DNA of 64,000 nt from Albidovulum sp. (GTDB lineage: Bacteria; Pseudomonadota; Alphaproteobacteria; Rhodobacterales; Rhodobacteraceae). Shown here in pieces: positions 1 through 64,000 of this stretch. The notes below the pieces were generated by a model, which had not been told where the DNA came from, searched no databases, and was given only the letters and a program-made list of their open reading frames with translations. A program made the position numbers and the translations under genes. The stretch is from NCBI GenBank assembly GCA_028823855.1, contig JAPPFL010000001.1, positions 62,001 through 126,000 of the forward strand, given 5' to 3'. Within the stretch, counting starts at the first letter, position 1. Each line of letters opens with the position of its first letter.

Positions 1-339
1 GTCGTATTCGCTTTCCGAACGCTTAGTAAACCCGGAAAGCCCGCCGCCTTGTCGAATCGTGCGTATGCGACCGCGCCTTCCGGTGAGGATTTTGTGGGGA
101 TAGCACTGGTGGCCAACATCCCAGATCAGAATATCGCCTGGAGTATCGAACAGATGATGCAGCGCGACTGTAAGCTCAATCACGCCGAGACCGGCGCCGA
201 GATGCCCGCCAGTTGTCGAAACGGCATCGATCGTTTCCGCGCGCAGGTCGTCTGCGACCGCCCGCAGTTCGCCTAGCGACAAGCCGCGCAAGTCTCGCGG
301 CCAACTCACTCTGTCCAAGTTCGGCGTATCGACTGACAT
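1..339 (-). CDS. dxs: 1-deoxy-D-xylulose-5-phosphate synthase, N-terminal part (runs off left edge)
   Basis: The enzyme condenses pyruvate with glyceraldehyde 3-phosphate, the first step of the MEP isoprenoid pathway, in the cytoplasm with thiamine diphosphate. The 113 codons present start at ATG 339, preceded on the minus strand by AGGAAAGAG about 8 bases upstream. They read open to the window edge and contain the family hallmarks [28 protein letters not shown], the thiamine-binding [16 protein letters not shown] and [16 protein letters not shown]. The rest of this roughly 640-residue family lies outside the window. It has the alphaproteobacterial look and is the best taxonomic marker here. 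Identification is by remembered family sequence. Confidence 0.95.
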
Positions 340-1425
340 TGTGATTCTCTTTCCTGTGCGCTTCCACGCATAAATACATAGTTGCTGGAAGCGGACAACT
401 TGTTGGCGATCAAATCAAAGGCATTTATCCACGCCGCAGCCAATCCGAACAGATACCGCGCCTCGACCCGTCCGCATCCAGCCCAGTTCCTAGCACAGCT
501 TTTCCTAGGGGGGGGGGGGGGCGACCGAATGCTTTTCCAGCATCGCCTTTTCGCCGGTCGCATAAAGCTCGTCTCCGGCGGCGAGGATGCCGTCGACGGC
601 AGAATAAGCGAAAGCGCTCGATTGAAATTGCCGTTCCCGCAACGCCGAGCGTCCAGGGCTTGCCTATCAACCGAATAGTGAAGGTCGAATTTTCCGCTAT
701 TCCTCGGGTGCCGCGATTCGATTGAAGAGAACCATCTCTTGCCGCGCCACGAGATCGCATGTAAGGTCGGCTTTCATCAGCGAATGTATTCGCCGGCCAT
801 TGCGGAATCCTTGTCGACCACCAGTGTCTACAATGGACAATGCCTACTGCATCGTATTCCAAAAAAATTGGTTCGGACTACTCGGGTGAAGAGCCATACA
901 TCAAGCCTTGAACTAAGAGCGAGTTAGGGAACCGCCAGCCGCGTGCATTTAGAATCGGGCTAGTCGGAATTGTGCTCCTGCCCGGGCCCGGCCTGCGCAA
1001 GCCTCATTTACGTTTTCGTCATTTTTGGCAGCACATGCCAGCAGCCTGGCTAGTTTTCGACGTCGCCGCAATACATTGGCTATGCCGACATAAACTGCAA
1101 CTATTTGCTTACTGGCCTTGAGTTCTCGTGCTCGGACTTTTTCTTTGAATCGCCCGGCTGTAACATTGGAAAGTCGATCGTCGCGAAGGCATTTTCAACT
1201 TTGCGACCTCAAAGATCGATGGAAAAATGCCGCAAACAAGGCAGAAACACCGTTTGCCGTGCGCATTATGGTTTTGCTCGCAACGGTATCAAGTATCCAT
1301 TGTCCGATTGGCCGCCAATGGTCGGGTTTACCAAAAACAATAAATTGCGCTATGAATTTTTGCGCCAATGTAAATCTGGTTGTACTGCTAGTCTCCGAAA
1401 TCGGCGAATTGACAAAGGATCGAAA
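340..1425. other. Gap without a recognisable gene; probable decayed sequence
   Basis: About 1.1 kb between the divergent dxs and the COG4091 gene. The minus strand at roughly 380-640 has protein-like stretches in more than one frame, such as AVDGILAAGDELYATGEK and [20 protein letters not shown], separated by a run of 14 G. This suggests a frameshifted relic directly upstream of dxs, but I do not recognise the family. The remainder holds no convincing coding sequence; the A/T-rich 1330-1380 stretch is the likely promoter area for the gene at 1426. Confidence 0.4.
508..521. repeat. Homopolymer of 14 G
   Basis: Fourteen consecutive G on the plus strand (14 C on the minus strand). It lies between two protein-like segments that are in different minus-strand frames. 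It could be a slippage site, a phase-variable tract or an assembly/sequencing error; the sequence alone does not decide. Confidence 0.9.
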
Positions 1426-2760
1426 ATGACATCCAACGTCGCGCTCACGGGACTCGCCAAAGATTTGGCGAGGCGCGCAAGTAGCAGCTCTCCTGTACGA
1501 ATTGGCTTAATCGGGTCGGGCGAGATGGGAACCGATATCGTAACCCGGGCGAAAATGATGACAGGTATAGAAGTGGCGGCGATTTTGGCGCTCAGTCCTT
1601 CATCGGCCCACAAAGCCGTTGACCTTGCGTACCGAGAAACCGGTCATAGCGTCGACGCAACCAACGTGGGCGAACTGAATTCGGCCATCGAGAGCAGTAA
1701 GACCGCGGTCACCGACAACGTCGACGCGTTGCTAGATTCTGGAATGATCGATGTCGTCGTCGAAGCAACCGGAATTCCGGAGGCAGGCGCCGATATCGGG
1801 CTGAGAGCCATGGAGAGCGGCAAACACCTAGTTATGATGAATGTGGAAGCAGATGTCACCGTCGGCTCCTACCTTCGACGCGAGGCTGATCGGCTGAACG
1901 TCGTCTACTCGTTGGGTGCCGGGGATGAACCGTCCGCTTGCATGGAATTGATCGAATTCGTTTCGGCCATGGGTCACAAGATCGTTTGCGCCGGAAAGGG
2001 CAAGAACAACCCCTTGAACTTCGATGCAACGCCCGACGAATACTTTGCCGAAGCCAAGAGCCGAAATATGAACCCTCGACTGCTCGTTGAGTTCGTTGAC
2101 GGTTCGAAAACCATGGTCGAAATGTCGGCAATCGCCAACGCCACCGGTTTGATTCCGGATATCGACGGAATGCACGGGCCGGCCGCAGAGACGAAGGAAT
2201 TGGCTAGTGTTTTCGTTCCCGAACGCAATGGAGGCATTCTATCCGATATAGGCCGTGTAGACTACACAGTCGGGAAAGGTGTCGCTCCCGGAGTTTTCGT
2301 CGTCGCAGAGGCCGAGCACCCGCGTGTCTGGGAGCGCATGAATGATCTCAATATGGGCGATGGTCCGTATTTTGAATTTATTCGGCCCTACCATTTGACT
2401 TCGCTGGAAGTTCCGCTGACCTGCGCCCGCGCGGTTCTTTACGGCAAAGCCGACATGGTCCCGCTGGATATCCCCGTCGCGGATGTCTGTGCCTTGGCGA
2501 AGCGCAATCTGCTAGTCGGCGAAATCTTCGACCAAATCGGCGAATTCACCTACCGAGCCTGGGCAATGGAGGCATCGCGAGCTTTCTCTCGGAAAGCGAT
2601 TCCCGCCGGTTTGCTTTCGGGAGCGAAAGTAACCAAGGCGATCAAGAAAGGCGAACTGATAACAACAAAAAATGCTGAACTGCCGAACAATTCGCGCATT
2701 GTTGAATTGCGCAGATTGCAAGACATGAAGGTCTTCGGGAAGTCCTTGTTCGATACTTAA
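1426..2760 (+). CDS. COG4091-type NAD(P)-dependent dehydrogenase with C-terminal SAF domain
   Basis: A 444-residue protein of the family annotated as predicted homoserine dehydrogenase with a C-terminal SAF domain. The N-terminal Rossmann fold shows VRIGLIGSGEMGTDIV near residues 24-40 and VVVEATGIPEAGADIG near 106-121. A central GAGDEPSACMELIEF segment and the 'GKGKNNPLN' stretch are typical of this family. The last 70 residues (RKAIPAGLLSGAKVTKAIKKG) form the SAF-like part. ATG 1426 is chosen because AAAGG sits 9 bases upstream and this gives the usual length; the open frame extends further upstream without family similarity. The substrate is unknown; the family is found beside sugar-acid and polyol catabolic genes. 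It is not the biosynthetic Hom protein, which has an ACT domain. Confidence 0.85.
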   Translation: MTSNVALTGLAKDLARRASSSSPVRIGLIGSGEMGTDIVTRAKMMTGIEVAAILALSPSSAHKAVDLAYRETGHSVDATNVGELNSAIESSKTAVTDNVDALLDSGMIDVVVEATGIPEAGADIGLRAMESGKHLVMMNVEADVTVGSYLRREADRLNVVYSLGAGDEPSACMELIEFVSAMGHKIVCAGKGKNNPLNFDATPDEYFAEAKSRNMNPRLLVEFVDGSKTMVEMSAIANATGLIPDIDGMHGPAAETKELASVFVPERNGGILSDIGRVDYTVGKGVAPGVFVVAEAEHPRVWERMNDLNMGDGPYFEFIRPYHLTSLEVPLTCARAVLYGKADMVPLDIPVADVCALAKRNLLVGEIFDQIGEFTYRAWAMEASRAFSRKAIPAGLLSGAKVTKAIKKGELITTKNAELPNNSRIVELRRLQDMKVFGKSLFDT

Positions 2761-2936
2761 TGCTCGACAATTTCAGCTTTCCAGATTCGGCGCAAACGCC
2801 GCAGCGTCCCGATTTCCGTATCACCAAGCCCAACCCGCAGATTAAGTCGGTGAGCTTTCCGAAAAGGGGGCAACAATCCCTGAGATGGCGTAGCCCTTCA
2901 ATTCCTAAGAAAATTCTCAACGGGCGAATTCAATAG
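2760..2936 (+). CDS. Possible small translationally coupled reading frame or relic
   Basis: The stop codon of the COG4091 gene overlaps an ATG (TAATG) that opens 58 codons, beginning MLDNFSFPDSAQTPQRPDF. I recognise no domain. The coupling-type overlap suggests a former downstream operon partner now truncated, but a chance frame is about as likely. Confidence 0.2.
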   Translation: MLDNFSFPDSAQTPQRPDFRITKPNPQIKSVSFPKRGQQSLRWRSPSIPKKILNGRIQ

Positions 2937-3696
2937 GACGCATACGGAACCGTCCAAGCACTCCAGTGCCAAGACCCACCCGAAACGCGCTGAAGAGGCG
3001 ATTGAAGGAACCGTCGCGGGCCTTGGACAACTTGCTTTTTCCCAATGCTAGCGGACATCGAGGTGCCGGGGACGGTGTGAAGCCCCTGTTGAACAATCGA
3101 ACCTATTGCCGCCGCAGCCAAATGCCCCTCTCTTGACCGCCAACGAACCGCTCACCGGCCTCGCTTCACCGTGGCCACGGATCTCTTGCATGCCTACGTC
3201 GATCGAATGGCATTCGCACTCCGGCTCGGGCGCGAATTGGTCGAGACAAAACAGATCTATGTCGAGGGATGCTGGCATTTGAAGAAGAGAAGTTCGACGA
3301 AACATCGCTGCCGACAGGAAAGCCGGGCCAAGGAACGATAGCTGAAGTTTCTCGGCAACCTGTAATCCGAAAACGGACAATTTCATGCGATCAGATCGCA
3401 AGACTGGAATTTCCTTAGGCGTTCAATCAGGTTCGGCTTAAGAGGATTCGCACAACAACGAATTCTGGTACCCTGCATGGCGAAAAAGCGATGGACTCTT
3501 CGAACCCGGCCGTCAGCTTAGAGCGCCTAATACTGAACTAGATTTTGAAAGTTTGTTTTTGCCTAAGCGTGCCAACGGACTGGTATCCGCAGTCGTCGCG
3601 GCCAAATTGGGTGCGCGCGGTATGCAATGGAGTGCTCGCGAGCCCTTCAATTTCGACCAAGCATTGAGGGTCTTGCTCTTGCTCGTAAACGCTGCT
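2937..3696. other. Gap; probable decayed coding sequence, family not recognised
   Basis: No intact gene. On the plus strand around 3180-3290 there is a protein-like stretch (DLLHAYVDRMAFALRLGREL, continuing LVETKQIYVEGCWHLKK) interrupted on both sides by stops and frame changes. It looks like the relic of an enzyme downstream of the COG4091 gene. I cannot name the family. Confidence 0.3.
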
Positions 3697-4310
3697 CGCC
3701 AGCAGCAGAAACCGCCATCTACTAGTAGGTCAACGCCTGTGCGGTATGTCGATGAATCACTCGCCAGAAAAATCGCCGGGCCAACCATCTCATCCGCCGT
3801 CGCAACGCACCGCATCGGCGTCTGACTTTCGATCTCCCGCGTTTCGTGAACCATATCGGGACGCGTGTTCATAGGCATCGCGGTGAAAGCACGGCTGATG
3901 GAACTAACCCCGACACCGCGATCAACCCATTCTATCGCCATCGATATCGACAGGTGAATCACGCCGGTCCTGGGGGCATTGTAGTGCAACTGGTTCAAAA
4001 CCCGACACACAATGACAACGGGCATTGCAGCGATATCGATGATTGATCCTTCCCGTGTCGAAGCATAGCGCATGCCTCGGTTTGACAAGGAAGGAAGACG
4101 TCTTTCATATTTTTGTCCGCGAGGGTTTGATATTGTTCTTCGTTCATCTCTTCCGCGGAGCTGGCTTTGGCGATTCCCGCGGCATTGACTGGGATGCCTA
4201 GTTCGCCGAGTTCGCTTTAAGGTCGGGCTGCGGCTTCATCGAAGCGAGCACGGTCTATAACGTCGGCATCAATTGCAGTTGCTCTCCCGCGGCCTCTATC
4301 AACTTAACCG
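3697..4310 (-). pseudogene. Decayed short-chain dehydrogenase/reductase
   Basis: The minus strand carries most of an SDR in pieces. A segment resembling GRATAIDADVIDRARFDE near 4230-4290 is followed, after a frame change and a stop (TTTAAGG region), by LGELGIPVNAAGIAKASSAE, then NMKDVFLPCQTEACAML, then GSIIDIAAMPVVIV, LNQLHYNAPRTGVIHL, and the typical C-terminus VGPAIFLASDSSTYRTGVDL / LVDGGFCCW. The catalytic YxxxK is degraded: the Tyr is kept (HYNA) but the Lys position reads Arg. The N-terminal glycine-rich cofactor motif is not readable. Frameshifts, stops and the lost Lys together mean it is no longer an enzyme. Confidence 0.8.
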
Positions 4311-5072
4311 AGTTAAAATTCGATTTGATATTGGCAAGAGAATCTGCAGTCGATTGGCAGCCTCGGGGATAGGGCGAACTCTTCTTCTCGAATATTGGCA
4401 TGCAGAATCCGCGAACGAATACCTTTAAGCGCATGGGCGCCGATGAAATTGAATCCCGATACCGGTCGCCGGTTTATTCGGGCCACCAATGACGCTCTAG
4501 GGTTGACAAAGCGGTTCTTGAATGCCGCGTCTTCACTATCGTCGGCCTAGGCGAAGGCTGAATAATAATTGTTAGCGAACTCGGCAATCTAGGCAGTGCG
4601 TTTGTCCATTGCACCGCGATTCGATCCAATGCCATCGGCGAATTCGAACCACAGCATCTTGTCATGGAAACTACGGGATGCGCGCATGTCGCCTCTAGCA
4701 ATGAAAACCCAATAGTTGCGTCGGCTAGTCATTCCGATGCTGAGGGCGGCGGAGTGACGAAGGCCGGATTTGCGTTCCAAATCTTCGCGGCGGCATTCGC
4801 GTCGAGCTTTCTAAAATCCCAAATTCAAAAAAATTTACGCCTAGTCGCGCAAAACGCTCACTACTCGCATTCGGCACAGATTGATCAATGCGTTGGGACA
4901 AATTTGCCGCTTTTGCCGCCCGCTAGACGCGAATCGGCAAAATTTCAAATCGCATCGCGCTTGCTTGAGGTGCCGAAGTGGCGCGACGCACAAAAAATAG
5001 TCGGCAATTGTCAAGTTTCCGAAATTTCGATACCAAGTCCAATGTCATTTGAGTTGACTTGATGACGGAAAA
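4311..5072. other. Gap; nothing recognisable apart from SDR upstream debris
   Basis: About 760 bases between the decayed SDR and the TRAP operon. A 132-codon plus-strand frame (4664-5062) has no family similarity I can see and a composition typical of non-coding sequence here. The last part, A/T-rich, presumably holds the TRAP promoter. Confidence 0.4.
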
Positions 5073-5115
5073 CCTTCAACCAATTCAATGAAATTATTTT
5101 TTGGAATTGTTAAGG
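5073..5115 (+). promoter_or_regulatory. Imperfect inverted repeat that could hide the dctP ribosome-binding site
   Basis: CCTTCAACCAATTC (5073-5086) can pair with GGAATTGTTAAGG (5103-5115), giving about 12 base pairs with two bulged C and a 17-base A/T-rich loop. The 3' arm covers most of the AAGGAG that serves the TRAP binding-protein gene. In the mRNA this could limit translation until the structure opens. Its energy has not been computed and it may be fortuitous. Confidence 0.35.
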
Positions 5116-5126
5116 AGATGAAGGAA

Positions 5127-6164
5127 ATGGTTGCAAGCCTATCCGCAACGGCCGCGGCCTTTGCCGCGGCGATGTTTGCATTCGCAGGTGCTTCAGTCGC
5201 TCAAGAATTTTCGTTCAAGCTGCATCACTTGCTCAGCGCCAATGCGCCGGCACACACCCAAATGCTGGAGCCTTGGGCAAAGCAAGTCGAAGAAAATTCC
5301 GGCGGACGAGTCGAAATTGAGATTTTCCCTTCGATGACGCTCGGAGGGCGCCCGGCCGAGTTAATAAGTCAGGCCAGAGACGGCGTAGTGGACATCGTTT
5401 GGACGGTCAACGGGTATACACCCGGCCTGTTTCCAAGAACAGAAGTCCTAGAATTGCCGTTTGTCTACGTCAACGACCCTGTCGCAGCCAATCTGACTCT
5501 CTACGATTTGTTCGAAAGCGATTTGAAGCAGGAATACGCGGGCGTGGAGGTCATGTTTCTGCACGTTCACGCCGGCCAAGCCATTCATATGCGCTCGAAT
5601 GAAGTCCGCTCTCCAGCCGACCTAGCCGGATTGAAGATGAGAATCCCGACGCGCACAGGAGCTTGGATCATCGAAGCCCTAGGCGCAACCCCGGTCGCGA
5701 TGCCGGTCCCGGACCTCCCGCAGGCGCTTCAGAAGGGCGCAGTTGATGGCGCCTTTATTCCCTGGGAGATAATTCCTCCGCTAAAAATTCAAGATCAGAC
5801 CCAGTTCCAAATCGAAGGCGCGGACATGGCGCGATTCGGCACGACCACCTTTCAGGTTTCCATGAACAAGTCGCGCTGGGAAAACCTGCCGGAAGACATT
5901 CAGAAAGCCTTTAAAGATGCTTCCGGGCGCGATTGGTGGGGCGAGGTCGGAGAAATCTGGCGCGCATCCGACGACTTCGGCATAGGCCTCGCGGTTAATG
6001 CCGGAAACAGCCATATCGTGCTCTCTCCCGAAGAAACGGCGGCTTTCAAAGCAGCGCTTGAACCCGCGGTCGACCGCTGGATCGGCGAAGTCGCCGAAAA
6101 GGGCATCGACGGAGCTGCTCTCGTCGCGAAGGCTCGTAAGTTGATCGTCCAGAATTCGCAGTGA
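5127..6164 (+). CDS. dctP: TRAP transporter solute-binding protein, DctP family
   Basis: Periplasmic receptor that delivers an organic acid or related solute to the DctQM permease. The 345-residue product starts with a hydrophobic leader ending in ASVA before QEFSF, a likely signal peptidase I site. The mature part shows the family pattern: LEPWAKQVEENSGGRVEIEI, DGVVDIVWTVNGYTPGLFPR, and LAGLKMRIPTRTGAWIIEAL with the Arg that normally salt-bridges a carboxylate ligand, then ALQKGAVDGAF. ATG 5127 is chosen because AAGGAG ends 9 bases upstream; ATG 5118 touches that site and ATG 5088 has none, though either would add lysines to the leader. The ligand is not predictable. The gene is the first of a three-gene operon and overlaps the next by 4 bases. 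Confidence 0.93.
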   Translation: MVASLSATAAAFAAAMFAFAGASVAQEFSFKLHHLLSANAPAHTQMLEPWAKQVEENSGGRVEIEIFPSMTLGGRPAELISQARDGVVDIVWTVNGYTPGLFPRTEVLELPFVYVNDPVAANLTLYDLFESDLKQEYAGVEVMFLHVHAGQAIHMRSNEVRSPADLAGLKMRIPTRTGAWIIEALGATPVAMPVPDLPQALQKGAVDGAFIPWEIIPPLKIQDQTQFQIEGADMARFGTTTFQVSMNKSRWENLPEDIQKAFKDASGRDWWGEVGEIWRASDDFGIGLAVNAGNSHIVLSPEETAAFKAALEPAVDRWIGEVAEKGIDGAALVAKARKLIVQNSQ

Positions 6165-6688
6165 ATCCCGCGAACGAATCAGATGAAATGCGCCGCACCG
6201 GCTGGATCGGTGCGGCGAAATTGGCAATTGACGTCTGGGCACTGGCAGGCGGCGTACTGCTGCTTGCGGTAGTTGCGATCAATGTATTTTCGGTCCTCGG
6301 AGGAATTTTCTGGAAGCCTTTTCCAGGCGACTTCGAATTGACGGAAATCGGCGTCGCGGTCGCGGCGTTTTCTTTTCTGCCCTACTGTCAGCTGCGCGGC
6401 GCTAATGTGACCGCCGACATTTTTACCGCTCGCGCTTCTACTCGCTGGATCGCGATATTCCGAATTTTCGCCGCGGCCGCGGCTATTGTATTCGCGGCTC
6501 TCCTTTTGTGGAGAATGTATGCCGGGATGCTAAGCCAAAAGGAATACGGATACACGACCGCAATTCTGCAAGTTCCGATCTGGTGCGCGTATGTTCCGAT
6601 ACTCGTTTCATTGGCGCTTCTGTTCGTTGCGGCAGCGATTTCATTTTCAGAAGGCGGATTTGGCTTGAATTTACGGAAGCGCGCGTAA
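6161..6688 (+). CDS. dctQ: TRAP transporter small membrane subunit, DctQ family
   Basis: A 175-residue inner-membrane protein with four hydrophobic segments (about residues 18-45, 58-80, 98-122 and 140-160), the normal DctQ layout. Family features include GGIFWKPFPGDFELTEIGVA and the SFLPYCQLRGANVTADIF stretch between helices 2 and 3. GTG 6161 overlaps the dctP stop (GTGA), consistent with coupling; ATG 6188 is an alternative that would shorten the cytoplasmic leader by nine residues. It pairs with the large DctM subunit to drive sodium-dependent uptake. Confidence 0.92.
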   Translation: MNPANESDEMRRTGWIGAAKLAIDVWALAGGVLLLAVVAINVFSVLGGIFWKPFPGDFELTEIGVAVAAFSFLPYCQLRGANVTADIFTARASTRWIAIFRIFAAAAAIVFAALLLWRMYAGMLSQKEYGYTTAILQVPIWCAYVPILVSLALLFVAAAISFSEGGFGLNLRKRA

Positions 6689-8043
6689 TGGACCCTGTTT
6701 CGACCGGTTTGGCCGGTCTCGTAGTTTTGGTCCTACTTATCGCCATCCGAATGCCCATCGCCTACTCGATGATTCTTGTCGGCGGAATCGGCATCATGGT
6801 TGTGAACGGTCCGGCGCCGATGCTGAACCAGCTTAAGACATTGGCCTATGGCCAATTTTCGATCTACAGCCTTACCGTAGTTCCGATGTTCGTTTTGATG
6901 GGTTCGCTCGCTTCCAAGGTCGGCTTGTCGAGGGCTCTCTTCAGAGCCGCAAATGCGTGGCTAGGCTGGCTGCGCGGCGGCACCGCGATGGCGGCCATCG
7001 CCGCGTGCGCGGGCTTCGGCTCCGTCTGCGGATCATCTCTTGCCACGGCAAGTACGATGGGCCGGGTTGCCCTGCCCGAATTGAAAAAATATCGGTATTC
7101 CGGTGCGCTGGCGACAGGTTCCCTGGCGGCAGGAGGCGTGCTGGGAATACTGATTCCGCCCTCGGTGGTGCTGATCATTTACGCAATCATCGTGGAAGCG
7201 AATATCGTTACGATGTTTACGGCCGCTATCGTTCCAGGACTATTCGCGGTCGTTTTGTTCCTGTTGACCATCGCCGCATACGTTTTGGTGAATCCCGACG
7301 CCGGTCCCAAGGGCGGATACACGGATCGTCAGGAATTTTTTGCGGCGACGATCGGACTGATTCCTGTGCTTGCTATTTTCGGGTTGGTTCTCGGCGGCAT
7401 TTTCGCAGGGTTTTACAACCCCACCCCGGCAGCAGCAGTCGGCGTTTTTCTTGTATGGGCCTACGGCGCGATCAAGCGCGAAATAACCTTCCGAGTCATG
7501 GAGGAGGCATTAAAGGAGACAGCCTCGACTACCGGAATGATCTACTTGATCCTTCTCGGCGCCGAATTGATGAAAATCTTCCTTTCCCGGGTCGGGTTGC
7601 CGCAGGCGACGGCTGAATGGATAAGCCAAACCGGCATGGCGCCGATGCTTGTCATGATCATTCTGCTGACGGCGCTAATCGTTCTCGGCTGCCTGATGGA
7701 CAGCCTGTCGATGATTCTTCTGGTCATTCCCTTCTTTTGGCCCGTTCTCGTCGAAATCAACGGCGGAATTTATCAGGGCGCGGACGGTTCGGGTTTCGGC
7801 ATGGGCACGGAAGAGCTCAAGATTTGGTTCGGCATATTGGCGCTAATCGTCGTCGAGCTAGGATTGATAACTCCGCCGGTCGGCCTGAACGTATTCGTAA
7901 TTTCGGCTCTGGCGAAAGACACGCCCATGCTTGAGACATTCAAAGGGGTAGCGCCGTTTTTCGGCGCCGAGATCATTCGCGTCGTAATCCTGCTAATCTT
8001 TCCCGCTTTGACGTTGTGGCTGCCCTCGGTCATGGCCGGCTGA
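6688..8043 (+). CDS. dctM: TRAP transporter large permease, DctM family
   Basis: A 451-residue polytopic protein, close to the family norm, that carries the transport path. Recognisable parts are IRMPIAYSMILVGGIGIMV near the N-terminus, LYGxPMF-like VVPMFVLMGSLASKVGLS, the GFGSVCGSSLATASTMG motif, GSLAAGGVLGILIPPSVVL, and at the end LGLITPPVGLNVFVISALAK. ATG 6688 is chosen because it overlaps the dctQ stop (TAATG) and begins the first helix. The frame runs open further upstream inside dctQ without meaning. The gene ends 68 bases before the convergent RraA-like gene. Confidence 0.94.
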   Translation: MDPVSTGLAGLVVLVLLIAIRMPIAYSMILVGGIGIMVVNGPAPMLNQLKTLAYGQFSIYSLTVVPMFVLMGSLASKVGLSRALFRAANAWLGWLRGGTAMAAIAACAGFGSVCGSSLATASTMGRVALPELKKYRYSGALATGSLAAGGVLGILIPPSVVLIIYAIIVEANIVTMFTAAIVPGLFAVVLFLLTIAAYVLVNPDAGPKGGYTDRQEFFAATIGLIPVLAIFGLVLGGIFAGFYNPTPAAAVGVFLVWAYGAIKREITFRVMEEALKETASTTGMIYLILLGAELMKIFLSRVGLPQATAEWISQTGMAPMLVMIILLTALIVLGCLMDSLSMILLVIPFFWPVLVEINGGIYQGADGSGFGMGTEELKIWFGILALIVVELGLITPPVGLNVFVISALAKDTPMLETFKGVAPFFGAEIIRVVILLIFPALTLWLPSVMAG

Positions 8044-8111
8044 GCCAGCAATTCGACGGCTGCGGAAACTATCTCCCGTCGACCGGTTTCGCGTTCCGCG
8101 CCAGCTACGAT

Positions 8112-8810
8112 TCAGGTTCTCGCGGCTTCAAACGCTTCCCACGACCTGCGGAAAGTTTCAAAGTCGTAATTTTCGGCATTTCTAGCCGGTTCAAGCACAA
8201 TGGATTCTGTTTCCAGCATTTGCGCTACGGCCGCGGCAATCTTGGGTTCCACCGAACGAGGCACAACCGCTGCGCCGTGAATATCCGCATGGATCAAATC
8301 TCCCGGACTGACATCCATGCCGAACACGGAGACCGGCGTATCGATTTCAACGACATGGACGAAGGCGTGGCTTACGCCGATTTCTGCCGCGACAATTGGG
8401 AATCCGTCGGGCAATTCGCCTAGGTCTCGTACCAGACCGTCGGTAACGACGCCCGAAATGCCGAAGGCCTTGTGTACCGTCGCATTGACCTCGCCCCAAT
8501 AGGCGCCGCAGATGTTAGGCTTGTCTAAATCCTCGAGCACCGCGATTGCGGGGCGAACGCCATCCGCCATGTACTTGTAATACGCCATTCTGCGTTCTTT
8601 TGCCTGCTGCGGGCCGCCGTCGAAGGGAGCCGAGGCTCGAATTTTGGCGGTTAGTGCGCGCCCGACTATCGGCTGCCCGCCGAAACCGGCCGTAGCAACC
8701 GAACCGCGCGAATAGTGGTAGTGCCCCCTCTCACCTAGGGCCACCTCAATAGCATTGCATACGGTCGGTGTATCGATTCCGCGCAGCAATTCGAAAAGGT
8801 CAATTTCCAT
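8112..8810 (-). CDS. RraA-like / demethylmenaquinone-methyltransferase-fold aldolase family protein
   Basis: A 232-residue member of the RraA-like fold, which includes 4-hydroxy-4-methyl-2-oxoglutarate/oxaloacetate aldolases and lyases of sugar-acid pathways. Seen are DTPTVCNAIE near the N-terminus, the divalent-metal site region FGISGVVTDGLVRDLGEL with the conserved Arg-Asp, and VSPGDLIHADIHGAAVVPR. Last gene of the long minus-strand operon, its ATG lying directly behind the hydrolase stop (TGAATG). RraA proper, the RNase E inhibitor, is shorter and unlikely in this context. The probable role is cleavage or decarboxylation of a keto acid from the pathway; the substrate is unknown. Confidence 0.85.
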   Translation of the reverse strand: MEIDLFELLRGIDTPTVCNAIEVALGERGHYHYSRGSVATAGFGGQPIVGRALTAKIRASAPFDGGPQQAKERRMAYYKYMADGVRPAIAVLEDLDKPNICGAYWGEVNATVHKAFGISGVVTDGLVRDLGELPDGFPIVAAEIGVSHAFVHVVEIDTPVSVFGMDVSPGDLIHADIHGAAVVPRSVEPKIAAAVAQMLETESIVLEPARNAENYDFETFRRSWEAFEAART

Positions 8811-9506
8811 TCAATTTTCCATCCATTCGACCAGCAATTCAGTAACTCGCTCGGGTTTTTCCAGCGTAGGCAAATGCCCGGCGCCTTCGACGACAGCCAG
8901 TTTGGCCCCGGACAATAATTCGGCAATTTCCCAATGGAATGACAACGGGCACAACCGGTCATCCGAACCGCATATGACAATGGACGGGACCCGCGTCAAG
9001 GCTAGCGTTTCCGAATAGTCGGCTCGGGTCTGCAGCGCTCTTGACTGCCGCACGAATACGTCCGAACCAAGTTCAAGCGCCATTTCCATTACTATTTGTA
9101 GAACGGCTCCCCTTCGCTCTCCCGCCGCCAGATAGGAAGGCTTCATCTCGTCTCTTACAACTTCCGCCAACTCGCCACTTTCGACCCTTCGAATGCGCTG
9201 TTCGCGAATTTTAGCGTTTAGAGGCGACTCTCTGCGGCAGTTCGTATCAAGAAACGCAACGCGGGCGACCCGCTCGGGAGCTGATCGCAAGATTTCCATG
9301 GCCACGATTCCGCCCATGGAAAGTCCCGCTAGCGAAAATTTGGGAGGCGCGTCCCGAAGTAGCAGACGAGCAATTTCAGGAATCGTGTCGCCGCGCCCAA
9401 TGGAAGCGGCGAAAACCGAAACGCGCTGCGATAGCGCGGCGATCTGAGGCAGGAATACCCGAGCATCGCACATGTGGCCGGGCAGCAGTACGAGCGGTTC
9501 GGTCAC
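8811..9506 (-). CDS. Alpha/beta hydrolase
   Basis: A 231-residue cytoplasmic serine hydrolase of the alpha/beta fold. It starts with the oxyanion strand PLVLLPGHMCDARVF, has the nucleophile elbow GLSMGG near residue 83, the acid in GSDDRLCP near 190 and the His in GAGHLPTLEKPERV near 212, so the full triad is present. GTG 9506 overlaps the stop of the upstream MetE-fold gene (GTGA). The operon position suggests an ester or lactone intermediate, or a C-C hydrolase. No lid domain of note beyond the mid-protein helical stretch at about residues 110-160. Confidence 0.88.
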   Translation of the reverse strand: MTEPLVLLPGHMCDARVFLPQIAALSQRVSVFAASIGRGDTIPEIARLLLRDAPPKFSLAGLSMGGIVAMEILRSAPERVARVAFLDTNCRRESPLNAKIREQRIRRVESGELAEVVRDEMKPSYLAAGERRGAVLQIVMEMALELGSDVFVRQSRALQTRADYSETLALTRVPSIVICGSDDRLCPLSFHWEIAELLSGAKLAVVEGAGHLPTLEKPERVTELLVEWMEN

Positions 9507-10624
9507 GAAGCGAGGCGCGCTCCTTCGGCGAGCGCTGCAAGCTTGGCATAGGCGATGCTCGGATCGACGGCGCCGAAACCGGCGAATGTTCCGAAGCCGC
9601 AGTCAGTGCCTGCGATGATTCTATCGGCGCCTACAATTCGGGAAAATCGCCTAATTCTTTGCGCTACGAGCTCGGGATGTTCGACGAAATTCGTTGTCGT
9701 GTCGATAACGCCTGGAATCAGGACCTTTTCGTCCGGAATCTCCGATTTCCGATCCTCAAATACCGACCACTCATGCGCGTGGCGCGGATTCGAAGATTCA
9801 AACAAAACGAACTTGGCCCTTACTTTCATAAGCGTCGCAAGTACTTTATCCATTCCGATGTCGCAGATGTGCGGTCCCTCGTAGTTCCCCCAGCAGATGT
9901 GAACGCGCACGCGCGACGGATCGATTCCATCCAGCGCAAAATTGAGAGCTTCGACGTTGCTCTCGGCCACGGCAACGAATTCGCTATCGCTCAAGTCGGA
10001 AAACATGACGTGCCTCGACAGCCCGAGATCCGGGCAATCGACCTGGAGAAGCAGCCCGCTATCGACAATCGCGCGATATTCTTCGCTCATAGCTTGGGCT
10101 AGAGCTTCGAGGTATGCGTCTCTACTCGGCCAATAGTCGTTGGGAAGAAAAAGGCTGATAACCCCGGGCGATGCGGCGTTCATGAATCCCTCCGGCGCTC
10201 CGTGCGCAGCAATTCCGGATTTGAGATTTGCGATGTCCATTTCCAGTTCGTTGCCCGGTTTCTTCCTTATTTCGCCGACGCACTTGGGTCGAGAATATTG
10301 CGCCGTTCCGCCTTCCTTCGCCAGACGCCTTAAAAATTCCGGAAATTGCAGCAAATCGCCCGGAGGGCTACGCGGCGTGTCTCCGGCGAATCCCGTATAC
10401 CTATCCTTGACGTAAGTCGCATAGGATATCTTTGAAGTCTCACCGTCGGACACGATGTCGACCCCGGCTTCCACTTGCAACCGGACGGTTTCGGAGCATG
10501 CTTCCGTCATTGCCGCGTCGAATGCAGACTGCTCGTAAGCTTCTCCTCTCTCCTTGGCAAAAAGAAAATCCGTGACTTTCTGACTGCGAGGCAAGCTTCC
10601 AACATGAGTTGTCCTTACTGCCAT
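9503..10624 (-). CDS. MetE C-terminal-domain-like zinc protein (UROD/MetE superfamily)
   Basis: A 373-residue TIM-barrel protein related to the catalytic half of cobalamin-independent methionine synthase and to epoxyalkane:coenzyme M transferases. The N-terminal RTTHVGSLPRSQ is the family signature. Zinc ligands fit: His242 and Cys244 in VHICWGNYEG, Glu276 in VLFESSNPR, and Cys342 in AGTDCGFG. The N-terminal half of true MetE is absent, so it is not a housekeeping methionine synthase. Such stand-alone proteins activate a thiol for transfer to or from an organic substrate, with the real acceptor unknown. It lies between the bicupin (75-base gap) and the hydrolase (4-base overlap). Confidence 0.87.
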   Translation of the reverse strand: MAVRTTHVGSLPRSQKVTDFLFAKERGEAYEQSAFDAAMTEACSETVRLQVEAGVDIVSDGETSKISYATYVKDRYTGFAGDTPRSPPGDLLQFPEFLRRLAKEGGTAQYSRPKCVGEIRKKPGNELEMDIANLKSGIAAHGAPEGFMNAASPGVISLFLPNDYWPSRDAYLEALAQAMSEEYRAIVDSGLLLQVDCPDLGLSRHVMFSDLSDSEFVAVAESNVEALNFALDGIDPSRVRVHICWGNYEGPHICDIGMDKVLATLMKVRAKFVLFESSNPRHAHEWSVFEDRKSEIPDEKVLIPGVIDTTTNFVEHPELVAQRIRRFSRIVGADRIIAGTDCGFGTFAGFGAVDPSIAYAKLAALAEGARLAS

Positions 10625-10699
10625 TGTTCTATCGCCTCCTTTCTTCCGATCTCGGGACTTTTCCGCGCCGCGCGATCAATCGCGACGGCAACCGCCGAT

Positions 10700-11668
10700 T
10701 CACGGTCGCCAAGTCGGGCCCGCCGGGTCGGTCGTGCCCCTGACTCTGAATAATCCAGCCGGGCCGGAAACGGCAGGTTCGATGCATCTTCCAAGTCCCG
10801 GCGGTACAAGGCAAGTATCGCCCGGCGCTAGAACATCCGACGTGGCTTCCCAGGAAATCCGCCAGTATCCTTCGGTAGGCATCAATACTTCGTACTCGCC
10901 GATGCAGTAACGGAATGAATCGGTGTTTGATCCCCTCGAAATGAATTCCACCTCGAATCCGGGCCTGTCTACGATCATTGCGTCCTCGCCGATTACCCTC
11001 GCGGGCCGGCCTTGCGACAGCGAGATCATGTCCCATTTTCGCGCAATGTAGGCCGGAACGACGTCGCGAGCGCCAAGTTCCGGGAAATCTTCCAGTTCTT
11101 CATCGGAAAGCAACGGCATGGGCGTTATGCCTGCGGGAAGGCTCTCGCCTTTCTTCGCATCGTAAAGCCGCCCGGTGCTAGCCAGCACCAAGCCGTGTTC
11201 TTCGGCATCTTGAACGACTTGCGGAGCCCAGATGACTCCTCCTCCGGCATCGTCGCCGCCAAGTATCGCCATGATCATCCCGTGCTCCTGGCCAATATTC
11301 TCGAATCCCCGGAATATTCCTGTAGGGATATCGAATATATCGCCCTCTTCGAGCACAACTTCGCCGGCATTGCCCCATCGGCCCCAAAAGAAGCGCCACC
11401 TGCCTTCCAGAACGAAAAACACTTCCGCGGTTCGATGGGAATGCAGCGAGTTTCGGCATCCCGGCGGCTGCCCGGCGGCGCCGATATTGAAGCCGGGCGT
11501 TTCCTTGATATGCACGTGCTGGTCGGGGCTTTCCGACACGCCGCCTCCGACAATCGTAAAGTTCTCCTTTTTGTCGGAACCTGGCGTATGCGCATCGATA
11601 AATGCCGTGCGGCAGGGAATTAACTCGCCGTGGCGCACGATGCGAGGCGATGTGGATTGCTGTTGCAT
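10700..11668 (-). CDS. Bicupin protein
   Basis: A 322-residue protein with two cupin barrels. The first has a good metal-binding set: LHSHRTAEVFFVLEG near residues 76-90 (His-x-His and Glu), then EEGDIFDIPTGIFRGFENIG. The second, RYCIGEYEVLMPTEGYWRI followed by LAPGDTCLVPPGLGRCIEPA near 255-310, keeps the fold but not an obvious His cluster, so it is probably structural. No signal peptide. Bicupins include dioxygenases such as gentisate-type ring cleavers and isomerases; neither can be chosen from sequence alone. It sits inside the catabolic operon, 62 bases behind the SnoaL-like gene. Confidence 0.85.
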   Translation of the reverse strand: MQQQSTSPRIVRHGELIPCRTAFIDAHTPGSDKKENFTIVGGGVSESPDQHVHIKETPGFNIGAAGQPPGCRNSLHSHRTAEVFFVLEGRWRFFWGRWGNAGEVVLEEGDIFDIPTGIFRGFENIGQEHGMIMAILGGDDAGGGVIWAPQVVQDAEEHGLVLASTGRLYDAKKGESLPAGITPMPLLSDEELEDFPELGARDVVPAYIARKWDMISLSQGRPARVIGEDAMIVDRPGFEVEFISRGSNTDSFRYCIGEYEVLMPTEGYWRISWEATSDVLAPGDTCLVPPGLGRCIEPAVSGPAGLFRVRGTTDPAGPTWRP

Positions 11669-11730
11669 GTAATCCTTTCTTTGGATGTAGATGACCGAAA
11701 AAACTACCTTTCAAACAAAAACTCCCGAAT

Positions 11731-12711
11731 TCAGCCGGCGTGAATGAGAATTTGCTTCCAGATGGCGGTTTCGTCGAGGATCACGTATTCCCTACGAATT
11801 CCTCTGGGTCCGAATTCCGCATGCGACGCGCCCATCACGTAGACATCGGCGCCTGTTGGCGCGCCGAACATTCCGAAGCCGTCGTGGGCGCCTGCCAGAC
11901 TCCATCGAACCGCGGCGCGGCGGGGCATTCCCTGCTCGCTCAGCCCGGTCGCGTGATCAATTTTGAATTCCGCCGCCGGAAACGATGAACGAAGTCCAAG
12001 CCAAAACGAGTCGGCGGCCGATCGGCCATGTGCCGTCTTCCCGCCCGGATGCTCCAAGTGACAGGCGCGATCATACTCCGTCGAGACCACCGCCAGATCC
12101 GCATGCATAATTCTAGAAAGCGTATCGGCGTATCGATTTCCTGTCTCGTCGTTATTTCCTTCGCCGCGATACGGCCCATTGAAACCGCCCGGACTAAAAG
12201 GGCGCGTACACGACTCGAAACCGCCTTCTCGATCGATCGCTTCCATGGCAAAGGTTCTCGGGTCGCTTCCCAGCTGCCGAACGATCGCTCCTTGGTCGCG
12301 TATCAGCCATTCGTCGTCGATTTGCCATCCGCATTCCTCGCAGGCATGGGCATGGCAATCCGCAATAGTCCGATAGGCAAGTTTTTTTCCGGTTGCCGCT
12401 CCGTACTGGCCGTTGCCGAGGTGCGTGGCGGTCGAAAATAGCCTGTGGGAAGAAAGCCAGCTATCCTCTCCCATTCGCGCCCAAATGACATCTTCGCCTA
12501 GAAGCCGTCGATCCGGAAGTTCGGCCAGCGTCGCGCACGTTGAAACTATGACCGATTCATGGCCGACGACGATTCCTGTCGGCGAGCGAACGAAAATTCC
12601 CTCGGAGTAGTAGCGCCGCAAACTGTCGACTTTGCGATGTTCCCATATTTCTTCGGTTATTCCAAGAATATAGTCGCAAAAATCGGTGTAGCGAGGAAGC
12701 TGTTCAGTCAT
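11731..12711 (-). CDS. Tandem SnoaL/NTF2-like domain protein
   Basis: A 326-residue protein that reads as two SnoaL-like halves. The N-terminal half includes YILGITEEIWEHRKVDSLRR, YYSEGIFVRSPTGIVVG and AYRTIADCHAHACEECGWQI followed by DEWLIRDQGAI. The C-terminal half repeats the theme with LSRIMHADLAVVSTEYDRAC, GRSAADSFWLGLRSSFPAAE and RREYVILDETAIWKQILIHAG. SnoaL-like folds include aldol cyclases, hydratases and isomerases, and proteins of this length occur in alphaproteobacterial catabolic operons without assigned function. The ATG overlaps the LacI gene end by 8 bases. No secretion signal. A catalytic role in the pathway is inferred from position only. Confidence 0.75.
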   Translation of the reverse strand: MTEQLPRYTDFCDYILGITEEIWEHRKVDSLRRYYSEGIFVRSPTGIVVGHESVIVSTCATLAELPDRRLLGEDVIWARMGEDSWLSSHRLFSTATHLGNGQYGAATGKKLAYRTIADCHAHACEECGWQIDDEWLIRDQGAIVRQLGSDPRTFAMEAIDREGGFESCTRPFSPGGFNGPYRGEGNNDETGNRYADTLSRIMHADLAVVSTEYDRACHLEHPGGKTAHGRSAADSFWLGLRSSFPAAEFKIDHATGLSEQGMPRRAAVRWSLAGAHDGFGMFGAPTGADVYVMGASHAEFGPRGIRREYVILDETAIWKQILIHAG

Positions 12712-13813
12712 GATTCCCGCTCCCGGGAATTTTCGCCGATCGCCTCACGACCAGATGTCCGGGGATAGCGAACTGCGTCGTTTCCGAATGCGAATTTTCA
12801 ATTCTTGCTAGCAAGATATTGACCGTGAGGTCGACCATCTCGTCGATAGGCTGACGATAGGTCGTCAGGTCATAGGCCTTCCATCCCGCTTGCGGCGCAT
12901 CGTCGAAGCCGACGACCGAAACATCCTCGGGAACGCGAAGACCGAGCTCGTAGCGAATAACGTCCATAACCGCGAACGCCATGTGGTCGTTGCCCACGAA
13001 TACTCCGTCGGGACGACCGGCGGGCGCCGAAAATATCGACCGGGCCGCCGCGGCGGCGATATTCCTGTTCCAACGGCCGTCGATTCGGTCATGCAATTCG
13101 AGCCCGGCTTCGACCAGCCCGTCGCGAAATCCCGCTTCCCGGTCAAATCCTGTCGATGATTCGCTCCAGCCGGCGATATGAGCGATTCTGCGGCACCCGG
13201 AATATGCCATGAAACGAGCGATCCGCTTTGCTCCGTCATAGTTGTCCGACGTGATCGCGGTCGGTCCCCGCTTGCCCTGGTGGCGATTGAACAGCACTAG
13301 CGGAATACCCGCCGCGCTACAGCGGTCGGAAAGGGAATTCGACATTGAAACCGAAGCCGCGATGATTCCGTCCACCTGGTAGTCGAGAAGAGCATTTACG
13401 ACCCGATCCAGTTCTTCGGCTGCATTGGAGGCCATAAATACGAGAACATGATAACCTTTCGCCTGCAACACGTGCGAGATCCTTTCAAGTGCCATCGAAT
13501 AGAAGGAGTTTCCAAGATAGGCTACTACCATGCCGATGATCCGCGAACGGCCGGTAATCAGGGATCGGGCTAAAACGTTCGGGCGATACCCCAGTGAATC
13601 CGCCACCTGCATGACTTTCTCAAGGGTCTTGGGCGAAACGGACGCTCCCGGCGAAAATGCTCGACTGACGGCCGATTGGCTGACGCCCGCGAGCCTCGCC
13701 ACGTCGTGCGACGTTACTCTGGCGAATGGTCCCGATCCGGAATGCGCGTTTGGTTCGTCGCTACCCTCGACGCGCGAATTCCGGTCCAGAGGTTTTGAAT
13801 CTTCTCGCGTCAT
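12704..13813 (-). CDS. LacI-family transcriptional regulator
   Basis: A 369-residue repressor type. The helix-turn-helix is at about residues 34-60 (VTSHDVARLAGVSQSAVSRA) with the hinge region following (SLGYRPNVLARSLITGRS). The periplasmic-binding-protein-like effector domain spans roughly 90-365 (GMVVAYLGNSFYSMALERIS; DGVFVGNDHMAFAVMDVIRY; EDVSVVGFDDAPQAGWK). ATG 13813 is preferred because it overlaps the SDR stop (ATGA); ATG 13825 is possible. The N-terminal extension of some 33 residues before the helix-turn-helix is polar. It is encoded inside the operon it presumably controls, which would give autoregulation; the effector is likely the imported sugar-like substrate or an intermediate. 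Confidence 0.92.
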   Translation of the reverse strand: MTREDSKPLDRNSRVEGSDEPNAHSGSGPFARVTSHDVARLAGVSQSAVSRAFSPGASVSPKTLEKVMQVADSLGYRPNVLARSLITGRSRIIGMVVAYLGNSFYSMALERISHVLQAKGYHVLVFMASNAAEELDRVVNALLDYQVDGIIAASVSMSNSLSDRCSAAGIPLVLFNRHQGKRGPTAITSDNYDGAKRIARFMAYSGCRRIAHIAGWSESSTGFDREAGFRDGLVEAGLELHDRIDGRWNRNIAAAAARSIFSAPAGRPDGVFVGNDHMAFAVMDVIRYELGLRVPEDVSVVGFDDAPQAGWKAYDLTTYRQPIDEMVDLTVNILLARIENSHSETTQFAIPGHLVVRRSAKIPGSGNHD

Positions 13814-14571
13814 CCTGCGGTCCATCCGCCGTCGACAATTATGTGAGTTCCCGTCACCATGGCCGACGCGTCAGATGCCAGAAACTGAACAGCGCCCATG
13901 ATGTCTTCCGTTTCGCCTATCCTGCCAAGTTTGATCTTGGATTCGATCCACGCGACACGTTTCGGGTTTTCGAATGTCGGCGCCGTCAATTCTGTCCGAA
14001 TAAAGGTCGGGCAAATTGTGTTGACTCTGACTCCATGCGGTCCCCATTCGATCGCCATGGCTTTAGTCATGCCTTCAACTGCATGCTTGGAGGCGCAGTA
14101 GACCGAACGGTCCTGGCCGCCAACAAGCCCCATTTGGCTGGAAATTTGAATTATCGAGCCGCCGCCTTCCGCCTGCATTCCTCGAGCCGCTTCTCGCGCA
14201 ACAATGAACGCCGCGCGTACGTTAGCCTCCATTATGTCGTCGAAGTCGTCGATTGAAGTGTCAAAAGCAGATTTCGGGCGAGCGATTCCGGCAGAATTCA
14301 CGAGAATCGCAAATGGCCCGTGACGATGCATTGCGTCGCGAACCGCGACCTCGTCCGATGCATCGAATGGGACACCAATGGCCGTGAAACCATTCCCAAC
14401 CAGGGTTGCGGCCGCCGATTCAACGGCGCTCGCGCGACGGGAAGCGATCACGACTGAAGCGCCGTTTTCTGCCAGCGCGACCGCGCAGGCAAATCCGATA
14501 CTTCCGGTACCCCCGACCACAAGCGCGCTGCGACCGTCGAGACGAAAAGAAGGAGAGCGCGGAACTTTCAT
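13810..14571 (-). CDS. Short-chain dehydrogenase/reductase
   Basis: A 253-residue classical SDR. The cofactor motif is [20 protein letters not shown] (TGxxxGxG form), with ASRRAS favouring NADP(H) because of the arginines after strand 2. Further motifs are NSAG (about 90), the catalytic Ser in QISSQMG, YCASK with catalytic Tyr and Lys, and the C-terminal [13 protein letters not shown] 14571 overlaps the stop of the HpsN-like gene (ATGA). The frame extends upstream inside that gene but without similarity. It probably oxidises or reduces a hydroxyl/keto group of the pathway substrate next to the HpsN-like dehydrogenase. Confidence 0.93.
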
Positions 14572-15896
14572 TCCGCGCTCGACGGATAGGGAGCGCTTCC
14601 GGCATAGGGGATATTCATTCCGCCGTAGCGCCGCAGTCGCAGGTTGGCTTGTTCCGCATGACCGGCGAATCCTTCGAGTCTGCAAAGGCGCGAACAGTAT
14701 TCTCCGATACGCGTCGCCGCCTCGTCCGTAGTGATTTTTTGGTATGTATGCGTCTTGAGGAATTTTCCGACCCAAAGCCCGCCCGTATATCGGCCCGCCT
14801 TGCGGGTAGGGAGCGTGTGATTGGTCCCGATTACCTTGTCCCCGTAGGACACGTTCGTCCTTGGCCCGAGGAACAACGCGCCGTAACTCGTCATATTGTC
14901 CAGGAACCAGTCGTCGCGGTCCGTCATGACCTGAACATGCTCCGAAGCTATGCCGTTCGCGACTTCCAGCATTTCTTCGTAGGTGTCGCAAAGCACGACC
15001 TGTCCGAAATCCGACCAGCTTTTCGCCGCCGTCGCGGCGGTCGGTATAATCCTCAGGATTCTATCGATCTCGTCCAAAGTTTCGGAAGCCAGTTTCCCGC
15101 TGTTGGTGACGAGCACGGCCGGCGAATCGAAACCGTGCTCGGCCTGGCCGATTAAATCGGTCGCGCACATTTCCGGGTCGACCGTATCGTCGGCAATGAC
15201 CATTGTCTCTGTTGGTCCAGCGAACAAATCTATTCCAACTCTGCCGAACAATTGCCTTTTAGCCTCCGCTACGAACGCGTTTCCGGGTCCGACGAGCATG
15301 TCGACGGGCGCGATTTCGTCGGTTCCCAGGGCCATGGCGCCCACTGCCTGAATTCCGCCCAAAAGATAAATCTCATGCGCTCCTCCGAGGTGCATCGCCG
15401 CGATTACAGACGGCGTGGGTTCGCCGTTCACCGGGGGCGTGCATGCGGCGATTCTCGGAACTTCGGCCACGCTTGCCGTCACCGTCGACATGTGCGCCGA
15501 AGCTATAAGCGGAAACTTCCCCCCCGGGATGTAGCAGCCGACCGACTGAACCGGGATATTCTTGTGACCGAGCACCACGCCAGGCAGCGTTTCAATCTCG
15601 ATGTCCTTTATCGAATCCCGCTGGGCCTTGGCAAAATTTCGGATCTGCTCCTGCGCGAATCGGATGTCGGACAGGTCGCGGTTGGGAACTTTGGCAACCA
15701 GAGATTCGATTTCGGTTTCCGAAAGTCGGAACTTTTCAGGAGCATGACCGTCGAATTTTTCGGACAGCTCCCTTACGGCATTTCCTCCCCTGGCGTCGAT
15801 GTCCGCAAGCGCGGATTCGACAATGCTCCTGGTTTTTTCATCGCCCGCGTTCTTTTCCCGGTCCGATTTCCCTGTTTTCAAGTATACTACCGTCAT
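14568..15896 (-). CDS. Histidinol-dehydrogenase paralogue, sulfopropanediol dehydrogenase (HpsN)-like
   Basis: A 442-residue zinc- and NAD-dependent alcohol-to-acid dehydrogenase of the HisD superfamily. HisD-type features are [54 protein letters not shown] and [15 protein letters not shown] with the Gln/His zinc ligands. The C-terminal third departs from biosynthetic HisD and carries [19 protein letters not shown] and [17 protein letters not shown], which I associate with HpsN-type enzymes oxidising 2,3-dihydroxypropane-1-sulfonate and with uncharacterised catabolic relatives. ATG 15896 overlaps the upstream stop (ATGA); TTG 15917 is less likely. There are no his genes around it, so histidine synthesis is improbable. 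The exact substrate is unproven. Confidence 0.86.
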
Positions 15897-16447
15897 TCTC
15901 CTGTTCCAGTTTCGCAACCTGGCCTCGGCGGCTCTCTATCGCCTCTATCGAATGCTTCCCAGCCTCTGCCTTCGAACACGTCGTGGCCTAGCTGGAACAA
16001 AACATGGGGGAAATCCACCATAACCCAATTATCGGCAATTTTTCCGTCGATAACCTTCCAAAAGTCCATGTAGCGGATTTCTACGCGCTTTCCTGTAGGC
16101 TGAATGCCAAAAAATTCGCCGGTATGCACAGCTTCCTGGCGTCCGAACGCAGCCGCCCACTCGCCCATAAAGAGCCGAGCCTCGTCAATGCAGACCTTGT
16201 CGGAAAATGCTGCCTGGAACGGGCGCTGCCAATTGTCCTGAAACTCGCGAAGCCCGAATTTCGAGCCGCAGCCGAAATTGCCCATCCAGCGAAAATCGAA
16301 ATTGAAAAATTCGCCGATATCGTCGATGCGGTGTTCGTTGAGGCCATCGACCATGTTCTCGATCACGCGCCGAGTCTCGCACGTTCGCGAAAGATCCGCA
16401 TTTGCACTCAGGGCAGCTTGTATCGGTCTTTCTCCTTGGGCGGGCAC
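15893..16447 (-). CDS. SnoaL/NTF2-like protein
   Basis: A protein of up to 184 residues with one SnoaL-like domain: [59 protein letters not shown] and [20 protein letters not shown], the usual cone-fold polyketide-cyclase-like pattern with His/Asp candidates. GTG 16447 is the only clear start and lacks a convincing ribosome-binding site. An AAGGAG occurs just inside the frame, so the true start may lie further in, or the original start was lost when the permease region upstream decayed. It is followed by the HpsN-like gene with a 4-base overlap. The function is inferred only as an operon member. Confidence 0.75.
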
Positions 16448-16551
16448 TATTCGGTTCCGCCGAATGCGTATTTGCCGCGTACTCTCGCTAGCAACCCGCC
16501 CGAAAAGCGCGACAAGAAAACGATATCAAGACTCTTCATCGACTACCCTCT

Positions 16552-17307
16552 CACAGCGCCGGCGGTAAGCCCGCTGACGATTTGTTTCTGGAATCCGTGA
16601 CGAGCAGCAACAGAGGCGCGGAATCGGATACGGCCGCGGCTACTGCCTCGACCTGATCCGTTGAAGTCGCCTCGCGACTTACAATACTCGCGATTGCAGG
16701 CACCATCGACTGGTACACCGCATCGAGCAGAAGCGATGCTGCCAGCAAATCGCAAAGGGCAGGCAAATAGCTGAATTGGCCGGCCGCAACGACACCGCGC
16801 CAATTCACCCGCAAAACTGCACATCGAATTGCTCGGAAGCGGGGAAAGGAAAGCTGCCTGGCCGCGGACGGTTCTGGCGACGCTGATGACGGCCATGGCA
16901 ATGGCGAGTCCCGTTCCCCAAGCGGGCGAAAGGGCAATAAGCGCGAACGCAACGCTGAACCGCAGCGCCTTCCGGAAGTCGATTCCCATGAGCTTCTTCC
17001 GGCTAAAGCCATCCAAAGCCTCGGCGAGCCGCTTCAGCGCCAAATCATTCCGGTAGCTGCCAAGGCCGACGAATTCCCCTACGGTAACCAGGATGCCCTC
17101 GTCGCCAGCCAGCGGCCGGGTCCTGTTATCGATTACGCAATTCTGCGCAACTAAGCCCGGAGTGCAGCTTTCGATTTCAATCGTTTCGTAAACGGCTCGG
17201 GTAAACTGGAAACCATGTACGAATACGCCGGCGAACGGAGCAGCGATGAAAAGCATCATAAAAGGTATCGAAGGTCCCGCGATTGCGGCGGAAGTTCGGG
17301 ATTTCAT
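16552..17307 (-). pseudogene. Fused relic of MalF- and MalG-type ABC permeases
   Basis: Between the binding-protein gene and the SnoaL-like gene, where two permease genes would be expected, only one damaged stretch remains. Its start looks like a MalF-type permease: MLFIAAPFAGVFVHGFQFT, then DFRKALRFSVAFALIAL and TGLAIAMAVISVARTVRG. Its end, FQKQIVSGLTAGAVRG followed by a stop, is the standard C-terminus of MalG-type permeases. The middle is unreadable in any one frame and the EAA loop is missing. A deletion across both cistrons plus frameshifts explains this. One frame happens to stay open for 254 codons but cannot encode a working permease. Confidence 0.8.
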
Positions 17308-17419
17308 CCGCTCGTCCCTTCGCCTTGGGCGAAATTATTACTTTGCGCCGAAAAGCAGTGCATATCGACTCTCATGAAGAAACAACGAGGCGCCCTAGCG
17401 AGCGACCCCACTGGAATAT

Positions 17420-18625
17420 CTACAACAGCCCATGTTCATCGGCTGCTGCAATGTATGCCGCCTCTACGTTGGCAAGCGTATCCGCGGCGCTCGTCGCTCC
17501 GGTCAAATAATCGGAAACTATGTTACCCAACGCAGTATGCATGAGACCCATCGCCTTGCCGGCAGGATATGGCACAGCGCCGTTGGCAGCCGTGGCAGCG
17601 GCGCCCGCGGCTGCCTCTCCAGCTACGAATCCATCTATGAGCCAAACCGCCGCGTCGTTGTGTGCAACAACGGTTTCCGTGTCGAGGCCTTCAAGGGCGA
17701 CTCTAAATGCCGCGTCAGCCTCTTCGTCGGAAATATTTTTTGCTATCACGATTCCGTCCCACCAAATCGTGGACGCGGGACGCACAGCGCCCATTGGCGC
17801 CGATGCCATGCCGACCATACCGACAACTTGGCTATCCTCGGCATTGTTCATCGCCGCCGCCCTCGACTGCCAAAGATTTGCTATCGCGATTTTGCCTTGC
17901 TGGAACTGCTTCTGGACATACGTCGAATCGGAAACCAGGAATTCAGGGTCCATAAACTTCGTGAGACGTTTCATCATGACGAGAGTAGCGATGCCGGTCT
18001 CGTTATTCACAGATGGCTCATGTCCCTCGCCGAAGAATTCGCCGCCCTCGCCTACGAAAATGTTTACGAATTCTTGGGCTAAATTCCAGCCGCTCATATA
18101 GGTTCCGCCCAAGGGATAGTCTACAACTCCCGCAGCCTGAATTTTAGCTGCAGCGTCAAGCACCTCGTCGTATGTGGTGGGGACCGCGATGCCCAAATCG
18201 TCAAGAATGTCCTTGCGATACATAAGGTGCTGGACGTTCACCATCATGGCAATCGCCCAAATTTCGCCGTCGAGCTTGATCAGCTGATTCGGCGAAAGAT
18301 GCTGCCCATAAATCGCGACCAAGTCGTCTAGCGGTCGAATCGTTCCCTGGTCGTATAGCGGAACGAATGGGGAATTCGACACGCCGCCAATATGGTAAAG
18401 AGATGGATTTGCCGCAAAAGCGGCCGGTTGCTTGAAACGGTAATCCCGATCAAGCTCGGCTTCGAAATTGCCGCATTCCGCCATCGATGCCGCTACAGCC
18501 TTAAATGCGTCGAAATCCGCTGTGAGAGAATTCAATGGTATAGAGTTTTCAAAGGCGCATTCGGCCCATGCGCCGGATGCAATTATAGTAACTGCGCCCG
18601 CAGCGACGAAGTTCTTAACTTTCAT
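17420..18625 (-). CDS. ABC transporter sugar-type substrate-binding protein (family 1)
   Basis: A 401-residue periplasmic binding protein. The leader MKVKNFVAAGAVTIIASG ending in AWA fits a signal peptide. The mature protein has family-1 features: DGEIWAIAMMVNVQHLMYRK, DDLGIAVPTTYDEVLDAAAK and FQQGKIAIANLWQSRAAAM, with IWWDGIVIAKNISDEEADAA near the C-terminal lobe. The frame is intact and shows no obvious damage. It follows the ATPase by 79 bases and precedes the wrecked permeases, so its importer is either dead or uses permeases encoded elsewhere. The ligand is presumably a sugar or polyol-like compound. Confidence 0.9.
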   Translation of the reverse strand: MKVKNFVAAGAVTIIASGAWAECAFENSIPLNSLTADFDAFKAVAASMAECGNFEAELDRDYRFKQPAAFAANPSLYHIGGVSNSPFVPLYDQGTIRPLDDLVAIYGQHLSPNQLIKLDGEIWAIAMMVNVQHLMYRKDILDDLGIAVPTTYDEVLDAAAKIQAAGVVDYPLGGTYMSGWNLAQEFVNIFVGEGGEFFGEGHEPSVNNETGIATLVMMKRLTKFMDPEFLVSDSTYVQKQFQQGKIAIANLWQSRAAAMNNAEDSQVVGMVGMASAPMGAVRPASTIWWDGIVIAKNISDEEADAAFRVALEGLDTETVVAHNDAAVWLIDGFVAGEAAAGAAATAANGAVPYPAGKAMGLMHTALGNIVSDYLTGATSAADTLANVEAAYIAAADEHGLL

Positions 18626-18704
18626 ATAGTTCTCCGTGATGTTGCGGCATTCGGCACTGCATGTCGGGTCGACGGCGCGTCGGCTTTCGCGATGAAATCA
18701 ATGT

Positions 18705-19760
18705 TTATCCGGCTTCGATGGCGTTACCTGTGCTCTGATCAAATACATGGCAAATAGCGGCAGGAACGTTAACTGAAACGTTTTCGCCAATTTCTGCGCG
18801 ATAGTCTTTTGCTGCCTTTACTGCCACCAGCGACCCGGCGACGCGCACCGTCAGCATTGTCGCGTCGCCCAGTAGTTCCATTGTGAACACCGGAGCCGTT
18901 ATTTCGCCGCCGCCGTCTTTTCGTATCGAGGCGTCCTCGGCGCGGAATCCCAAAGTTATCGGTCCGTCTTTTGCCTTTAACCCTTCGACGCGGATGAATT
19001 CCGCTTCGAAAACGCCCTTCGAAACGCTGCCGTCGAGCAAATTCATGGCTGGCGAGCCAATAAAACCGGCAACAAATGCATTGGCGGGTCGATCATAGAT
19101 GTCGGCCGGCGAACCGACTTGCTGCACCACGCCTCTATTCATAACGACCACGCGGTCCGCCAAGGTCATGGCTTCGATTTGGTCGTGCGTCACGTAAATC
19201 GTCGTGACTTGCAGTTCATGGCTCAAGTTCTTGATCTGCGCCCGGGTCGAAACGCGTAGCTTTGCATCGAGATTGGACAAAGGCTCGTCCATAAGAAACA
19301 CATTCGGTTCGCGAACGATCGCCCGCGCTAGAGCGACCCTTTGGCGCTGGCCGCCCGACAATTCCGCAGGTCGGCGGTGCATGAATTCGGTCAATTCGAC
19401 CATGCTTGCGGCGCGCTCCACCCGTTCGCGGTGCGTCGAGGAATCGACTTTGCGCACCTTGAGTGGGAACCGTATGTTTTCGTACACATTCATATTTGGA
19501 TAAAGCCCGTAAGACTGGAACACCATTGCCACGTCTCGGTCCTTCGGGTCCAAATCATTGACGACTTTGCCGCCAATGCGAATTTCGCCTTCCGTCACAT
19601 CTTCCAGCCCGGCAATCATCCTCATCGTGGTTGTCTTGCCGCAACCGGACGGCCCGAGCAGGACAAGGAACTCGCGGTCGGCCACTGTCAAATCGAATTT
19701 CTCGACTCCGGTAAATCCCCCCCACCGCTTCGAAACATTTCTCAACTGGATTTCCGCCAT
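18705..19760 (-). CDS. ABC transporter ATPase, MalK/UgpC type
   Basis: A 351-residue ATPase with an intact nucleotide-binding domain: Walker A GPSGCGKTTTMR near residues 37-48, Q-loop VFQSYGLYP, signature LSGGQRQRVALARA, Walker B VFLMDEPLSNLDAKL and the H-loop YVTHDQIEAM. The C-terminal 110 residues form the regulatory TOBE-type domain. ATG 19760 is chosen because AAGGAG lies 10 bases upstream and the protein then begins MAEIQLRNVSKRW. It is the first gene of the long operon ending at 8112. A palindrome lies 36-58 bases before the start. Confidence 0.93.
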   Translation of the reverse strand: MAEIQLRNVSKRWGGFTGVEKFDLTVADREFLVLLGPSGCGKTTTMRMIAGLEDVTEGEIRIGGKVVNDLDPKDRDVAMVFQSYGLYPNMNVYENIRFPLKVRKVDSSTHRERVERAASMVELTEFMHRRPAELSGGQRQRVALARAIVREPNVFLMDEPLSNLDAKLRVSTRAQIKNLSHELQVTTIYVTHDQIEAMTLADRVVVMNRGVVQQVGSPADIYDRPANAFVAGFIGSPAMNLLDGSVSKGVFEAEFIRVEGLKAKDGPITLGFRAEDASIRKDGGGEITAPVFTMELLGDATMLTVRVAGSLVAVKAAKDYRAEIGENVSVNVPAAICHVFDQSTGNAIEAG

Positions 19761-19795
19761 AGCATTCGCACTCCTTTTCGGCGATGCATACGAAT

Positions 19796-19818
19796 GCAAT
19801 TCGATAGTATCAAATTGC
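19796..19818. promoter_or_regulatory. 23-base palindrome upstream of the long operon, candidate operator
   Basis: GCAATT-C-GAT-AGT-ATC-A-AATTGC: nine of ten arm positions match around a 3-base centre. It lies just upstream of the ribosome-binding site and start of the first operon gene, where a repressor site would be expected. The LacI protein encoded in the operon is the obvious candidate binder, though LacI-type sites usually have an even symmetry with a central CG, which this lacks. Confidence 0.5.
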
Positions 19819-20480
19819 GCGCTTTGCAACACAAGATTGGCGACGAGGATGCATTTCCCCTACCTTCCAATACAATCAACGGAATCGCTATTTTGATCGG
19901 TAGCGCTCCCGGTCTCTTCCTAATCGGGGTCGATGGAGTCCACTACCGGTAATCTTCGAATATTGAGTTTCAAACCGAAGACGATTCCTACGCTCGAATG
20001 CGCCGACACCGCCTAAGCGATTCCGCGGTCGCCGCGAGTTTCGCCGAGGGAATCGAATCCGGGCTTTTCGGCCTCGCAAAGGAATGAAAATTTGTGCTTG
20101 CGAAACAGTTTGCCAAACAAAGCGCGTGATTGGCCTGATCCAGCAATATTTTGTTCAATTGGCCGTCGGTCGCGTCTTTGGAAATAGGCGTCTGTCCATG
20201 CGCCGGTCTTCACTCGTCTATCCGAAATGTGTCGGACCTGCACCTTGCAGGTCGCAGCGGGCCAAGCGAGCCGCGAATAGCTGAAAGCAATGAATCCGAA
20301 TGCATGAGCCGCAACTATTCACGATACGGTTCAATACGTAGTTGAGCCCGAGCAAATTCGACCGCGACTCGATTTCGAGACGGCGCCGGCCCCTAGCGAA
20401 ATCCTTGCGCGCAGATCGCTTAAATTGCGATCTGAGCGCAAAACTGCGCTTTCAATGAACATTCTCGAAGGCGACCGACC
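19819..20480. other. Gap without a recognisable gene
   Basis: About 660 bases upstream of the ABC/HpsN-like operon and downstream of the racemase-type gene. Short frames on both strands show no family similarity. It presumably contains the operon promoter near its left end and the end of the Liv/racemase transcript at its right end. No terminator hairpin with a T-run is evident. Confidence 0.4.
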
Positions 20481-21179
20481 CTAATGGGCTACCGGAAATC
20501 CATAGCCCCCGATCTTGGACGTGCGAAGGTTCGCGGCAACGAGGGCTTCGGCAAACGTGACGGCGCAACTCAATCCATCGACGACCGGGAGCCCGAATTC
20601 ATTCGTCAACTGCTCCGCCAGGCTGGTCATTCCTGCGCATCCGAGAACGATGGCGTCCGATTGATCTTCTCTGATCGAGAGCTCGATTTCGCGTCGAATG
20701 ATTTCAGTAGTCTCCGGAAACTTGTGCTCCAGTTTCAATACGGGAATGTCGGTCGCCCTGATTCTGGCGCAGCGGGATGCCAATCCGTATTTGATCAAGT
20801 TGGCTTCCAGTACGGGCACCGAGCGCGAAAGGGTCGTAACCACGGTGAATTTGTTGCTGAGCATGCTGGCCGCATGGCAGGCGGATTCGCCGATGCCCAC
20901 GACTGGCACCTCTAGCATACACCGTACTGCGTCCAGCCCGGTATCGTCGAAACACGCGATTACGACTCCGTCAACGTCATTATGGCGCTCGACTTGCGCT
21001 AAAAGTCCGGATAGGCAAGCCGCGCCGTCAAAAAAACCTTGGATGCTTGGCGGTCCCGACAATGATCCAACCGCGACGATTTGCGTGTCGGGCCTCGAGA
21101 CGCGCCGGGCCGCGCGCGAAATACTCTCGGTCATTGACGCCGTACTGTTGGGATTGGCAACGAGCAATTTCATGGCCAT
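20481..21179 (-). CDS. Aspartate/glutamate/hydantoin racemase family protein
   Basis: A 232-residue member of the Asp/Glu racemase superfamily, hydantoin-racemase-like. It begins MAMKLLVANPNSTASMT, the standard first strand, and has both catalytic cysteines: VVIACFDDTGLD near residue 80 and VLGCAGMTSLAEQL near 185. The enzyme inverts a stereocentre next to a carboxylate or a hydantoin ring by a two-base mechanism; relatives include maleate isomerase and allantoin racemase. ATG 21179 is chosen over GTG 21191; either way it adjoins or overlaps the livF stop. Operon position suggests it handles the compound imported by the Liv system. Confidence 0.9.
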   Translation of the reverse strand: MAMKLLVANPNSTASMTESISRAARRVSRPDTQIVAVGSLSGPPSIQGFFDGAACLSGLLAQVERHNDVDGVVIACFDDTGLDAVRCMLEVPVVGIGESACHAASMLSNKFTVVTTLSRSVPVLEANLIKYGLASRCARIRATDIPVLKLEHKFPETTEIIRREIELSIREDQSDAIVLGCAGMTSLAEQLTNEFGLPVVDGLSCAVTFAEALVAANLRTSKIGGYGFPVAH

Positions 21180-21180
21180 T

Positions 21181-21906
21181 CTACACCGCACCTCCCAGGT
21201 AAGCGGCCTTTACACGTTCGTCATTCAGCAAATTGCGGGATTCTCCAGATATCACGATGCTGCCGGTCGTTAACGCATACGCCCGATGCGAGATGCTTAG
21301 AGCCATTCGCGAGTTTTGCTCGACCAGCAGAACGGTAACGCCATCGTCGCAATTGATTCTAACAATCGAGCGCGCGATGTCTTGGACTAGTTTTGGCGCA
21401 ATTCCTAGCGATGGCTCGTCCAGAAGCAAAAGCCTAGGAGAAGCCATGAGGGCTCGCCCAATTACAAGCATTTGCTGTTCCCCGCCGGAAAGCGTCCCTG
21501 CCGTCTGGCGATATCGTTCCTTCAACCGGGGGAACCGCTCGAGAACGCTCTCGAGCGTATTCATGATTTCGGCTTTTCCGCTACGGGTGAATGCGCCCAT
21601 CAAAAGGTTGTCTTTGACCGACATATAGGGAAATACCCGGCGCCCTTCCGGAACCATGGATATACCCTTGCCTACGATGCCCGCGGTATCGCTGCCGTCG
21701 ATCCTTTCTCCTTCGAAATGGATTGAACCGCTATTTATTTTGGAAAGTCCTGTGATTGCACGGAGAATCGACGACTTCCCGGCCCCATTTGCGCCGATCA
21801 AAGCGACCGTTTCCCCCTCGTTCAGTTCAAGCGTCACGCCTCTAAGCGCATAGACTCGGTCATAATAGAGTTCGACATCTTGAAACTGCAGAATTGGCGA
21901 AGTCAC
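21181..21906 (-). CDS. livF: Branched-chain-amino-acid-type ABC ATPase LivF
   Basis: A 241-residue ATPase. Walker A is GANGAGKSSILRAITGL near residue 38, the signature TLSGGEQQMLVIGRALM and Walker B LLLLDEPSLGIAPKLV, followed by the LivF-typical VLLVEQNSRMALSISHRAY. EGRRVFPYMSVKDNLLMGAF is a strong LivF signature. The C-terminal AYLGG completes the family. It couples ATP hydrolysis to uptake through LivHM. Encoded three bases behind livG and immediately before the racemase-type gene. The substrate class of Liv transporters ranges from amino acids to amides and aromatic acids, so it should not be read as leucine-specific. Confidence 0.94.
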   Translation of the reverse strand: MTSPILQFQDVELYYDRVYALRGVTLELNEGETVALIGANGAGKSSILRAITGLSKINSGSIHFEGERIDGSDTAGIVGKGISMVPEGRRVFPYMSVKDNLLMGAFTRSGKAEIMNTLESVLERFPRLKERYRQTAGTLSGGEQQMLVIGRALMASPRLLLLDEPSLGIAPKLVQDIARSIVRINCDDGVTVLLVEQNSRMALSISHRAYALTTGSIVISGESRNLLNDERVKAAYLGGAV

Positions 21907-21909
21907 TAG

Positions 21910-22701
21910 CTAGATCCCGATCTCGTCATCGGAACTGCCCAAATAGGCTTCGATTACATTCTCGTCGCTCTGGATTTGAGCCGGCGTTCCCTCGGCGATT
22001 TTTTTGCCGAAATTCAATACGATAATCCTGTCGGAGATCGTCATAACGGCCGCCATGTCATGTTCTACGAGCAAGACCGTAACGCCTCTGTCGCGGACGG
22101 ATTTAACCAATGAAACCATCTTCATGGTCTCGTCTTGGTTCATTCCCGCAAACGGTTCGTCGAGCAGCAGAGCGACCGGATCGGTAGACAGGCCTATGGC
22201 GATGCCGAGAGCCCGCAAATGTCCCTGAGGCAAATTGCTCGCCCGCTCGTTGGCGATCTCCGAAATTCCGAGGAAGGAAAGGACCTCGTCAGCCCTTCGT
22301 CCGAAACTATCTTCGTCCGAACGCGCGGCACGCGAGCCAAAGAAATATCCCGATAGAGATGCCGTCGAACGAAGGTGCTGGGCGATCAAGACGCTTTCCC
22401 TGACAGTCATGTTCTTGAATATGCTTGTCTCTTGGAAGGTCCGCACAATTCCCATCCGCGCTACGATATGCGGCTTCAAATCGGAAATCCGCTTTCCTCG
22501 AAACAGCACTTCGCCCGACGTAGTCGCCAAAAACGATGTCATCATCTTGAACAGCGTAGATTTACCGGCTCCGTTCGGTCCGATCACCGACAAGATTTCG
22601 TGCTCCTGAACATCGAAAGATACTGCGTCGGTTGCGGTCAAACCACCGAATTTTCGAGTCAATTCGCGAATTTCCAGTAGCGGGGTCACTGCCGCGCCCA
22701 T
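21910..22701 (-). CDS. livG: Branched-chain-amino-acid-type ABC ATPase LivG
   Basis: A 263-residue ATPase. Walker A is GPNGAGKSTLFKMMTSFL, with the LivG-typical VRTFQETSIFKNMTVRESVL and Walker B VALLLDEPFAGMNQDET, then VLLVEHDMAAVMTISDRII. The signature loop reads NLPQGHLRALGIA; LivG proteins usually have LPYGxQR there, so the Gln/Arg-flanked form is changed (Gly kept, following Gln replaced by His). That may still function since this motif is naturally degenerate in the family. The start overlaps the livM end by 16 bases; a GTG shortly inside is possible. Confidence 0.93.
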   Translation of the reverse strand: MGAAVTPLLEIRELTRKFGGLTATDAVSFDVQEHEILSVIGPNGAGKSTLFKMMTSFLATTSGEVLFRGKRISDLKPHIVARMGIVRTFQETSIFKNMTVRESVLIAQHLRSTASLSGYFFGSRAARSDEDSFGRRADEVLSFLGISEIANERASNLPQGHLRALGIAIGLSTDPVALLLDEPFAGMNQDETMKMVSLVKSVRDRGVTVLLVEHDMAAVMTISDRIIVLNFGKKIAEGTPAQIQSDENVIEAYLGSSDDEIGI

Positions 22702-23672
22702 AGAATTCGACTCAGCCTGACACTCAATAGACCGTTCGGAAGAACCAGAATTACAAGAATCAATACGCAGGAGTAAATCAAAAGCTGATACTTTCCGAGT
22801 TCAAATAGCAGGTCCCAGCCGAAATACAGCACAAGCGTCCCGAGCATCGGGCCGAACACGTAACCGAGCCCCCCGAGAAAGCAGTTCAACATGAAGTCGA
22901 TTGAGTCCTTGACAACGAAGCTCGACGGATAGACCGACTGCGCAATGGCTCCGAACATGGCGCCGCCCACTCCTCCGAAGAAAGAAGAAATCGCAAAAAT
23001 AATGACTCGCAGGTAGGCGATGTTAACGCCGACAGACAAAGCAAGCTCTTCATTCTGCTGCATTGACCGGCATAGTTGGCCGAGGCGCGAATTTACGATC
23101 CGGTACATCGCCGCGTAGCAAGCAACCATTAACGCGCATGCCGTGTAGTAAAACGCTAGCTTCGGGTTTTCGATCGCAGAGAAGTCAGGGATTAGGACGA
23201 TGCCGAATATCGACAACTCGCTCGGCAACGGTATGGACACGATGCCTTTCGCGCCGTTTGTGATCGGCAAAGCGAGTGCAGCGAGCCGGACCACTTCGGT
23301 TAGCACCAGAGTTATCATCGCGAAATATACTCCGCGCAAGCGTAATATCGGAAGGCCGATCAATACAGCAACCATGCCCGCGAAAAGGCCGGCGATCGGG
23401 AGGGAGATCCAAAAGGAAATGCCGGCCTTGGTGACCAGAATCGCCGATACATATGCGCCTATCAGCGCGAACGCCCCCTGCCCGATGTTGATTCTGCCGA
23501 TATAAAAAGTGAGCCAGACCCCGGCGCTTGCGACGGACAACAGCGCCACGGATGTCAACGTAAAGTAGAAATTCCAGTAGCCGCTGACGGCAATCAAATA
23601 AGGAATTAGCCAAAACACGGATATTAGGAATGCCGCGAGAGCGAGAATGCGGCGCGCGTCTTTCAGACTCAT
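22686..23672 (-). CDS. livM: Branched-chain-amino-acid-type ABC permease LivM
   Basis: A 328-residue inner-membrane protein with about nine hydrophobic segments. Family markers are INIGQGAFALIGAYVSAIL near residue 60, RLRGVYFAMITLVLTEVVRL, SVGVNIAYLRVIIFAISSFF and GVGGAMFGAIAQSVYPSSF, ending with the cytoplasmic-loop-to-helix FLGGLGYVFGPMLGTLVL. It forms the translocation pore with LivH. Starts four bases after livH ends. Confidence 0.94.
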   Translation of the reverse strand: MSLKDARRILALAAFLISVFWLIPYLIAVSGYWNFYFTLTSVALLSVASAGVWLTFYIGRINIGQGAFALIGAYVSAILVTKAGISFWISLPIAGLFAGMVAVLIGLPILRLRGVYFAMITLVLTEVVRLAALALPITNGAKGIVSIPLPSELSIFGIVLIPDFSAIENPKLAFYYTACALMVACYAAMYRIVNSRLGQLCRSMQQNEELALSVGVNIAYLRVIIFAISSFFGGVGGAMFGAIAQSVYPSSFVVKDSIDFMLNCFLGGLGYVFGPMLGTLVLYFGWDLLFELGKYQLLIYSCVLILVILVLPNGLLSVRLSRILWARQ

Positions 23673-23676
23673 CCAA

Positions 23677-24546
23677 CTACCCCCACGGCTTTCCCATGAG
23701 GCCTTGCGGGCGTATCGCGAGGAAAACCATCAAAGCGATGAAAATCGCGAGATAGGTGATGTCTCCGTACTGGGAAAGCACGGCCAAGCCGACGGCTTCG
23801 AGCATCCCGAGAATGAATCCGCCAGCTATCGCGCCCGAGATCACTCCGGCCCCGCCAATCATGACCATCAAGAACGCCTTGATTGACGTTGGACCGCCCA
23901 TGCCGAGGTTAACTCCCGTTATCGTAACGAGCAGCCCGCCGACGAGTCCGGCCAACATGGCGCCTAGAGCAAACCCGATCATTGAGTAGCGCTTTACATT
24001 GACGCCCATCAATTCGGCCGCCACGCGATCCTGGGCTAGCGCCCTGAGTGCCCGGCCAGTCTTGCTGAAGTGCATAAAGCTGATGAACGCCACTATAGAG
24101 AGAATAGCAATTACGCAGATCAGTATTCTGTCGTAGGGCATGATTATCCTGAAGTCCCAGTTGAAGACGCCATTGACGATCTTCGGGACTCCGCGCTGCT
24201 TTTCGCCGAATACGAGCAAGATGACTGCATCGAGAAGGAAAGCGATTCCCGCCGCAAGCAGCATGGTGCTCTCTTCTCTTGACGACCTGCGGATTACGGG
24301 GCCGAAAAGAAATCTCTCGATCAAGGCACCCAGAATCGCAAGTGTCGCGCACGATGCCAAAAGAGCAAAAATGAAGGGAATCTCGAATTGGCCGTAAAAC
24401 GTGTAGGTAACGAACCCGCCAATGACGTACATCTGCCCATGGGCGAAATTCAGGACGTTCATCAACGCAAATATCAGGGTCAGTCCGAGGGCGATCATTG
24501 CGTATTGGGCTCCGAGATACAAACCGTTCGCAATGACCTGTTCCAT
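23677..24546 (-). CDS. livH: Branched-chain-amino-acid-type ABC permease LivH
   Basis: A 289-residue inner-membrane permease. It opens with ANGLYLGAQYAMIALGLTLI and the strongly conserved ALMNVLNFAHGQMYVIGGFV, and has the interaction loop GRALRALAQDRVAAELMGVN followed by LGAMLAGLVGGLLVTITGVN. C-terminal FIALMVFLAIRPQGLMGKPWG is classic for LivH. Encoded 68 bases behind the binding-protein gene and just before livM. Confidence 0.95.
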   Translation of the reverse strand: MEQVIANGLYLGAQYAMIALGLTLIFALMNVLNFAHGQMYVIGGFVTYTFYGQFEIPFIFALLASCATLAILGALIERFLFGPVIRRSSREESTMLLAAGIAFLLDAVILLVFGEKQRGVPKIVNGVFNWDFRIIMPYDRILICVIAILSIVAFISFMHFSKTGRALRALAQDRVAAELMGVNVKRYSMIGFALGAMLAGLVGGLLVTITGVNLGMGGPTSIKAFLMVMIGGAGVISGAIAGGFILGMLEAVGLAVLSQYGDITYLAIFIALMVFLAIRPQGLMGKPWG

Positions 24547-24614
24547 GCAGGAATCCTTTTTTCGCGTTCCGGACCGGGAGACCGATCCGAAACGTTTCCT
24601 AATTTTTGGCTTTT

Positions 24615-25802
24615 TTAGTCGACTTCTGCAACCAAAAGGGTTTCGAACTCGCCGTTGTTGAAAACATTGACAACGAGCGGAACCGAAAGTTGGCGTCGCT
24701 GCCCGAAGGAAGACGTGCCGACGTAACGCAGCACGGCGTCGCCTTTCATATACGGGTTGGGCGCCTCGAATGTATCCATTGTCATCTTGAATTCTTCGAC
24801 ATCATCGATGCCTGCCGGATTCGCCGCTAGCGTTGCCAGGATATACTCGAGCGCATAAACTTTCGTATTTGACTCGTCGTTGTACTCGCCAAACATGTCG
24901 GTGTACCGCGCGACAAATTCGTTCATCATGTCCGACGCGATTTCGGGCGTGGACGCCCCGCCTACGGAAATGAACCCGTTCGCGAGGTCGCCTGCGCCTT
25001 CGCGCAACACTTGAGCGTCCTGAGCGGTCTCCGTCGAAATCAACCCTTCGAATCCCAACTCGCGCGCCGACCGGATGAGTTGCGGCGCATTGGCGGGCGA
25101 AACGCCAGAAAGTACTAGGAGATCTGGATTTGTTCGAATTACCGGGGTCAGAACCGGCGTGAAGTCCGTCGTATCCACCTGATACGTTACGTTCGCTGAA
25201 ACGGCTTCAAGCCCCAGAGCTTCCGCTGCCGCGAGACCGCTGTCGCGCTGGCTAAGAGGATCGGACTCATTGGCGGCTATGAAAGCTACGGTCTTTACGC
25301 CCTTTTCGTCGATCAGGTACTTGTAGATTGCCGGTCCAGACTGATAGTTGGCAACCATTCCAAGAACTGCGTTCGATGCCGGAGCGGTATACAGTTCTTT
25401 GGGAAAAGCGTACGGGAAATACATGATCCCGCTGGCTTCTGCCACGGGTCTCACAGCCGCCGCCCCGTTGTCTACGTTCGGGCCAACCACATAGTGAATC
25501 CCTTCCTGAGCCATCTTTTCCATTCCGGCGATTGCCCGTTTAGGATCCTTTTGGTCATCGAACGATACGATCTCGATATCGTACATAACATGGCCGATTT
25601 TGTATCCGCCGATTTCATTGATCCACGCTGCGCGGGTTTCCATCGAGCGCTGGTTCGATATACCCCACGCGGCCGCCGGACCGCTCGTAACTCCGACAAA
25701 TCCGATCTTAAGCAATGGATTTTCGGCAAAAACGACAGAACCTTGTGCCATGCTCAGTAAGAGCGCCGCAGAGGCGGCCGAGAAAATGCTTCTACGATTC
25801 AT
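24615..25802 (-). CDS. ABC transporter substrate-binding protein, Leu/Ile/Val or amide type
   Basis: A 395-residue periplasmic binding protein with a leader ending in VVFA before ENPLLK. The mature chain starts with LKIGFVGVTSGPAAAWGISN and contains YDIEIVSFDDQKDPKRAIAG and GIHYVVGPNVDNGAAAVRPV, the family I type 1 layout. The Tyr/Phe-rich IMYFPYAFPKELYTAPASNA is reminiscent of amide- and aromatic-acid-binding relatives. ATG 25802 is preceded by GGAGGAAGAT. It is the first gene of the minus-strand Liv operon and shares a promoter region with the divergent GntR gene, which probably controls it. The ligand is unknown. Confidence 0.92.
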   Translation of the reverse strand: MNRRSIFSAASAALLLSMAQGSVVFAENPLLKIGFVGVTSGPAAAWGISNQRSMETRAAWINEIGGYKIGHVMYDIEIVSFDDQKDPKRAIAGMEKMAQEGIHYVVGPNVDNGAAAVRPVAEASGIMYFPYAFPKELYTAPASNAVLGMVANYQSGPAIYKYLIDEKGVKTVAFIAANESDPLSQRDSGLAAAEALGLEAVSANVTYQVDTTDFTPVLTPVIRTNPDLLVLSGVSPANAPQLIRSARELGFEGLISTETAQDAQVLREGAGDLANGFISVGGASTPEIASDMMNEFVARYTDMFGEYNDESNTKVYALEYILATLAANPAGIDDVEEFKMTMDTFEAPNPYMKGDAVLRYVGTSSFGQRRQLSVPLVVNVFNNGEFETLLVAEVD

Positions 25803-25895
25803 ATCTTCCTCCAAGTTGAATTGCGGGCTTCGGCGCATTTCAATCCGAAACGCCAATATTTGCCTCCGAATTGCACCCGACCACAGAAAAGATAT

Positions 25896-25929
25896 ATTGT
25901 CAACAATAATTGAAAACAATAATTGTCAA
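25896..25929. promoter_or_regulatory. Tandem palindromes in the livJ-type/gntR divergent region, candidate operator
   Basis: CAATAATTG occurs at 25904-25912 and again at 25917-25925, each a perfect odd-centred palindrome, 13 bases apart, and the pair is framed by ATTGTCAA copies at 25896-25903 and 25922-25929. The block directly abuts the GntR start at 25932, so binding there would block its own translation-initiation region or promoter. A site for the GntR/FCD protein is the simplest reading. Confidence 0.6.
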
Positions 25930-25931
25930 AA

Positions 25932-26726
25932 ATGTCGAAGATTCCAAACAGGAAAGCTTTAGGGGCGTCCACTGTTGCTGACTTGAATAGTCGGTCGCGA
26001 GCAAGCGAGCCGGAGCGATCCGGCACGGCGAGCGATTCCGACGGGATTAATCGCTACCGAGTTGACGAAAAATTCATTGTCGAGCGAATATACAATGCGG
26101 TTATGGAACATCGCCTCGCACCTGCCACGAAGCTGAGCGAACATACGCTTTGCGCCACGTTTGGCGTTGGACGCATGCGAGTTCAGCGCGCGCTCCTGCT
26201 GTTGTCCGATCAAGGAATCATAGACCTGGAAAAAAACAGAGGCGCGTTCGTTGTTAGCCCGGGCCCGACCGAGGCGAGCGAAGTCTTCGAAGCCCGCGCA
26301 CTGCTAGAACCTGCGATCGCGCGTCACGTAGCCTCGGACATCGGGTCGAAAAACCTCGAAATGCTCAAGCGACACATTTCGCTGGAGAGCGAAGCGCGCG
26401 GCAGCAACAGCGGTGCCGATTTAATTCGGCTTTCCGGCGAGTTTCATTGGAAACTTGCTCAAGCATCCGGGAATCGTATTCTGAGCCGGGTTGTGCGCGA
26501 GCTTGTTACCAAATCGTCGCTCATTGTCGGTCTATACGGGGCATCCAAACAAAAGGTCTGCCCAAAAGACGAACATTTGGAAATCTTAAGCGCAATTGAG
26601 CGTTGCGAAGCGAATGCGTCCGAGGCGCTGATGATCGAACATCTGAATCGAATCCGTGAAGGCCTGGATTTTTCGGCACCGCAACCGCAGGACGGTGACC
26701 TTGCGGAAATACTGGGAATGAAGTGA
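25932..26726 (+). CDS. GntR-family regulator with FCD effector domain
   Basis: A 264-residue regulator. The winged helix-turn-helix is near residues 40-105 (VDEKFIVERIYNAVMEHRLA; LCATFGVGRMRVQRALLLLS; DQGIIDLEKNRGAFV). The FCD-type all-helical effector domain covers about 115-245 and shows FEARALLEPAIARHVA, a SGEFHWKLAQASGN metal-site segment and DEHLEILSAIERCEANASEA. The Leu-Lys rich N-terminal 35 residues are poorly conserved. ATG 25932 is chosen; TTG 25923 is in frame upstream. It diverges from the Liv operon, so it is very likely its regulator and responds to the imported acid or a product. Confidence 0.9.
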   Translation: MSKIPNRKALGASTVADLNSRSRASEPERSGTASDSDGINRYRVDEKFIVERIYNAVMEHRLAPATKLSEHTLCATFGVGRMRVQRALLLLSDQGIIDLEKNRGAFVVSPGPTEASEVFEARALLEPAIARHVASDIGSKNLEMLKRHISLESEARGSNSGADLIRLSGEFHWKLAQASGNRILSRVVRELVTKSSLIVGLYGASKQKVCPKDEHLEILSAIERCEANASEALMIEHLNRIREGLDFSAPQPQDGDLAEILGMK

Positions 26727-27941
26727 TTCCCGACAGACCGCCATTTGCGCCTTCAACTTCGAAACAGAACCGGTCAAGGTACGTTTCGAGGAAATGCGCT
26801 AACTGAATCTGCTTTTGTCATTGCCTTCGAACAAATTCATTGCTGCTAAGAAATGAGTCCAGATGCAAGAGTCCACTACCGGCGAAACCTCCATCCAATA
26901 CTCGCAGCATTCTAGCCTCTCGAATCTAAAACTCATGGTCACGCGATTCTTGACCCTGTGGCAGGAGCGTTTGAAGGCGGCTGGGAATCCGCCAGCCGAT
27001 TCGGACGACTTGGACGACCATTCGAGCTGGACCTCCGTTTAGGACCAAATGCGCAGCTAGGTGCGGACTGCCGCCTGGATGCGCGGCACCGACGGGATTC
27101 TGGCGACTAGACGGCTTCGACGACACCGGTCTCCGCCGCTCGCCATGCGCTCTTGGCTTTTGGCTTCGCAGCCCGGAATCAACGGATTTTTCGGAAATCT
27201 AGGGACAGGGCGAGTTCTGATCCAAAATTAGTGCACATGATTCAATATGTTGCGAATCGACATCTACTGTTTCTGTCGACTTGGGCTTGCGTCGATGCGC
27301 TTGGCGGATTGTCTCGGCAGTCTCGTTCGGTTCAAGCTTTCGGCGAGGAGCCGCCTCCAAACTTGAAGAGCTGTCATTCGCCGGCCTGATCGGTGACAAG
27401 ATCCTTGTGCCGACAGCTTGGTCAAGAAACTGGAAGTTATTCCGGCCGGTTCTCTATGGGCACTTGGCAGCGACAAGTGATTGCATGGCCCGCTGACTTG
27501 AAATTCGCAATGCCGCCAACCAAGCGCGCCCAACGATGGAACCGCGGGCCCAACGATGTTTCACAAGCTACGCCGACTTGCGATCCGCAAGAATTGCGGG
27601 AACGCCAGATCGTCAAGGCTTTGAAAGCGCCTCTGGGGCGAGAGCCGACTCGATTTTCCCGTTCCCGCCCCCGAACTGACGAATTGAATGGCATTTGGGG
27701 CATTTGCCCGAACAAGGCAGCATCGTAGCGTTCGCCGGTCATTGTTTCATGGCCAAGAGCGAAGTGGCCCTCCCCTGGCGAAAATCAACTCCTAGTTGCT
27801 AAACCGCGGGAAGCATCTACGTCCGCACCCAGAAGTGCGATTCATTGCCGGATTGAATTCAATTCGCTGGTTCGCCCAAATCGCCTTCCCCGAGGATCGA
27901 CCTGCACACGCCGCACTTGGCCGTGGGGCTGACGTGATCGG
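26727..27941. other. 1.2 kb gap; no recognisable gene, composition suggests decayed sequence
   Basis: Reading frames of up to 111 codons exist on both strands but none shows a domain I recognise. Protein-like fragments (for example TLWQERLKAAGNPPADSDDL near 26955-27015, plus strand) are interrupted by stops. A Cys-rich minus-strand fragment with CGVC near 27910 may be a zinc-ribbon relic. This gap flanks the left side of the DUF4387-Dpp cluster and may be island-boundary debris. Confidence 0.35.
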
Positions 27942-28256
27942 CTAAGGAATCTTTACGGCAAAGAGCGGCGCATATTGCTGGCACCCGAACATGTCGCTCT
28001 CGCCGGGGTCGCCGCTAGGGCGGAGGCGGCGAATTGTAAATTTGATCGCATTGGCGGGTTCGAATGCCGCGAAATGGGAGATTCGATCTTTGTCTATGCC
28101 AAACAGCTTGGCAACCGAGGCTGCGTCGAGGCCCGCTCTGTCTCGGACTCGTTCAAAGGTCTTCCGGTCATTCAGGATTATGTCAAACGTGATGTGATCC
28201 ACGCCTGCGTTCTTGGAACGAATAGTCTTTGCAAGATTCCTTAGCTCATCGCTCAT
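27942..28256 (-). CDS. DUF4387 domain protein
   Basis: A 104-residue cytoplasmic protein spanning the whole DUF4387 domain: LAKTIRSKNAGVDHITFDII, LNDRKTFERVRDRAGLDAAS, and the very conserved C-terminal NAIKFTIRRLRPSGDPGESD then MFGCQQYAPLF. DUF4387 proteins are encoded next to, or fused with, AtuA-type DUF1446 proteins, and that partner lies 15 bases upstream here. No enzymatic role is established. ATG 28256 gives the usual length. It is the last gene of this minus-strand cluster. Confidence 0.9.
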   Translation of the reverse strand: MSDELRNLAKTIRSKNAGVDHITFDIILNDRKTFERVRDRAGLDAASVAKLFGIDKDRISHFAAFEPANAIKFTIRRLRPSGDPGESDMFGCQQYAPLFAVKIP

Positions 28257-28271
28257 AACCCGGTCTCCATT

Positions 28272-29642
28272 TCAGTTTTTCCCTATCGTCATGGATGAAG
28301 TCGAAAAGAGTTCCGTTGCATGCCTGACTTCCATGACATGGTTTAGCGTCCATCGGTAGCCCGCCTCGCCCACCAGCACCTCGTCAGACATGAGCGCGGC
28401 GGCGCCCGCAGTTCCCTTCAATCCGGGGAGCCTTGCGTAGAACAGGTTCCGAGAAGCGAGGGCGGCAATCTCCTCGGCCATCCTCTCATCCTTCGAAATT
28501 ACCTCTATCACCACGCACAGTTCGTGGGGCACGCGCGGAGCAAAGGGTTCAAGATCCCTCATCACGCCGTTCCGTCCAAAAGTGTGAAAATAAATTTCGT
28601 AGCTGTCGCCAGGAGGCCCAAATCGCGTTGAAAGTTTGCCACGCGACCAGTCAACCGCCTGATCGATTCGGGCCGAAGTCTCGGGGTCGCGAACGCCGAC
28701 GATGGCTAGGCGGCGTTCTCCCACTTTGCCCGCCCCCTCCAGCTTGACCTTGCAAACTGGTGCTTCGACAAAAACGGCTCCAGTTGCCTTCGTCGTTTGC
28801 TTGTCCGCACGCGTATAGACGCAATTGGACATGTCCACGTAGCCGCCGGCAATGTGTTCGCGGAAAGGATTCTCGCGCTCGTAGATGGAATGCCCCGCTA
28901 CCGACTCGGGCGTACAGCGCTGATTCGGATGCATGGCGGTCAGGTAGACAGAATCGTTTTCGATCTCTCCGAGAATAGACTCCTTTGCCATATACGGTTC
29001 CGCGCAAAATGAAGCGCATTCCATGAGCTTGCCTGCAAAATACGAAACGCCAGGCCCATGGCCGGCGTTGAGCAAAGGCGCTGCGAACAAGGCGCAATCG
29101 CTCGCTCGCCCGGCGATTACGACATCAGCGCCATCGGCGAGAGCGGCGCGAATCGGTTCGGCGTTCATGACCGCAACGGCCCGGTCAGTCGAGTCAAGGT
29201 TATCCTCATCTGCATCTGGACGACCTCCTAAACCTTCAATGCGAACCCCTTCTGAAAGCCGTTCGCGAAGGACTTCCACCGGCACTTCCGAGTAGATCGC
29301 CGCGAGCTTGAAGGGAGCAAGCTCCCGCTCCTCTGCCACTTCGCGAATGATGTCAACGAACTGGTTCACGCCGCGGTTGGTGCCCGTATCGGATGCTGAA
29401 CCGACGATCATCGGGATATTCAATCGTCTCGATTGGCAAAGCATGATGCCCAAGTCGTGGCGTTGCCATGCCGCATGGCTAACGTGCTGGTCGGCGCCAA
29501 GCGGGCGGGGACCAATGTCGCAGCTTCCCGCGTCGGCAATGACGAAATCCGGCCCTTGCTCACAGCCGCGCAGGAAGCTCTCCGGTTCAAGCGGCGTAAA
29601 ACTCAGGTGTCCCGTTGGACATAGTATCTTGACGTTTTTCAT
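28272..29642 (-). CDS. AtuA-family (DUF1446) protein
   Basis: A 456-residue member of the family named after Pseudomonas acyclic-terpene-utilisation AtuA. Seen are the N-terminal ATP-grasp-free pattern EPESFLRGCEQGPDFVIADA, DIGPRPLGADQHVSHAAW, NIPMIVGSASDTGTNRGVNQ, and the middle VVIAGRASDCALFAAPLLNA with GPGVSYFAGKLMECASFCAE. C-terminal AALASRNLFYARLPGLKG then SDEVLVGEAGYRWTLNHVME fits the family. ATG 29642 with GGAAGAGG upstream is chosen; the frame extends 18 codons further. Biochemical activity of the family is not settled; many copies are in hydroxy/keto-acid pathways with DUF4387 as second subunit, as here. Confidence 0.88.
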   Translation of the reverse strand: MKNVKILCPTGHLSFTPLEPESFLRGCEQGPDFVIADAGSCDIGPRPLGADQHVSHAAWQRHDLGIMLCQSRRLNIPMIVGSASDTGTNRGVNQFVDIIREVAEERELAPFKLAAIYSEVPVEVLRERLSEGVRIEGLGGRPDADEDNLDSTDRAVAVMNAEPIRAALADGADVVIAGRASDCALFAAPLLNAGHGPGVSYFAGKLMECASFCAEPYMAKESILGEIENDSVYLTAMHPNQRCTPESVAGHSIYERENPFREHIAGGYVDMSNCVYTRADKQTTKATGAVFVEAPVCKVKLEGAGKVGERRLAIVGVRDPETSARIDQAVDWSRGKLSTRFGPPGDSYEIYFHTFGRNGVMRDLEPFAPRVPHELCVVIEVISKDERMAEEIAALASRNLFYARLPGLKGTAGAAALMSDEVLVGEAGYRWTLNHVMEVRHATELFSTSSMTIGKN

Positions 29643-29749
29643 GGCTGGGCCTCTTCCGTTGCCGATGTCTGCTTGGGGGCGGCATCCGTCCTCCAAGGCG
29701 TTCTTCGATGACTTTTCGCTCTTGTGTGAAATTCGGTCGGACGGACCAC

Positions 29750-30859
29750 TCAGCTTGTATCGCCGCCGAAATCAAATGAAGTCCAGTCGCCGCCGCTAGG
29801 GTTTCCACTCGTGAACCACATGCGCTTTTGCCCGGTAGCGTAAATGCTGCACGATATCGTCGCAGAGAGATCCTCGCCGCCCATGCGGTACAGGGACTCA
29901 CAGCCATTTTGACCCCGGAAGCCAAGGATTCCTGCCGCGCCTTCCAATCCCATGCAGTTGGATGCGCCCGAAAGCAGGTCGTGAAGGGTCGTCAAGCGCC
30001 GTTTCGAATTCCGGAAACGTCCTGATGCAATGTCGTCGCGTCGATTGAGTTCTGCGGTGGAGGCGCCGACATAGTGGTTGGTGCGTCCGATCTTGCCCTC
30101 GCGCCGAATCTCGATTGCAACGGAACTGGAGCCAAGCTCCACCGCAGCCATGCAGCCCGCTGCATCGCCAAGAACTAGCGTGCCTCCGCCAGCGTGCGGA
30201 GTTGCGGCGATTTCCTGCAGCGCGTCGGCAACGGAGGCGCAACGAGTCTGCAATCGATTAAGCAGAAAGTATCTGTGCCGCCCGACCCGGTGGCTGCTGG
30301 TTCGGCTGGACGTGTCGGCCAAGGCGAAGCCATCCGAGTTCATCCCGCTGGAGAAGTTTCCCGGGCTTCCGAGCGAACCAACGCAAAGCACCTGTCGCCC
30401 ATTCCAGGCTGGATCCCGGTGGCGAAACACGCGCTGAATGGCTATATGCTCGCGGCGGTAGTCCCGATTCTTGGCTAGAATCGCGCCTCGTTCAGCGGTT
30501 GATGCGGCGAAGGCCGTGCATTCTTCGGAATCGCCGCCGGCCCGGCCGAAGTCCTCGGCGAGTGAGAGCATCAAGTAGTCGAACAACCGCTCCACGGGGA
30601 TATCGAATCCCGCGCCGATACCTTCAATCTCCTCCATGATATCCGGGTCGTGTTCCTTGTGAAAGCGGCGCAGATCTTCAAGGTAGCTGCGAACGCCAGC
30701 GTCGGAAAGAACTGCCGCAGACTCTTCCATCCGAAGGGCAACGGAGCGCCGGACTGCGCCAACAGTATTCGGGCAGCTCTTTGCCTGCTGCAGGCCTCGC
30801 TCATAGGGCGGTCCCGAGAGATCGACGGGAATTCCAATGGGGACGAATTTGAAGTTCAT
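29750..30859 (-). CDS. C45-family peptidase / acyl-CoA:6-aminopenicillanate acyltransferase-like Ntn hydrolase
   Basis: A 369-residue protein of the C45 family, whose members cleave or transfer amide bonds after self-processing at a Gly-Cys or Glu-Cys bond. The candidate nucleophile is Cys114 in SEECTAFAAS, followed by the family sequence GAILAKNRDYRREHI. Other family marks are GSPGNFSSGMNSDGFALADT and AGGGTLVLGDAAGCMAAVEL. It starts ATG 30859, overlapping the Dpp ATPase stop by 4 bases, so it belongs to the peptide-importer operon. Hydrolysis of an N-acylated or peptide substrate delivered by Dpp is a reasonable inference. No secretion signal is visible. Confidence 0.85.
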   Translation of the reverse strand: MNFKFVPIGIPVDLSGPPYERGLQQAKSCPNTVGAVRRSVALRMEESAAVLSDAGVRSYLEDLRRFHKEHDPDIMEEIEGIGAGFDIPVERLFDYLMLSLAEDFGRAGGDSEECTAFAASTAERGAILAKNRDYRREHIAIQRVFRHRDPAWNGRQVLCVGSLGSPGNFSSGMNSDGFALADTSSRTSSHRVGRHRYFLLNRLQTRCASVADALQEIAATPHAGGGTLVLGDAAGCMAAVELGSSSVAIEIRREGKIGRTNHYVGASTAELNRRDDIASGRFRNSKRRLTTLHDLLSGASNCMGLEGAAGILGFRGQNGCESLYRMGGEDLSATISCSIYATGQKRMWFTSGNPSGGDWTSFDFGGDTS

Positions 30860-31866
30860 CGAGTGCTCTCTTCGTATAGATGGCAGGCGGCCTGATGGCC
30901 GGCAGACACCGAATAGATTCGGGGCTTAACATGGCTGCAAATTTTCATGGCCTTTGGACACCTTGAATGGAACTTGCATCCGGAAGGCGGCCTCATAGGG
31001 GAAGGCAGGTCGCCCTTCAGCTGGATTCGAGCTTGGCGGCTTTGGGGGTCCAACTGCGGAACTGCTGACAAAAGAGACTGCGTGTAGGGATGGCAAGGAT
31101 TATCCAGCACCTGGTCCCTTGTGCCTGTCTCGACTATTTCACCGAGGTACATGACGACTATGCGGTCCGCAACGTATCCAATGACAGACAGATCGTGCGA
31201 GATGAAGAGATAAGTGAGCTCCAATTCTCGTTTGAGATTGTCGAGAAGCTCAATGATCTGAGCCTGAATTGAGACATCCAAGGCCGAGACCGGTTCGTCG
31301 CACACCACGAACTCGGGATTGACAATCAAAGCCCGGGCAATACCGATGCGCTGGCGTTGGCCGCCGGAGAACTGGTGCGGATAGCGGCCTATGTGGCTAG
31401 CCCTCAGTCCAACCCGTTCGAGCAATACCTTCACGCGCTCCCGAGTCGCTTCAGAGGATCGATTTTCGTGGAGCCGCAGGGGAAGCCCCACGATTTCCTC
31501 CACGGTGCGCCGCGGATTCAAGGAAGCATACGGATCTTGAAATATGATCTGCATCCGCCGTCGCAGAGGCTTGAGCGCCGCGTCGTTTAATCTTGTAATA
31601 TCCTGGCCATCGAAGAAAATCGATCCTGCGGTCGGTTCCTGTAGGCGCAGGATCGTACGGCCGAGCGTTGTCTTGCCGCACCCGCTTTCGCCGATCAATC
31701 CAACCGTCTCACCCCGGCGGACGGAAATATCGACATCATGCACCGCCTTCACAACGTGCCCCTCTTGCCCGGAAACCAAGCGCGCTAACCCCTTGCGCAA
31801 GTCGAAGTGTTTTCGCAAACCGCGAACCTCTACTAGCATTTCGCTGGATGCAGAGTAGCCGTTCAC
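30856..31866 (-). CDS. dppF: Oligopeptide/dipeptide ABC ATPase, DppF type
   Basis: A 336-residue ATPase. Walker A is GESGCGKTTLGRTILRL, the signature FSGGQRQRIGIARALI, Walker B FVVCDEPVSALDVSIQ and the H-loop LFISHDLSVIGYVADRIVV. The C-terminal oligopeptide/dipeptide extension holds the four-Cys iron-sulfur-type region (CKFHSRCPKAMKICSHVKP and a later Cys). GTG 31866 is chosen because it overlaps the upstream dppD stop (GTGA); ATG 31839 is the alternative and begins the domain proper. Partner of DppD. Confidence 0.93.
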   Translation of the reverse strand: MNGYSASSEMLVEVRGLRKHFDLRKGLARLVSGQEGHVVKAVHDVDISVRRGETVGLIGESGCGKTTLGRTILRLQEPTAGSIFFDGQDITRLNDAALKPLRRRMQIIFQDPYASLNPRRTVEEIVGLPLRLHENRSSEATRERVKVLLERVGLRASHIGRYPHQFSGGQRQRIGIARALIVNPEFVVCDEPVSALDVSIQAQIIELLDNLKRELELTYLFISHDLSVIGYVADRIVVMYLGEIVETGTRDQVLDNPCHPYTQSLLSAVPQLDPQSRQARIQLKGDLPSPMRPPSGCKFHSRCPKAMKICSHVKPRIYSVSAGHQAACHLYEESTR

Positions 31867-32855
31867 GGCTCGTCCCCGGCGAAGATGCACCGTGCCTCCC
31901 GGTCATGCCCGATTTTTCGCATGGCGATCGGAACCCGGCAGCCATCCGCCGACATCGGACAGCGCGGCCGAAACCGGCATTCGTCCGGCAGGTTGATCGG
32001 CTCGGGTACCGTGCCTTTAATAGGTAGAATGCGCGCATTGCGGTCGTTGAGGCGAGGAATCGAGCGCAGCAAGCCGCTCGTGTAGGGGTGCCTAGGTTCC
32101 GCGACTACATTTTCCGTGGGTCCCGTCTCGACAACCTGACCCGCGTACATCACCAAGACCCGGTGGCAGTGCTCGGCCACGACACCAAGATCATGAGTTA
32201 TGATGACCACGCTCATTCCCAGCGTGGCCCGTATCTCCGCAATCAGATCGAGAACTTGAGCCTGAATTGTTACGTCCAGTGCTGTCGTCGGTTCGTCGGC
32301 GATCAGGAGTTTGGGACGGCAGGCAAGAGCGATCGCGATCATGATCCTTTGCCTCATTCCTCCGGAAAACTGGTGAGGGTAATCGTTTACCCGACGCGAC
32401 GCATCTGGAATCCCGACCAGCGTCATCATCTCTACGGCCCGCGCGCGAGCCCGGCGAATTCTATCGCGCTTGCTTCCATCGCTTTTGTCATGAGTAATGA
32501 TCGTCTCGGCGATTTGATTGCCGACCGTGAACGCCGGGTTGAGGGCGGTCAAAGCATCCTGGAAGGTCATTGCGATTTCCTTGCCGCGCAGTCGCTGCAT
32601 CTCCCGAGGGTCCAGGGTTGTCAGTTCGCGATCTTCGAACATGATCGAACCCGCTTCGATTCGTCCCGGCGGACGGACAAGACCCATGATGCTGGCAAAG
32701 GCGACGCTTTTCCCCGAACCGGATTCGCCTACTACGCCGAGGCATTCCCCGTAACCGATATCGAGATCTACGCCATCGACGGCCTTGATCGCGCCATGGC
32801 GGGTGCGGAATGTCGTCCGCAGTCCGCGCACCTTGAGCATCTGCGCTTCCGTCAT
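31863..32855 (-). CDS. dppD: Oligopeptide/dipeptide ABC ATPase, DppD type
   Basis: A 330-residue ATPase. Walker A is GESGSGKSVAFASIMGL, the signature FSGGMRQRIMIAIALA, Walker B LLIADEPTTALDVTIQ, and the H-loop VVIITHDLGVVAEHCHRVLV. The extension ends with RFRPRCPMSADGCRVP and a Cys near the C-terminus, as in the DppD class. ATG 32855 overlaps the dppC stop. Works with DppF to power peptide or similar uptake. Confidence 0.94.
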   Translation of the reverse strand: MTEAQMLKVRGLRTTFRTRHGAIKAVDGVDLDIGYGECLGVVGESGSGKSVAFASIMGLVRPPGRIEAGSIMFEDRELTTLDPREMQRLRGKEIAMTFQDALTALNPAFTVGNQIAETIITHDKSDGSKRDRIRRARARAVEMMTLVGIPDASRRVNDYPHQFSGGMRQRIMIAIALACRPKLLIADEPTTALDVTIQAQVLDLIAEIRATLGMSVVIITHDLGVVAEHCHRVLVMYAGQVVETGPTENVVAEPRHPYTSGLLRSIPRLNDRNARILPIKGTVPEPINLPDECRFRPRCPMSADGCRVPIAMRKIGHDREARCIFAGDEP

Positions 32856-33754
32856 CGCTGCAGCCTTGGATCGAACGCATCCCTAAGTCCCTGACTCGCC
32901 ACGTTGATGGCGAGAACGAGGAGCAAAATTGCCACGCCCGGAAATGTACTGACCCACCAGGCATCCAGCAGGAACTCTCGTCCGTCAGACACCATGGATC
33001 CCCAGGACGCGACTGGCGGCTGGATGCCAATGCCGAGAAACGACAGGCTGGCCTCGACAATGATGATATGCGCCATGCGAAAGGTCGCCACCACGATTAC
33101 CGGCGACAGAATATTCGGCAGGATTTCCCTTAGCATCACGTGCAACCGGGACGCTCCCAGCGCCCGCGCAGCTTCGATATACTCCATCTCCCGCGCGGCA
33201 AGTGTTTCGCCCCGAACTACGCGGCAGGGCAGTACCCACTCCTTGTAAGCGAGAGCCAGGATGATATTCTGGAATCCCGGTCCCGTCATGGCAATGAGGC
33301 CAATGGCGAAGATCAGGTATGGGAAGCCGAGCAGAATGTCGCACAGACGAGAGATAATTGCATCAGGAATACCGCGCAAATAGCCGGCCGCTAGTCCTGC
33401 GAGCGTTCCTATGGTCGTCGCGATCAGGATGACCGCAAGCCCCACTGCGATGGACACCCGGCTTCCGAAGATCAGCCGGGACAGAACATCGCGTCCAAGG
33501 GCATCGCAGCCTAGCAGAAATGCCCAGTCACCGCCCTGCTCCCAGGCTGGAGGCAAAAGGCGGCGGAAGAGGTCGGTCTCGTACGGGTCATGAGGCGCGA
33601 TCCAAGGCGCGAAAGCCGCGAGTAAGGCAAACACCGCGACAACGCCCGCGGCCGCAACGGCCAGGCTGTTTTCGCGAAATTCGCGAAGATTGTCTGCGAG
33701 GATGGAGCGGTCCGATTCCGCAGAGGTTGCAGGCAAGCCGGGCGCTGACGTCAT
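32852..33754 (-). CDS. dppC: Oligopeptide/dipeptide ABC permease, DppC type
   Basis: A 300-residue permease with an N-terminal cytoplasmic stretch, about six membrane helices and the family loop MEYIEAARALGASRLHVMLREI (EAA motif) near residue 200. PWIAPHDPYETDLFRRLLPP and LLGCDALGRDVLSRLIFGSR are DppC/OppC hallmarks. ATG 33754 overlaps the dppB stop by 4 bases. Forms the channel with DppB. Confidence 0.94.
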   Translation of the reverse strand: MTSAPGLPATSAESDRSILADNLREFRENSLAVAAAGVVAVFALLAAFAPWIAPHDPYETDLFRRLLPPAWEQGGDWAFLLGCDALGRDVLSRLIFGSRVSIAVGLAVILIATTIGTLAGLAAGYLRGIPDAIISRLCDILLGFPYLIFAIGLIAMTGPGFQNIILALAYKEWVLPCRVVRGETLAAREMEYIEAARALGASRLHVMLREILPNILSPVIVVATFRMAHIIIVEASLSFLGIGIQPPVASWGSMVSDGREFLLDAWWVSTFPGVAILLLVLAINVASQGLRDAFDPRLQR

Positions 33755-34758
33755 AACTTCACACGCGGGTTTAAGAGCGTATAAACAATGTCGGCCGCGA
33801 AGTTGAGCAGAACATAAGTTACCGCGTAGAGCAGCACCGCTGTCTGGATGATCGGATAGTTTCGAGAAAAGATGGCTTCAACCACAAGGCGGCCGAGGCC
33901 GGGCCATCCGAAAATTGTCTCGACGATCATGTTGCCGCCAAGAAGCGATCCCGTTTCGAGGGCGGCGACAGTCACGGTTGGGATTAGAGCATTCGTCAGC
34001 GCATGGCGTATGAGAATGCGCATTCGGCCAAGCCCTTTCGCCGCCGCAAACGCGATGTAATCTTGATCCAAGACCTCGAGCATGGAAGTGCGAGTTACGC
34101 GCATCAGGATGGCCCCCATGGGGAGTCCCAAGGTCACTGCCGGAAGGATCAGATGGCCCAGGGCATCGAGAAAGCTGTCGAGCCGTCCTGCTAGGATGGT
34201 GTCTATGAGAAGCAAATATGTAACTTTTGGCACTTCGAAATCGTAGCCGATGCGTCCCGCGACGGGGAGAATGTGCCAATGCACCGCGAATAGCATGATC
34301 AGAAGCAAGCCGAACCAGAACCCTGGCAAGGAAACGCCGAAGATCGAGGCGACAGTGGCTATACGATCAATAAGCGTGCCCTTCTTGACAGCTGCGACGA
34401 CTCCCAGTGGCACGGCAGTTCCGATAGCGATAAGCATGGCGACGAGGGTGAGTTCGATGGTCGCAGGCAGACGCTCGAGTATCAAGTCCGAGACAGGCCG
34501 TCGATGAAAAAAGCTGTTGCCGAAGTCGCCGACCAAGGCGTTGCTCAAAAAACGGAAGAATCTCTCATGAACAGGAAGGTCCAGGCCCATGTCCCGGCGT
34601 AAGGCCGCCTCTTGTTCCGGGGTGGAAATCTGATCGCCCAACATGATCTCCACCGGGTCGCCCGGTGTAAGCGTGATCATGGCGAAAACGATAATGCTGA
34701 TCCCCAGCAACACGGGGATCAGCTGCAAAATTCGTTCAATCAGCGTTCGCAGTTGCAC
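33751..34758 (-). CDS. dppB: Oligopeptide/dipeptide ABC permease, DppB type
   Basis: A 335-residue permease. The N-terminus IERILQLIPVLLGISIIVFA and the loop LTPGDPVEIMLGDQISTPEQ are standard, as are ERFFRFLSNALVGDFGNSFF, the EAA loop QDYIAFAAAKGLGRMRILIR, and LLGGNMIVETIFGWPGLGRL near the C-terminus. Ends PRVKL like most DppB proteins. Encoded 33 bases after the binding-protein gene. Confidence 0.95.
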   Translation of the reverse strand: MQLRTLIERILQLIPVLLGISIIVFAMITLTPGDPVEIMLGDQISTPEQEAALRRDMGLDLPVHERFFRFLSNALVGDFGNSFFHRRPVSDLILERLPATIELTLVAMLIAIGTAVPLGVVAAVKKGTLIDRIATVASIFGVSLPGFWFGLLLIMLFAVHWHILPVAGRIGYDFEVPKVTYLLLIDTILAGRLDSFLDALGHLILPAVTLGLPMGAILMRVTRTSMLEVLDQDYIAFAAAKGLGRMRILIRHALTNALIPTVTVAALETGSLLGGNMIVETIFGWPGLGRLVVEAIFSRNYPIIQTAVLLYAVTYVLLNFAADIVYTLLNPRVKL

Positions 34759-34791
34759 TGCGATGCCGGTCGGCGTCGCTCGGTGCCAAGT

Positions 34792-36327
34792 TTACTCCAG
34801 ATAGGCGTCGTGCAACTTGATAATGCCGCGACCGCTCGGCATCCAGCCTTGTAGCCGCGAGTTGGCGCCGTAAATGTCCTGCGGAAGCCAGAGGAAAATC
34901 AACGGGGCTTCGTCATTCACGATGACTTGCGCATCCTGGTACATCTGCGAGCGTACATCCTGGTCGGGTTCGGCATTGGCGCCGTCGAGAAGCCGATCCA
35001 CCTCGGCGTTCGAGTAACCTGATCGATTGCCGCGCGCATCGGATCTGAGTACAGGCATGAAAATGCCTGCGGGATCCAGGGCACCGCTGCCCCAGGACGA
35101 AAAGTACATCTCCCGCTCCTTCGGCTTTTTCGGATCCCAATGAGCGCGAAGCGCGTTGCGCTCCCAGAGTCGCACCTTCGCCCGGAAGCCGCTGGAATTC
35201 ATGGAGGCCGCGATTGCCTCGGCGAGATCCTTGAACTCCGTTTCCGCATCCAGGACCACATCGACGCCGTCAGGATATCCCGCTTCGGCCAAGAGTTGCC
35301 GCGCCTTCTCGGGATCATGGCTGTAGACCGGCAAGTCGGGATTGTAGCCGAATGACTGTGGGCTGAGAATGCCATTGATTGGAACCGCGAGTCCATTCAG
35401 GATGCGATCGATAATGATTTGCCTGTCGACCGCGTGATTGGCGGCCTTTCGGACCCGTACATCGTCAAATGGCGGCTGAGTGTTGTTCAGAAGAATGAAG
35501 AAACTCCGAGTGCCCAAGGTTTTTAGCACCTTCGTACCCGGGTTGTTCTCGACTCGCGCCATAGCGTGAACGGGCAGTTCGTTGATCAGGTCCACCTCTC
35601 CAGCAAGCAAGGCTGCGACCCGTGAAGCACTCTCTGGAATGATCTTGAAAATGACGCGATCGACCTGGGCTGCCTGGACCGGAGCGATGCCTTCGGCACC
35701 GCCGTAGTAGTCATCAAAACGTTCCATGATGATGGAATCGCCCTGGCGCCATTCCACTAGCTTGAACGGACCGTTTCCGTTGACTTGCGTCGCGAGGCCT
35801 TCGGTTCCAACTTTTTCGACGAAGGCTTTGCTCACTACTTCCTGGAATGGAAGCATGCGGGGAAACACGGGCCAAGCATTTGCCAGCTTGAAACGCAGGG
35901 TGTAGGCATCGATAATGGAAGTCTCTTCCAACGGGCCAAGCAAACTCTGACGCGGGCTGGTCTCGCCGCCCATCGCGCCTTCCTTGGTTAAGCGGTCGAA
36001 TGTGAACTTTACGTCCTCGGCCGTCATTTCTGTACCGTCGTGGAAGAGCACGCCTTCGCGAAGCTTGACTTCGTATGTCACCTCGTCGAGTTGCTCGAAG
36101 GATTCTGCCAATTCCGGCCACACAAGCATCTGATCATCGCGAGCGAGTATGCCGTCATACATGTTTCTAATGATGCCTTCGGAGATACGGCTTCTGTGAT
36201 TTGCCGGATCAAGCGTCGATGCATCCTGGGTGTATCCTACGCGGATTTCAGCCGCTGTAGCGCCGTTTAAAGGCAAGGCAAGCAGGAACACGCCTGCCGC
36301 AATAAAGGAATAGTGCGATACTTTCAT
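34792..36327 (-). CDS. dppA: Peptide/nickel-type ABC substrate-binding protein, family 5
   Basis: A 511-residue periplasmic receptor. Leader MKVSHYSFIAAGVFLLALPL with a likely cut after ATA before AEIRVGY. Family-5 features are SRISEGIIRNMYDGILARDD, GVLFHDGTEMTAEDVKFTFD, a FVEKVGTEGLATQVNGNGPF turn, and DVRVRKAANHAVDRQIIIDR. An AGGGAGGAGT site precedes ATG 36327. First gene of a six-gene run dppA-B-C-D-F-C45. The ligand may be a peptide, but glutathione, opines and sugars also use this family. A perfect 8-base inverted repeat lies 34-57 bases upstream. Confidence 0.93.
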   Translation of the reverse strand: MKVSHYSFIAAGVFLLALPLNGATAAEIRVGYTQDASTLDPANHRSRISEGIIRNMYDGILARDDQMLVWPELAESFEQLDEVTYEVKLREGVLFHDGTEMTAEDVKFTFDRLTKEGAMGGETSPRQSLLGPLEETSIIDAYTLRFKLANAWPVFPRMLPFQEVVSKAFVEKVGTEGLATQVNGNGPFKLVEWRQGDSIIMERFDDYYGGAEGIAPVQAAQVDRVIFKIIPESASRVAALLAGEVDLINELPVHAMARVENNPGTKVLKTLGTRSFFILLNNTQPPFDDVRVRKAANHAVDRQIIIDRILNGLAVPINGILSPQSFGYNPDLPVYSHDPEKARQLLAEAGYPDGVDVVLDAETEFKDLAEAIAASMNSSGFRAKVRLWERNALRAHWDPKKPKEREMYFSSWGSGALDPAGIFMPVLRSDARGNRSGYSNAEVDRLLDGANAEPDQDVRSQMYQDAQVIVNDEAPLIFLWLPQDIYGANSRLQGWMPSGRGIIKLHDAYLE

Positions 36328-36360
36328 TTGAACTCCTCCCTGTTTTGAAAAACGAATGCG

Positions 36361-36384
36361 TTCGGCACAGCGGAGCGTGCCGAA
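36361..36384. promoter_or_regulatory. Inverted repeat upstream of dppA, candidate operator
   Basis: TTCGGCAC (36361-36368) and GTGCCGAA (36377-36384) are perfect 8-base arms around an 8-base spacer, in the promoter-proximal position relative to the minus-strand dppA start at 36327. No T-run follows on either strand, which argues against a terminator. No regulator gene lies within the cluster, so the binder is unknown. Confidence 0.45.
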
Positions 36385-36505
36385 TTGAATTCATCGTACC
36401 CGGTTAAGCGGACAATTGGGCTATCTAGTCACAATCGCTTGGCCGGTCAACCCTAAAGCCTCCTAAGAGCCTAAGGCCCCAGAGGGTGCGGGTCATTTAA
36501 GTTCT

Positions 36506-36715
36506 TTAGGCCGTTTTTTTTGCTCCGCCCAATTCTCCCAAATGTCTTCGAAAGTGTTCGATTCGACGGCTCAGCCCCGGCATCTTTTTGGCCCTGGCGA
36601 CGCTTAAAAGTTCCCGGATTTCTTTAGCCGCCCGGCGACTGCGCTTCGGCACGCCCACCTCGACCAGGGCCGAGTCGACCCGAAGTCTGGCGGCGCGTGC
36701 CTCCTGGGATCCACG
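36506..36715 (-). pseudogene. Short basic reading-frame relic, family not recognised
   Basis: One minus-strand frame reads like a real protein end: LRVDSALVEVGVPKRSRRAA, KEIRELLSVARAKKMPGLSR and RRIEHFRRHLGELGGAKKTA, then stop. No start codon or upstream continuation is readable in that frame. The charged, helical character fits a small DNA- or nucleic-acid-associated protein or an antitoxin-like product. I do not know the family. It lies next to the higBA and recombinase relics. Confidence 0.35.
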
Positions 36716-37080
36716 GTGACCCTAATAGGCCGACCGGATCCGCCCATGCGGTCGCCCGCCGATGCGCCGGGTCGTCCTCCGGTTGGCAGCCGTCGCGCTC
36801 GAAATAGCCAGCGACCTACGCCGGCGAGGCGATTCCGCGATGGGACGCTACCGCCGCAAGCATCCGCCGGACAAGACGGTCCCTGGATTTGCGCTGGCCC
36901 AAACTGGCAAGATGGTACCGACCCGATGCCGAACAAATGGCTGCGCGTTCTCGTCGCCGGCTTTTGCCTCTAATGTCTATCCTGCCTGCCGCCCAAAGCA
37001 CTTGCATACATCGCGGTACCGCCGTGCGCACGGGCATGATCGTTCCTTCCGTTCGCCAATGTGAATTGCGGCAGCTATAA

Positions 37081-37485
37081 GGGAACAGTTCGTCCCCGCT
37101 GCTGAAAAACTGCTTAACGGAACGGGTGCGCGGCATCCTGGCGGCGCTGACCATGGCGGAGAATATGGAGGGCTTCATTCGCGAGTCGAATCCCGGATAA
37201 CAGGTTCACCGGCCGCCGAGCGAGCGAGGGAACGAATGGAGCGTTTCGGCGGCGGCGCGGATTCTCGGCGTGCGCCGCGCGACACTCTCGGACCTGCTGA
37301 ATGGCAACTTCTTGCTGTCTCCCAAAATGGCGCTGCGGGTAGGGAAGACTTTCGGCCTCGGCATGGACCAGCTGTTGGGGATGCAGGCATGGCACGACGC
37401 CGCGCAGATTCGGGCGCGGGCCGACGAAATCGACGCTCGGATTAATCAGCCGCTGCAACCGACGCTGCATGTGCAGTTCATTTGA
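37081..37485 (+). pseudogene. Relic of a higBA toxin-antitoxin locus, fused by internal deletion
   Basis: The plus strand reads LTERVRGILAALTMAENMEG then SNPG, a stop, and QVHRPPSERGNEWSVS, which parallels the HigB/RelE-type toxin run ending in a Pro-Gly, a His-x-Leu-x-Gly stretch and WSVSV. Without the toxin's remaining part, the same frame continues AAARILGVRRATLSDLLNGN, LLSPKMALRVGKTFGLGMDQ and AWHDAAQIRARADEID, a clear HigA antitoxin helix-turn-helix and tail. So the toxin end and antitoxin start were lost in one deletion, and the toxin part holds a stop (TAA at 37198). From remembered family consensus; not functional. Confidence 0.7.
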
Positions 37486-37589
37486 GGCGCTGCCTTCGCA
37501 TTGGTCCATATGCAATTTGCGGCCACGAAAGCTGCGGTTGATCCATCCGCACCATAAAGGGCGCATGCGCCTTCGGAAGGAGAATAAGG

Positions 37590-38125
37590 TTCCCCGTCAT
37601 CAAGAAACGGGTACTTGCCGGGACTCGGGGACCAGCGGATGGTACCTGAGGAGGAGGAGGATGCGATGCGAGACTATGGCGTGGAGACCACCAGCGGAAC
37701 CGCGTGTGCCGCGCCAATCACGCGAGCGACCGCAAGGAACTGGCGGGCATCGAAAAGAAGACTAGGGCCATGACCGCGGTGGTCGAGGACGGCGAATGCG
37801 TGCTAGGCATGCTGAACCGCGCGCGCGAACGCGCGCGAAGTGGAATCCCGCTTGGAATAAATCAAAGCCCGGCCGTCGGCCGTTCCAGCCGACCTTCCGG
37901 ACATTCGCTCCTGAATCGTAGACGTATACAGCGAATTCGAGCGTCTTGCAGCGCCCTTGGACGGTCCCGGCGACCGCGACGAGGCTCCGGACGCCATCTG
38001 AAGGCCGATCAACACCAGCGCGCTCATACCTGGCAAATTGCGCGGCGAAAGGCGCACCGAGCTGCGCGGCGGCCTCGGGACGAGTCTCGAATGTGCCAGC
38101 GACCCGGACGGATAGCCAAGAAACC
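37590..38125 (+). pseudogene. Relic of a site-specific serine recombinase, C-terminal half
   Basis: Pieces on the plus strand line up with the C-terminal coiled-coil part of large serine recombinases. In order: RKELAGIEKKTRAMTAVVED near 37730-37795, then after a frame change VPADLPDIRS, stop, IVDVYSEFERLAAPLDGPGD, RDEAPDAI, stop, and LIPGKLRGERRTELRGGLGT near 38010-38090. The typical counterparts are the ELAxIERKI helix, the YRxKVERLAxAL helix and the RGELRAELHGDL strand. The catalytic Ser domain and zinc ribbon are absent or unreadable. It marks a former mobile element next to the higBA relic. Confidence 0.7.
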
Positions 38126-38621
38126 GGAACCGACACCCGGTATCGCGGAATGCCGCTAACGGCCGTAGTGGCGGCTCGCTCGCGAATAAACGCGGCATCT
38201 ATTTTCCAAATGCACCGGCGAAAATTCCAGCGATCGTGCGTCCTGCCTTAGGATTTCCGCGTTCGACCAAGTGGCGAGTGCCTTCGAATTAAACCGCGGA
38301 CGCAGTTCGAACATAAGGAGCCGCATTCTGCCAGGCTAGCCGCAGCCTCCAATCAAAAAAACCGCTTTCCGCTGTCTCCAGCGTCGCAATTCTCCCGCTG
38401 TTCGAGCTTCGATGTGTCATTTGATATTTTTTGAGGACCGGAGTCGGGAGGAACGACCAACGCAACGACATTTGTTCCATCTCTTTGAGTCCGTAGCCGA
38501 ACCTAATTGAAGCTGTTGAGAGTCGACCTCAATTGATCGGACTGTTCCAATCCGAACAAAGTGTGATGCAGCGATTTTCGATTTATGCAACGGCACATTC
38601 GCAGCATTGCAATTTTAGAAT
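38126..38621. other. Gap without a recognisable gene
   Basis: About 500 bases between the recombinase relic and the end of the MFS gene. No frame shows a domain; from about 38350 onward the sequence becomes A/T-richer than the relic block to its left. No clear terminator hairpin. Confidence 0.4.
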
Positions 38622-39818
38622 TTAGGACATGCGGCGCCTTCTCTGTATCCTGACGAGCGCCAAGGACAGAACGGACGCCAAAACAGTGGCTCCCAATGCA
38701 AGAAAAAATGCGAATCGATAATCGCCCCATTGGTCAAATATCCACCCGGCAAGCCAAGGTGCAGTCAATCCGGCAACGCCCCAGGCTGAAAAAATCAATG
38801 AAAAAACTCGTCCGAACCGGGCAGAGCCGAACATTTCCCTTGTCAGGGCCGGGATACCCGAAGCAACCAAGCCATAGCCGGAAGCAATAAGAACTAGTCC
38901 CGCGCCGACGATCGCAGGAATCGACGAGTGCCAGGCAACTGCAATTCCAAGGGCAATGATCGGCGCTGCACCTGCTAAAATATTTTGCGGAAGCATCCAC
39001 TGCGCTAGAAAGCCGACGGCCAATCGTCCGGCGGTGTTTCCGACCGCTATTCCGGCTAGAGTAGCACTCGAAAGCAATACCGATGCTCCTCTAACCTCAA
39101 CTATGCTGGAGGCGAGGCCCAATGTCATGAGGCCCGCCATAGAACCCAAGCAGAAAATCAACCATAAGAGCAATACACGGTGCCGGTCCGCAATTTTCAT
39201 TCCTCTTGGTTCGGCTTCGGTTCTTTGGATTTCGGCAACGGCTCTTTTTTCCAACGCCAGTGCAAGCGCCGAAGCGCAGACCAATGGGGCGGCAACGGCC
39301 GAAAGAGATGCGAGGCCTCCTCCCGCCCCTACGAGTAGGCGCAGAAGCGGTCCGAACAGCGCGCTTCCGAGTCCAAACGCCGCTACCATAACCGGAACAA
39401 AGAGTATCGGACGCTGTGCTCGGCCGGCAATGTCGAGTACTACTATGTAAATGCCGCCGCTCGCGGCGCCGAAGCCCAGGCCGAAGCTAACGACAAAAAC
39501 AGAATAATTAGGCGACACAGCAGATAGGCCCAGAAAAACGGAGCCTGCCGCGCCAATTATTCCGCCGCCCCGCAAACCCTGCAATCGCCTTCCCGCTCGC
39601 GGAACCAGAATAACGGCAATGGTAAAAGCCAGAATGGCAGAGGAAAAAACCATGCCCGCCTGTTCCGTGGTCGCCGAATATGATTCTCGAATCGCCGGAA
39701 TCATCGCGCTCCACGCGTACAGGCTGCCAGCGGAGGCCATTAGCCCACCGGCGATCCAAAGCTGCCAAGTCTTTCCGTAACCCATTGAATTTACAAGATT
39801 TACCTTTTTCGAGGCCAT
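38622..39818 (-). CDS. Major facilitator transporter, OFA (oxalate/formate antiporter)-like
   Basis: A 398-residue carrier with twelve hydrophobic segments. The N-terminus MGYGKTWQLWIAGGLMASAG with SLYAWSAMIPAIRESYSATT resembles the OFA group, as does FGLGFGAASGGIYIVVLDIA. The mid-protein loop (residues about 190-215, RAVAEIQRTEAEPRG) separates the two six-helix halves. C-terminal SGYGLVASGIPALTREMFGS, GRVFSLIFSAWGVAGLTAPW. ATG 39818 is used. It stands alone on the minus strand, divergent from the thiolase-like operon. A monocarboxylate exporter or importer is the best guess. Confidence 0.88.
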   Translation of the reverse strand: MASKKVNLVNSMGYGKTWQLWIAGGLMASAGSLYAWSAMIPAIRESYSATTEQAGMVFSSAILAFTIAVILVPRAGRRLQGLRGGGIIGAAGSVFLGLSAVSPNYSVFVVSFGLGFGAASGGIYIVVLDIAGRAQRPILFVPVMVAAFGLGSALFGPLLRLLVGAGGGLASLSAVAAPLVCASALALALEKRAVAEIQRTEAEPRGMKIADRHRVLLLWLIFCLGSMAGLMTLGLASSIVEVRGASVLLSSATLAGIAVGNTAGRLAVGFLAQWMLPQNILAGAAPIIALGIAVAWHSSIPAIVGAGLVLIASGYGLVASGIPALTREMFGSARFGRVFSLIFSAWGVAGLTAPWLAGWIFDQWGDYRFAFFLALGATVLASVLSLALVRIQRRRRMS

Positions 39819-40557
39819 AAATTTGGGCGCAATCGACGAAAAAATGATGATAGCGGACCCAATCGCGCACCGCGGCTAGCATAGAATTTCGTAAAGATAC
39901 TCCAACCATGAAATTCACCGAGTGGCGCGAAACGATGTATCGATAGGAAAGAAGTACTGAAAAGAAATTCCCAATCCAGGCAAATGCTAGAATCAGCGAG
40001 GAACCGACTGACGTCAAAGAACGCCGCCAGGTTCGAACTTAATTGACGAAATTATCAAGCTGGAATTGCAATGAAGTTTTAGGCTGCAGGTTTGATCGGA
40101 TTCATCCCGCATTTTCTACGCCTCATGCATTTCAAATCTCGCGCCGCCGGGGAATTATCTTAAGCGAACGCAAGTTTAGCCTATTGTTCAATTTCCGGGA
40201 TCTGGTCCAGCGTTGGCCCCCGTAGAGAGCGGAGCGCCGCAGACCGAGATTTTCTTCGATCATCCGTTGCGACAATCGGATTGCGGTGGAGGCATGAATC
40301 CGGAATAGCGCCTTCCAGGGACCGGTTGGTTGAAACCGCGAGGCATGGCTAAATTTCGCTTTAGCCGCGAAGGCCGTCGCCACCTCCCGTCCGGGCCGCA
40401 TCTCGCGGATATGGGCATTAAACTCGCACTACATCAAAGATGCGCATTCCATTGAAGACTTCGGCGTAGACTTGGTCGCGAGCGAAATATTGAATTTACG
40501 AATCCGCCGTTCGTGAATAATTTCCCTGCGCAATTCGACAAAACCGGAGACTTGCGC
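39819..40557. other. Divergent intergenic region without a recognisable gene
   Basis: About 740 bases between the MFS gene and the thiolase-like gene. A 170-codon minus-strand frame (to 40017) lies mostly within the MFS gene in another frame and is a shadow. Around 40150-40400 the minus strand has a protein-like stretch (STAIRLSQRMIEENLGLRRS), too short to name and possibly a relic. Promoters for both flanking genes should lie here. Confidence 0.4.
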
Positions 40558-41718
40558 ATGGTGTCCGTTATCGGCGCATCCCTTACCGAATTTGGTCGTC
40601 GCAAGGACGGATCGTCGTTTCGCGACTGGGCGGCCGATGCCTTCGAGTCTGCGCTATCCATGAGCGGTCTCGAAAGATCCGATATCGACCTGCTTGCATG
40701 CTCCTCCGAGAGCGATTTCTTTACTTTCCAATTGAATCCGGCTTCAGTCATCGCTGGCGATTTGGGGCTAACCGGCGCAGCATCGATGCGCGTCGAGGGC
40801 GGCGGCGCATCGGGCCAGCTCGCTGTGCATTCCGCAGTAAACGCAATTAGATCCGGTCAGGCCAAACGCGCAGCCGTGGTCGGCTTCGACCCGTCGGCGT
40901 CCCAGCTATCGGCCGCCGCAGTGAAAGAACTTTATTGCCTTTCGTTCGACGCATGGACCGATGGAATGACAGGAACGAGCTCAACCGTGCTTTACGCTCT
41001 TTCCTTTCAATTCTTCATGGAGACTCGCGGTCTCGATGAAAGGCATCTTGCGCAAGTAACAATTCAAAATCGCGACAACGCACTCTCAAACGCGAAGGCG
41101 CATCTTGGCAGGCGGCACAGCGCGCAAGAAATTTATGCCTCGCCGATCATCGCTTCTCCCTATCGCCGGCTGCACTGTTCGCCCTTGAGCGACGGAGCCG
41201 CGGCGATCATATTATCGGAAAGGAATTCTGCTCCAAACCAGCGACGCAACGCCCCCCGCATCGTCGGCATCGGCGCCTCCTCCGACAAGCCGCGTTTGGG
41301 CGCCCGGAACGCTCCGGGAGAATTCCGATCCAAGACGGCCGCAATGAAAATCGCGTGCGCATCCGCGGGATTGACACCCGCGGACATTGGGTTGGCGGAG
41401 ATTTACGACGCGTATGCGGGCGCGCAACTCCAAGCGATTGAAGCGCTTGGCTTTACCGACGATATAATTTGCGATTTGGAAAGAGATGCTTTCCGCCCGG
41501 GAGGCCGGCTTCCCGTCAATCTCTCGGGTGGGCTGATGGGGCAAGGCGCCCCTGCCGGTGCGATCGGAGTTGGCCAAACAGCAAATTGCGCACTCTTTCT
41601 CGAGGGCCTTCATTATTCCGAATTGCAGCCGGCGTCGCCGCCGAAATACGCTCTCGCAGATACGCACGGCGGCGTTTGTACGACTTCCGCCGTCACAATT
41701 CTTGGCGTAGGTCTATAG
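40558..41718 (+). CDS. Thiolase-fold protein lacking the thiolase Cys and His; possible retro-aldolase
   Basis: A 386-residue SCP2-thiolase-like protein. The fold is evident from MVSVIGASLTEFGRRKDGSS, SDIDLLACSSESDFFTFQLN, RVEGGGASGQLAVHSAVNAI, PIIASPYRRLHCSPLSDGAA, and GLAEIYDAYAGAQLQAIEAL. The acyl-accepting Cys of thiolases (ACASG) is replaced by Gly (GGASG), and the GHPxGATG His is Ala (GAPAGAIG). So it should not be a normal thiolase. It is followed at 3 bases by a DUF35 gene, the arrangement of the steroid aldolase Ltp2-ChsH2, in which a thiolase fold works as retro-aldolase. ATG 40558 with GGAG 9 bases upstream is chosen over GTG 40513. Confidence 0.85.
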   Translation: MVSVIGASLTEFGRRKDGSSFRDWAADAFESALSMSGLERSDIDLLACSSESDFFTFQLNPASVIAGDLGLTGAASMRVEGGGASGQLAVHSAVNAIRSGQAKRAAVVGFDPSASQLSAAAVKELYCLSFDAWTDGMTGTSSTVLYALSFQFFMETRGLDERHLAQVTIQNRDNALSNAKAHLGRRHSAQEIYASPIIASPYRRLHCSPLSDGAAAIILSERNSAPNQRRNAPRIVGIGASSDKPRLGARNAPGEFRSKTAAMKIACASAGLTPADIGLAEIYDAYAGAQLQAIEALGFTDDIICDLERDAFRPGGRLPVNLSGGLMGQGAPAGAIGVGQTANCALFLEGLHYSELQPASPPKYALADTHGGVCTTSAVTILGVGL

Positions 41719-41720
41719 GC

Positions 41721-42101
41721 ATGATCAAACGTGAACTTCCCCTTGAGTATAGGCTCGCACCCGGCTGGCTGACTCCCTGGATTGAATCGGTGGTGCGAGG
41801 CGAAACCTTGGCTCGGTCCTGTAGAGCGTGCGGGAGAATTAGTTTTGTTCCGGAACGCGTCTGCGAATGCGGCTGCGCCGAAGGAATTTGGAAATCCCTC
41901 CCAGGAACCGCTACGGTGATCCGCCGCACCTTCGGGGCGGACGGCTCATTTGGATTAGTTCGCTTCGACTACGCGGATACCTGTACCGTCGTCGAGCTCG
42001 ACGGATTCGAGTTGGGAAACCGTCGCGGCAAGCTGGTACCTCCCGGAGGTCATTTGCCAAAATTGATTCTGCAACCTGAATTTGGAGCGGCTTCCGCATG
42101 A
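41721..42101 (+). CDS. DUF35 protein: zinc ribbon plus OB fold
   Basis: A 126-residue protein with the DUF35 layout. A rubredoxin-like zinc ribbon occupies residues about 28-55 with CRAC and CECGC, and an OB fold follows (GTATVIRRTFGADGSFGLVR; TCTVVELDGFELGNRRGKLV). These proteins act as partner subunits of thiolase-fold enzymes, and the gene lies between such a gene and an acyl-CoA ligase, overlapping the latter by 4 bases. The N-terminal helix PLEYRLAPGWLTPWIESVVRG probably contacts the partner. ATG 41721 is the natural start; the frame upstream lies inside the thiolase gene. Confidence 0.9.
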   Translation: MIKRELPLEYRLAPGWLTPWIESVVRGETLARSCRACGRISFVPERVCECGCAEGIWKSLPGTATVIRRTFGADGSFGLVRFDYADTCTVVELDGFELGNRRGKLVPPGGHLPKLILQPEFGAASA

Positions 42102-43783
42102 CCTATGAATCGCTGTTGGAAACTGAACGGCTCGCCAATTTGAATCTCCGGGCTATCGAAGGAAAATTGGAAATAACCTGGCCTTCGGATGCGAACATAT
42201 ACCATATGACTCTTGGCAAGCATCTTGGTCCGGACAGCCGCGAACGGCTTGCCGCGATATTCGAAAAGCCGGACGCCACGCTGGAAACGCTTACGTTCGC
42301 TGAAGTCGAATCGGCAGCCTATAGTCTCGCCTCGAAATTGCGTAGCCTCGGATATGGGCGCGGAGACCTTGTCGGAATCCATACAGGGCAGCATCCGGAA
42401 ACCGCCGTCGCCCACATGGCGGTTTGCCTGCTTGGCGGAACAGCCGTTACGCTTTCCCAGCTCTACGGACCGGATTCGCTGTCGCACGCGATTAACGATT
42501 GCAAGGTCAGAGTGCTCCTGACCGCGGCGGAGGCTTGGAGCGAATTGCGAAGCGAAGCGGCAATTCTCTTTCCCAACCTGGAACATGTGTTTCTCAGAGC
42601 CCCTTTGGGCGGGGAGCTGGACCTCGCGGATGCTTTCAATTGTGATGCGACCGGCTTCGAACCTGACTTTTCCGGTGCCGACGACCCTGCCCTGCTTATG
42701 TACACTTCCGGATCGACGGGCATGCCAAAAGGCATTTTGCACGGGCACCGCGTACTCGCCGCCTACACGCCTTCGATCAACCTTTTTTTCGATTTGTCTA
42801 TGGACGACGAAGATGCCGTCTATTGGTCGCCGTCGGACTGGGCATGGGTCGGCGGCTTGCTAGACATGCTCTTTCCGGCTTGGATGGCCGGTCGGCCGAT
42901 TGCAACGTCTCTTGACCGCTTCAACGCCGAGCGGGCCTATGGCTTCATGGCTCGCACCGGGGTTACACACGCGTTTCTTGCGCCGACGGCGATCAAGCGG
43001 CTTGCGACTACGGAAGACCCGCGCCGCAGTTTCGACCTCGCAATCCGCGTAATTTGCACCGGCGGCGAAGCGCTGGCCGCGGAAACGCTTAAATGGGCCG
43101 AAGACAAGCTCGGAGTTGTCTGCAACGAGTTCTATGGAATGACGGAAGTCAACCACCTTATCGGAAATTGCGCGGCGCTATTCCCTCGTAGACCGGGTTC
43201 GATGGGCCGCGCCTATCCCGGGCACGACGTTCGGCTTGTCGATGAATCGGGCTCGGAAGTAATGGAGGGCGAAACGGGCGAGATCGTTACCAGTTCGGAT
43301 TCGCCGACGCGATTTCTCGGCTATCTCAACAATCCCGAAAAAGAAAGCGAGATGAGACTTGGCCCCTTTTTAAGGACCAACGATTTAGCGGTTCGGGACG
43401 AGGACGGATATTTTTGGTACAAGGGACGAAATGACGACGTCATAAAGTCTTCCGGCTTTCGCATCGGTCCAACCGAGGTCGAAGAATGTCTTATCTCGCA
43501 TAGAGATGTCGCGGAAGCCGCCGTCGTGGGAAAGCCGGACCCTGAAAGAGGCTCGATTGTCAAAGCGTTCGTGAAACCGTCTCCCGGAGTTTCAACTTCC
43601 GAAGAACTCTCGCTCATCCTAATCGAACATGTTCGGAAAAGGCTGGCGGCGTACAAGGCTCCGCGAGAAATTGAATTTGTAGAGCAGTTTGAAATGACAT
43701 CTTCGGCGAAAATCAATCGTCGTTCGCTGCGCGAGGCGGAAAAGGCGAAAGCCGCGAAGGCGCAGGACCGGTCCGGCTCCTAG
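42098..43783 (+). CDS. AMP-forming acyl-CoA synthetase
   Basis: A 561-residue adenylate-forming ligase, related to acetyl- and medium-chain acyl-CoA synthetases. ATP-loop MYTSGSTGMPKGILHGHR near residues 200-217, then YWSPSDWAWVGGLLDMLFPA, the ACS-type A5 motif NEFYGMTEVNHLIGN near 345, LRTNDLAVRDEDGYFWYKGR with KSSGFRIGPTEVEECL, and the catalytic Lys near the C-terminus in SSAKINRRSLRE. It activates a carboxylic acid to its CoA thioester with ATP. The third gene of a coupled trio with the thiolase-fold and DUF35 genes, so it likely supplies or salvages their CoA ester. Confidence 0.93.
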   Translation: MTYESLLETERLANLNLRAIEGKLEITWPSDANIYHMTLGKHLGPDSRERLAAIFEKPDATLETLTFAEVESAAYSLASKLRSLGYGRGDLVGIHTGQHPETAVAHMAVCLLGGTAVTLSQLYGPDSLSHAINDCKVRVLLTAAEAWSELRSEAAILFPNLEHVFLRAPLGGELDLADAFNCDATGFEPDFSGADDPALLMYTSGSTGMPKGILHGHRVLAAYTPSINLFFDLSMDDEDAVYWSPSDWAWVGGLLDMLFPAWMAGRPIATSLDRFNAERAYGFMARTGVTHAFLAPTAIKRLATTEDPRRSFDLAIRVICTGGEALAAETLKWAEDKLGVVCNEFYGMTEVNHLIGNCAALFPRRPGSMGRAYPGHDVRLVDESGSEVMEGETGEIVTSSDSPTRFLGYLNNPEKESEMRLGPFLRTNDLAVRDEDGYFWYKGRNDDVIKSSGFRIGPTEVEECLISHRDVAEAAVVGKPDPERGSIVKAFVKPSPGVSTSEELSLILIEHVRKRLAAYKAPREIEFVEQFEMTSSAKINRRSLREAEKAKAAKAQDRSGS

Positions 43784-43869
43784 CCGGCGGCACTTCCGGT
43801 TCCGCCGATCTCGATATATCCGAGTGGCGGCGAAGGATTGCGCAGCACCAAGCATGGAAAGGAATAGCA

Positions 43870-44958
43870 TTGCCGGAATTCAAACCACTCTCCCGCGAAC
43901 TAATGAGAATGAGGCTCGAGCCTCCCGCCGGAAGAGCTAGAGTGCTGATCGATACCGATACGGCGAATGAAATCGACGACCAGTTCGCTCTGGCATGGGC
44001 GCTGCTTTCCCCGGACCGGATGGAAGTCGAGGCCGTTACCGCCGAACCCTTCTCGTTTAGCCATCACAGAGAGGAATTGCTGAAAGCGGAACGCGCGATA
44101 GAAGACGGAAACGAAAGCCCCGAGCAATTGGTAGGAGGCTTCCAAGGTTGGATAAATCGCCTGCATGCCCGGGGAATGCGTGCCGCCGACCTGGAATTTG
44201 CTGGAACCGAGGAAGGAATGGAACTGAGCTACCGGGAGATCCTGAGAATTTACGGCAAGCTCGGAATGGATTCATCGGGCAGGGTCTACAGGGGTGCCGG
44301 GAAATACATGCAGGCGTCCGACAAGCCCGTTGAATCAGATGCAGTCGATGCAATTATAGACTTGTCCAAATCAGGCGATGCGCCTCTCTACATTGCCGCG
44401 ATGGGCTGCGTTACCAATATTGCGTCCGCTTTGCTGAAAGCCCCGGAAATTTCGCACCGCATCGTCGTTATATGGACTTCCGCATATCCGTCGACGGCAC
44501 CGCACTGCAATCGGCCGTCGCTGAATTTGGTTCAGGATCCCCACGCATCGCGCCTGATTTTCGATTGCGGCGTGCCGCACGTCTATCTGCCGGGCTATCA
44601 TGTCGGCGCCCAGCTGAAAATCTCGCGGCCGGAAATGCGGGAATTCGTCAAGGGTCGCGGCGAAATCGGCGACTATCTTTGGCACCTGTACGTGAATAAT
44701 CCTCTTCACGAAATGTTCGCAATTGGCGACACCTCCCGACGCACTTGGGTAATTTGGGACATAATCGACATCGCCTGGCTGATCAATCCGGACTGGGTCC
44801 CGACTTTTTTGACCAGCGCACCGATTCTAGACGAGAGCCTTTTCTGGAAGCGCGATCCGTCGCGCCACCTGATGCGCGAAGGGCACGACGTGCAGCGGGA
44901 TGAAATATTTCGAGACTTGTACGACAAGCTCGGAGAATTGCGAACTGTCGCTAGCTGA
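43870..44958 (+). CDS. Inosine/uridine-preferring nucleoside hydrolase-like protein
   Basis: A 362-residue protein with the IUNH calcium-binding signature RVLIDTDTANEIDDQFAL near residues 25-42. The chain is otherwise atypical: NIASALLKAPEISHRIVVIW is family-like, and SLNLVQDPHASRLIFDCGVP, while the C-terminal Asp is found in TWVIWDIIDIAWLINPDWVP. The enzyme would cleave an N-ribosidic or related glycosidic bond. TTG 43870 has GGAAAGGAA upstream; no ATG gives a full DTD domain with better spacing. It starts 86 bases after the CoA ligase, and its 3' end overlaps the convergent isomerase by 8 bases. Confidence 0.85.
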   Translation: MPEFKPLSRELMRMRLEPPAGRARVLIDTDTANEIDDQFALAWALLSPDRMEVEAVTAEPFSFSHHREELLKAERAIEDGNESPEQLVGGFQGWINRLHARGMRAADLEFAGTEEGMELSYREILRIYGKLGMDSSGRVYRGAGKYMQASDKPVESDAVDAIIDLSKSGDAPLYIAAMGCVTNIASALLKAPEISHRIVVIWTSAYPSTAPHCNRPSLNLVQDPHASRLIFDCGVPHVYLPGYHVGAQLKISRPEMREFVKGRGEIGDYLWHLYVNNPLHEMFAIGDTSRRTWVIWDIIDIAWLINPDWVPTFLTSAPILDESLFWKRDPSRHLMREGHDVQRDEIFRDLYDKLGELRTVAS

Positions 44959-46396
44959 AGTCCGTCGCTTCGAGATGCGGACGCATCGGGCGAAAGCCCA
45001 ACGGCTCCATGCCCGTCCAAGAGCCGAACTCGGCCAGGGGCGAGCTCACGTCTCCCGGGACCAGCACGAAATGGTGCTCCATGCCGTGAGCCATAACCGT
45101 CGCGACCAAATCCTCCAGCGAAGACGCTTTGCCGCCGATTGAAAAATCTCGCAGCCAGCCTCGGCAACCGGCGAATCCCGACGGGTCTCGAGATTCTACA
45201 TTTGCGGTCATGCGAAACAAAGCGCGGGCATCGCGCGCAACGCGGAACAAAGTCACGGGCCCCGGCCGGAAAACCAAATCGCAGATGGCGCCGAAAATTG
45301 GACCCGCTTCCGTGCCTCGGCCAATCATGGGATGATTGATCCAGCGCGCGCGTCCTTCATCGGCCAAATAGAGAGGACCGCCGCCGCCGTGCCACGCGAG
45401 AAGCGATCCGTCCTCCAAGTCCGGCTCTGTCATGTCTAGCAGATAGCCGACTCTGTCTGTTAGCGACAGAGCGACAAGCTGGCTTACGGCGCCCAGTACG
45501 TCTCCTTCGGAAGCGACCGGAAGATTGCCGCGCTCTTCGAGCCAAGAGAACGCGGCGCCCGGGTGCATGCCGGGATCAGCTTGCAGAGCGGGCCAATCGC
45601 TAACCGCCAGCGCCGTGTAGCCGAATTCATCTGCGATATCGCGCATGGCCAAAGCGCATCTCGATGTGAGATCCATCTGCTGTTCGCCGATTCCAACAAC
45701 TTCGGCGGCTTTCCTAATCAGATTCGATTCGCGAGCCGCGCGGCCGTCGTCGACCGCCGCCATTCGATTCTGCAGTTCGTGCATGTCATGGTGGGCGACC
45801 TCGACGCCGAGACGCTTCCTAAGCATGTTTGTCGAGACTTCCATATTGTAAAATGTCATGGCTAGACCGCCGACCACGCCAATCCTCGCGCCCTTCAGAG
45901 ACTTCGCCGCCTTTAAGGCGCGGATCGTTACTTTCAGACTCGCCTTTAGCGCACGGCTTTCGGGCGCCCCGTGGAACCACTTGACGGGGCGGCGGCGAAG
46001 ATCGCGGACAAGGCGCGCTATCGACATGGACATGTTCAGAGACACGAAATTGTTCAATTGCACGTCGCCGGTTCGAATTGGCTCCGGAACCGACCAAAAA
46101 CCGGCTCTAAATTGCGATGCTAGGACGGTACGCGCTACATCGCCCATCGTGAAACCGCCGTGCAGGACCAGGATGAAATCCGCGTCGTTCTCTGCGCATG
46201 CATCCAATGCGGCTTGGGTTTCGCGGCCATCCAACGGAATACCGGGCGCGACGAATAGCGACGCGCCAAGTCCCTTAAACAGGGTCGCCAATTCCGATTC
46301 TGCGCGTTCCCAGACATCGTAGCGTTCCGGGAAATAGCTGGGCAACGAGGCCTTGATCAGCCCGATTTTCAGTGTGCCGCCGGATTGAATCGACAT
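44951..46396 (-). CDS. L-fucose/L-arabinose isomerase-fold protein
   Basis: A 481-residue protein of the fucose/arabinose isomerase superfamily (COG2407-like). It begins KIGLIKASLPSYFPERYDVW, has ADFILVLHGGFTMGDVARTV, the middle FSWLEERGNLPVASEGDVLG with a metal-type Glu and Asp, AWHGGGGPLYLADEGRARWI, and a C-terminal HGMEHHFVLVPGDVSSPLAE with the expected His residues. ATG 46396 is chosen because AGGAG sits 6 bases upstream; ATG 46402 touches that site. It closes an operon with an SDR, DhaK, DhaL and an epimerase, so it probably interconverts an aldose and ketose form of the pathway sugar. Confidence 0.85.
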   Translation of the reverse strand: MSIQSGGTLKIGLIKASLPSYFPERYDVWERAESELATLFKGLGASLFVAPGIPLDGRETQAALDACAENDADFILVLHGGFTMGDVARTVLASQFRAGFWSVPEPIRTGDVQLNNFVSLNMSMSIARLVRDLRRRPVKWFHGAPESRALKASLKVTIRALKAAKSLKGARIGVVGGLAMTFYNMEVSTNMLRKRLGVEVAHHDMHELQNRMAAVDDGRAARESNLIRKAAEVVGIGEQQMDLTSRCALAMRDIADEFGYTALAVSDWPALQADPGMHPGAAFSWLEERGNLPVASEGDVLGAVSQLVALSLTDRVGYLLDMTEPDLEDGSLLAWHGGGGPLYLADEGRARWINHPMIGRGTEAGPIFGAICDLVFRPGPVTLFRVARDARALFRMTANVESRDPSGFAGCRGWLRDFSIGGKASSLEDLVATVMAHGMEHHFVLVPGDVSSPLAEFGSWTGMEPLGFRPMRPHLEATDFS

Positions 46397-46405
46397 TTGC
46401 ATCTC

Positions 46406-47236
46406 CTAAATTCTCAAATACCCGCCATCCACGGTCAGGGAAGCGCCCATAACGTATTTTGCGAGGTCCGAGGCTAGATAGGCGCATGCGTCGGCTACGT
46501 CCCCCGGCTCTCCCCAACGGCGAGCAGGGATCAAGTCGAGATAGCTTTCGCCGGTTTCGGTTCCGATCACGGGATCGTCCACGACGTTCATCTGCGTTCG
46601 CATGATGCCCGGGTTTACGTTGTTAACCCGAATTCCGTGCGGTCCAAGCTCGTCGGCCAATGAAAGGGTTAGTAGCCGAACCGCGCCTTTCGAAAGGTTG
46701 TAGTGGCAATAGCCGCCTGTTCCCCTCATGCCGGCAATGGAACAAATATTGATAATGGCTCCGCTCTTGCGAGGAACCATTGCTTTGGCTGCGGCCTGCG
46801 AGCCGAATAGCACGCTCTTTACGTTTACATCGACCATCAGTCGGAACATATCTTCCGTCGCTTCCAGGACAGGCTGTTTTTTCAGAATCCCGGCATTGTT
46901 GACCATGATGCCGAGGCCGCCCGAGCTTTCGGCAACCTCCACGAGAGATTCGAGCTGTTCAACCTTCGAAACGTCACACTCTATGAATCGAGCGGCCCCC
47001 GGATGCTTTTCGTTAATCAAGTCGGATGTCGACTTTCCGCCCTCGCGCGGTTTTTCTGTCAAATCGGCGACAATGACCAATGCGCCTTCATCGGCGAACT
47101 TTATTGCGATGGCGCGGCCGTTTCCGCTCGAGCCGCCGGTAACAATTGCAATTTTGTCCTTTAGCAACAATTGGAATCTCGCATTTCGTAAATCCGAAGA
47201 TATATCGTCGGCAGTCAAGAATTCGACGTTTAGCAA
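46406..47236 (-). CDS. Short-chain dehydrogenase/reductase
   Basis: A 276-residue classical SDR with IVTGGSSGNGRAIAIKFADE, NNAG (in VNNAGILKK), the catalytic Ser in NICSIAG, YHYNLSK-like GGYCHYNLSKGAVRLL with Tyr and Lys, and the C-terminal GASLTVDGGYLRI. The Asp in VADLTE after the second strand favours NAD. TTG 47236 with a G-rich site about 13 bases upstream is used; a TTG near 47173 closer to the first strand cannot be excluded. It probably oxidises a polyol or sugar in the operon. Nine bases separate it from the isomerase start. Confidence 0.9.
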   Translation of the reverse strand: MLNVEFLTADDISSDLRNARFQLLLKDKIAIVTGGSSGNGRAIAIKFADEGALVIVADLTEKPREGGKSTSDLINEKHPGAARFIECDVSKVEQLESLVEVAESSGGLGIMVNNAGILKKQPVLEATEDMFRLMVDVNVKSVLFGSQAAAKAMVPRKSGAIINICSIAGMRGTGGYCHYNLSKGAVRLLTLSLADELGPHGIRVNNVNPGIMRTQMNVVDDPVIGTETGESYLDLIPARRWGEPGDVADACAYLASDLAKYVMGASLTVDGGYLRI

Positions 47237-47254
47237 TTTGCTCGCGAATTCCCC

Positions 47255-48265
47255 CTAGCCTCCGTAAATTTTGGGGAAATAGGGCGTAGTTTGCGGCGCC
47301 CGCCAAAGACTGAGCATCTCGTCGTCGGGTTCAAATAGCGAAACCGAAAAACCAGCGGTTTCCTGCGTCGTCGAAAACGAGCCGACCATGGGCGAAACCG
47401 CCTTGATCCCGCGCCCGGCCAACTGGCGGTCGACTTCACCGTATACGGTAAGAAGCTCCATCAAGGTTGTGCCGCCCGAGCCGTTGATCAGGACGACCGC
47501 CGGTCCCGGCGACGGAATCCGGCGATCCTCCAGCAAAGCGCCTAGCACAATTTCGACGAGCTCCCCGGCGGAACCCATCTTTTTTCTCGCGACGCCCGGT
47601 TCGCCATGGACGCCCATGCCTATGAAAACTTCATCGTCCGGCAATTCGAACATGCTCTCGCCGGTCAGCGGCGAAATTCCAGGCGATATGGCCACGCCCA
47701 ATGTTCTCGTCCGTGACCTAACCTCTTCGCCCAGCGCGACGAGCTTGTCGACCGGCATGCCCGTTTCCGCGGCGGCGCCGAGGATTTTGTAAATGAAGAG
47801 CGTTCCGGCGGCGCCTCTCCGCTCGTCTTCCTGTCCCTTCGGAGCCGACGAAATGTCGTCGTACATTAGCAGTGGTCGCACATCGTAGCCTTCGTCGACC
47901 GCCATCGACGCGGCTGCTTTCCCGTTAATCACATCGCCCGAGTGTCTCGAAATCAGCAGTACCGCTCCGGCTTCGCCTACTACCTCCTCAATGCCGTCCA
48001 AGATCATATCCGGAGGCGGCGCCGCAAACACATCTCCGACAACGTTCGCGTCCAAGAGTCCATAGCCGACGAATCCCATTGCGATCGGCTCGTGGCCGCA
48101 GCCGTTGCCGATCAAAAGCGCGGCCTTTCTGGATTTGTCTGCCGGAGTTGCGCGCAGCACGATCCGAGGATGCGCCCCAAGCGCAACGATTTCGGGAAAG
48201 GCCGCCACGAAGCCTTCGATCATATCGCTTTCGATTTTGGCCTTGGAATTGAATAGTTTTTTCAT
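47255..48265 (-). CDS. dhaK: Dihydroxyacetone-kinase-type DhaK subunit
   Basis: A 336-residue substrate-binding subunit. The nucleotide-free substrate site is present: IGNGCGHEPIAMGFVGYG near residue 53 and the covalent-binding His in FIGMGVHGEPGVARKK near residue 220. LLISRHSGDVINGKAAASMA and DDISSAPKGQEDERRGAAG are family sequences. Ser in the usual GSGHEP is replaced by the inserted form GNGCGHEP, so specificity may differ from dihydroxyacetone; four-carbon ketoses such as erythrulose are known substrates for relatives. ATG 48265 overlaps the DhaL stop (ATGA). No PTS subunit DhaM is nearby, so it is presumably ATP-dependent. Confidence 0.92.
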   Translation of the reverse strand: MKKLFNSKAKIESDMIEGFVAAFPEIVALGAHPRIVLRATPADKSRKAALLIGNGCGHEPIAMGFVGYGLLDANVVGDVFAAPPPDMILDGIEEVVGEAGAVLLISRHSGDVINGKAAASMAVDEGYDVRPLLMYDDISSAPKGQEDERRGAAGTLFIYKILGAAAETGMPVDKLVALGEEVRSRTRTLGVAISPGISPLTGESMFELPDDEVFIGMGVHGEPGVARKKMGSAGELVEIVLGALLEDRRIPSPGPAVVLINGSGGTTLMELLTVYGEVDRQLAGRGIKAVSPMVGSFSTTQETAGFSVSLFEPDDEMLSLWRAPQTTPYFPKIYGG

Positions 48266-48795
48266 CCGCATGATTCTTTCCAGTTGGCGAAGGCGATCAA
48301 AATTTCGGCAACCGACATTGCGCCCGCATCCAAGTGACCGATTCCTGAGCCTTCCACGTACTTGGCCCTGCCGCTTCTCGCGGCCATCGCGCGTGTTGAT
48401 TCCAGCCCTGTTTTCGCTGCTTCGGCCGCAGCCGCCGGCGACGGTCCGGCTTCCGATGCCGGAACCAGCGCGTCCAGCAATGTTTTGTCCCCCGGCTGCG
48501 CCTTCCCGATTTGGATGATTTGTTCGGCCGCCTTGCCCAATTCCATGTCGAGGGTCGCGCCGTTTTCAATTACGTTTTGAAGCGCGCGGACAACGAATCC
48601 GAACAACGTTCCGCCCGCGCCTCCGGATGCCCTTCGAAACGCCTTGGCAGGACTGGCTTGCGCGTCTGCGGCGGCGCGCAAGCCCTTAAGCATTGTCGTC
48701 CCGTGATCCCCGTCTCCGGTCGCCGCGTCCAGCCGGTTCAACTCCGGTTCGATTCCCTCGAAGCGGTTCACCAAGAAAGGCCAGAATGCCTTCAT
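48262..48795 (-). CDS. dhaL: Dihydroxyacetone-kinase-type DhaL subunit
   Basis: A 177-residue nucleotide-binding subunit. The Asp triad for magnesium and ATP is in LNRLDAATGDGDHGTTMLKG near residue 20-39, the SGGAGGTLFGFV loop follows, then GDKTLLDALVPASEA and GRAKYVEGSGIGHLDAGAMS. It lacks any fused DhaK or DhaM domain. ATG 48795 overlaps the epimerase stop. ATP-dependent bacterial DhaKL pairs phosphorylate ketoses using ATP, which fits the absence of phosphotransferase genes. Confidence 0.92.
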   Translation of the reverse strand: MKAFWPFLVNRFEGIEPELNRLDAATGDGDHGTTMLKGLRAAADAQASPAKAFRRASGGAGGTLFGFVVRALQNVIENGATLDMELGKAAEQIIQIGKAQPGDKTLLDALVPASEAGPSPAAAAEAAKTGLESTRAMAARSGRAKYVEGSGIGHLDAGAMSVAEILIAFANWKESCG

Positions 48796-49628
48796 CCGAA
48801 TGTTTTCCGCATGAAGTCGAGGGACCGCCGGGCGGCGTCGGTAGCATCGGGTTCGATGTTGCGCCAGATTTTAAGATCGGCACTTGCCGGGTTCCCGGCG
48901 ATAACGAATATTTCCGCTACGATCCAGTCGTCGTAACTCAGTTCGTCCAGTCCGGCTTTGACATCATTCCATGGCAAATGCCCCGACCCAGGAACGCCAC
49001 GGTCGTTCTCGGAGACGTGGAAGTGGAACAGTTTCTCGCCCGTTTCCGCAATTGCCCTGGAAATTTCCTTTTCTTCCATGTTCAGGTGGTACGTATCCAA
49101 CAAGACGCCGACATGTTCGGAATTGGAATCTTCGGCAATCCTGGTGGCTTCGCGCGCGGTGTTCACGAGATCGGTTTCAAATCGATTGATCGCCTCGATT
49201 CCCAATTTAACGTTGCGTGCCTTCAAATCCGCATCGAGGGCGGCAAAGGCTTCGGAGGCATATGCCGCTCGCTCTTCCTTTCGATCCGGTTCGTAAACGC
49301 CCCACGGCGCGTAAATGACTCCGGCGAGGCTCTGCGAACCCATCTTGGCTGCCGTGCGCACGGCCCAGCGAAGATATTCGCGCCCCGCCTTCCGGATGTC
49401 GGCATCCGCCGAAGTGATATCCGCCTGCGGCGTCAATCCGTCGGAGCACGTGATATTCAGACCGTGGCCGCTGGCGAGGGATCCAAGTGCCTCCGCCTTT
49501 TCGTCGCTCATGCCCAGCAGCGAAATCTCGATACCATCGAATCCGAGATCGGAAACGATTCGCATGATCGGAACGATATCGTCCGTCCAGCGAGCCATCC
49601 AAAGTCCCGCATGCACGCCGTACTTCAT
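48792..49628 (-). CDS. Ketose 3-epimerase-like TIM-barrel protein (tagatose/psicose 3-epimerase family)
   Basis: A 278-residue protein of the xylose-isomerase-like/AP-endonuclease-2 fold. The metal ligands are clear: Glu in LGIEAINRFETDLVNT near 150, Asp in VLLDTYHLNMEEKEI near 185, His in FHFHVSENDRGVPGSGHLPW near 211 and Glu in IVAEIF near 245. This set, and especially the ENDRGVPGSGH stretch, is typical of D-tagatose 3-epimerase-like enzymes. It would invert C3 of a ketose before phosphorylation by DhaKL. It begins 9 bases behind the ABC ATPase. The substrate is not predictable from sequence. Confidence 0.9.
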   Translation of the reverse strand: MKYGVHAGLWMARWTDDIVPIMRIVSDLGFDGIEISLLGMSDEKAEALGSLASGHGLNITCSDGLTPQADITSADADIRKAGREYLRWAVRTAAKMGSQSLAGVIYAPWGVYEPDRKEERAAYASEAFAALDADLKARNVKLGIEAINRFETDLVNTAREATRIAEDSNSEHVGVLLDTYHLNMEEKEISRAIAETGEKLFHFHVSENDRGVPGSGHLPWNDVKAGLDELSYDDWIVAEIFVIAGNPASADLKIWRNIEPDATDAARRSLDFMRKTFG

Positions 49629-49637
49629 GGCATTCTC

Positions 49638-50681
49638 CTAATTCGCCAGCACCCAGAGCGACGAGGGCGGCAAGCTGATTTCAATTTCATCGCCCTTCGA
49701 AAACTCCGCGACTTCGTTGGGATTTGCTATCGCATCGATCAATTCGCCGCCGATGCGCAACTTGAGCCGCGTTTGAGTTCCCATAAATAGCTTTTCGGCA
49801 AGGCTTGCCGTCATACGGTTCGTGGCTGACGCGGAATCTCCGATCCTTACGTTTTCCGGCCGGAACGTCAGTTTTCCCTTCCCGGAAGCCGCGCCTTCGG
49901 GCAGGTCCAACGAACCTAGCGCGCTCTCGAACCGAGATCCGTCCGAGCTGCCGGCAACGAAGTTTTGACCGCCGAAGAATCTCGCGGTGGCTTCGTCGAC
50001 CGGCCGATTGTAGAATTCTTCCGCTCCGGCGTACTGTTTAAGTCGACCGTCGAGAATCAACGCCACCTTGTCCGCTAGAACGACGGCCTCCTCCTGATCG
50101 TGAGTAACGAAGATCGTCGTAATCCCCAATTCCTGCTGCAAGCCCCGAATCAGGTCGCGCATTTCAAAACGCAAGTGCGCATCCAGATTGGACAGGGGCT
50201 CGTCGAGTAGCAGTACGTCTGGTTCTACGATGAGAGCGCGAGCCAACGCGACTCGCTGCTGCTGTCCTCCTGACAATTCCGAAGGCCGGCGGTTGCCGAG
50301 ATCGGGAAGCTTGACGAGATCGAGCATTTCGCCAACGCGTCGGCTTGTTTCCAGCTTGCCCACTTTCCGCATTTTAAGGCCGAAGCCGATATTCTCCGCA
50401 ACGCTCATGTAAGGAAACAGCAGGTAGTTCTGAAACACCATGACCACGCCGCGCTTTTCGGGCTTTTCGTGCAGTATCGACCTTCCGTCGAATTGAACAT
50501 CGCCGGACGTTGGCTCCAGCAGCCCGGCGATCATTTTCATAGTCGTTGTCTTGCCGCAGCCCGATGGTCCCAATAGCGCGGCGAGTTCTCCGCTGTCGAT
50601 TTCGAGCGACAAGCGGTCGAGGGAAGGCTCGAATTCGCCTTGGTACACTTTCGTCAAATCTCGAAGCGAAACTTGCGTCAT
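49638..50681 (-). CDS. ABC transporter ATPase (PotA/UgpC-like) of a YnjBCD-type importer
   Basis: A 347-residue ATPase with a regulatory C-terminal domain. Walker A is GPSGCGKTTTMKMIAGLL, Q-loop VFQNYLLFPYMSVAENIGFG, signature LSGGQQQRVALARALI, Walker B VLLLDEPLSNLDAHL and H-loop FVTHDQEEAVVLADKVALI. It overlaps the permease stop by 4 bases and precedes the epimerase by 9. The binding protein upstream is YnjB-like, so the whole set resembles ynjBCD, whose substrate is not established. Confidence 0.93.
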   Translation of the reverse strand: MTQVSLRDLTKVYQGEFEPSLDRLSLEIDSGELAALLGPSGCGKTTTMKMIAGLLEPTSGDVQFDGRSILHEKPEKRGVVMVFQNYLLFPYMSVAENIGFGLKMRKVGKLETSRRVGEMLDLVKLPDLGNRRPSELSGGQQQRVALARALIVEPDVLLLDEPLSNLDAHLRFEMRDLIRGLQQELGITTIFVTHDQEEAVVLADKVALILDGRLKQYAGAEEFYNRPVDEATARFFGGQNFVAGSSDGSRFESALGSLDLPEGAASGKGKLTFRPENVRIGDSASATNRMTASLAEKLFMGTQTRLKLRIGGELIDAIANPNEVAEFSKGDEIEISLPPSSLWVLAN

Positions 50682-51502
50682 ATGGTGCCGAATCCTCCAA
50701 CCGCGCTGCTTCTTCCCGACAGATGGCGCGCCGTCATCAGGAGAATTAGGATTCCGGGCAGGATGTAGATCATCCCAATTGCTCCCGTTATGTCATTTCG
50801 ACTCGAAGTCGCGAAATTGAAAAGCAGCAAGGGCAGCGTAACCACTTTGCCGCCCCCGATCAGCAGCGTCAGTATATATTGGCTCCAGGATACCAGGAAC
50901 GCGAACAAACCGCCGACGATGATTCCCGGCATGATCGCCGGAATTGTGATGTACCAGAATGTCTTGAGTGCCGAAGCTCCGAGGCTTCGCGCCTGGGCTT
51001 CGAACGATGGATCGTAATTCGCGAATATTCCGGACATGACCAGCACCATATACGGAAGAGTCGGAATAAGGTGCACGACGATCACACCTGTTACCGTATT
51101 GTTTAACCCAAGCGTAATGAACACCGAATGAATGCCGAGAACGACAGCGATACCCGGTACGATAGTCGGCGCGAGAATCATTAGCTCTACTAGTTCCTTG
51201 CCGCGGAATCTGTATAGTCCCAGAGCGCGTCCTGCCGGGACACCTACGATTATCGAGAGAATCGTAGCGGCAAGGGAAATGAAGATCGTGAGCCACAGGC
51301 ACTCGATAACGCCCGCTGTATCGGAAAATGTGTATTCCCAAGCCTTAAGCGACCAATTCCGCGGCAAAAGATCCGGAAAGTACCAGCCGCGCGCAAATGA
51401 CCAGATTCCCAAGGGAATGAGAGGCAGGACCAGCCAGGTAATCAGCACGGCTCCCGAAATCACGCGAAAACCGCGCGTAAAGGCGCCGCCTCGCCTATAC
51501 AA
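50678..51502 (-). CDS. ABC transporter permease, second subunit (PotC/YnjC-like)
   Basis: A 274-residue inner-membrane permease with six hydrophobic segments. The EAA-type loop is SFEAQARSLGASALKTFWYI near residue 170, and SLAATILSIIVGVPAGRALG with TIVPGIAVVLGIHSVFITLG is typical of this half of PotBC-type pairs. Encoded three bases after the other permease gene. GTG/ATG choice at the N-terminus is not critical. It pairs with the next permease to form the channel. Confidence 0.9.
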   Translation of the reverse strand: MYRRGGAFTRGFRVISGAVLITWLVLPLIPLGIWSFARGWYFPDLLPRNWSLKAWEYTFSDTAGVIECLWLTIFISLAATILSIIVGVPAGRALGLYRFRGKELVELMILAPTIVPGIAVVLGIHSVFITLGLNNTVTGVIVVHLIPTLPYMVLVMSGIFANYDPSFEAQARSLGASALKTFWYITIPAIMPGIIVGGLFAFLVSWSQYILTLLIGGGKVVTLPLLLFNFATSSRNDITGAIGMIYILPGILILLMTARHLSGRSSAVGGFGTI

Positions 51503-51505
51503 CGA

Positions 51506-52363
51506 TCAACTCCTGATCCGGCGGCGCGTATAGCGCACGTAAACGTAGATCATGATCGCGCTTAGGAGCGCTATCACGATGGCCATGGCCATGGCTTCCG
51601 GACGCGCCGCGAGGTCGACGTCGGTGTACTTTCTGTAAGCGAGCACCGGTAGTGCGGCGGGGTAATTCGCTCCTAAAATTGCCGGAATCTCGTAGGCGCC
51701 GAAAGTAAACGCGAAAACGATGACGGACGCTGAAAGCACTCCGGGGAAAATCAAGGGAAGCAGGACATAGCGAAAGGCCTGCCAACGCGTCGCGCCGAGG
51801 GAACGGGCGACGCTTTCGTAGTCTTCGCCCAGCGACTGCATGTTCGCTAGGACGATGACCCCGATAAAGGGAATTTCCTTCCAAACATATTGCAGGATTA
51901 TGCCGATAGCGTACGGATCGAATACCAAGGCCGGGAAATCCCTCGGCCTCGCGATCATTCCGAACTCGGCCGCCAGCCGCGCGAATGTGCCCGACTGAGA
52001 GAACAGGTAGAGGATTCCGATCGCTCCGACCAAATGCGGAACGGTCAGATTGAGCTGGAACAGAAAGTTGACGACCGCGCGTCCCAGGAATTGACGACGA
52101 AGCAGCAGCGCCGCGCCAATCGCGAGCACTGACGAAATCACCGTCGACGTAAACGCGATGTGAAAGGTCAAAAGAAATGAGCGCAGAAACTCGCTGCTCG
52201 TAAATATACTTGCGTAGGCCTCCAGATTCGGTTCCAACAAGCCGATTAATGGCATGTAATTGAAACTTCGCAAGAGACCGATCGCCAAGCCCCCGAAAAA
52301 CAGCAGGACGATAAACGACAATGCTGGCAGCAGGAGCAGGAAAATCTTTACTCGGTCCGACAT
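51506..52363 (-). CDS. ABC transporter permease, first subunit (PotB/YnjC-like)
   Basis: A 285-residue permease with about six membrane segments. Starts MSDRVKIFLLLLPALSFIVL and contains the EAA loop EDYESVARSLGATRWQAFRY near residue 180 and LPLIFPGVLSASVIVFAFTF after it. The mid-protein LNLTVPHLVGAIGILYLFSQ is characteristic. Encoded 111 bases after the binding-protein gene and 3 bases before the second permease. Confidence 0.9.
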   Translation of the reverse strand: MSDRVKIFLLLLPALSFIVLLFFGGLAIGLLRSFNYMPLIGLLEPNLEAYASIFTSSEFLRSFLLTFHIAFTSTVISSVLAIGAALLLRRQFLGRAVVNFLFQLNLTVPHLVGAIGILYLFSQSGTFARLAAEFGMIARPRDFPALVFDPYAIGIILQYVWKEIPFIGVIVLANMQSLGEDYESVARSLGATRWQAFRYVLLPLIFPGVLSASVIVFAFTFGAYEIPAILGANYPAALPVLAYRKYTDVDLAARPEAMAMAIVIALLSAIMIYVYVRYTRRRIRS

Positions 52364-52474
52364 ATTGCCGTGCGCTCTCCGGTCCCAGTCAAGCGCCGGT
52401 CAACACGCGACCGGCGGCGCCCAAGTACTCGGCGGCGCGACTAAACGCCGCCGATTTATATTTGTTGCCGGAGC

Positions 52475-53704
52475 TTATTGGCCCACGTTCGCTATCCAGC
52501 CTTCCTCGATTGCCGTAATCCAAGCGGAATGCAGCTCGGGCAACGCGGCCTTCGCCAGTTCGGCAGGGGAAACGACCGAAGGATGCCTCTTAATCGAGGC
52601 AAATTTCGCTTGAACGTCGGGCGAAGTGCGATCGACTTCGATCGCCGGCTTAGTGCCCCACACGTCGGGCTTTGCCTTTGTGTACTGGGCTTCGCCCGAC
52701 AAGAGGACGTTCTGCAATACCAACGCGGCCGCCTTGTGCGGAGAATTGATCGGAATGATCGTGTAGTTCGTGTTTCCGATAGTCCCGTCGGTCAGGCCGT
52801 AGCTGCTGGTTGTAGGAGGAAATATCCCGTTATCGACATTGAGACCGAATCCGGCAGGTTCGTAATTGAAGTACAAATCGACTTCTGAATTTGCGAAAAG
52901 TTCGGCCAGCGCGTTGATTGATGTCGGATAGGTCGCTCCCTCGCGCCAGAGGCTTGATTCGATATCGTTTAAAATCTCCCATGTCTTCGCGGCAACTTCG
53001 TCGTACAGAGCCTGATCGAACGGAACCAGCAATCTGTCAACGCCCCCGGCGGCGTGGTAGAAAACGTGGCGCACGAACACCGAGCCGTTAAAGTCCGGAG
53101 GAGCCGAATATGTAAACGCTCCCGGATTCTCCTTTACCCACGCGATCAATTCGCCAATCGACTTCGGTGGATTATCCGTGCGGGCCGTGTCGTAGGCGAA
53201 CGCGAATTGAGCCTTCGACCAAGGTACTTCGCACCCATCTACCGGAACGCCGAAATCATTTGCAATCGCCGGATTGTCCCAATTGACGAGCGCGTTGTTC
53301 GGCAAGACATCCATATAGCCGCAGTACGCCATGTTGCCCTGTTTCATAGTGCGGAAGTTTTCGCCGTTGATCCAGATCATGTCGACCGAACCGTTGTCGG
53401 TTACACCCGATTCCAGCTCTCCCAAAACAACGTTCACGGCTTCAACCGTATCGGACAGGCCAACTCGATTCAGCGTTATGTCGTACTCGTCCTTCAAGAT
53501 ACCGCCAATATATTCACTTACGTAGCGGTTGATGTTGTCGCTTCCGCCCCACAGGAACCAATTGACTTCGCCTCCGCGAGCCATTTCGACAATTTCTTCC
53601 CAAGACATGGATTTCAGCGATTCTCCGTCCGCAGTGTCGGCCATGGCCATAGGCGCCACGGCCGCCGCCCCAGCCAGAGCGGCAATTTTAGCAAGCAATT
53701 TCAT
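52475..53704 (-). CDS. ABC transporter substrate-binding protein, YnjB family
   Basis: A 409-residue periplasmic receptor. The leader MKLLAKIAALAGAAAVAPMA ends in AMA before DTADG. The mature protein matches the YnjB pattern: VNWFLWGGSDNINRYVSEYI, SDTVEAVNVVLGELESGVTD, and the very characteristic SVDMIWINGENFRTMKQGNM. Also PWSKAQFAFAYDTARTDNPP. First gene of the carbohydrate operon (binding protein, two permeases, ATPase, epimerase, DhaL, DhaK, SDR, isomerase). The gene context points to a sugar or polyol ligand, although E. coli YnjB has no assigned ligand. AGGAGG precedes ATG 53704. Confidence 0.9.
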   Translation of the reverse strand: MKLLAKIAALAGAAAVAPMAMADTADGESLKSMSWEEIVEMARGGEVNWFLWGGSDNINRYVSEYIGGILKDEYDITLNRVGLSDTVEAVNVVLGELESGVTDNGSVDMIWINGENFRTMKQGNMAYCGYMDVLPNNALVNWDNPAIANDFGVPVDGCEVPWSKAQFAFAYDTARTDNPPKSIGELIAWVKENPGAFTYSAPPDFNGSVFVRHVFYHAAGGVDRLLVPFDQALYDEVAAKTWEILNDIESSLWREGATYPTSINALAELFANSEVDLYFNYEPAGFGLNVDNGIFPPTTSSYGLTDGTIGNTNYTIIPINSPHKAAALVLQNVLLSGEAQYTKAKPDVWGTKPAIEVDRTSPDVQAKFASIKRHPSVVSPAELAKAALPELHSAWITAIEEGWIANVGQ

Positions 53705-54782
53705 AGGGTCCTCCTTTGGTTTTGCTATCGCGATTCAAAATGATGCAAGAGTCTTGGAATAAGTGAAAAAGTTGGCATATTCCGCCGATCGCTAAGCCAA
53801 TGCCATGAAGGCCAAATGCGTTCCGCGCCGACGAGGAGAATTCCGCTCGCCCGCCGTCAAATCCGCCGCCCTGATTCACGTTCGGACTTGCAATCAACGG
53901 TATCAAGAAAAAACATGGACCATTTCTCCTTCGAACCGGAATGCGGCTTCATACCAGTTCGCAATTAAGCACAGTCGAACAAGTTATTCCAAAATCGCGT
54001 CTGCGCGATTCGTTTATATTCCTCGGGATGTCAAGTGCGTTGCCGAATTTACGCGCAGAAGTCTTCTCGCGTGAACCGCCCGGACAATTTTCGGGGAGGC
54101 GTCGGATCTTTGCGAAATTGACGTTGAAGTGAAAAAACTTGGGTTTTTCGATCTTGGCCTGAGCGATAATTTTGCCCGTTGGAATTTCGTATCCTTTCAG
54201 CGGCGTGGCGGCGAATGCATGGCATGCAGGACGACCGGCATTGGAATTAGAAATGCAAGTCTATCAACTGCAGGTTCGCAAAACGGCGCATATTGGCTGA
54301 ATTTCGAATATGCGCGTCTCAGTCGCCCCCATCTGCGAATCTTGGCCAATATCGGAAATCTCCGCCTTCGCAGTCGGGCAAGTGGCCCGCCTATCTACTT
54401 GCGGCAATCGGCGTCCTGCCCGCCTTCCGATTTCCGGGGCGGCTGCAACGGACCGAGATTCAATCCCTCGACCGGTTCCGGAGGCGAAAACGGTGCGATG
54501 GAACATAGTCTTGCGCAACCGAGCAAAGAACCCGCCGCTCGAAACTCCAGTATTCGGACCGATAGATGGATACGAGGGAATGCGAGCCCGAGAATCAGAC
54601 GCGCGGCGCCAAATTGGAGCATTTGCGCCTTGCCCAATAGTAAGACTCTCCGGATTGGCCGATTTGCGTCGAAAGAGAGCGGCGAGATGCCGTCTGCTTC
54701 ACGTCAAGCAATATCCAGCTGCACCGTCTTCTCCTATGCGATCCGGTAAACTGCTCGTCCAGGGAGAAAATTGAGCCGAATT
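53705..54782. other. 1.1 kb gap without a convincing gene
   Basis: Plus-strand frames of 154 and 206 codons overlap each other here; neither shows a domain, and both are rich in Arg, Ser and Pro as chance frames are in this genome. The promoter of the carbohydrate operon must lie near 53720-53800. The rest may be decayed sequence; nothing is recognisable. Confidence 0.4.
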
Positions 54783-56912
54783 TCAGCCATCGGCGGCTTC
54801 TTGATCCAATGCGGAATTTCGAATCGCCTCCGCCGTGAGCGGCAGCCGCCGGATACGAAGGCCGGTGGCGTCAAAAACGGCGTTGACAATCGCTGCTATC
54901 GCCGGGCCGCCCGACGCTTCGCCGGCCCCATTTGACGAGCGATCTGGCCGATCAATTGCAATTGTCTCAATTTCGGGTACATTGTCGAAGCGCAGAACCG
55001 GGTAGGAATCCCAGTCGCTCGAAACGATGCCTTCACGATTCCAGACCACCTCCTCGTGCAGCGCCCAGCTCGCACCTTGCAGAAAGCCTCCTTCCATCTG
55101 AGCTTCGAGACCGGGCAAATCCACAATCCGACCGGCGTCGACCACGATGATCGCCCTGTCTAGAGTCACTGCCGCATCGTCGGCAACCGATACGAAGACT
55201 CCGACTGCCACTCTCGCCATTTCGTTTTTGTATTGGGCATAGGCGATGCCGCGCCCGTCGCTGTTTAGTTTACGCGCCGCCTTTTCCATGGCCTCGCCCA
55301 GACGGTCGAGAACCGCAAGCGCGCGAGGATCTTCAAGATAGGAGCGGCGGAAGGAAAGCGGGTCTTTCCCAAGCTTGAATGCTAGCTCGTCCATGAAGCT
55401 TTCAATCGCAAAAATGTTCGCCGCCGCTCCCAAACAGCGCAACGCCGAGGTTCGGTGGGGAAGATCCGGCACCAGATTATTGACCAGGCGTGTTTCAGAT
55501 ATTTCGTAGCACGGATCGAGGTTCCGGTGAATTCCGCCTTGTTTGTTCAAATTAGGAACGGCGGGCGGCGCAGGAATCGGGGAACCGCGAAATCTATTCG
55601 CAAGGAGCCGCGCCGGTCCGGCCCCGCCGGGTCCTGGACTCGGACGCCCCCGATAAGTTCCGCCGATTGCCTCTGCGGACAGACCTTCTATCCGGCCATC
55701 CTCGCCGAGCCGCGCCGCGAGTTCGACGGCTTGGGGAGGCCCGAAAGGTTCCCAGCAATGCTCGTTCTCCCGGGTCCATTTCAGCAATATCGGCTTTCCC
55801 GGAATCGCGTTTGCCACGAGAGTCGCATCGAATGCCGCATCATCCGCGCCATTGTGACCGTAGCATCCGGAGCCCGGCGCAAAAGTAATTTCAACATTTT
55901 CGAGTTCAAGGCCAAGGCATTCTGCTATGCTGGCGCGCAGCGCGTAGATTCCTTGGCTGTGCGAAATAATGGAAATTCGCTTACCGTCGCGAATGGCCAA
56001 CCCTGCGGATGGCCCCAACGACGCATGCATGGTGAACGGACGTAAATAGCGCGCCGCGCAGTCCGCCCTCGGTTGCATAGGAGCTATCGGAGCGTCGGGA
56101 ATAGGCCTTCCGTCAAGCACCGGCATTCTTTCTGCTTTGCTTTGCGCAAGCAATTCGTCGACATCGATTTCCGGCAGACCCTTTTCGAGATCCCAGGTGC
56201 AGGAGGTTAAGACACGACGCGCGGCCTTGACGACAGGCCATTCCCTTGGACCGGCCACGGCAATGAAGCTTCCATCTCTTACCGTAATGATGCCGCCATC
56301 GGCTAGTTCGTCGATGACCGCTTGACGAATATCTAGAAGCCTAGCGCGAGCATGCGGCGGTCGCACGGCGCGCGCATGAAGCATGCCGGGAAGTTCAAAA
56401 TCCTGCAAAAATCGATAGCTGCCCGCCGCCATGCTTTCGATACCAAGCATCGGCGGCGATGCCGGCCTCGCCCTGGCCGGCGGCGGCGGAATATCCTGGT
56501 CCAGGGGAATCCGAAGATCCATGTCCTCGGCAAACTCAAGAAAATCGACCGGTCGGTTGCGCCCCGGCCCGTGCAAGATGCCTCCGGTTAGCGTCCAGTC
56601 ATTCGGCCGGCTGCCGGTCTGCTCTGCCGCGAGTCCGATAGCATGCCGGCGCAAAGTGGCCGCAGCGCGCCGAATCGCCAGGCCGCCCTGCTCCAAGGAA
56701 TTGCTTCCCGAAGTAGTTCCTTCATCCGGGCTGCTGCCCGTCTTGACCTTTGCCACTCTGATGCGGTCGCGCAAGACCGTCAGCTCCTCTCGGGCGATCT
56801 CGGCCAGCGCCGTGGATATACGCTGGCCTATGTCAACCTTTCCAGGCCGGACAACGAGCATGCCGTTCTCAATTCCCATCCATTCGGATACATGCCGCCG
56901 CCCCATACTCAT
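54783..56912 (-). CDS. Molybdenum hydroxylase large subunit (isoquinoline/nicotinate-type, CoxL superfamily)
   Basis: A 709-residue molybdopterin-binding subunit. Segments seen in order include VDIGQRISTALAEIAREELT (here near the N-terminus), SYRFLQDFELPGMLHARAVR (hammerhead domain), GCYGHNGADDAAFDATLVAN, IPGKPILLKWTRENEHCWEP, and the C-terminal NGAGEASGGPAIAAIVNAVF with the catalytic Glu. It hydroxylates a heterocycle, aldehyde or similar centre using water. ATG 56912 overlaps the small-subunit stop (ATGA). No FAD subunit and no cytochrome subunit lie beside it, so the electron acceptor is unclear. Its close packing with OsmC-fold and LVIVD genes is unusual. Confidence 0.88.
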   Translation of the reverse strand: MSMGRRHVSEWMGIENGMLVVRPGKVDIGQRISTALAEIAREELTVLRDRIRVAKVKTGSSPDEGTTSGSNSLEQGGLAIRRAAATLRRHAIGLAAEQTGSRPNDWTLTGGILHGPGRNRPVDFLEFAEDMDLRIPLDQDIPPPPARARPASPPMLGIESMAAGSYRFLQDFELPGMLHARAVRPPHARARLLDIRQAVIDELADGGIITVRDGSFIAVAGPREWPVVKAARRVLTSCTWDLEKGLPEIDVDELLAQSKAERMPVLDGRPIPDAPIAPMQPRADCAARYLRPFTMHASLGPSAGLAIRDGKRISIISHSQGIYALRASIAECLGLELENVEITFAPGSGCYGHNGADDAAFDATLVANAIPGKPILLKWTRENEHCWEPFGPPQAVELAARLGEDGRIEGLSAEAIGGTYRGRPSPGPGGAGPARLLANRFRGSPIPAPPAVPNLNKQGGIHRNLDPCYEISETRLVNNLVPDLPHRTSALRCLGAAANIFAIESFMDELAFKLGKDPLSFRRSYLEDPRALAVLDRLGEAMEKAARKLNSDGRGIAYAQYKNEMARVAVGVFVSVADDAAVTLDRAIIVVDAGRIVDLPGLEAQMEGGFLQGASWALHEEVVWNREGIVSSDWDSYPVLRFDNVPEIETIAIDRPDRSSNGAGEASGGPAIAAIVNAVFDATGLRIRRLPLTAEAIRNSALDQEAADG

Positions 56913-57373
56913 TTTCGATTTCGGCTCGCCGCCAGTTCGACGGCGCGAAGCACTCTGGGATGAGAGCCGCAACGGCAAAGATGCATTTGCATTTCCGCTT
57001 TCGCCTCTTCGCGACTAGGCGACGGGTTTCGCATCAAAAGGGCCGTCGCGGCAATTGCGAGCCCGGGCGTGCAATAGCCGCATTGCGCAGCCGACGCTTC
57101 CGCGAACGCCGCTTGTACGCGAGCTCCGCATTCGGTTTCCGCAAGCCCTTCGGGCGTCACGATTTCGCTCCCGGCAAAGGCGGCGGCTGGAGAGACGCAG
57201 GTAAATGTCGCCTCCCCGTCCGCTAGGACCGCGCAGGCGCCGCATTGCTCAAGCCCGCAGCCGAACTTGGCGCCCTTAAGCTTCAACTCGTCGCGCAGAA
57301 CGTAGAGAAGCGGAGTGTCTTCCTCGGAGCGCACGCTCCTATCCCGCCCGTTGATTCTGAGCGTTAGCTCCAT
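56909..57373 (-). CDS. Molybdenum hydroxylase [2Fe-2S] subunit (CoxS/IorA type)
   Basis: A 154-residue iron-sulfur subunit. The plant-type cluster is GAKFGCGLEQCGACAVLADG and TFTCVSP near residues 37-65, and the second cluster lies in QCGYCTPGLAIAATALLMRN and LCRCGSHPRVLRAVELAA near 97-145. Both clusters are complete, so the subunit looks functional. ATG 57373 gives the canonical start MELTLRINGRDRSV; GTG 57391 is possible. It overlaps the OsmC-fold gene by 10 bases and the large subunit by 4. Confidence 0.92.
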   Translation of the reverse strand: MELTLRINGRDRSVRSEEDTPLLYVLRDELKLKGAKFGCGLEQCGACAVLADGEATFTCVSPAAAFAGSEIVTPEGLAETECGARVQAAFAEASAAQCGYCTPGLAIAATALLMRNPSPSREEAKAEMQMHLCRCGSHPRVLRAVELAASRNRK

Positions 57374-57849
57374 GGCTTCGCGCGCTCCCACGATACGTCG
57401 AGAGCCACATCCGCCGCACGAAAGAGACTCACTACCGGACGGCGGTACTCCACGTTTCGCCGCAGCTTTTCAAGCCGCTCAGGCGGCTCGTCGGTTTGCA
57501 CCTTTATCCGAATCCTGACCCCGTTGAAATACGGCCGCACCCCGGGCACGCCGCGCGAGCCTCGCTGATTCACTTCTCCGCCCGCATCCATTTCAACGGC
57601 GGAATAGCTAAACTTCATCGCTTCAGCGCATCGATTGATGATTACGCCTTCGCCGCCGAGTAGCGATGACGGACACATCTCAAGCGGCGTCGGTCCGGTG
57701 TTCGATTCCTTCTCGTCTGAAATCAGAACATGGTCGCGCGCCATCATAACCGTGCGAGTAGCAGCTTCGTTGCGAGCGCCCACTCTGCGAACGCCGATTG
57801 CGCGCCTCTTAGGATACACGCTGGGCGGAAGAAGGTCTACATCGCTCAC
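57364..57849 (-). CDS. OsmC-fold protein lacking both redox cysteines
   Basis: A 161-residue protein of the OsmC/Ohr superfamily: TGPTPLEMCPSSLLGGEGVI near residues 50-70, INRCAEAMKFSYSAVEMDAG, GVPGVRPYFNGVRIRIKVQT and ERLEKLRRNVEYRRPVVSLF. Where OsmC and Ohr have the two peroxidatic/resolving cysteines (the ..GC.. after SSL, and CPV), this protein has Gly-Gly and Arg-Arg. So hydroperoxide reduction by the known mechanism should not work. It is coupled to the molybdenum hydroxylase (10-base overlap) and to the LVIVD protein, which suggests a binding or accessory role in that pathway. Confidence 0.85.
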   Translation of the reverse strand: MSDVDLLPPSVYPKRRAIGVRRVGARNEAATRTVMMARDHVLISDEKESNTGPTPLEMCPSSLLGGEGVIINRCAEAMKFSYSAVEMDAGGEVNQRGSRGVPGVRPYFNGVRIRIKVQTDEPPERLEKLRRNVEYRRPVVSLFRAADVALDVSWERAKPWS

Positions 57850-59078
57850 AGATTCGCCTCCAGAATGTCAAACCCGCTGCCTCGATCAATCAAATGAATC
57901 GTCCCGTCCTCGTCCACGTCGACATCATTGGATTGCGGAGGGGTGCCGTCAGGACCGGGTTGAGGAATATAATGGGCGGCTTCGACCGGCATACGCGGAT
58001 CGGCCAAGTCGAGCACTCCGAGGCCGCTGGCGAACCAAGTCGCATAGACTAGAGCGGAATCAAAACGTTCGCGATACTGGTGCGAACCGAATCGCGTGCC
58101 CGGATTTCCGGACCAGGGACTCGCCCTTTCCGAAAGATCCCACGCCGCGACGGGTTCGATCCGGCTTAGATCGGTTACATCCAAAACCCACAGGAACCCG
58201 CGTAGTCTTCCCGGCTTGTGATCATGCTCCTCGTCAACCGCCACCGCGTAGCGCCGGCCGCCAATGCGTTGCTCGAGCGGCATCACCGTATGCGTGGGTT
58301 CAGGTATCGCTTCAGGGAATCGATAGCTGCCAATGACGCGCGGACGGAGCAAGTCGGAAGCGTCCAGCACCCGGACAACGGCGTGCCAGACCGCAGCCCT
58401 TAACTCGTCGCCGCATCGCATCGCGTGGTGAAGCCGGTGCCCGTATCCGCACCAGCTGGGAGTTTCGCCGGCGGTTATGTGCTGGCCCTGCATATGCCAC
58501 CGCGAAATTTCGATCGGTTTAGAAGGATCTCGGATGTCGTAATTGAATAAAATGTTGCCAACGTATCCCTCCATTTCCGTGGAGATGTACGCGTATTCGG
58601 AATCCATGTCGAATCTGTGAACTCCGAAGCCGTGAGTGCGAACGTAGGAAGGAAGCTTCGGCGAACGCTTGTCAGAGACATCCCAGACTCGAATTCCGCC
58701 CGAACCGAATCCTCGAGCGTTAGCCGCCTCGATAATCGCCACGTCGGAAGGTTCGACCTCAAGCCGCCTAGAGATTTCGGCGATTTTCGCACTCTTTCGT
58801 AGAGAGTGACGTTGGTCCTGCTCGACATTGGCAATCATCACGTTTCCCGCAACCCTCACCTTGTGCGTATGCGACCGGGAATCCGGCGGTTCAAGATGGG
58901 CGACGACCTCGGGCTTCTCGGGATTTCGGACATCGATGATCGACGTGCCGTTGGGCGGCTTCATGTGGCCTACATAAGCGTAGCCATCCTGGACGACCAC
59001 CGGCCCGCCGCCGGGTATGTCGAGATGGCCTGTTCGGCGAATATTGTGCGCTAGTTGCCAGCTGGTTTCGTGCGTCAT
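57846..59078 (-). CDS. LVIVD-repeat beta-propeller protein
   Basis: A 410-residue protein built of repeats of the LVIVD type: DGYAYVGHMKPPNGTSIIDV, RNPEKPEVVAHLEPPDSRSH, GNVMIANVEQDQRH, IRVWDVSDKRSPKLPSYVRT and VYATWFASGLGVLDLADPRM. These units resemble propeller blades and His/Asp-rich loops (THTVMPLEQ, DEEHDH) may bind metal. Such proteins are usually secreted or surface, but no signal peptide is seen here, which suggests a cytoplasmic product. ATG 59078, with GGGAGCAGG upstream, overlaps the TctA-fragment stop (ATGA). Function unknown. Confidence 0.8.
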   Translation of the reverse strand: MTHETSWQLAHNIRRTGHLDIPGGGPVVVQDGYAYVGHMKPPNGTSIIDVRNPEKPEVVAHLEPPDSRSHTHKVRVAGNVMIANVEQDQRHSLRKSAKIAEISRRLEVEPSDVAIIEAANARGFGSGGIRVWDVSDKRSPKLPSYVRTHGFGVHRFDMDSEYAYISTEMEGYVGNILFNYDIRDPSKPIEISRWHMQGQHITAGETPSWCGYGHRLHHAMRCGDELRAAVWHAVVRVLDASDLLRPRVIGSYRFPEAIPEPTHTVMPLEQRIGGRRYAVAVDEEHDHKPGRLRGFLWVLDVTDLSRIEPVAAWDLSERASPWSGNPGTRFGSHQYRERFDSALVYATWFASGLGVLDLADPRMPVEAAHYIPQPGPDGTPPQSNDVDVDEDGTIHLIDRGSGFDILEANL

Positions 59079-59344
59079 GCCTGCTCCCTTCTCATTCGCG
59101 ACCTGCGCCCTCCCAAAGCGACCGGCACGATTATTGATGCGGCAAACGCTGGCCAAAGTATGCTTCCGAGGGTCGACGAGAAAAGCACGAGAATATCGCC
59201 GTTCGACATCTTTAGCGCCCTAAGGAAGTAGGTTTCTAGCAGCGGGCCGAGGATGACTCCGATCAGAATTGCAGCGACATGACCGCCCGGAACCAGGTTC
59301 AGAAGGCGCTTTTTCTCAATCGAGTTTGCCGGAAATCCGGCCAT
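59075..59344 (-). pseudogene. C-terminal fragment of a TctA-type tricarboxylate permease
   Basis: Only 89 codons remain. GGHVAAILIGVILGPLLETY and FLRALKMSNGDILVLFSSTL match the end of TctA, the large subunit of tripartite tricarboxylate transporters, normally about 500 residues. The N-terminal ten helices and the tctB/tctC partners are missing. ATG 59344 has no good ribosome-binding site. The stop overlaps the next start (ATGA), a trace of an earlier intact operon. Confidence 0.8.
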
Positions 59345-59399
59345 GGAGAGGAGCTAAAATTTGAACGGTCGAGATTTGGGACCTAAAGAAATCGACTTG

Positions 59400-60275
59400 C
59401 TAACCTCGGAAGCGCTTTTCAGGTATCCCTCTTGCCCCATGCCCGCTTATTGCGAAAAGGCTTCCCGCCTGGGGCTGAATCGATCCAGGCTTGAGGCCGA
59501 GGCTCAGCGACGTAACGTACATGGTATCGAGGCGCGTTCCTCCGAACATCGGCTTTGTAGGACGCTCCACCGGAAGATCAATGGTCCGGTCAACTACGCC
59601 GCGCGGCGTAACGCGCACAACTTGCCACCCGTCGATCCCGGCGAACCAGTAGCAGCCATCTTCGTCAATGGTCGCGCCGTCGGGTCGCCAGGGGCTCGAC
59701 GAAGTATCAAAGAACAAACGCCGTTCGCTGGGTACCCCGTCGTCCGTATCGTAGCGGAACTGCCAAATCGACCGAACTCCCTTGTTTGAATCGGCGGCAT
59801 ACATCGTCTTGCCGTCCGGCGAAAACGCAAGTCCATTCGTCGTGAAAAATCCGCCAATTCCCTTCCAGATACTGCCGTCACTGTCTAGGCGGTAGAAAGC
59901 TCCGTCGGGCGAAGGCGGCGCAACTTCCCGCATCGTACCTGCCCAAAATCTTCCCTGTCGATCCGTACCGCCATCATTGAAGCGATTCCCTGGCTTGTCG
60001 GCTTCGGGGTCGCCAATCTCTATCCTTCGATTCGAATTCGGATCGAAATGGTACAAGCCGGATTTTGCCGCCACAACCAATCCGCCGGATTCTCGAGGAA
60101 CGACGCAGCCGACCGGCTCGCCAAATTGGAAAATTTCGTTGGAATGAGTCGAAGGATCAAACCTGTTGACTATGCCGGACGGAATGTCGACCCACCAAAG
60201 GCACCCTTCTTTCTCGTCCCAAAACGCCCCTTCTCCTACTGTCGATCGGCTGTCTACGACGCATTCGATGTCCAC
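59400..60275 (-). CDS. SMP-30/gluconolactonase family protein
   Basis: A 291-residue six-bladed propeller hydrolase of sugar lactones or related esters. The metal ligands are recognisable: Glu in STVGEGAFWDEKEGCLWWVD near residue 11-30, Asn in NRFNDGGTDRQGRFWAGTM near 100 and Asp in TMYAADSNKGVRSIWQ near 150-200, plus Asn in FFTTNGLAFSPDGKTMYAAD. GTG 60275 is chosen because GGAGG stands 10 bases before it and this gives the normal length. Leads the short minus-strand series SMP-30, TctA fragment, LVIVD, OsmC, molybdenum hydroxylase. The lactone substrate is unknown. Confidence 0.9.
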   Translation of the reverse strand: MDIECVVDSRSTVGEGAFWDEKEGCLWWVDIPSGIVNRFDPSTHSNEIFQFGEPVGCVVPRESGGLVVAAKSGLYHFDPNSNRRIEIGDPEADKPGNRFNDGGTDRQGRFWAGTMREVAPPSPDGAFYRLDSDGSIWKGIGGFFTTNGLAFSPDGKTMYAADSNKGVRSIWQFRYDTDDGVPSERRLFFDTSSSPWRPDGATIDEDGCYWFAGIDGWQVVRVTPRGVVDRTIDLPVERPTKPMFGGTRLDTMYVTSLSLGLKPGSIQPQAGSLFAISGHGARGIPEKRFRG

Positions 60276-60783
60276 GATTCGTTTCCCCTCCAGGTAAAGG
60301 CAAGTCTCGCTCTTCGAGATTCTCGGCAACCGATAGCGCAAGCAAGGGGACTTGCAAAGTTCAGATTGTGAACTGGATCGATATATGCTGACTCAGCCCT
60401 TCCCTTTTGGCCTAAAATTCCGCCCGGCAAAAAAAGCTGATCAAGGCGCAATTCAGAACTTTAAATTCAACAAGCCACACCTCTAAAAGTTGGGAAAAGC
60501 CAACCTGAACACCAACAATGCAATTTAGTTTTCAACCGCTCAATAATTCTCGGTACTGCGCTGCGGAATATCTTCCCGGGATTGAATATTCGCAATTGAA
60601 GGCCGCGAAGCCGCGAGTTTCGGCTATGGTCAACTTAAGCAAGAGAACAATTAAAAGTTAATTGCATTTTCGCTCGCACAGTGGATACGATCAAGGGTAC
60701 AATCTTCGACTACTGCTGTCGGAACGGCTGGTCCCGATTGCCTGACCGCACTTCGACGCAAACGAATTTTCCGAGGTAATGAC
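60276..60783. other. Divergent intergenic region, about 500 bases, no gene seen
   Basis: Lies between the SMP-30 gene and the YejA-like gene. It is A/T-richer than the flanks, especially at 60440-60550 and 60640-60670, so promoters for both operons are expected here. No domain-bearing frame and no terminator hairpin were seen. Confidence 0.5.
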
Positions 60784-62730
60784 ATGGCATCCGGCAAACT
60801 TGAAAATATCCGCGCGAGCATTGGAAAGAGAATTGCGGCGACGTGTTCCGCGCTTGCAACAATTTTCCTTGCAGTTCCCGCGTTATCGACGACGACGGGA
60901 TCCTCTAGCCCCCTTGACGAAATCGGGGTGCCTGTTACGTCGCTTCCATTCTCGCTGGAAGCCGAATCCACTGCCGACATAATTAGATCGCACGGCATAT
61001 CGACTTTTGGCGAGCTAAAATATCCCGTCGACTTCAAATTTTTCGACTACGTCAACCCGGATGCGCCAAAAGGCGGATCAATTTCGACTTGGGGTTTCGG
61101 AACGTTCGACAGCTTCAACCCCTACATTGTGACCGGAAACGCTGAGCGATTTGCGTCGCTTATGTTCGAATCTCTCATGGAAGAAACGGCGGACGAGCCG
61201 GATTCGATGTACGGGCTCTTGGCCGAATCCATCGTATACCCGAGAGATCGGAGGTGGGCGATGTTTATCTTGCGCCCCGATGCCAGGTTTTCGAATGGAG
61301 ACCCGGTAGAGGCGGATGACGTTGTTTTTTCATTCGAAACGCTCGTTAATGACGGGGCGCCGTGGGTCAGCCTAAACTACCAGAACATCGAGAAAGCGGA
61401 AGCTCTCGATAAGAATCTCGTCTTGTTCACATTCAAAGAAGGCGTTCCCACGAAAGGGCTTCCATTGATTGCCGCCGGCATTCCAATTTTCTCAAAAGAA
61501 TATTTCGAAGGCCGCGACTTTGCCAAGAGTTCCCTTGAGCCGCCGATCGGTACCGGCCCTTACGTACTGGATTCCAGCGATCCGGGACGCCAAGCAGTGT
61601 ACCGGCGAAACGATGGCTATTGGGGCAGCTCTCTCCCGATAAACGCCGGCAGAGATAATTATGACGAAATTGCCATCGAATACTTTGCCGATTACACAGC
61701 TGCATTTGAAGGTTTCAAGGCCGGCGAGTACAACTATCGCGTCGAATATTTTTCGAAGCTGTGGGCGACCGCGTATGACTTTCCCGCAGTTCTAGATGGA
61801 TCGATCGTCGTCGAAGAGATCCCAGATGGCGAGCCAGCGGGAACGCAAGGCTATTTTTTCAATCTGCGCCGGGACAAATTCCAGGATCCCAGAGTGCGGG
61901 AAGCGATCGCCCTCGCGTTTAATTTCGAATGGTCAAATGAAACGCTCTTCTACGGCGCATATACGCGTACCGACAGTTTTTGGGAAAATTCGGAGCTACA
62001 GGCGAGCGGAATGCCTAGCTCCGAAGAACTGGAGCTGCTCGAGCCGCTACGAAGGCACTTGCCTGAATCTGTCTTTTCCGATCCCGCCTACGTACCGCCT
62101 GTAGCCAGTACCGAACGCGTAGACCGAAAATTGATTCGCAAGGCCAATGCGCTGCTGGATGACGCGGGCTGGCCGATTGAGGGTGGAATCAGAACAAATG
62201 AAAACGGCGAGACTCTAGAGGTTAGGATTTTGATCGATAGTCCATCTTCCGAACGCATCGCGCTACCATTTGTGGAGACTCTAAAGCTTATTGGCATTGA
62301 CGCCTCTATCGACAACGTCGATTACGCCCAGGGCCAGGAAAGAGAAAAGACGTTCGATTTCGACATCACGACGAGACGTTACAGAATGACGCTGTCGCCC
62401 GGAGCCGAACTTGTGTCCATGTTCGGGAGCGATTCCGCAAATGCGCAGGGCACGTACAATATCGCGGGAGTCGAAAATGCCGGGATTGATGCGCTTATTG
62501 AACGCGCCGCCGAGGCAACGACGCGCGCGGAAATGACTGTAGCCGTAAAAGCTCTCGACCGAGCGCTGAGAGCCATGCACATTTGGATTCCGCAATTTTT
62601 CGGAAGCGTTCACAGAGTCGCGTACCGGAACTACCACAAGCGTCCCGACACGATTCCGCCTTTCGATTTGGGATTTCAGAATTTTTGGTGGTTCGATGAC
62701 GGTATTGAGTCCGACGATAACGCCGACTGA
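60784..62730 (+). CDS. yejA: YejA-type ABC oligopeptide-binding protein, orphan
   Basis: A 648-residue periplasmic receptor of family 5, YejA branch. ISTFGELKYPVDFKFFDYVN and PKGGSISTWGFGTFDSFNPY are the YejA hallmark, with EPDSMYGLLAESIVYPRDRR, DYTAAFEGFKAGEYNYRVEY and AIALAFNFEWSNETLFYGAY. The leader is long and starts with a basic segment (KLENIRASIGKR) before ATCSALATIFLAVPALS. No yejBEF genes follow within the window; the next gene is convergent. So it either uses permeases elsewhere or is a remnant of a lost operon. ATG 60784. Confidence 0.9.
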   Translation: MASGKLENIRASIGKRIAATCSALATIFLAVPALSTTTGSSSPLDEIGVPVTSLPFSLEAESTADIIRSHGISTFGELKYPVDFKFFDYVNPDAPKGGSISTWGFGTFDSFNPYIVTGNAERFASLMFESLMEETADEPDSMYGLLAESIVYPRDRRWAMFILRPDARFSNGDPVEADDVVFSFETLVNDGAPWVSLNYQNIEKAEALDKNLVLFTFKEGVPTKGLPLIAAGIPIFSKEYFEGRDFAKSSLEPPIGTGPYVLDSSDPGRQAVYRRNDGYWGSSLPINAGRDNYDEIAIEYFADYTAAFEGFKAGEYNYRVEYFSKLWATAYDFPAVLDGSIVVEEIPDGEPAGTQGYFFNLRRDKFQDPRVREAIALAFNFEWSNETLFYGAYTRTDSFWENSELQASGMPSSEELELLEPLRRHLPESVFSDPAYVPPVASTERVDRKLIRKANALLDDAGWPIEGGIRTNENGETLEVRILIDSPSSERIALPFVETLKLIGIDASIDNVDYAQGQEREKTFDFDITTRRYRMTLSPGAELVSMFGSDSANAQGTYNIAGVENAGIDALIERAAEATTRAEMTVAVKALDRALRAMHIWIPQFFGSVHRVAYRNYHKRPDTIPPFDLGFQNFWWFDDGIESDDNAD

Positions 62731-63004
62731 AAACAGGCGGCAATTCGATATCCGGCCAAAAGATTTCAATTGAATTGGCGGCAGCCCGGTCACATCGCTT
62801 AGCGCGCTATCGCTTGGCTCGATAGGTTTTCTCGCACGCCGATCCTCGTCAAGAATCGGTTCGGATTAAAAAATTTTCGGCATGCTTTTCGACGGAAATG
62901 CCGAGTTCGGCGCGTTCGCCCTTTCGTCCAGCTAACCACGTGCCCGAATCGTGCACATGCGGGCACACTCGCTGCCGTCGCGGGTCGAAAACGATATTCT
63001 GCAT

Positions 63005-63490
63005 TCAAGAAGTGAATTGAAGGTCAGCCGGCGAAATCAATACATTGAACCTCTCGCACCAAATGACGACGCTAGGATAATTCGCCAAGTCGACGCCGTC
63101 TGGCACTTCGTATCTTTGGCTTCCTTTGAAGGCGCGCAGTTGCCCGAGATCCACGTACATCGAGTTGTCGACAACAGCGGAGCTCCGAATCTCGCTTTCG
63201 GGAACCAGCAAGACATGGAAGGCAGGTCCCGGTCCAACTTCGAAGTCTTCCTCCAGGAACACGATTTTCTCGAGTACTTTTACTCCTCCTTTCCCGTAGT
63301 GGATCGGGTCGGACGGATTAGCATGAATGAATGTTCCGGTTGCGACTACTTCGGCGGCCTCCGCCGCAGAAACGTTGTCCATGGCCGGCGGAGGCGGAAA
63401 GACGTATGGATAAGCGAAGAAGCCGACCGCGACTCCAAATGCGGTTCCCGCAATCCCGCCAAAGAATAATATTGTTAGCGCGCGCCACAT
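63005..63490 (-). CDS. DM13-domain membrane-anchored protein
   Basis: A 161-residue protein with one N-terminal helix (ALTILFFGGIAGTAFGVAVG and the following FFAYPYVFPPPP) that anchors or exports it, then a DM13 domain. DM13 signs are ATGTFIHANPSDPIHYGKGG and VFLEEDFEVGPGPAFHVLLV, then YEVPDGVDLANYPSVVIWCE with RFNVLISPADLQ. The single conserved Cys in VVIWCERF is present; it is the residue thought important for redox or ligand function in this domain. ATG 63490. No operon partner. A periplasmic-facing accessory role is likely. Confidence 0.88.
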   Translation of the reverse strand: MWRALTILFFGGIAGTAFGVAVGFFAYPYVFPPPPAMDNVSAAEAAEVVATGTFIHANPSDPIHYGKGGVKVLEKIVFLEEDFEVGPGPAFHVLLVPESEIRSSAVVDNSMYVDLGQLRAFKGSQRYEVPDGVDLANYPSVVIWCERFNVLISPADLQFTS

Positions 63491-63794
63491 GAAACGAATC
63501 CTCCCAGTTTGCCGGTTTGATTAATTCCGCCTACATGACAATTGCCATATCGACAAATCTTGTCATGATAAGCTCAATGCTCGCGCGCGAATGCAAGCGG
63601 AATAATTCCAGATTTTGATTCATTGCATGCGCTCATTAAATTTTATTAGCTAAGGAAGGACTTGTTCGGTCCTAGAACCATGGTTCGAGCGCAAGATTTC
63701 TGAAGCTGCCAATTTAATGAATTACCAAGCGAATCGTTCGCGGGAGCAATAGATTCCTACTCTCGAATCGGCCAATTCTGAAAAGGAGCACTCC
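63491..63794. other. Divergent intergenic region, about 300 bases
   Basis: A/T-rich in 63560-63660; presumably promoters for the DM13 gene and the amidohydrolase. No gene seen. Confidence 0.5.
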
Positions 63795-64000
63795 ATGCAC
63801 GATCTCCTGGTGGCGGGCGGAACGCTGCCAAACGGCGAAATCGCCGACATCGCCGTCAAAGGCGGCAAAATCGTCGCTGTCGGTCGCGGCATAGCCGTCG
63901 AAGCAAGGGAAACAATTGACGCATCCGGCCTGCTCGTATCGCCGCCGTTCGTGGATCCGCATTTCCATATGGATGCCACGCTCTCCTACGGCATACCGCG
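63795..64000 (+). CDS. Amidohydrolase (cytosine-deaminase-like), N-terminal part (runs off right edge)
   Basis: The first 68 codons of a metal-dependent amidohydrolase: MHDLLVAGGTLPNGEIADIA, VKGGKIVAVGRGIAVEARET, then SGLLVSPPFVDPHFHMDATL with the HxH metal motif (HFH). The VSPPFVDPHFHMDATLSYG sequence resembles cytosine-deaminase-type members rather than dihydroorotase. ATG 63795 has AAAAGGAG 6 bases upstream. The remainder, including the deaminating site, is outside the window, so the substrate cannot be judged. Confidence 0.88.
   Translation, partial: MHDLLVAGGTLPNGEIADIAVKGGKIVAVGRGIAVEARETIDASGLLVSPPFVDPHFHMDATLSYGIP

Follow-up and report, generated by a model that had tools for sequence, protein, structure and literature searches.

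What does a long, compact minus-strand operon of Albidovulum sp. break down? The operon lies in a window of 64,000 nucleotides (the whole stretch of DNA analysed), where a sequence-only reading had placed twelve consecutive genes or relics at 8112–19760 and proposed one inherited unit for the degradation of a sulfonate or thio-substituted polyol. The block is real, but an end at 19760 clips the reading frame of the ATPase gene, which can reach a GTG at 19832. Eleven intact genes and one permease relic occupy 8112–19832, in the minus-strand order ABC ATPase, solute-binding protein, permease relic, SnoaL1, HisD-like dehydrogenase, SDR, LacI regulator, double-SnoaL protein (SnoaL2), bicupin, MetE-fold protein, alpha/beta hydrolase and RraA-like protein. 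Measured gaps confirm the 4-base overlaps (gap −4) at three junctions (SnoaL1/HisD, HisD/SDR and MetE/hydrolase); two overlaps are longer (SDR/LacI, −16; LacI/SnoaL2, −8), the hydrolase/RraA gap is 0 and the five remaining gaps are +62 to +112. For the HisD-like gene, the 4-base overlap comes from a start at the ATG at 15896 (442 aa) rather than at a TTG farther upstream (15917). All eleven intact genes have dN/dS values of 0.04–0.16 in comparison with G001, a relative of the same genus; these values indicate purifying selection.

The same gene set and order were found in other genomes, in keeping with inheritance as one unit. To gauge this, loci were picked by bicupin similarity, and counts therefore describe a biased sample: matches above 100 bits gave 162 loci, 147 of them distinct, of which 112 had 8 kb of flank on either side. 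From 561 relatives, the best 80 were kept; 40 loci were taken from the listed places, and four to six weaker ones were then added. The rough gene caller used for neighbouring genes misses some, and the counts reported are instead from a tblastn survey. Within the 112 distinct full-flank loci, a HisD-type dehydrogenase of the window kind (HisD1) occurs in 85, an SDR in 87, a LacI regulator in 90, an alpha/beta hydrolase in 84 and an aldolase in 72, although SDR, LacI and ABC proteins form such large superfamilies that unrelated neighbours may be among those counted. The MetE-fold gene accompanies HisD1 in 53 of 56 loci. Much the same gene order is present in many marine and soil bacteria, some of them plant-associated, and cluster versions occur in Rhodobacterales, Hyphomicrobiales, Gammaproteobacteria, Enterobacterales, Sphingomonadales and Deinococcus. 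A minimal version on a Klebsiella plasmid comprises HisD, SDR, MFS, hydrolase, aldolase and bicupin, and two loci (L201 and L262) hold only the bicupin/hydrolase/aldolase trio with a transporter. Among the 27 full-flank loci lacking HisD1, 22 also lack 3-oxo-tetronate (Otn) genes, and some retain the bicupin alone. Prevalence was 57/195 in relatives with E ≤ 0.001 as threshold, 42 of the 57 having E ≤ 2e-95; it was 25/398 in genomes of the phylum (E ≤ 1e-25) and 8/369 in the class to which G526 belongs (E ≤ 1e-40). Comparison of gene neighbourhoods showed the operon neighbours to be linked in related genomes; this recurrence of gene set and order, with the dN/dS of 0.04–0.16, makes the operon more than a chance assembly. 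For its catabolic make-up we found no matching textbook pathway, as had been suggested, and a search of the open-licence literature found no described cluster with such a gene combination. Given the wide spread of hosts, the substrate would be a carbon source common in sea water, in soil and on plants.

Import in the window strain raises the question of decay. The ATPase (MalK/UgpC type; 18705–19832; GTG start, later ATG possible; dN/dS 0.042 against G001) and the solute-binding protein (SBP_bac_1; 17420–18625; PF01547, E 1.1e-18) are intact. At 16546–17307, comparison with the intact permease pair of G001 (locus L033) reveals a relic in which the start of the first permease (aa 1–158 of 341) is fused to the end of the second (aa 279–385 of 385), and the reading frame changes once more close to the end. 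With both permeases truncated and fused, and with a HisD-like protein whose end branch is long (0.43; median, 0.18) and which alone carries GKFPL among 107 cluster copies, the operon could be a decaying remnant without an importer. We regard this as rather improbable: dN/dS is low in every intact gene, no operon gene other than the permeases is broken, and the permease damage could itself be an assembly error. Moreover, a plus-strand TRAP transporter (5088–8043; DctP 5088–6164, DctQ 6161–6688, DctM 6688–8043) converges on the operon, with the same arrangement in G001, and TRAP transporters serve the cluster in other genomes. The adjoining TRAP transporter is a possible substitute importer.

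The HisD-like zinc/NAD dehydrogenase (14568–15896; PF00815, 440 bits) bears most directly on the proposed sulfonate substrate. It had been called HpsN-type, and its overall similarity agrees, since among solved relatives HpsN scores highest (384 bits; best HisD, 250); the residue diagnostic of HpsN is absent. In the published HpsN study, His126 binds the sulfonate and marks HpsN (PMC11382572); Lys353 of HpsN also contacts the sulfonate. The His126 position is Leu in the window and Met in 87, Leu in 19 and Ile in 1 of the 107 cluster copies, whereas Lys353 (window Lys361) is kept in 107/107, as are all four zinc ligands (Gln, His, Asp, His) and the catalytic Glu-His pair. In a quick tree of 81 rows, for which 30 of the named window-type rows were drawn at random and which carried a long-branch warning, the protein fell outside biosynthetic HisD (SH-aLRT 100 around the HisD clade), in a separate clade sister to HpsN, the two sister groups having SH-aLRT of 95 and 100. 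Three divergent HisD-like proteins without several zinc-site residues (L238_0, L252_0 and L247_2) were left out of the tree. Because the source genome has its own HisD elsewhere and the tree separates the two, a host histidine gene was rejected. On sequence grounds, the window protein is a third type of the HisD superfamily, neither HisD nor HpsN. Proteins of this superfamily in catabolic clusters are routinely named 'histidinol dehydrogenase'; a short motif, G[KR][FY]P[MLI], tells the window clade from both HisD and HpsN and ties it to a recurring pathway.

Catabolism of a sulfonate, 2,3-dihydroxypropane-1-sulfonate (DHPS) or a relative, would suit a protein whose closest characterised relative and sister clade is HpsN and which keeps Lys353. 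It is nevertheless very improbable as the pathway, and was rejected as the leading reading, since His126 is missing from 107/107 cluster copies. Separate copies with the HpsN motif GRY[AS]H occur at six loci in the same bacterial family, and four genomes (G002, G008, G009 and G015) hold both types. Nor do the families listed for the ten scanned operon proteins include a sulfolactate lyase or other desulfonation gene of DHPS pathways.

The thiol chemistry ascribed to the MetE-fold protein (9503–10624; PF01717, E 2.9e-12) found firmer ground. Core methionine synthases are marked by a zinc HCEC set and homocysteine-binding Ser/Glu/Asp (PMC7857596). As described earlier for the window protein, the four zinc ligands are present and the N-terminal half of MetE is absent; by alignment, all seven zinc and homocysteine residues (S10, E62, D196, H242, C244, E276 and C342) are kept in 65/65 relatives. 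Its nearest solved match, MesD (3rpd), reaches just 29.4 bits. The source genome has two other MetE-fold loci, along with MetH-like pieces below cut-off. The residues are fitting for a predicted removal of a methyl group onto homocysteine, and they speak for homocysteine as the probable thiol rather than a thiol in the substrate. A thio-substituted polyol may yet be the substrate. Members of this group would take a methyl group from a catabolic substrate and so supply methionine; the literature excerpts searched describe no MetE-fold protein in such a role.

Cleavage by the RraA-like protein (8112–8810; PF03737, E 2.5e-17; CHA (4-carboxy-4-hydroxy-2-oxoadipate) aldolase 3noj, E 2e-6) was likewise upheld. 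It is of the aldolase/decarboxylase type with DGxxRD, whose Arg and Asp we take to be the metal/pyruvate motif of RraA-family aldolases; R128 and D129 are kept in 53/53 relatives, and residue 124 is Asp in the window and Asn in 49 of 53. In distant cluster versions, an HpaI-type aldolase takes the place of RraA; these aldolases fall below every family cut-off, with HpaI/GarL-type families nearest. Two or more Otn genes occur in 5 of the 112 full-flank loci, none with HisD1 (0/112 hold both); the argument from Otn genes rests on five distinct loci from few lineages. OtnK passed its NCBIfam cut-off in 3/3 tested and OtnC in 2/2; OtnI, an aldose-ketose-type isomerase like hydroxypyruvate isomerase, is below cut-off in Thioclava, and none is annotated in Ensifer. 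The exchange of RraA for HpaI and the five Otn versions together suggest cleavage to pyruvate and a C4 acid, which would imply a C7 skeleton.

A C7 core is also offered by an ulosonic or ulosaric acid pathway, in which the RraA/HpaI aldolase would split a linear 2-keto-3-deoxy acid, for example 3-deoxy-lyxo-heptulosaric acid or Kdo from plant pectin or algal scales, into pyruvate and an aldehyde acid, with the bicupin as isomerase, the hydrolase as lactonase and HisD oxidising a terminal CH2OH. Heptulosaric acid matches the carbon count, and the nearest aldolase families, the OtnI isomerase type, the sugar-type ABC import with LacI and the plant-associated carriers all agree; methylated Kdo, moreover, occurs in algae. 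Such a pathway would leave three SnoaL proteins without a role and would present HisD with a neutral terminus, despite the retained Lys353; no glycosidase belongs to the constant cluster genes, and a search of the open-licence literature on heptulosaric acid yielded no such cluster or pathway paper. We judge it unlikely.

The bicupin (10700–11668; PF07883, E 3.5e-10) has a single metal-type site in its N-terminal cupin, H76/H78/E82, with R120 at the place of a fourth histidine (H/H/E/R in 112/112); its model has a mean pLDDT of 68.7, and the metal-site residues 76–79, under pLDDT 50, are its weakest part. Fold searches with this model tied dioxygenases, ureidoglycine aminohydrolase, oxalate decarboxylase and seed globulins, and the protein may be a dioxygenase or an isomerase. 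The PcaD/BioH-like alpha/beta hydrolase (8811–9506; PF12697, E 9.8e-14) has a triad of S63, D183 and H211, kept in 58, 52 and 58 of 58 relatives. Both SnoaL proteins belong to the SnoaL/NTF2 superfamily by Pfam match and fold: the single-domain SnoaL1 (15893–16447; PF07366, E 2.1e-18) is nearest to solved SnoaL (1sjw, E 5.1e-12), and the tandem SnoaL2 (11731–12711; PF07366 and PF12680; model pLDDT 94.1) matched many such folds with no single function. The SDR (13810–14571; PF13561, E 9.7e-59) is nearest to sugar dehydrogenase subfamilies, among them GolD/DthD and glucose 1-dehydrogenase (205.9 bits, below the cut-off of 215). This last affinity, with the many functions tied in the bicupin fold search, could indicate some other polyol or sugar-acid pathway with the bicupin as isomerase and a carbon count other than C7. 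That possibility, a minor one that nonetheless deserves some weight, would leave both the HisD/Otn alternation and the MetE-fold protein unexplained.

The reading that we prefer, and to which we give roughly even chances, is a catabolic operon regulated by LacI (12704–13825; PF00356 and PF13377) for a small, probably anionic, polyhydroxylated compound with a C7 core. It retains the single unit, the catabolism, the thiol chemistry and the RraA-like cleavage of the sequence-only reading, and drops the sulfonate. From the gene set, its conservation and the kept active-site residues, we infer the following steps. The compound would be imported by the sugar-type ABC system, or by TRAP or MFS transporters in other genomes. 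In two steps, the HisD-type enzyme would oxidise a CH2OH beside a carbinol to the carboxylate; its Lys361 would contact an anionic group, with no HpsN-type histidine to hold that group. The SDR would form a neighbouring ketone. SnoaL proteins may perform acid-base steps (dehydration, isomerisation or hydrolysis), and in lineages with the MetE-fold protein a substrate methyl would pass to homocysteine to give methionine. The core of bicupin, hydrolase and aldolase would open and split the skeleton into pyruvate and an oxo-acid. In HisD versions, the CH2OH would be oxidised first and the second fragment would be a dicarboxylate; in OtnK/OtnC/OtnI versions, it would stay unoxidised, leaving a 2- or 3-oxo-tetronate for the tetronate route to complete. 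This pair of fragments would set the substrate core at C7. Ascorbate, a reductone with a CHOH-CH2OH tail, was set aside by reasoning alone, because its C6 skeleton yields no pyruvate unit for the aldolases; pyridoxine, pinitol, pantothenate and methylerythritol were also considered, and none is known to match the gene set.

Gadusol and the mycosporines are C7 cyclohexenones that carry a 2-methoxy group and, in the ring, a carbon of the form C(OH)(CH2OH). Degradation of such sunscreens, gadusol and those of the mycosporine type, is a long shot as the function of the pathway, and the chemistry given here is predicted. An enolate anion would stand in for the DHPS sulfonate while the HisD-type enzyme converted the ring CH2OH to COOH; SnoaL proteins or the amidase would remove amino acids, and the MetE-fold protein would move the methoxy methyl to homocysteine. 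The bicupin would cleave the resulting reductone, and the aldolase would split the C7 chain into pyruvate and oxaloacetate. In Otn clusters, gadusol, with an extra ring OH and its CH2OH unoxidised, would give pyruvate and 3-oxo-tetronate, the OtnK substrate. A search of the open-licence literature found no pathway paper on mycosporine breakdown, and in the sections used here of one article, the sole bacterial fate mentioned is removal of the amino-acid side groups by Vibrio harveyi (PMC3083659). If true, this assignment would provide the bacterial fate of mycosporines that is so far missing.

The unit can be compared with several characterised systems. HpsN, the R-DHPS 3-dehydrogenase of Cupriavidus pinatubonensis (8v35), shares the fold family, zinc ligands, Glu/His pair and Lys353 with the window type, which differs in lacking His126, in having G[KR][FY]P[MLI] where HpsN has GRY[AS]H and in its gene neighbours. 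HisD shares the superfamily, zinc site and catalytic pair but lies in another clade and has Tyr where the window type has Lys at 353. Quercetinase and gentisate/salicylate dioxygenase share the bicupin fold (model pLDDT 68.7). The cupin motif of quercetinase/gentisate-type dioxygenases has a histidine as its last metal ligand, whereas the window bicupin has Arg120 in place of the fourth histidine. CHA/HMG aldolases share the RraA family and the R and D of DGxxRD, yet the window protein scores far below the curated LigK/PcmE cut-off (39.8 against 304.5 bits). The tetronate route of OtnK/OtnC/OtnI, present in the five alternative versions, is absent from the window's unit. The core methionine synthases MesA–MesD (PMC7857596) likewise consist of the catalytic half only and keep all zinc and homocysteine residues; the window protein differs in standing in a catabolic operon, where a compound of the pathway would donate the methyl group.

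The operon (8112-19832, minus strand) belongs to a genome of 5.6 Mb and comprises 11 intact genes and one relic, with overlaps of 4 bases in three gene pairs and longer overlaps in two. Pfam and NCBIfam assignments cover a solute-binding protein, a SnoaL protein (SnoaL1), a member of the histidinol dehydrogenase superfamily (HisD1; motif G[KR][FY]P[MLI]), an SDR, a LacI protein, a double SnoaL protein (SnoaL2), a cupin (the bicupin), the catalytic half of MetE, an alpha/beta hydrolase and an RraA protein; the ATPase was named from its own sequence and its relatives. The minus-strand genes just upstream (20481-22701) presumably encode a racemase-like protein of the Asp/Glu or hydantoin type and two ABC ATPases of the branched-chain amino-acid type, and they probably form a separate operon.

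Gene neighbourhoods were surveyed with the bicupin as bait: matches above 60 bits within ~8.5 kb were counted at 112 distinct loci whose flanks reach 8 kb or more in both directions. Window-type HisD was found in 85/112 loci, LacI in 90, SDR in 87, the hydrolase in 84, SnoaL in 81, ABC parts in 77 and the MetE-fold protein in 56. An aldolase of either type was present in 72 (RraA in 53, HpaI-type in 24). Less frequent were an amidase (13), TRAP components (12), a second HisD type (11) and two or more genes of the tetronate route (Otn genes; 5). Since genomes having any PF00815 protein carry 1-4, a chance HisD neighbour is expected, by our estimate, in ~1% of loci or fewer. The operon is a real, conserved unit of catabolic make-up, and the proposal, made from the sequence alone, that the block was inherited as a unit is borne out. 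Annotated carriers include Sinorhizobium medicae, Ruegeria sp. THAF33, Roseibium algicola and Marinovum algicola. Bicupins 33-40% identical occur in Novosphingobium, Pantoea dispersa, Klebsiella michiganensis, Rhizorhabdus wittichii, where no HisD adjoins the bicupin, and Deinococcus QL22, where a shorter cupin accompanies four ester cyclases, an ABC system, a hydrolase, an HpaI-type aldolase, HisD, LacI and SDR. At six loci (L087, L118, L125, L139, L143, L207), near relatives of the bicupin stand without the usual partner enzymes.

The relic (16546-17307, minus strand), recognized by comparison with the intact pair of a same-genus relative (G001), lies between the solute-binding protein and SnoaL1 genes. 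It is a start-to-end fusion of both ABC permease genes with frame changes, in which residues 1-158 of permease 1 run into residues 279-385 of permease 2, read in a different frame; in G001, both permeases (341 and 385 aa) are intact at the same place. Across the 11 intact genes, identity to the G001 counterparts is 75-88% and dN/dS is 0.04-0.16, synonymous sites being close to saturation. These low ratios indicate that the operon genes are kept by selection, although the operon's own ABC importer looks lost. A complete TRAP transporter (DctP, DctQ, DctM; 5088-8043) converges on the operon, has the same position beside the G001 operon and could substitute for the broken importer; in several relatives, TRAP systems are a component of the unit.

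Structure prediction placed the SnoaL2 model (pLDDT 94.1) as two SnoaL/NTF2 domains, best matched by 3i0y (Z 16.1, rmsd 2.0, 132 aligned) and 5evh (Z 14.3, rmsd 2.5, 120 aligned), respectively. The bicupin model has a mean pLDDT of 68.7, falling below 50 at the metal-site residues, and matches bicupins of many functions. Its top Foldseek match was quercetin 2,3-dioxygenase 1gqh (E 1.4e-14, TM 0.54), and VIA-align gave a tie between the DUF861 protein 1sfn (Z 18.2, rmsd 3.0, 215 aligned) and the quercetinase YxaG 1y3t (Z 18.0, rmsd 3.1, 223 aligned). The N-terminal cupin residues H76, H78, E82 and R120 are kept in 112/112 bicupin rows.

Bicupin, hydrolase and aldolase form a core that is accompanied by only a transporter at L201, L262 and in Roseomonas. 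The hydrolase Ser and His are kept in 58/58 copies and Asp183 in 52/58. RraA-type and HpaI-type aldolases substitute for each other and occasionally occur together; the HpaI-type assignment is certain at superfamily level only, as scores of 155 and 187 bits compare with a family cut-off of 369. Members of this superfamily cleave 4-hydroxy-2-oxo acids to release pyruvate. The core is extended by OtnK and OtnC, mostly with OtnI, in Vibrio, Salinivibrio, Thioclava, Ensifer and a pair of Rhodobacterales-family genomes; NCBIfam cut-offs were exceeded for OtnK in 3/3 tested, OtnC in 2/2 and OtnI in 1/2 (Vibrio only). HisD1 and Otn genes shared none of the 112 full-flank loci. With HisD1 in 85/112, its absence from all five Otn loci would be rare by chance (~0.001, ignoring kinship). 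A simple account of these gene distributions is that HisD1 and the Otn genes handle the same CH2OH: it would be oxidised prior to cleavage in HisD1 versions, and in Otn versions it would stay on the C4 fragment and be dealt with by the tetronate route. Counting against this account, Otn genes are absent from 22/27 full-flank loci without HisD1.

Zinc in E. coli MetE is bound by His641, Cys643, Glu665 and Cys726, and homocysteine by Ser433, Glu484 and Asp599, according to PMC7857596. The aligned residues of the MetE-fold protein (H242, C244, E276 and C342; S10, E62 and D196) are all present in 65/65 cluster copies. As the protein is without the folate-binding half, the methyl group it transfers probably comes from a pathway compound. 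Of the 56 loci with this protein, 53 also have HisD1; it is not among the genes listed for Otn-type loci. Separately, eight loci (e.g., L154 12963-13565; L062 8723-9337) carry a class I SAM methyltransferase gene between the bicupin and MetE-fold genes.

Pyruvate plus a C4 fragment would add up to a C7 skeleton. The best-supported candidate substrate is a polyhydroxy acid or cyclitol of that size, bearing a CH2OH beside a carbinol and methylated in the lineages with the MetE-fold protein. Gadusol and the mycosporines, which combine the C7 skeleton, the CH2OH next to a carbinol and methylation, are the boldest candidates; the main rival holds that heptulosaric or octulosonic acids are degraded instead.

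A sulfonate, as the sequence-only reading had suggested from HpsN-type features, is not supported by a residue test. In HpsN, the R-DHPS 3-dehydrogenase, the hallmark His126 of GRY[AS]H binds zinc and then the sulfonate, aided by Lys353, as stated in PMC11382572. Of 107 cluster-borne copies mapped to HpsN, 87 have Met at position 126, 19 have Leu, one has Ile and none has His; six separate copies from the same bacterial family carry the HpsN motif itself. Gln248, His251, Glu318, His319, Asp352, Lys353, His359 and His411 are kept in 107/107. A natural reading of these residues is that the window-type enzyme still grips an anionic group by means other than the HpsN histidine. The window's own copy (14568-15896) is the sole GKFPL among the 107 and has a long end branch (0.43 versus a median of 0.18); its specificity has possibly shifted. 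Elsewhere, an amidase adjoins a second enzyme of the superfamily (motif GR[FY]PL/I) in L083, L102, L104, L108, L113, L149, L155, L159 and others, and L247 and L252 (genomes G003 and G017) encode a further, divergent type with GKG[SA]F and zinc-site changes of Gln to Glu and Asp to Asn.

A quick maximum-likelihood tree built from 81 rows shows four groups, each lying on one side of a branch: the window type (36 rows, SH-aLRT 95), HpsN (7, 100), the amidase-linked GR[FY]PL/I enzymes (12, 99) and HisD (26, 100). The window type and HpsN join with an SH-aLRT of 95, a sister relation that is provisional given the tree program's warning of long branches meeting. Compared with HpsN, the window type retains Lys353 but lacks His126 and stands as a separate group; compared with biosynthetic HisD, which has Tyr at residue 353 in 25 relatives and in the window's own genome, it carries Lys and again groups apart.
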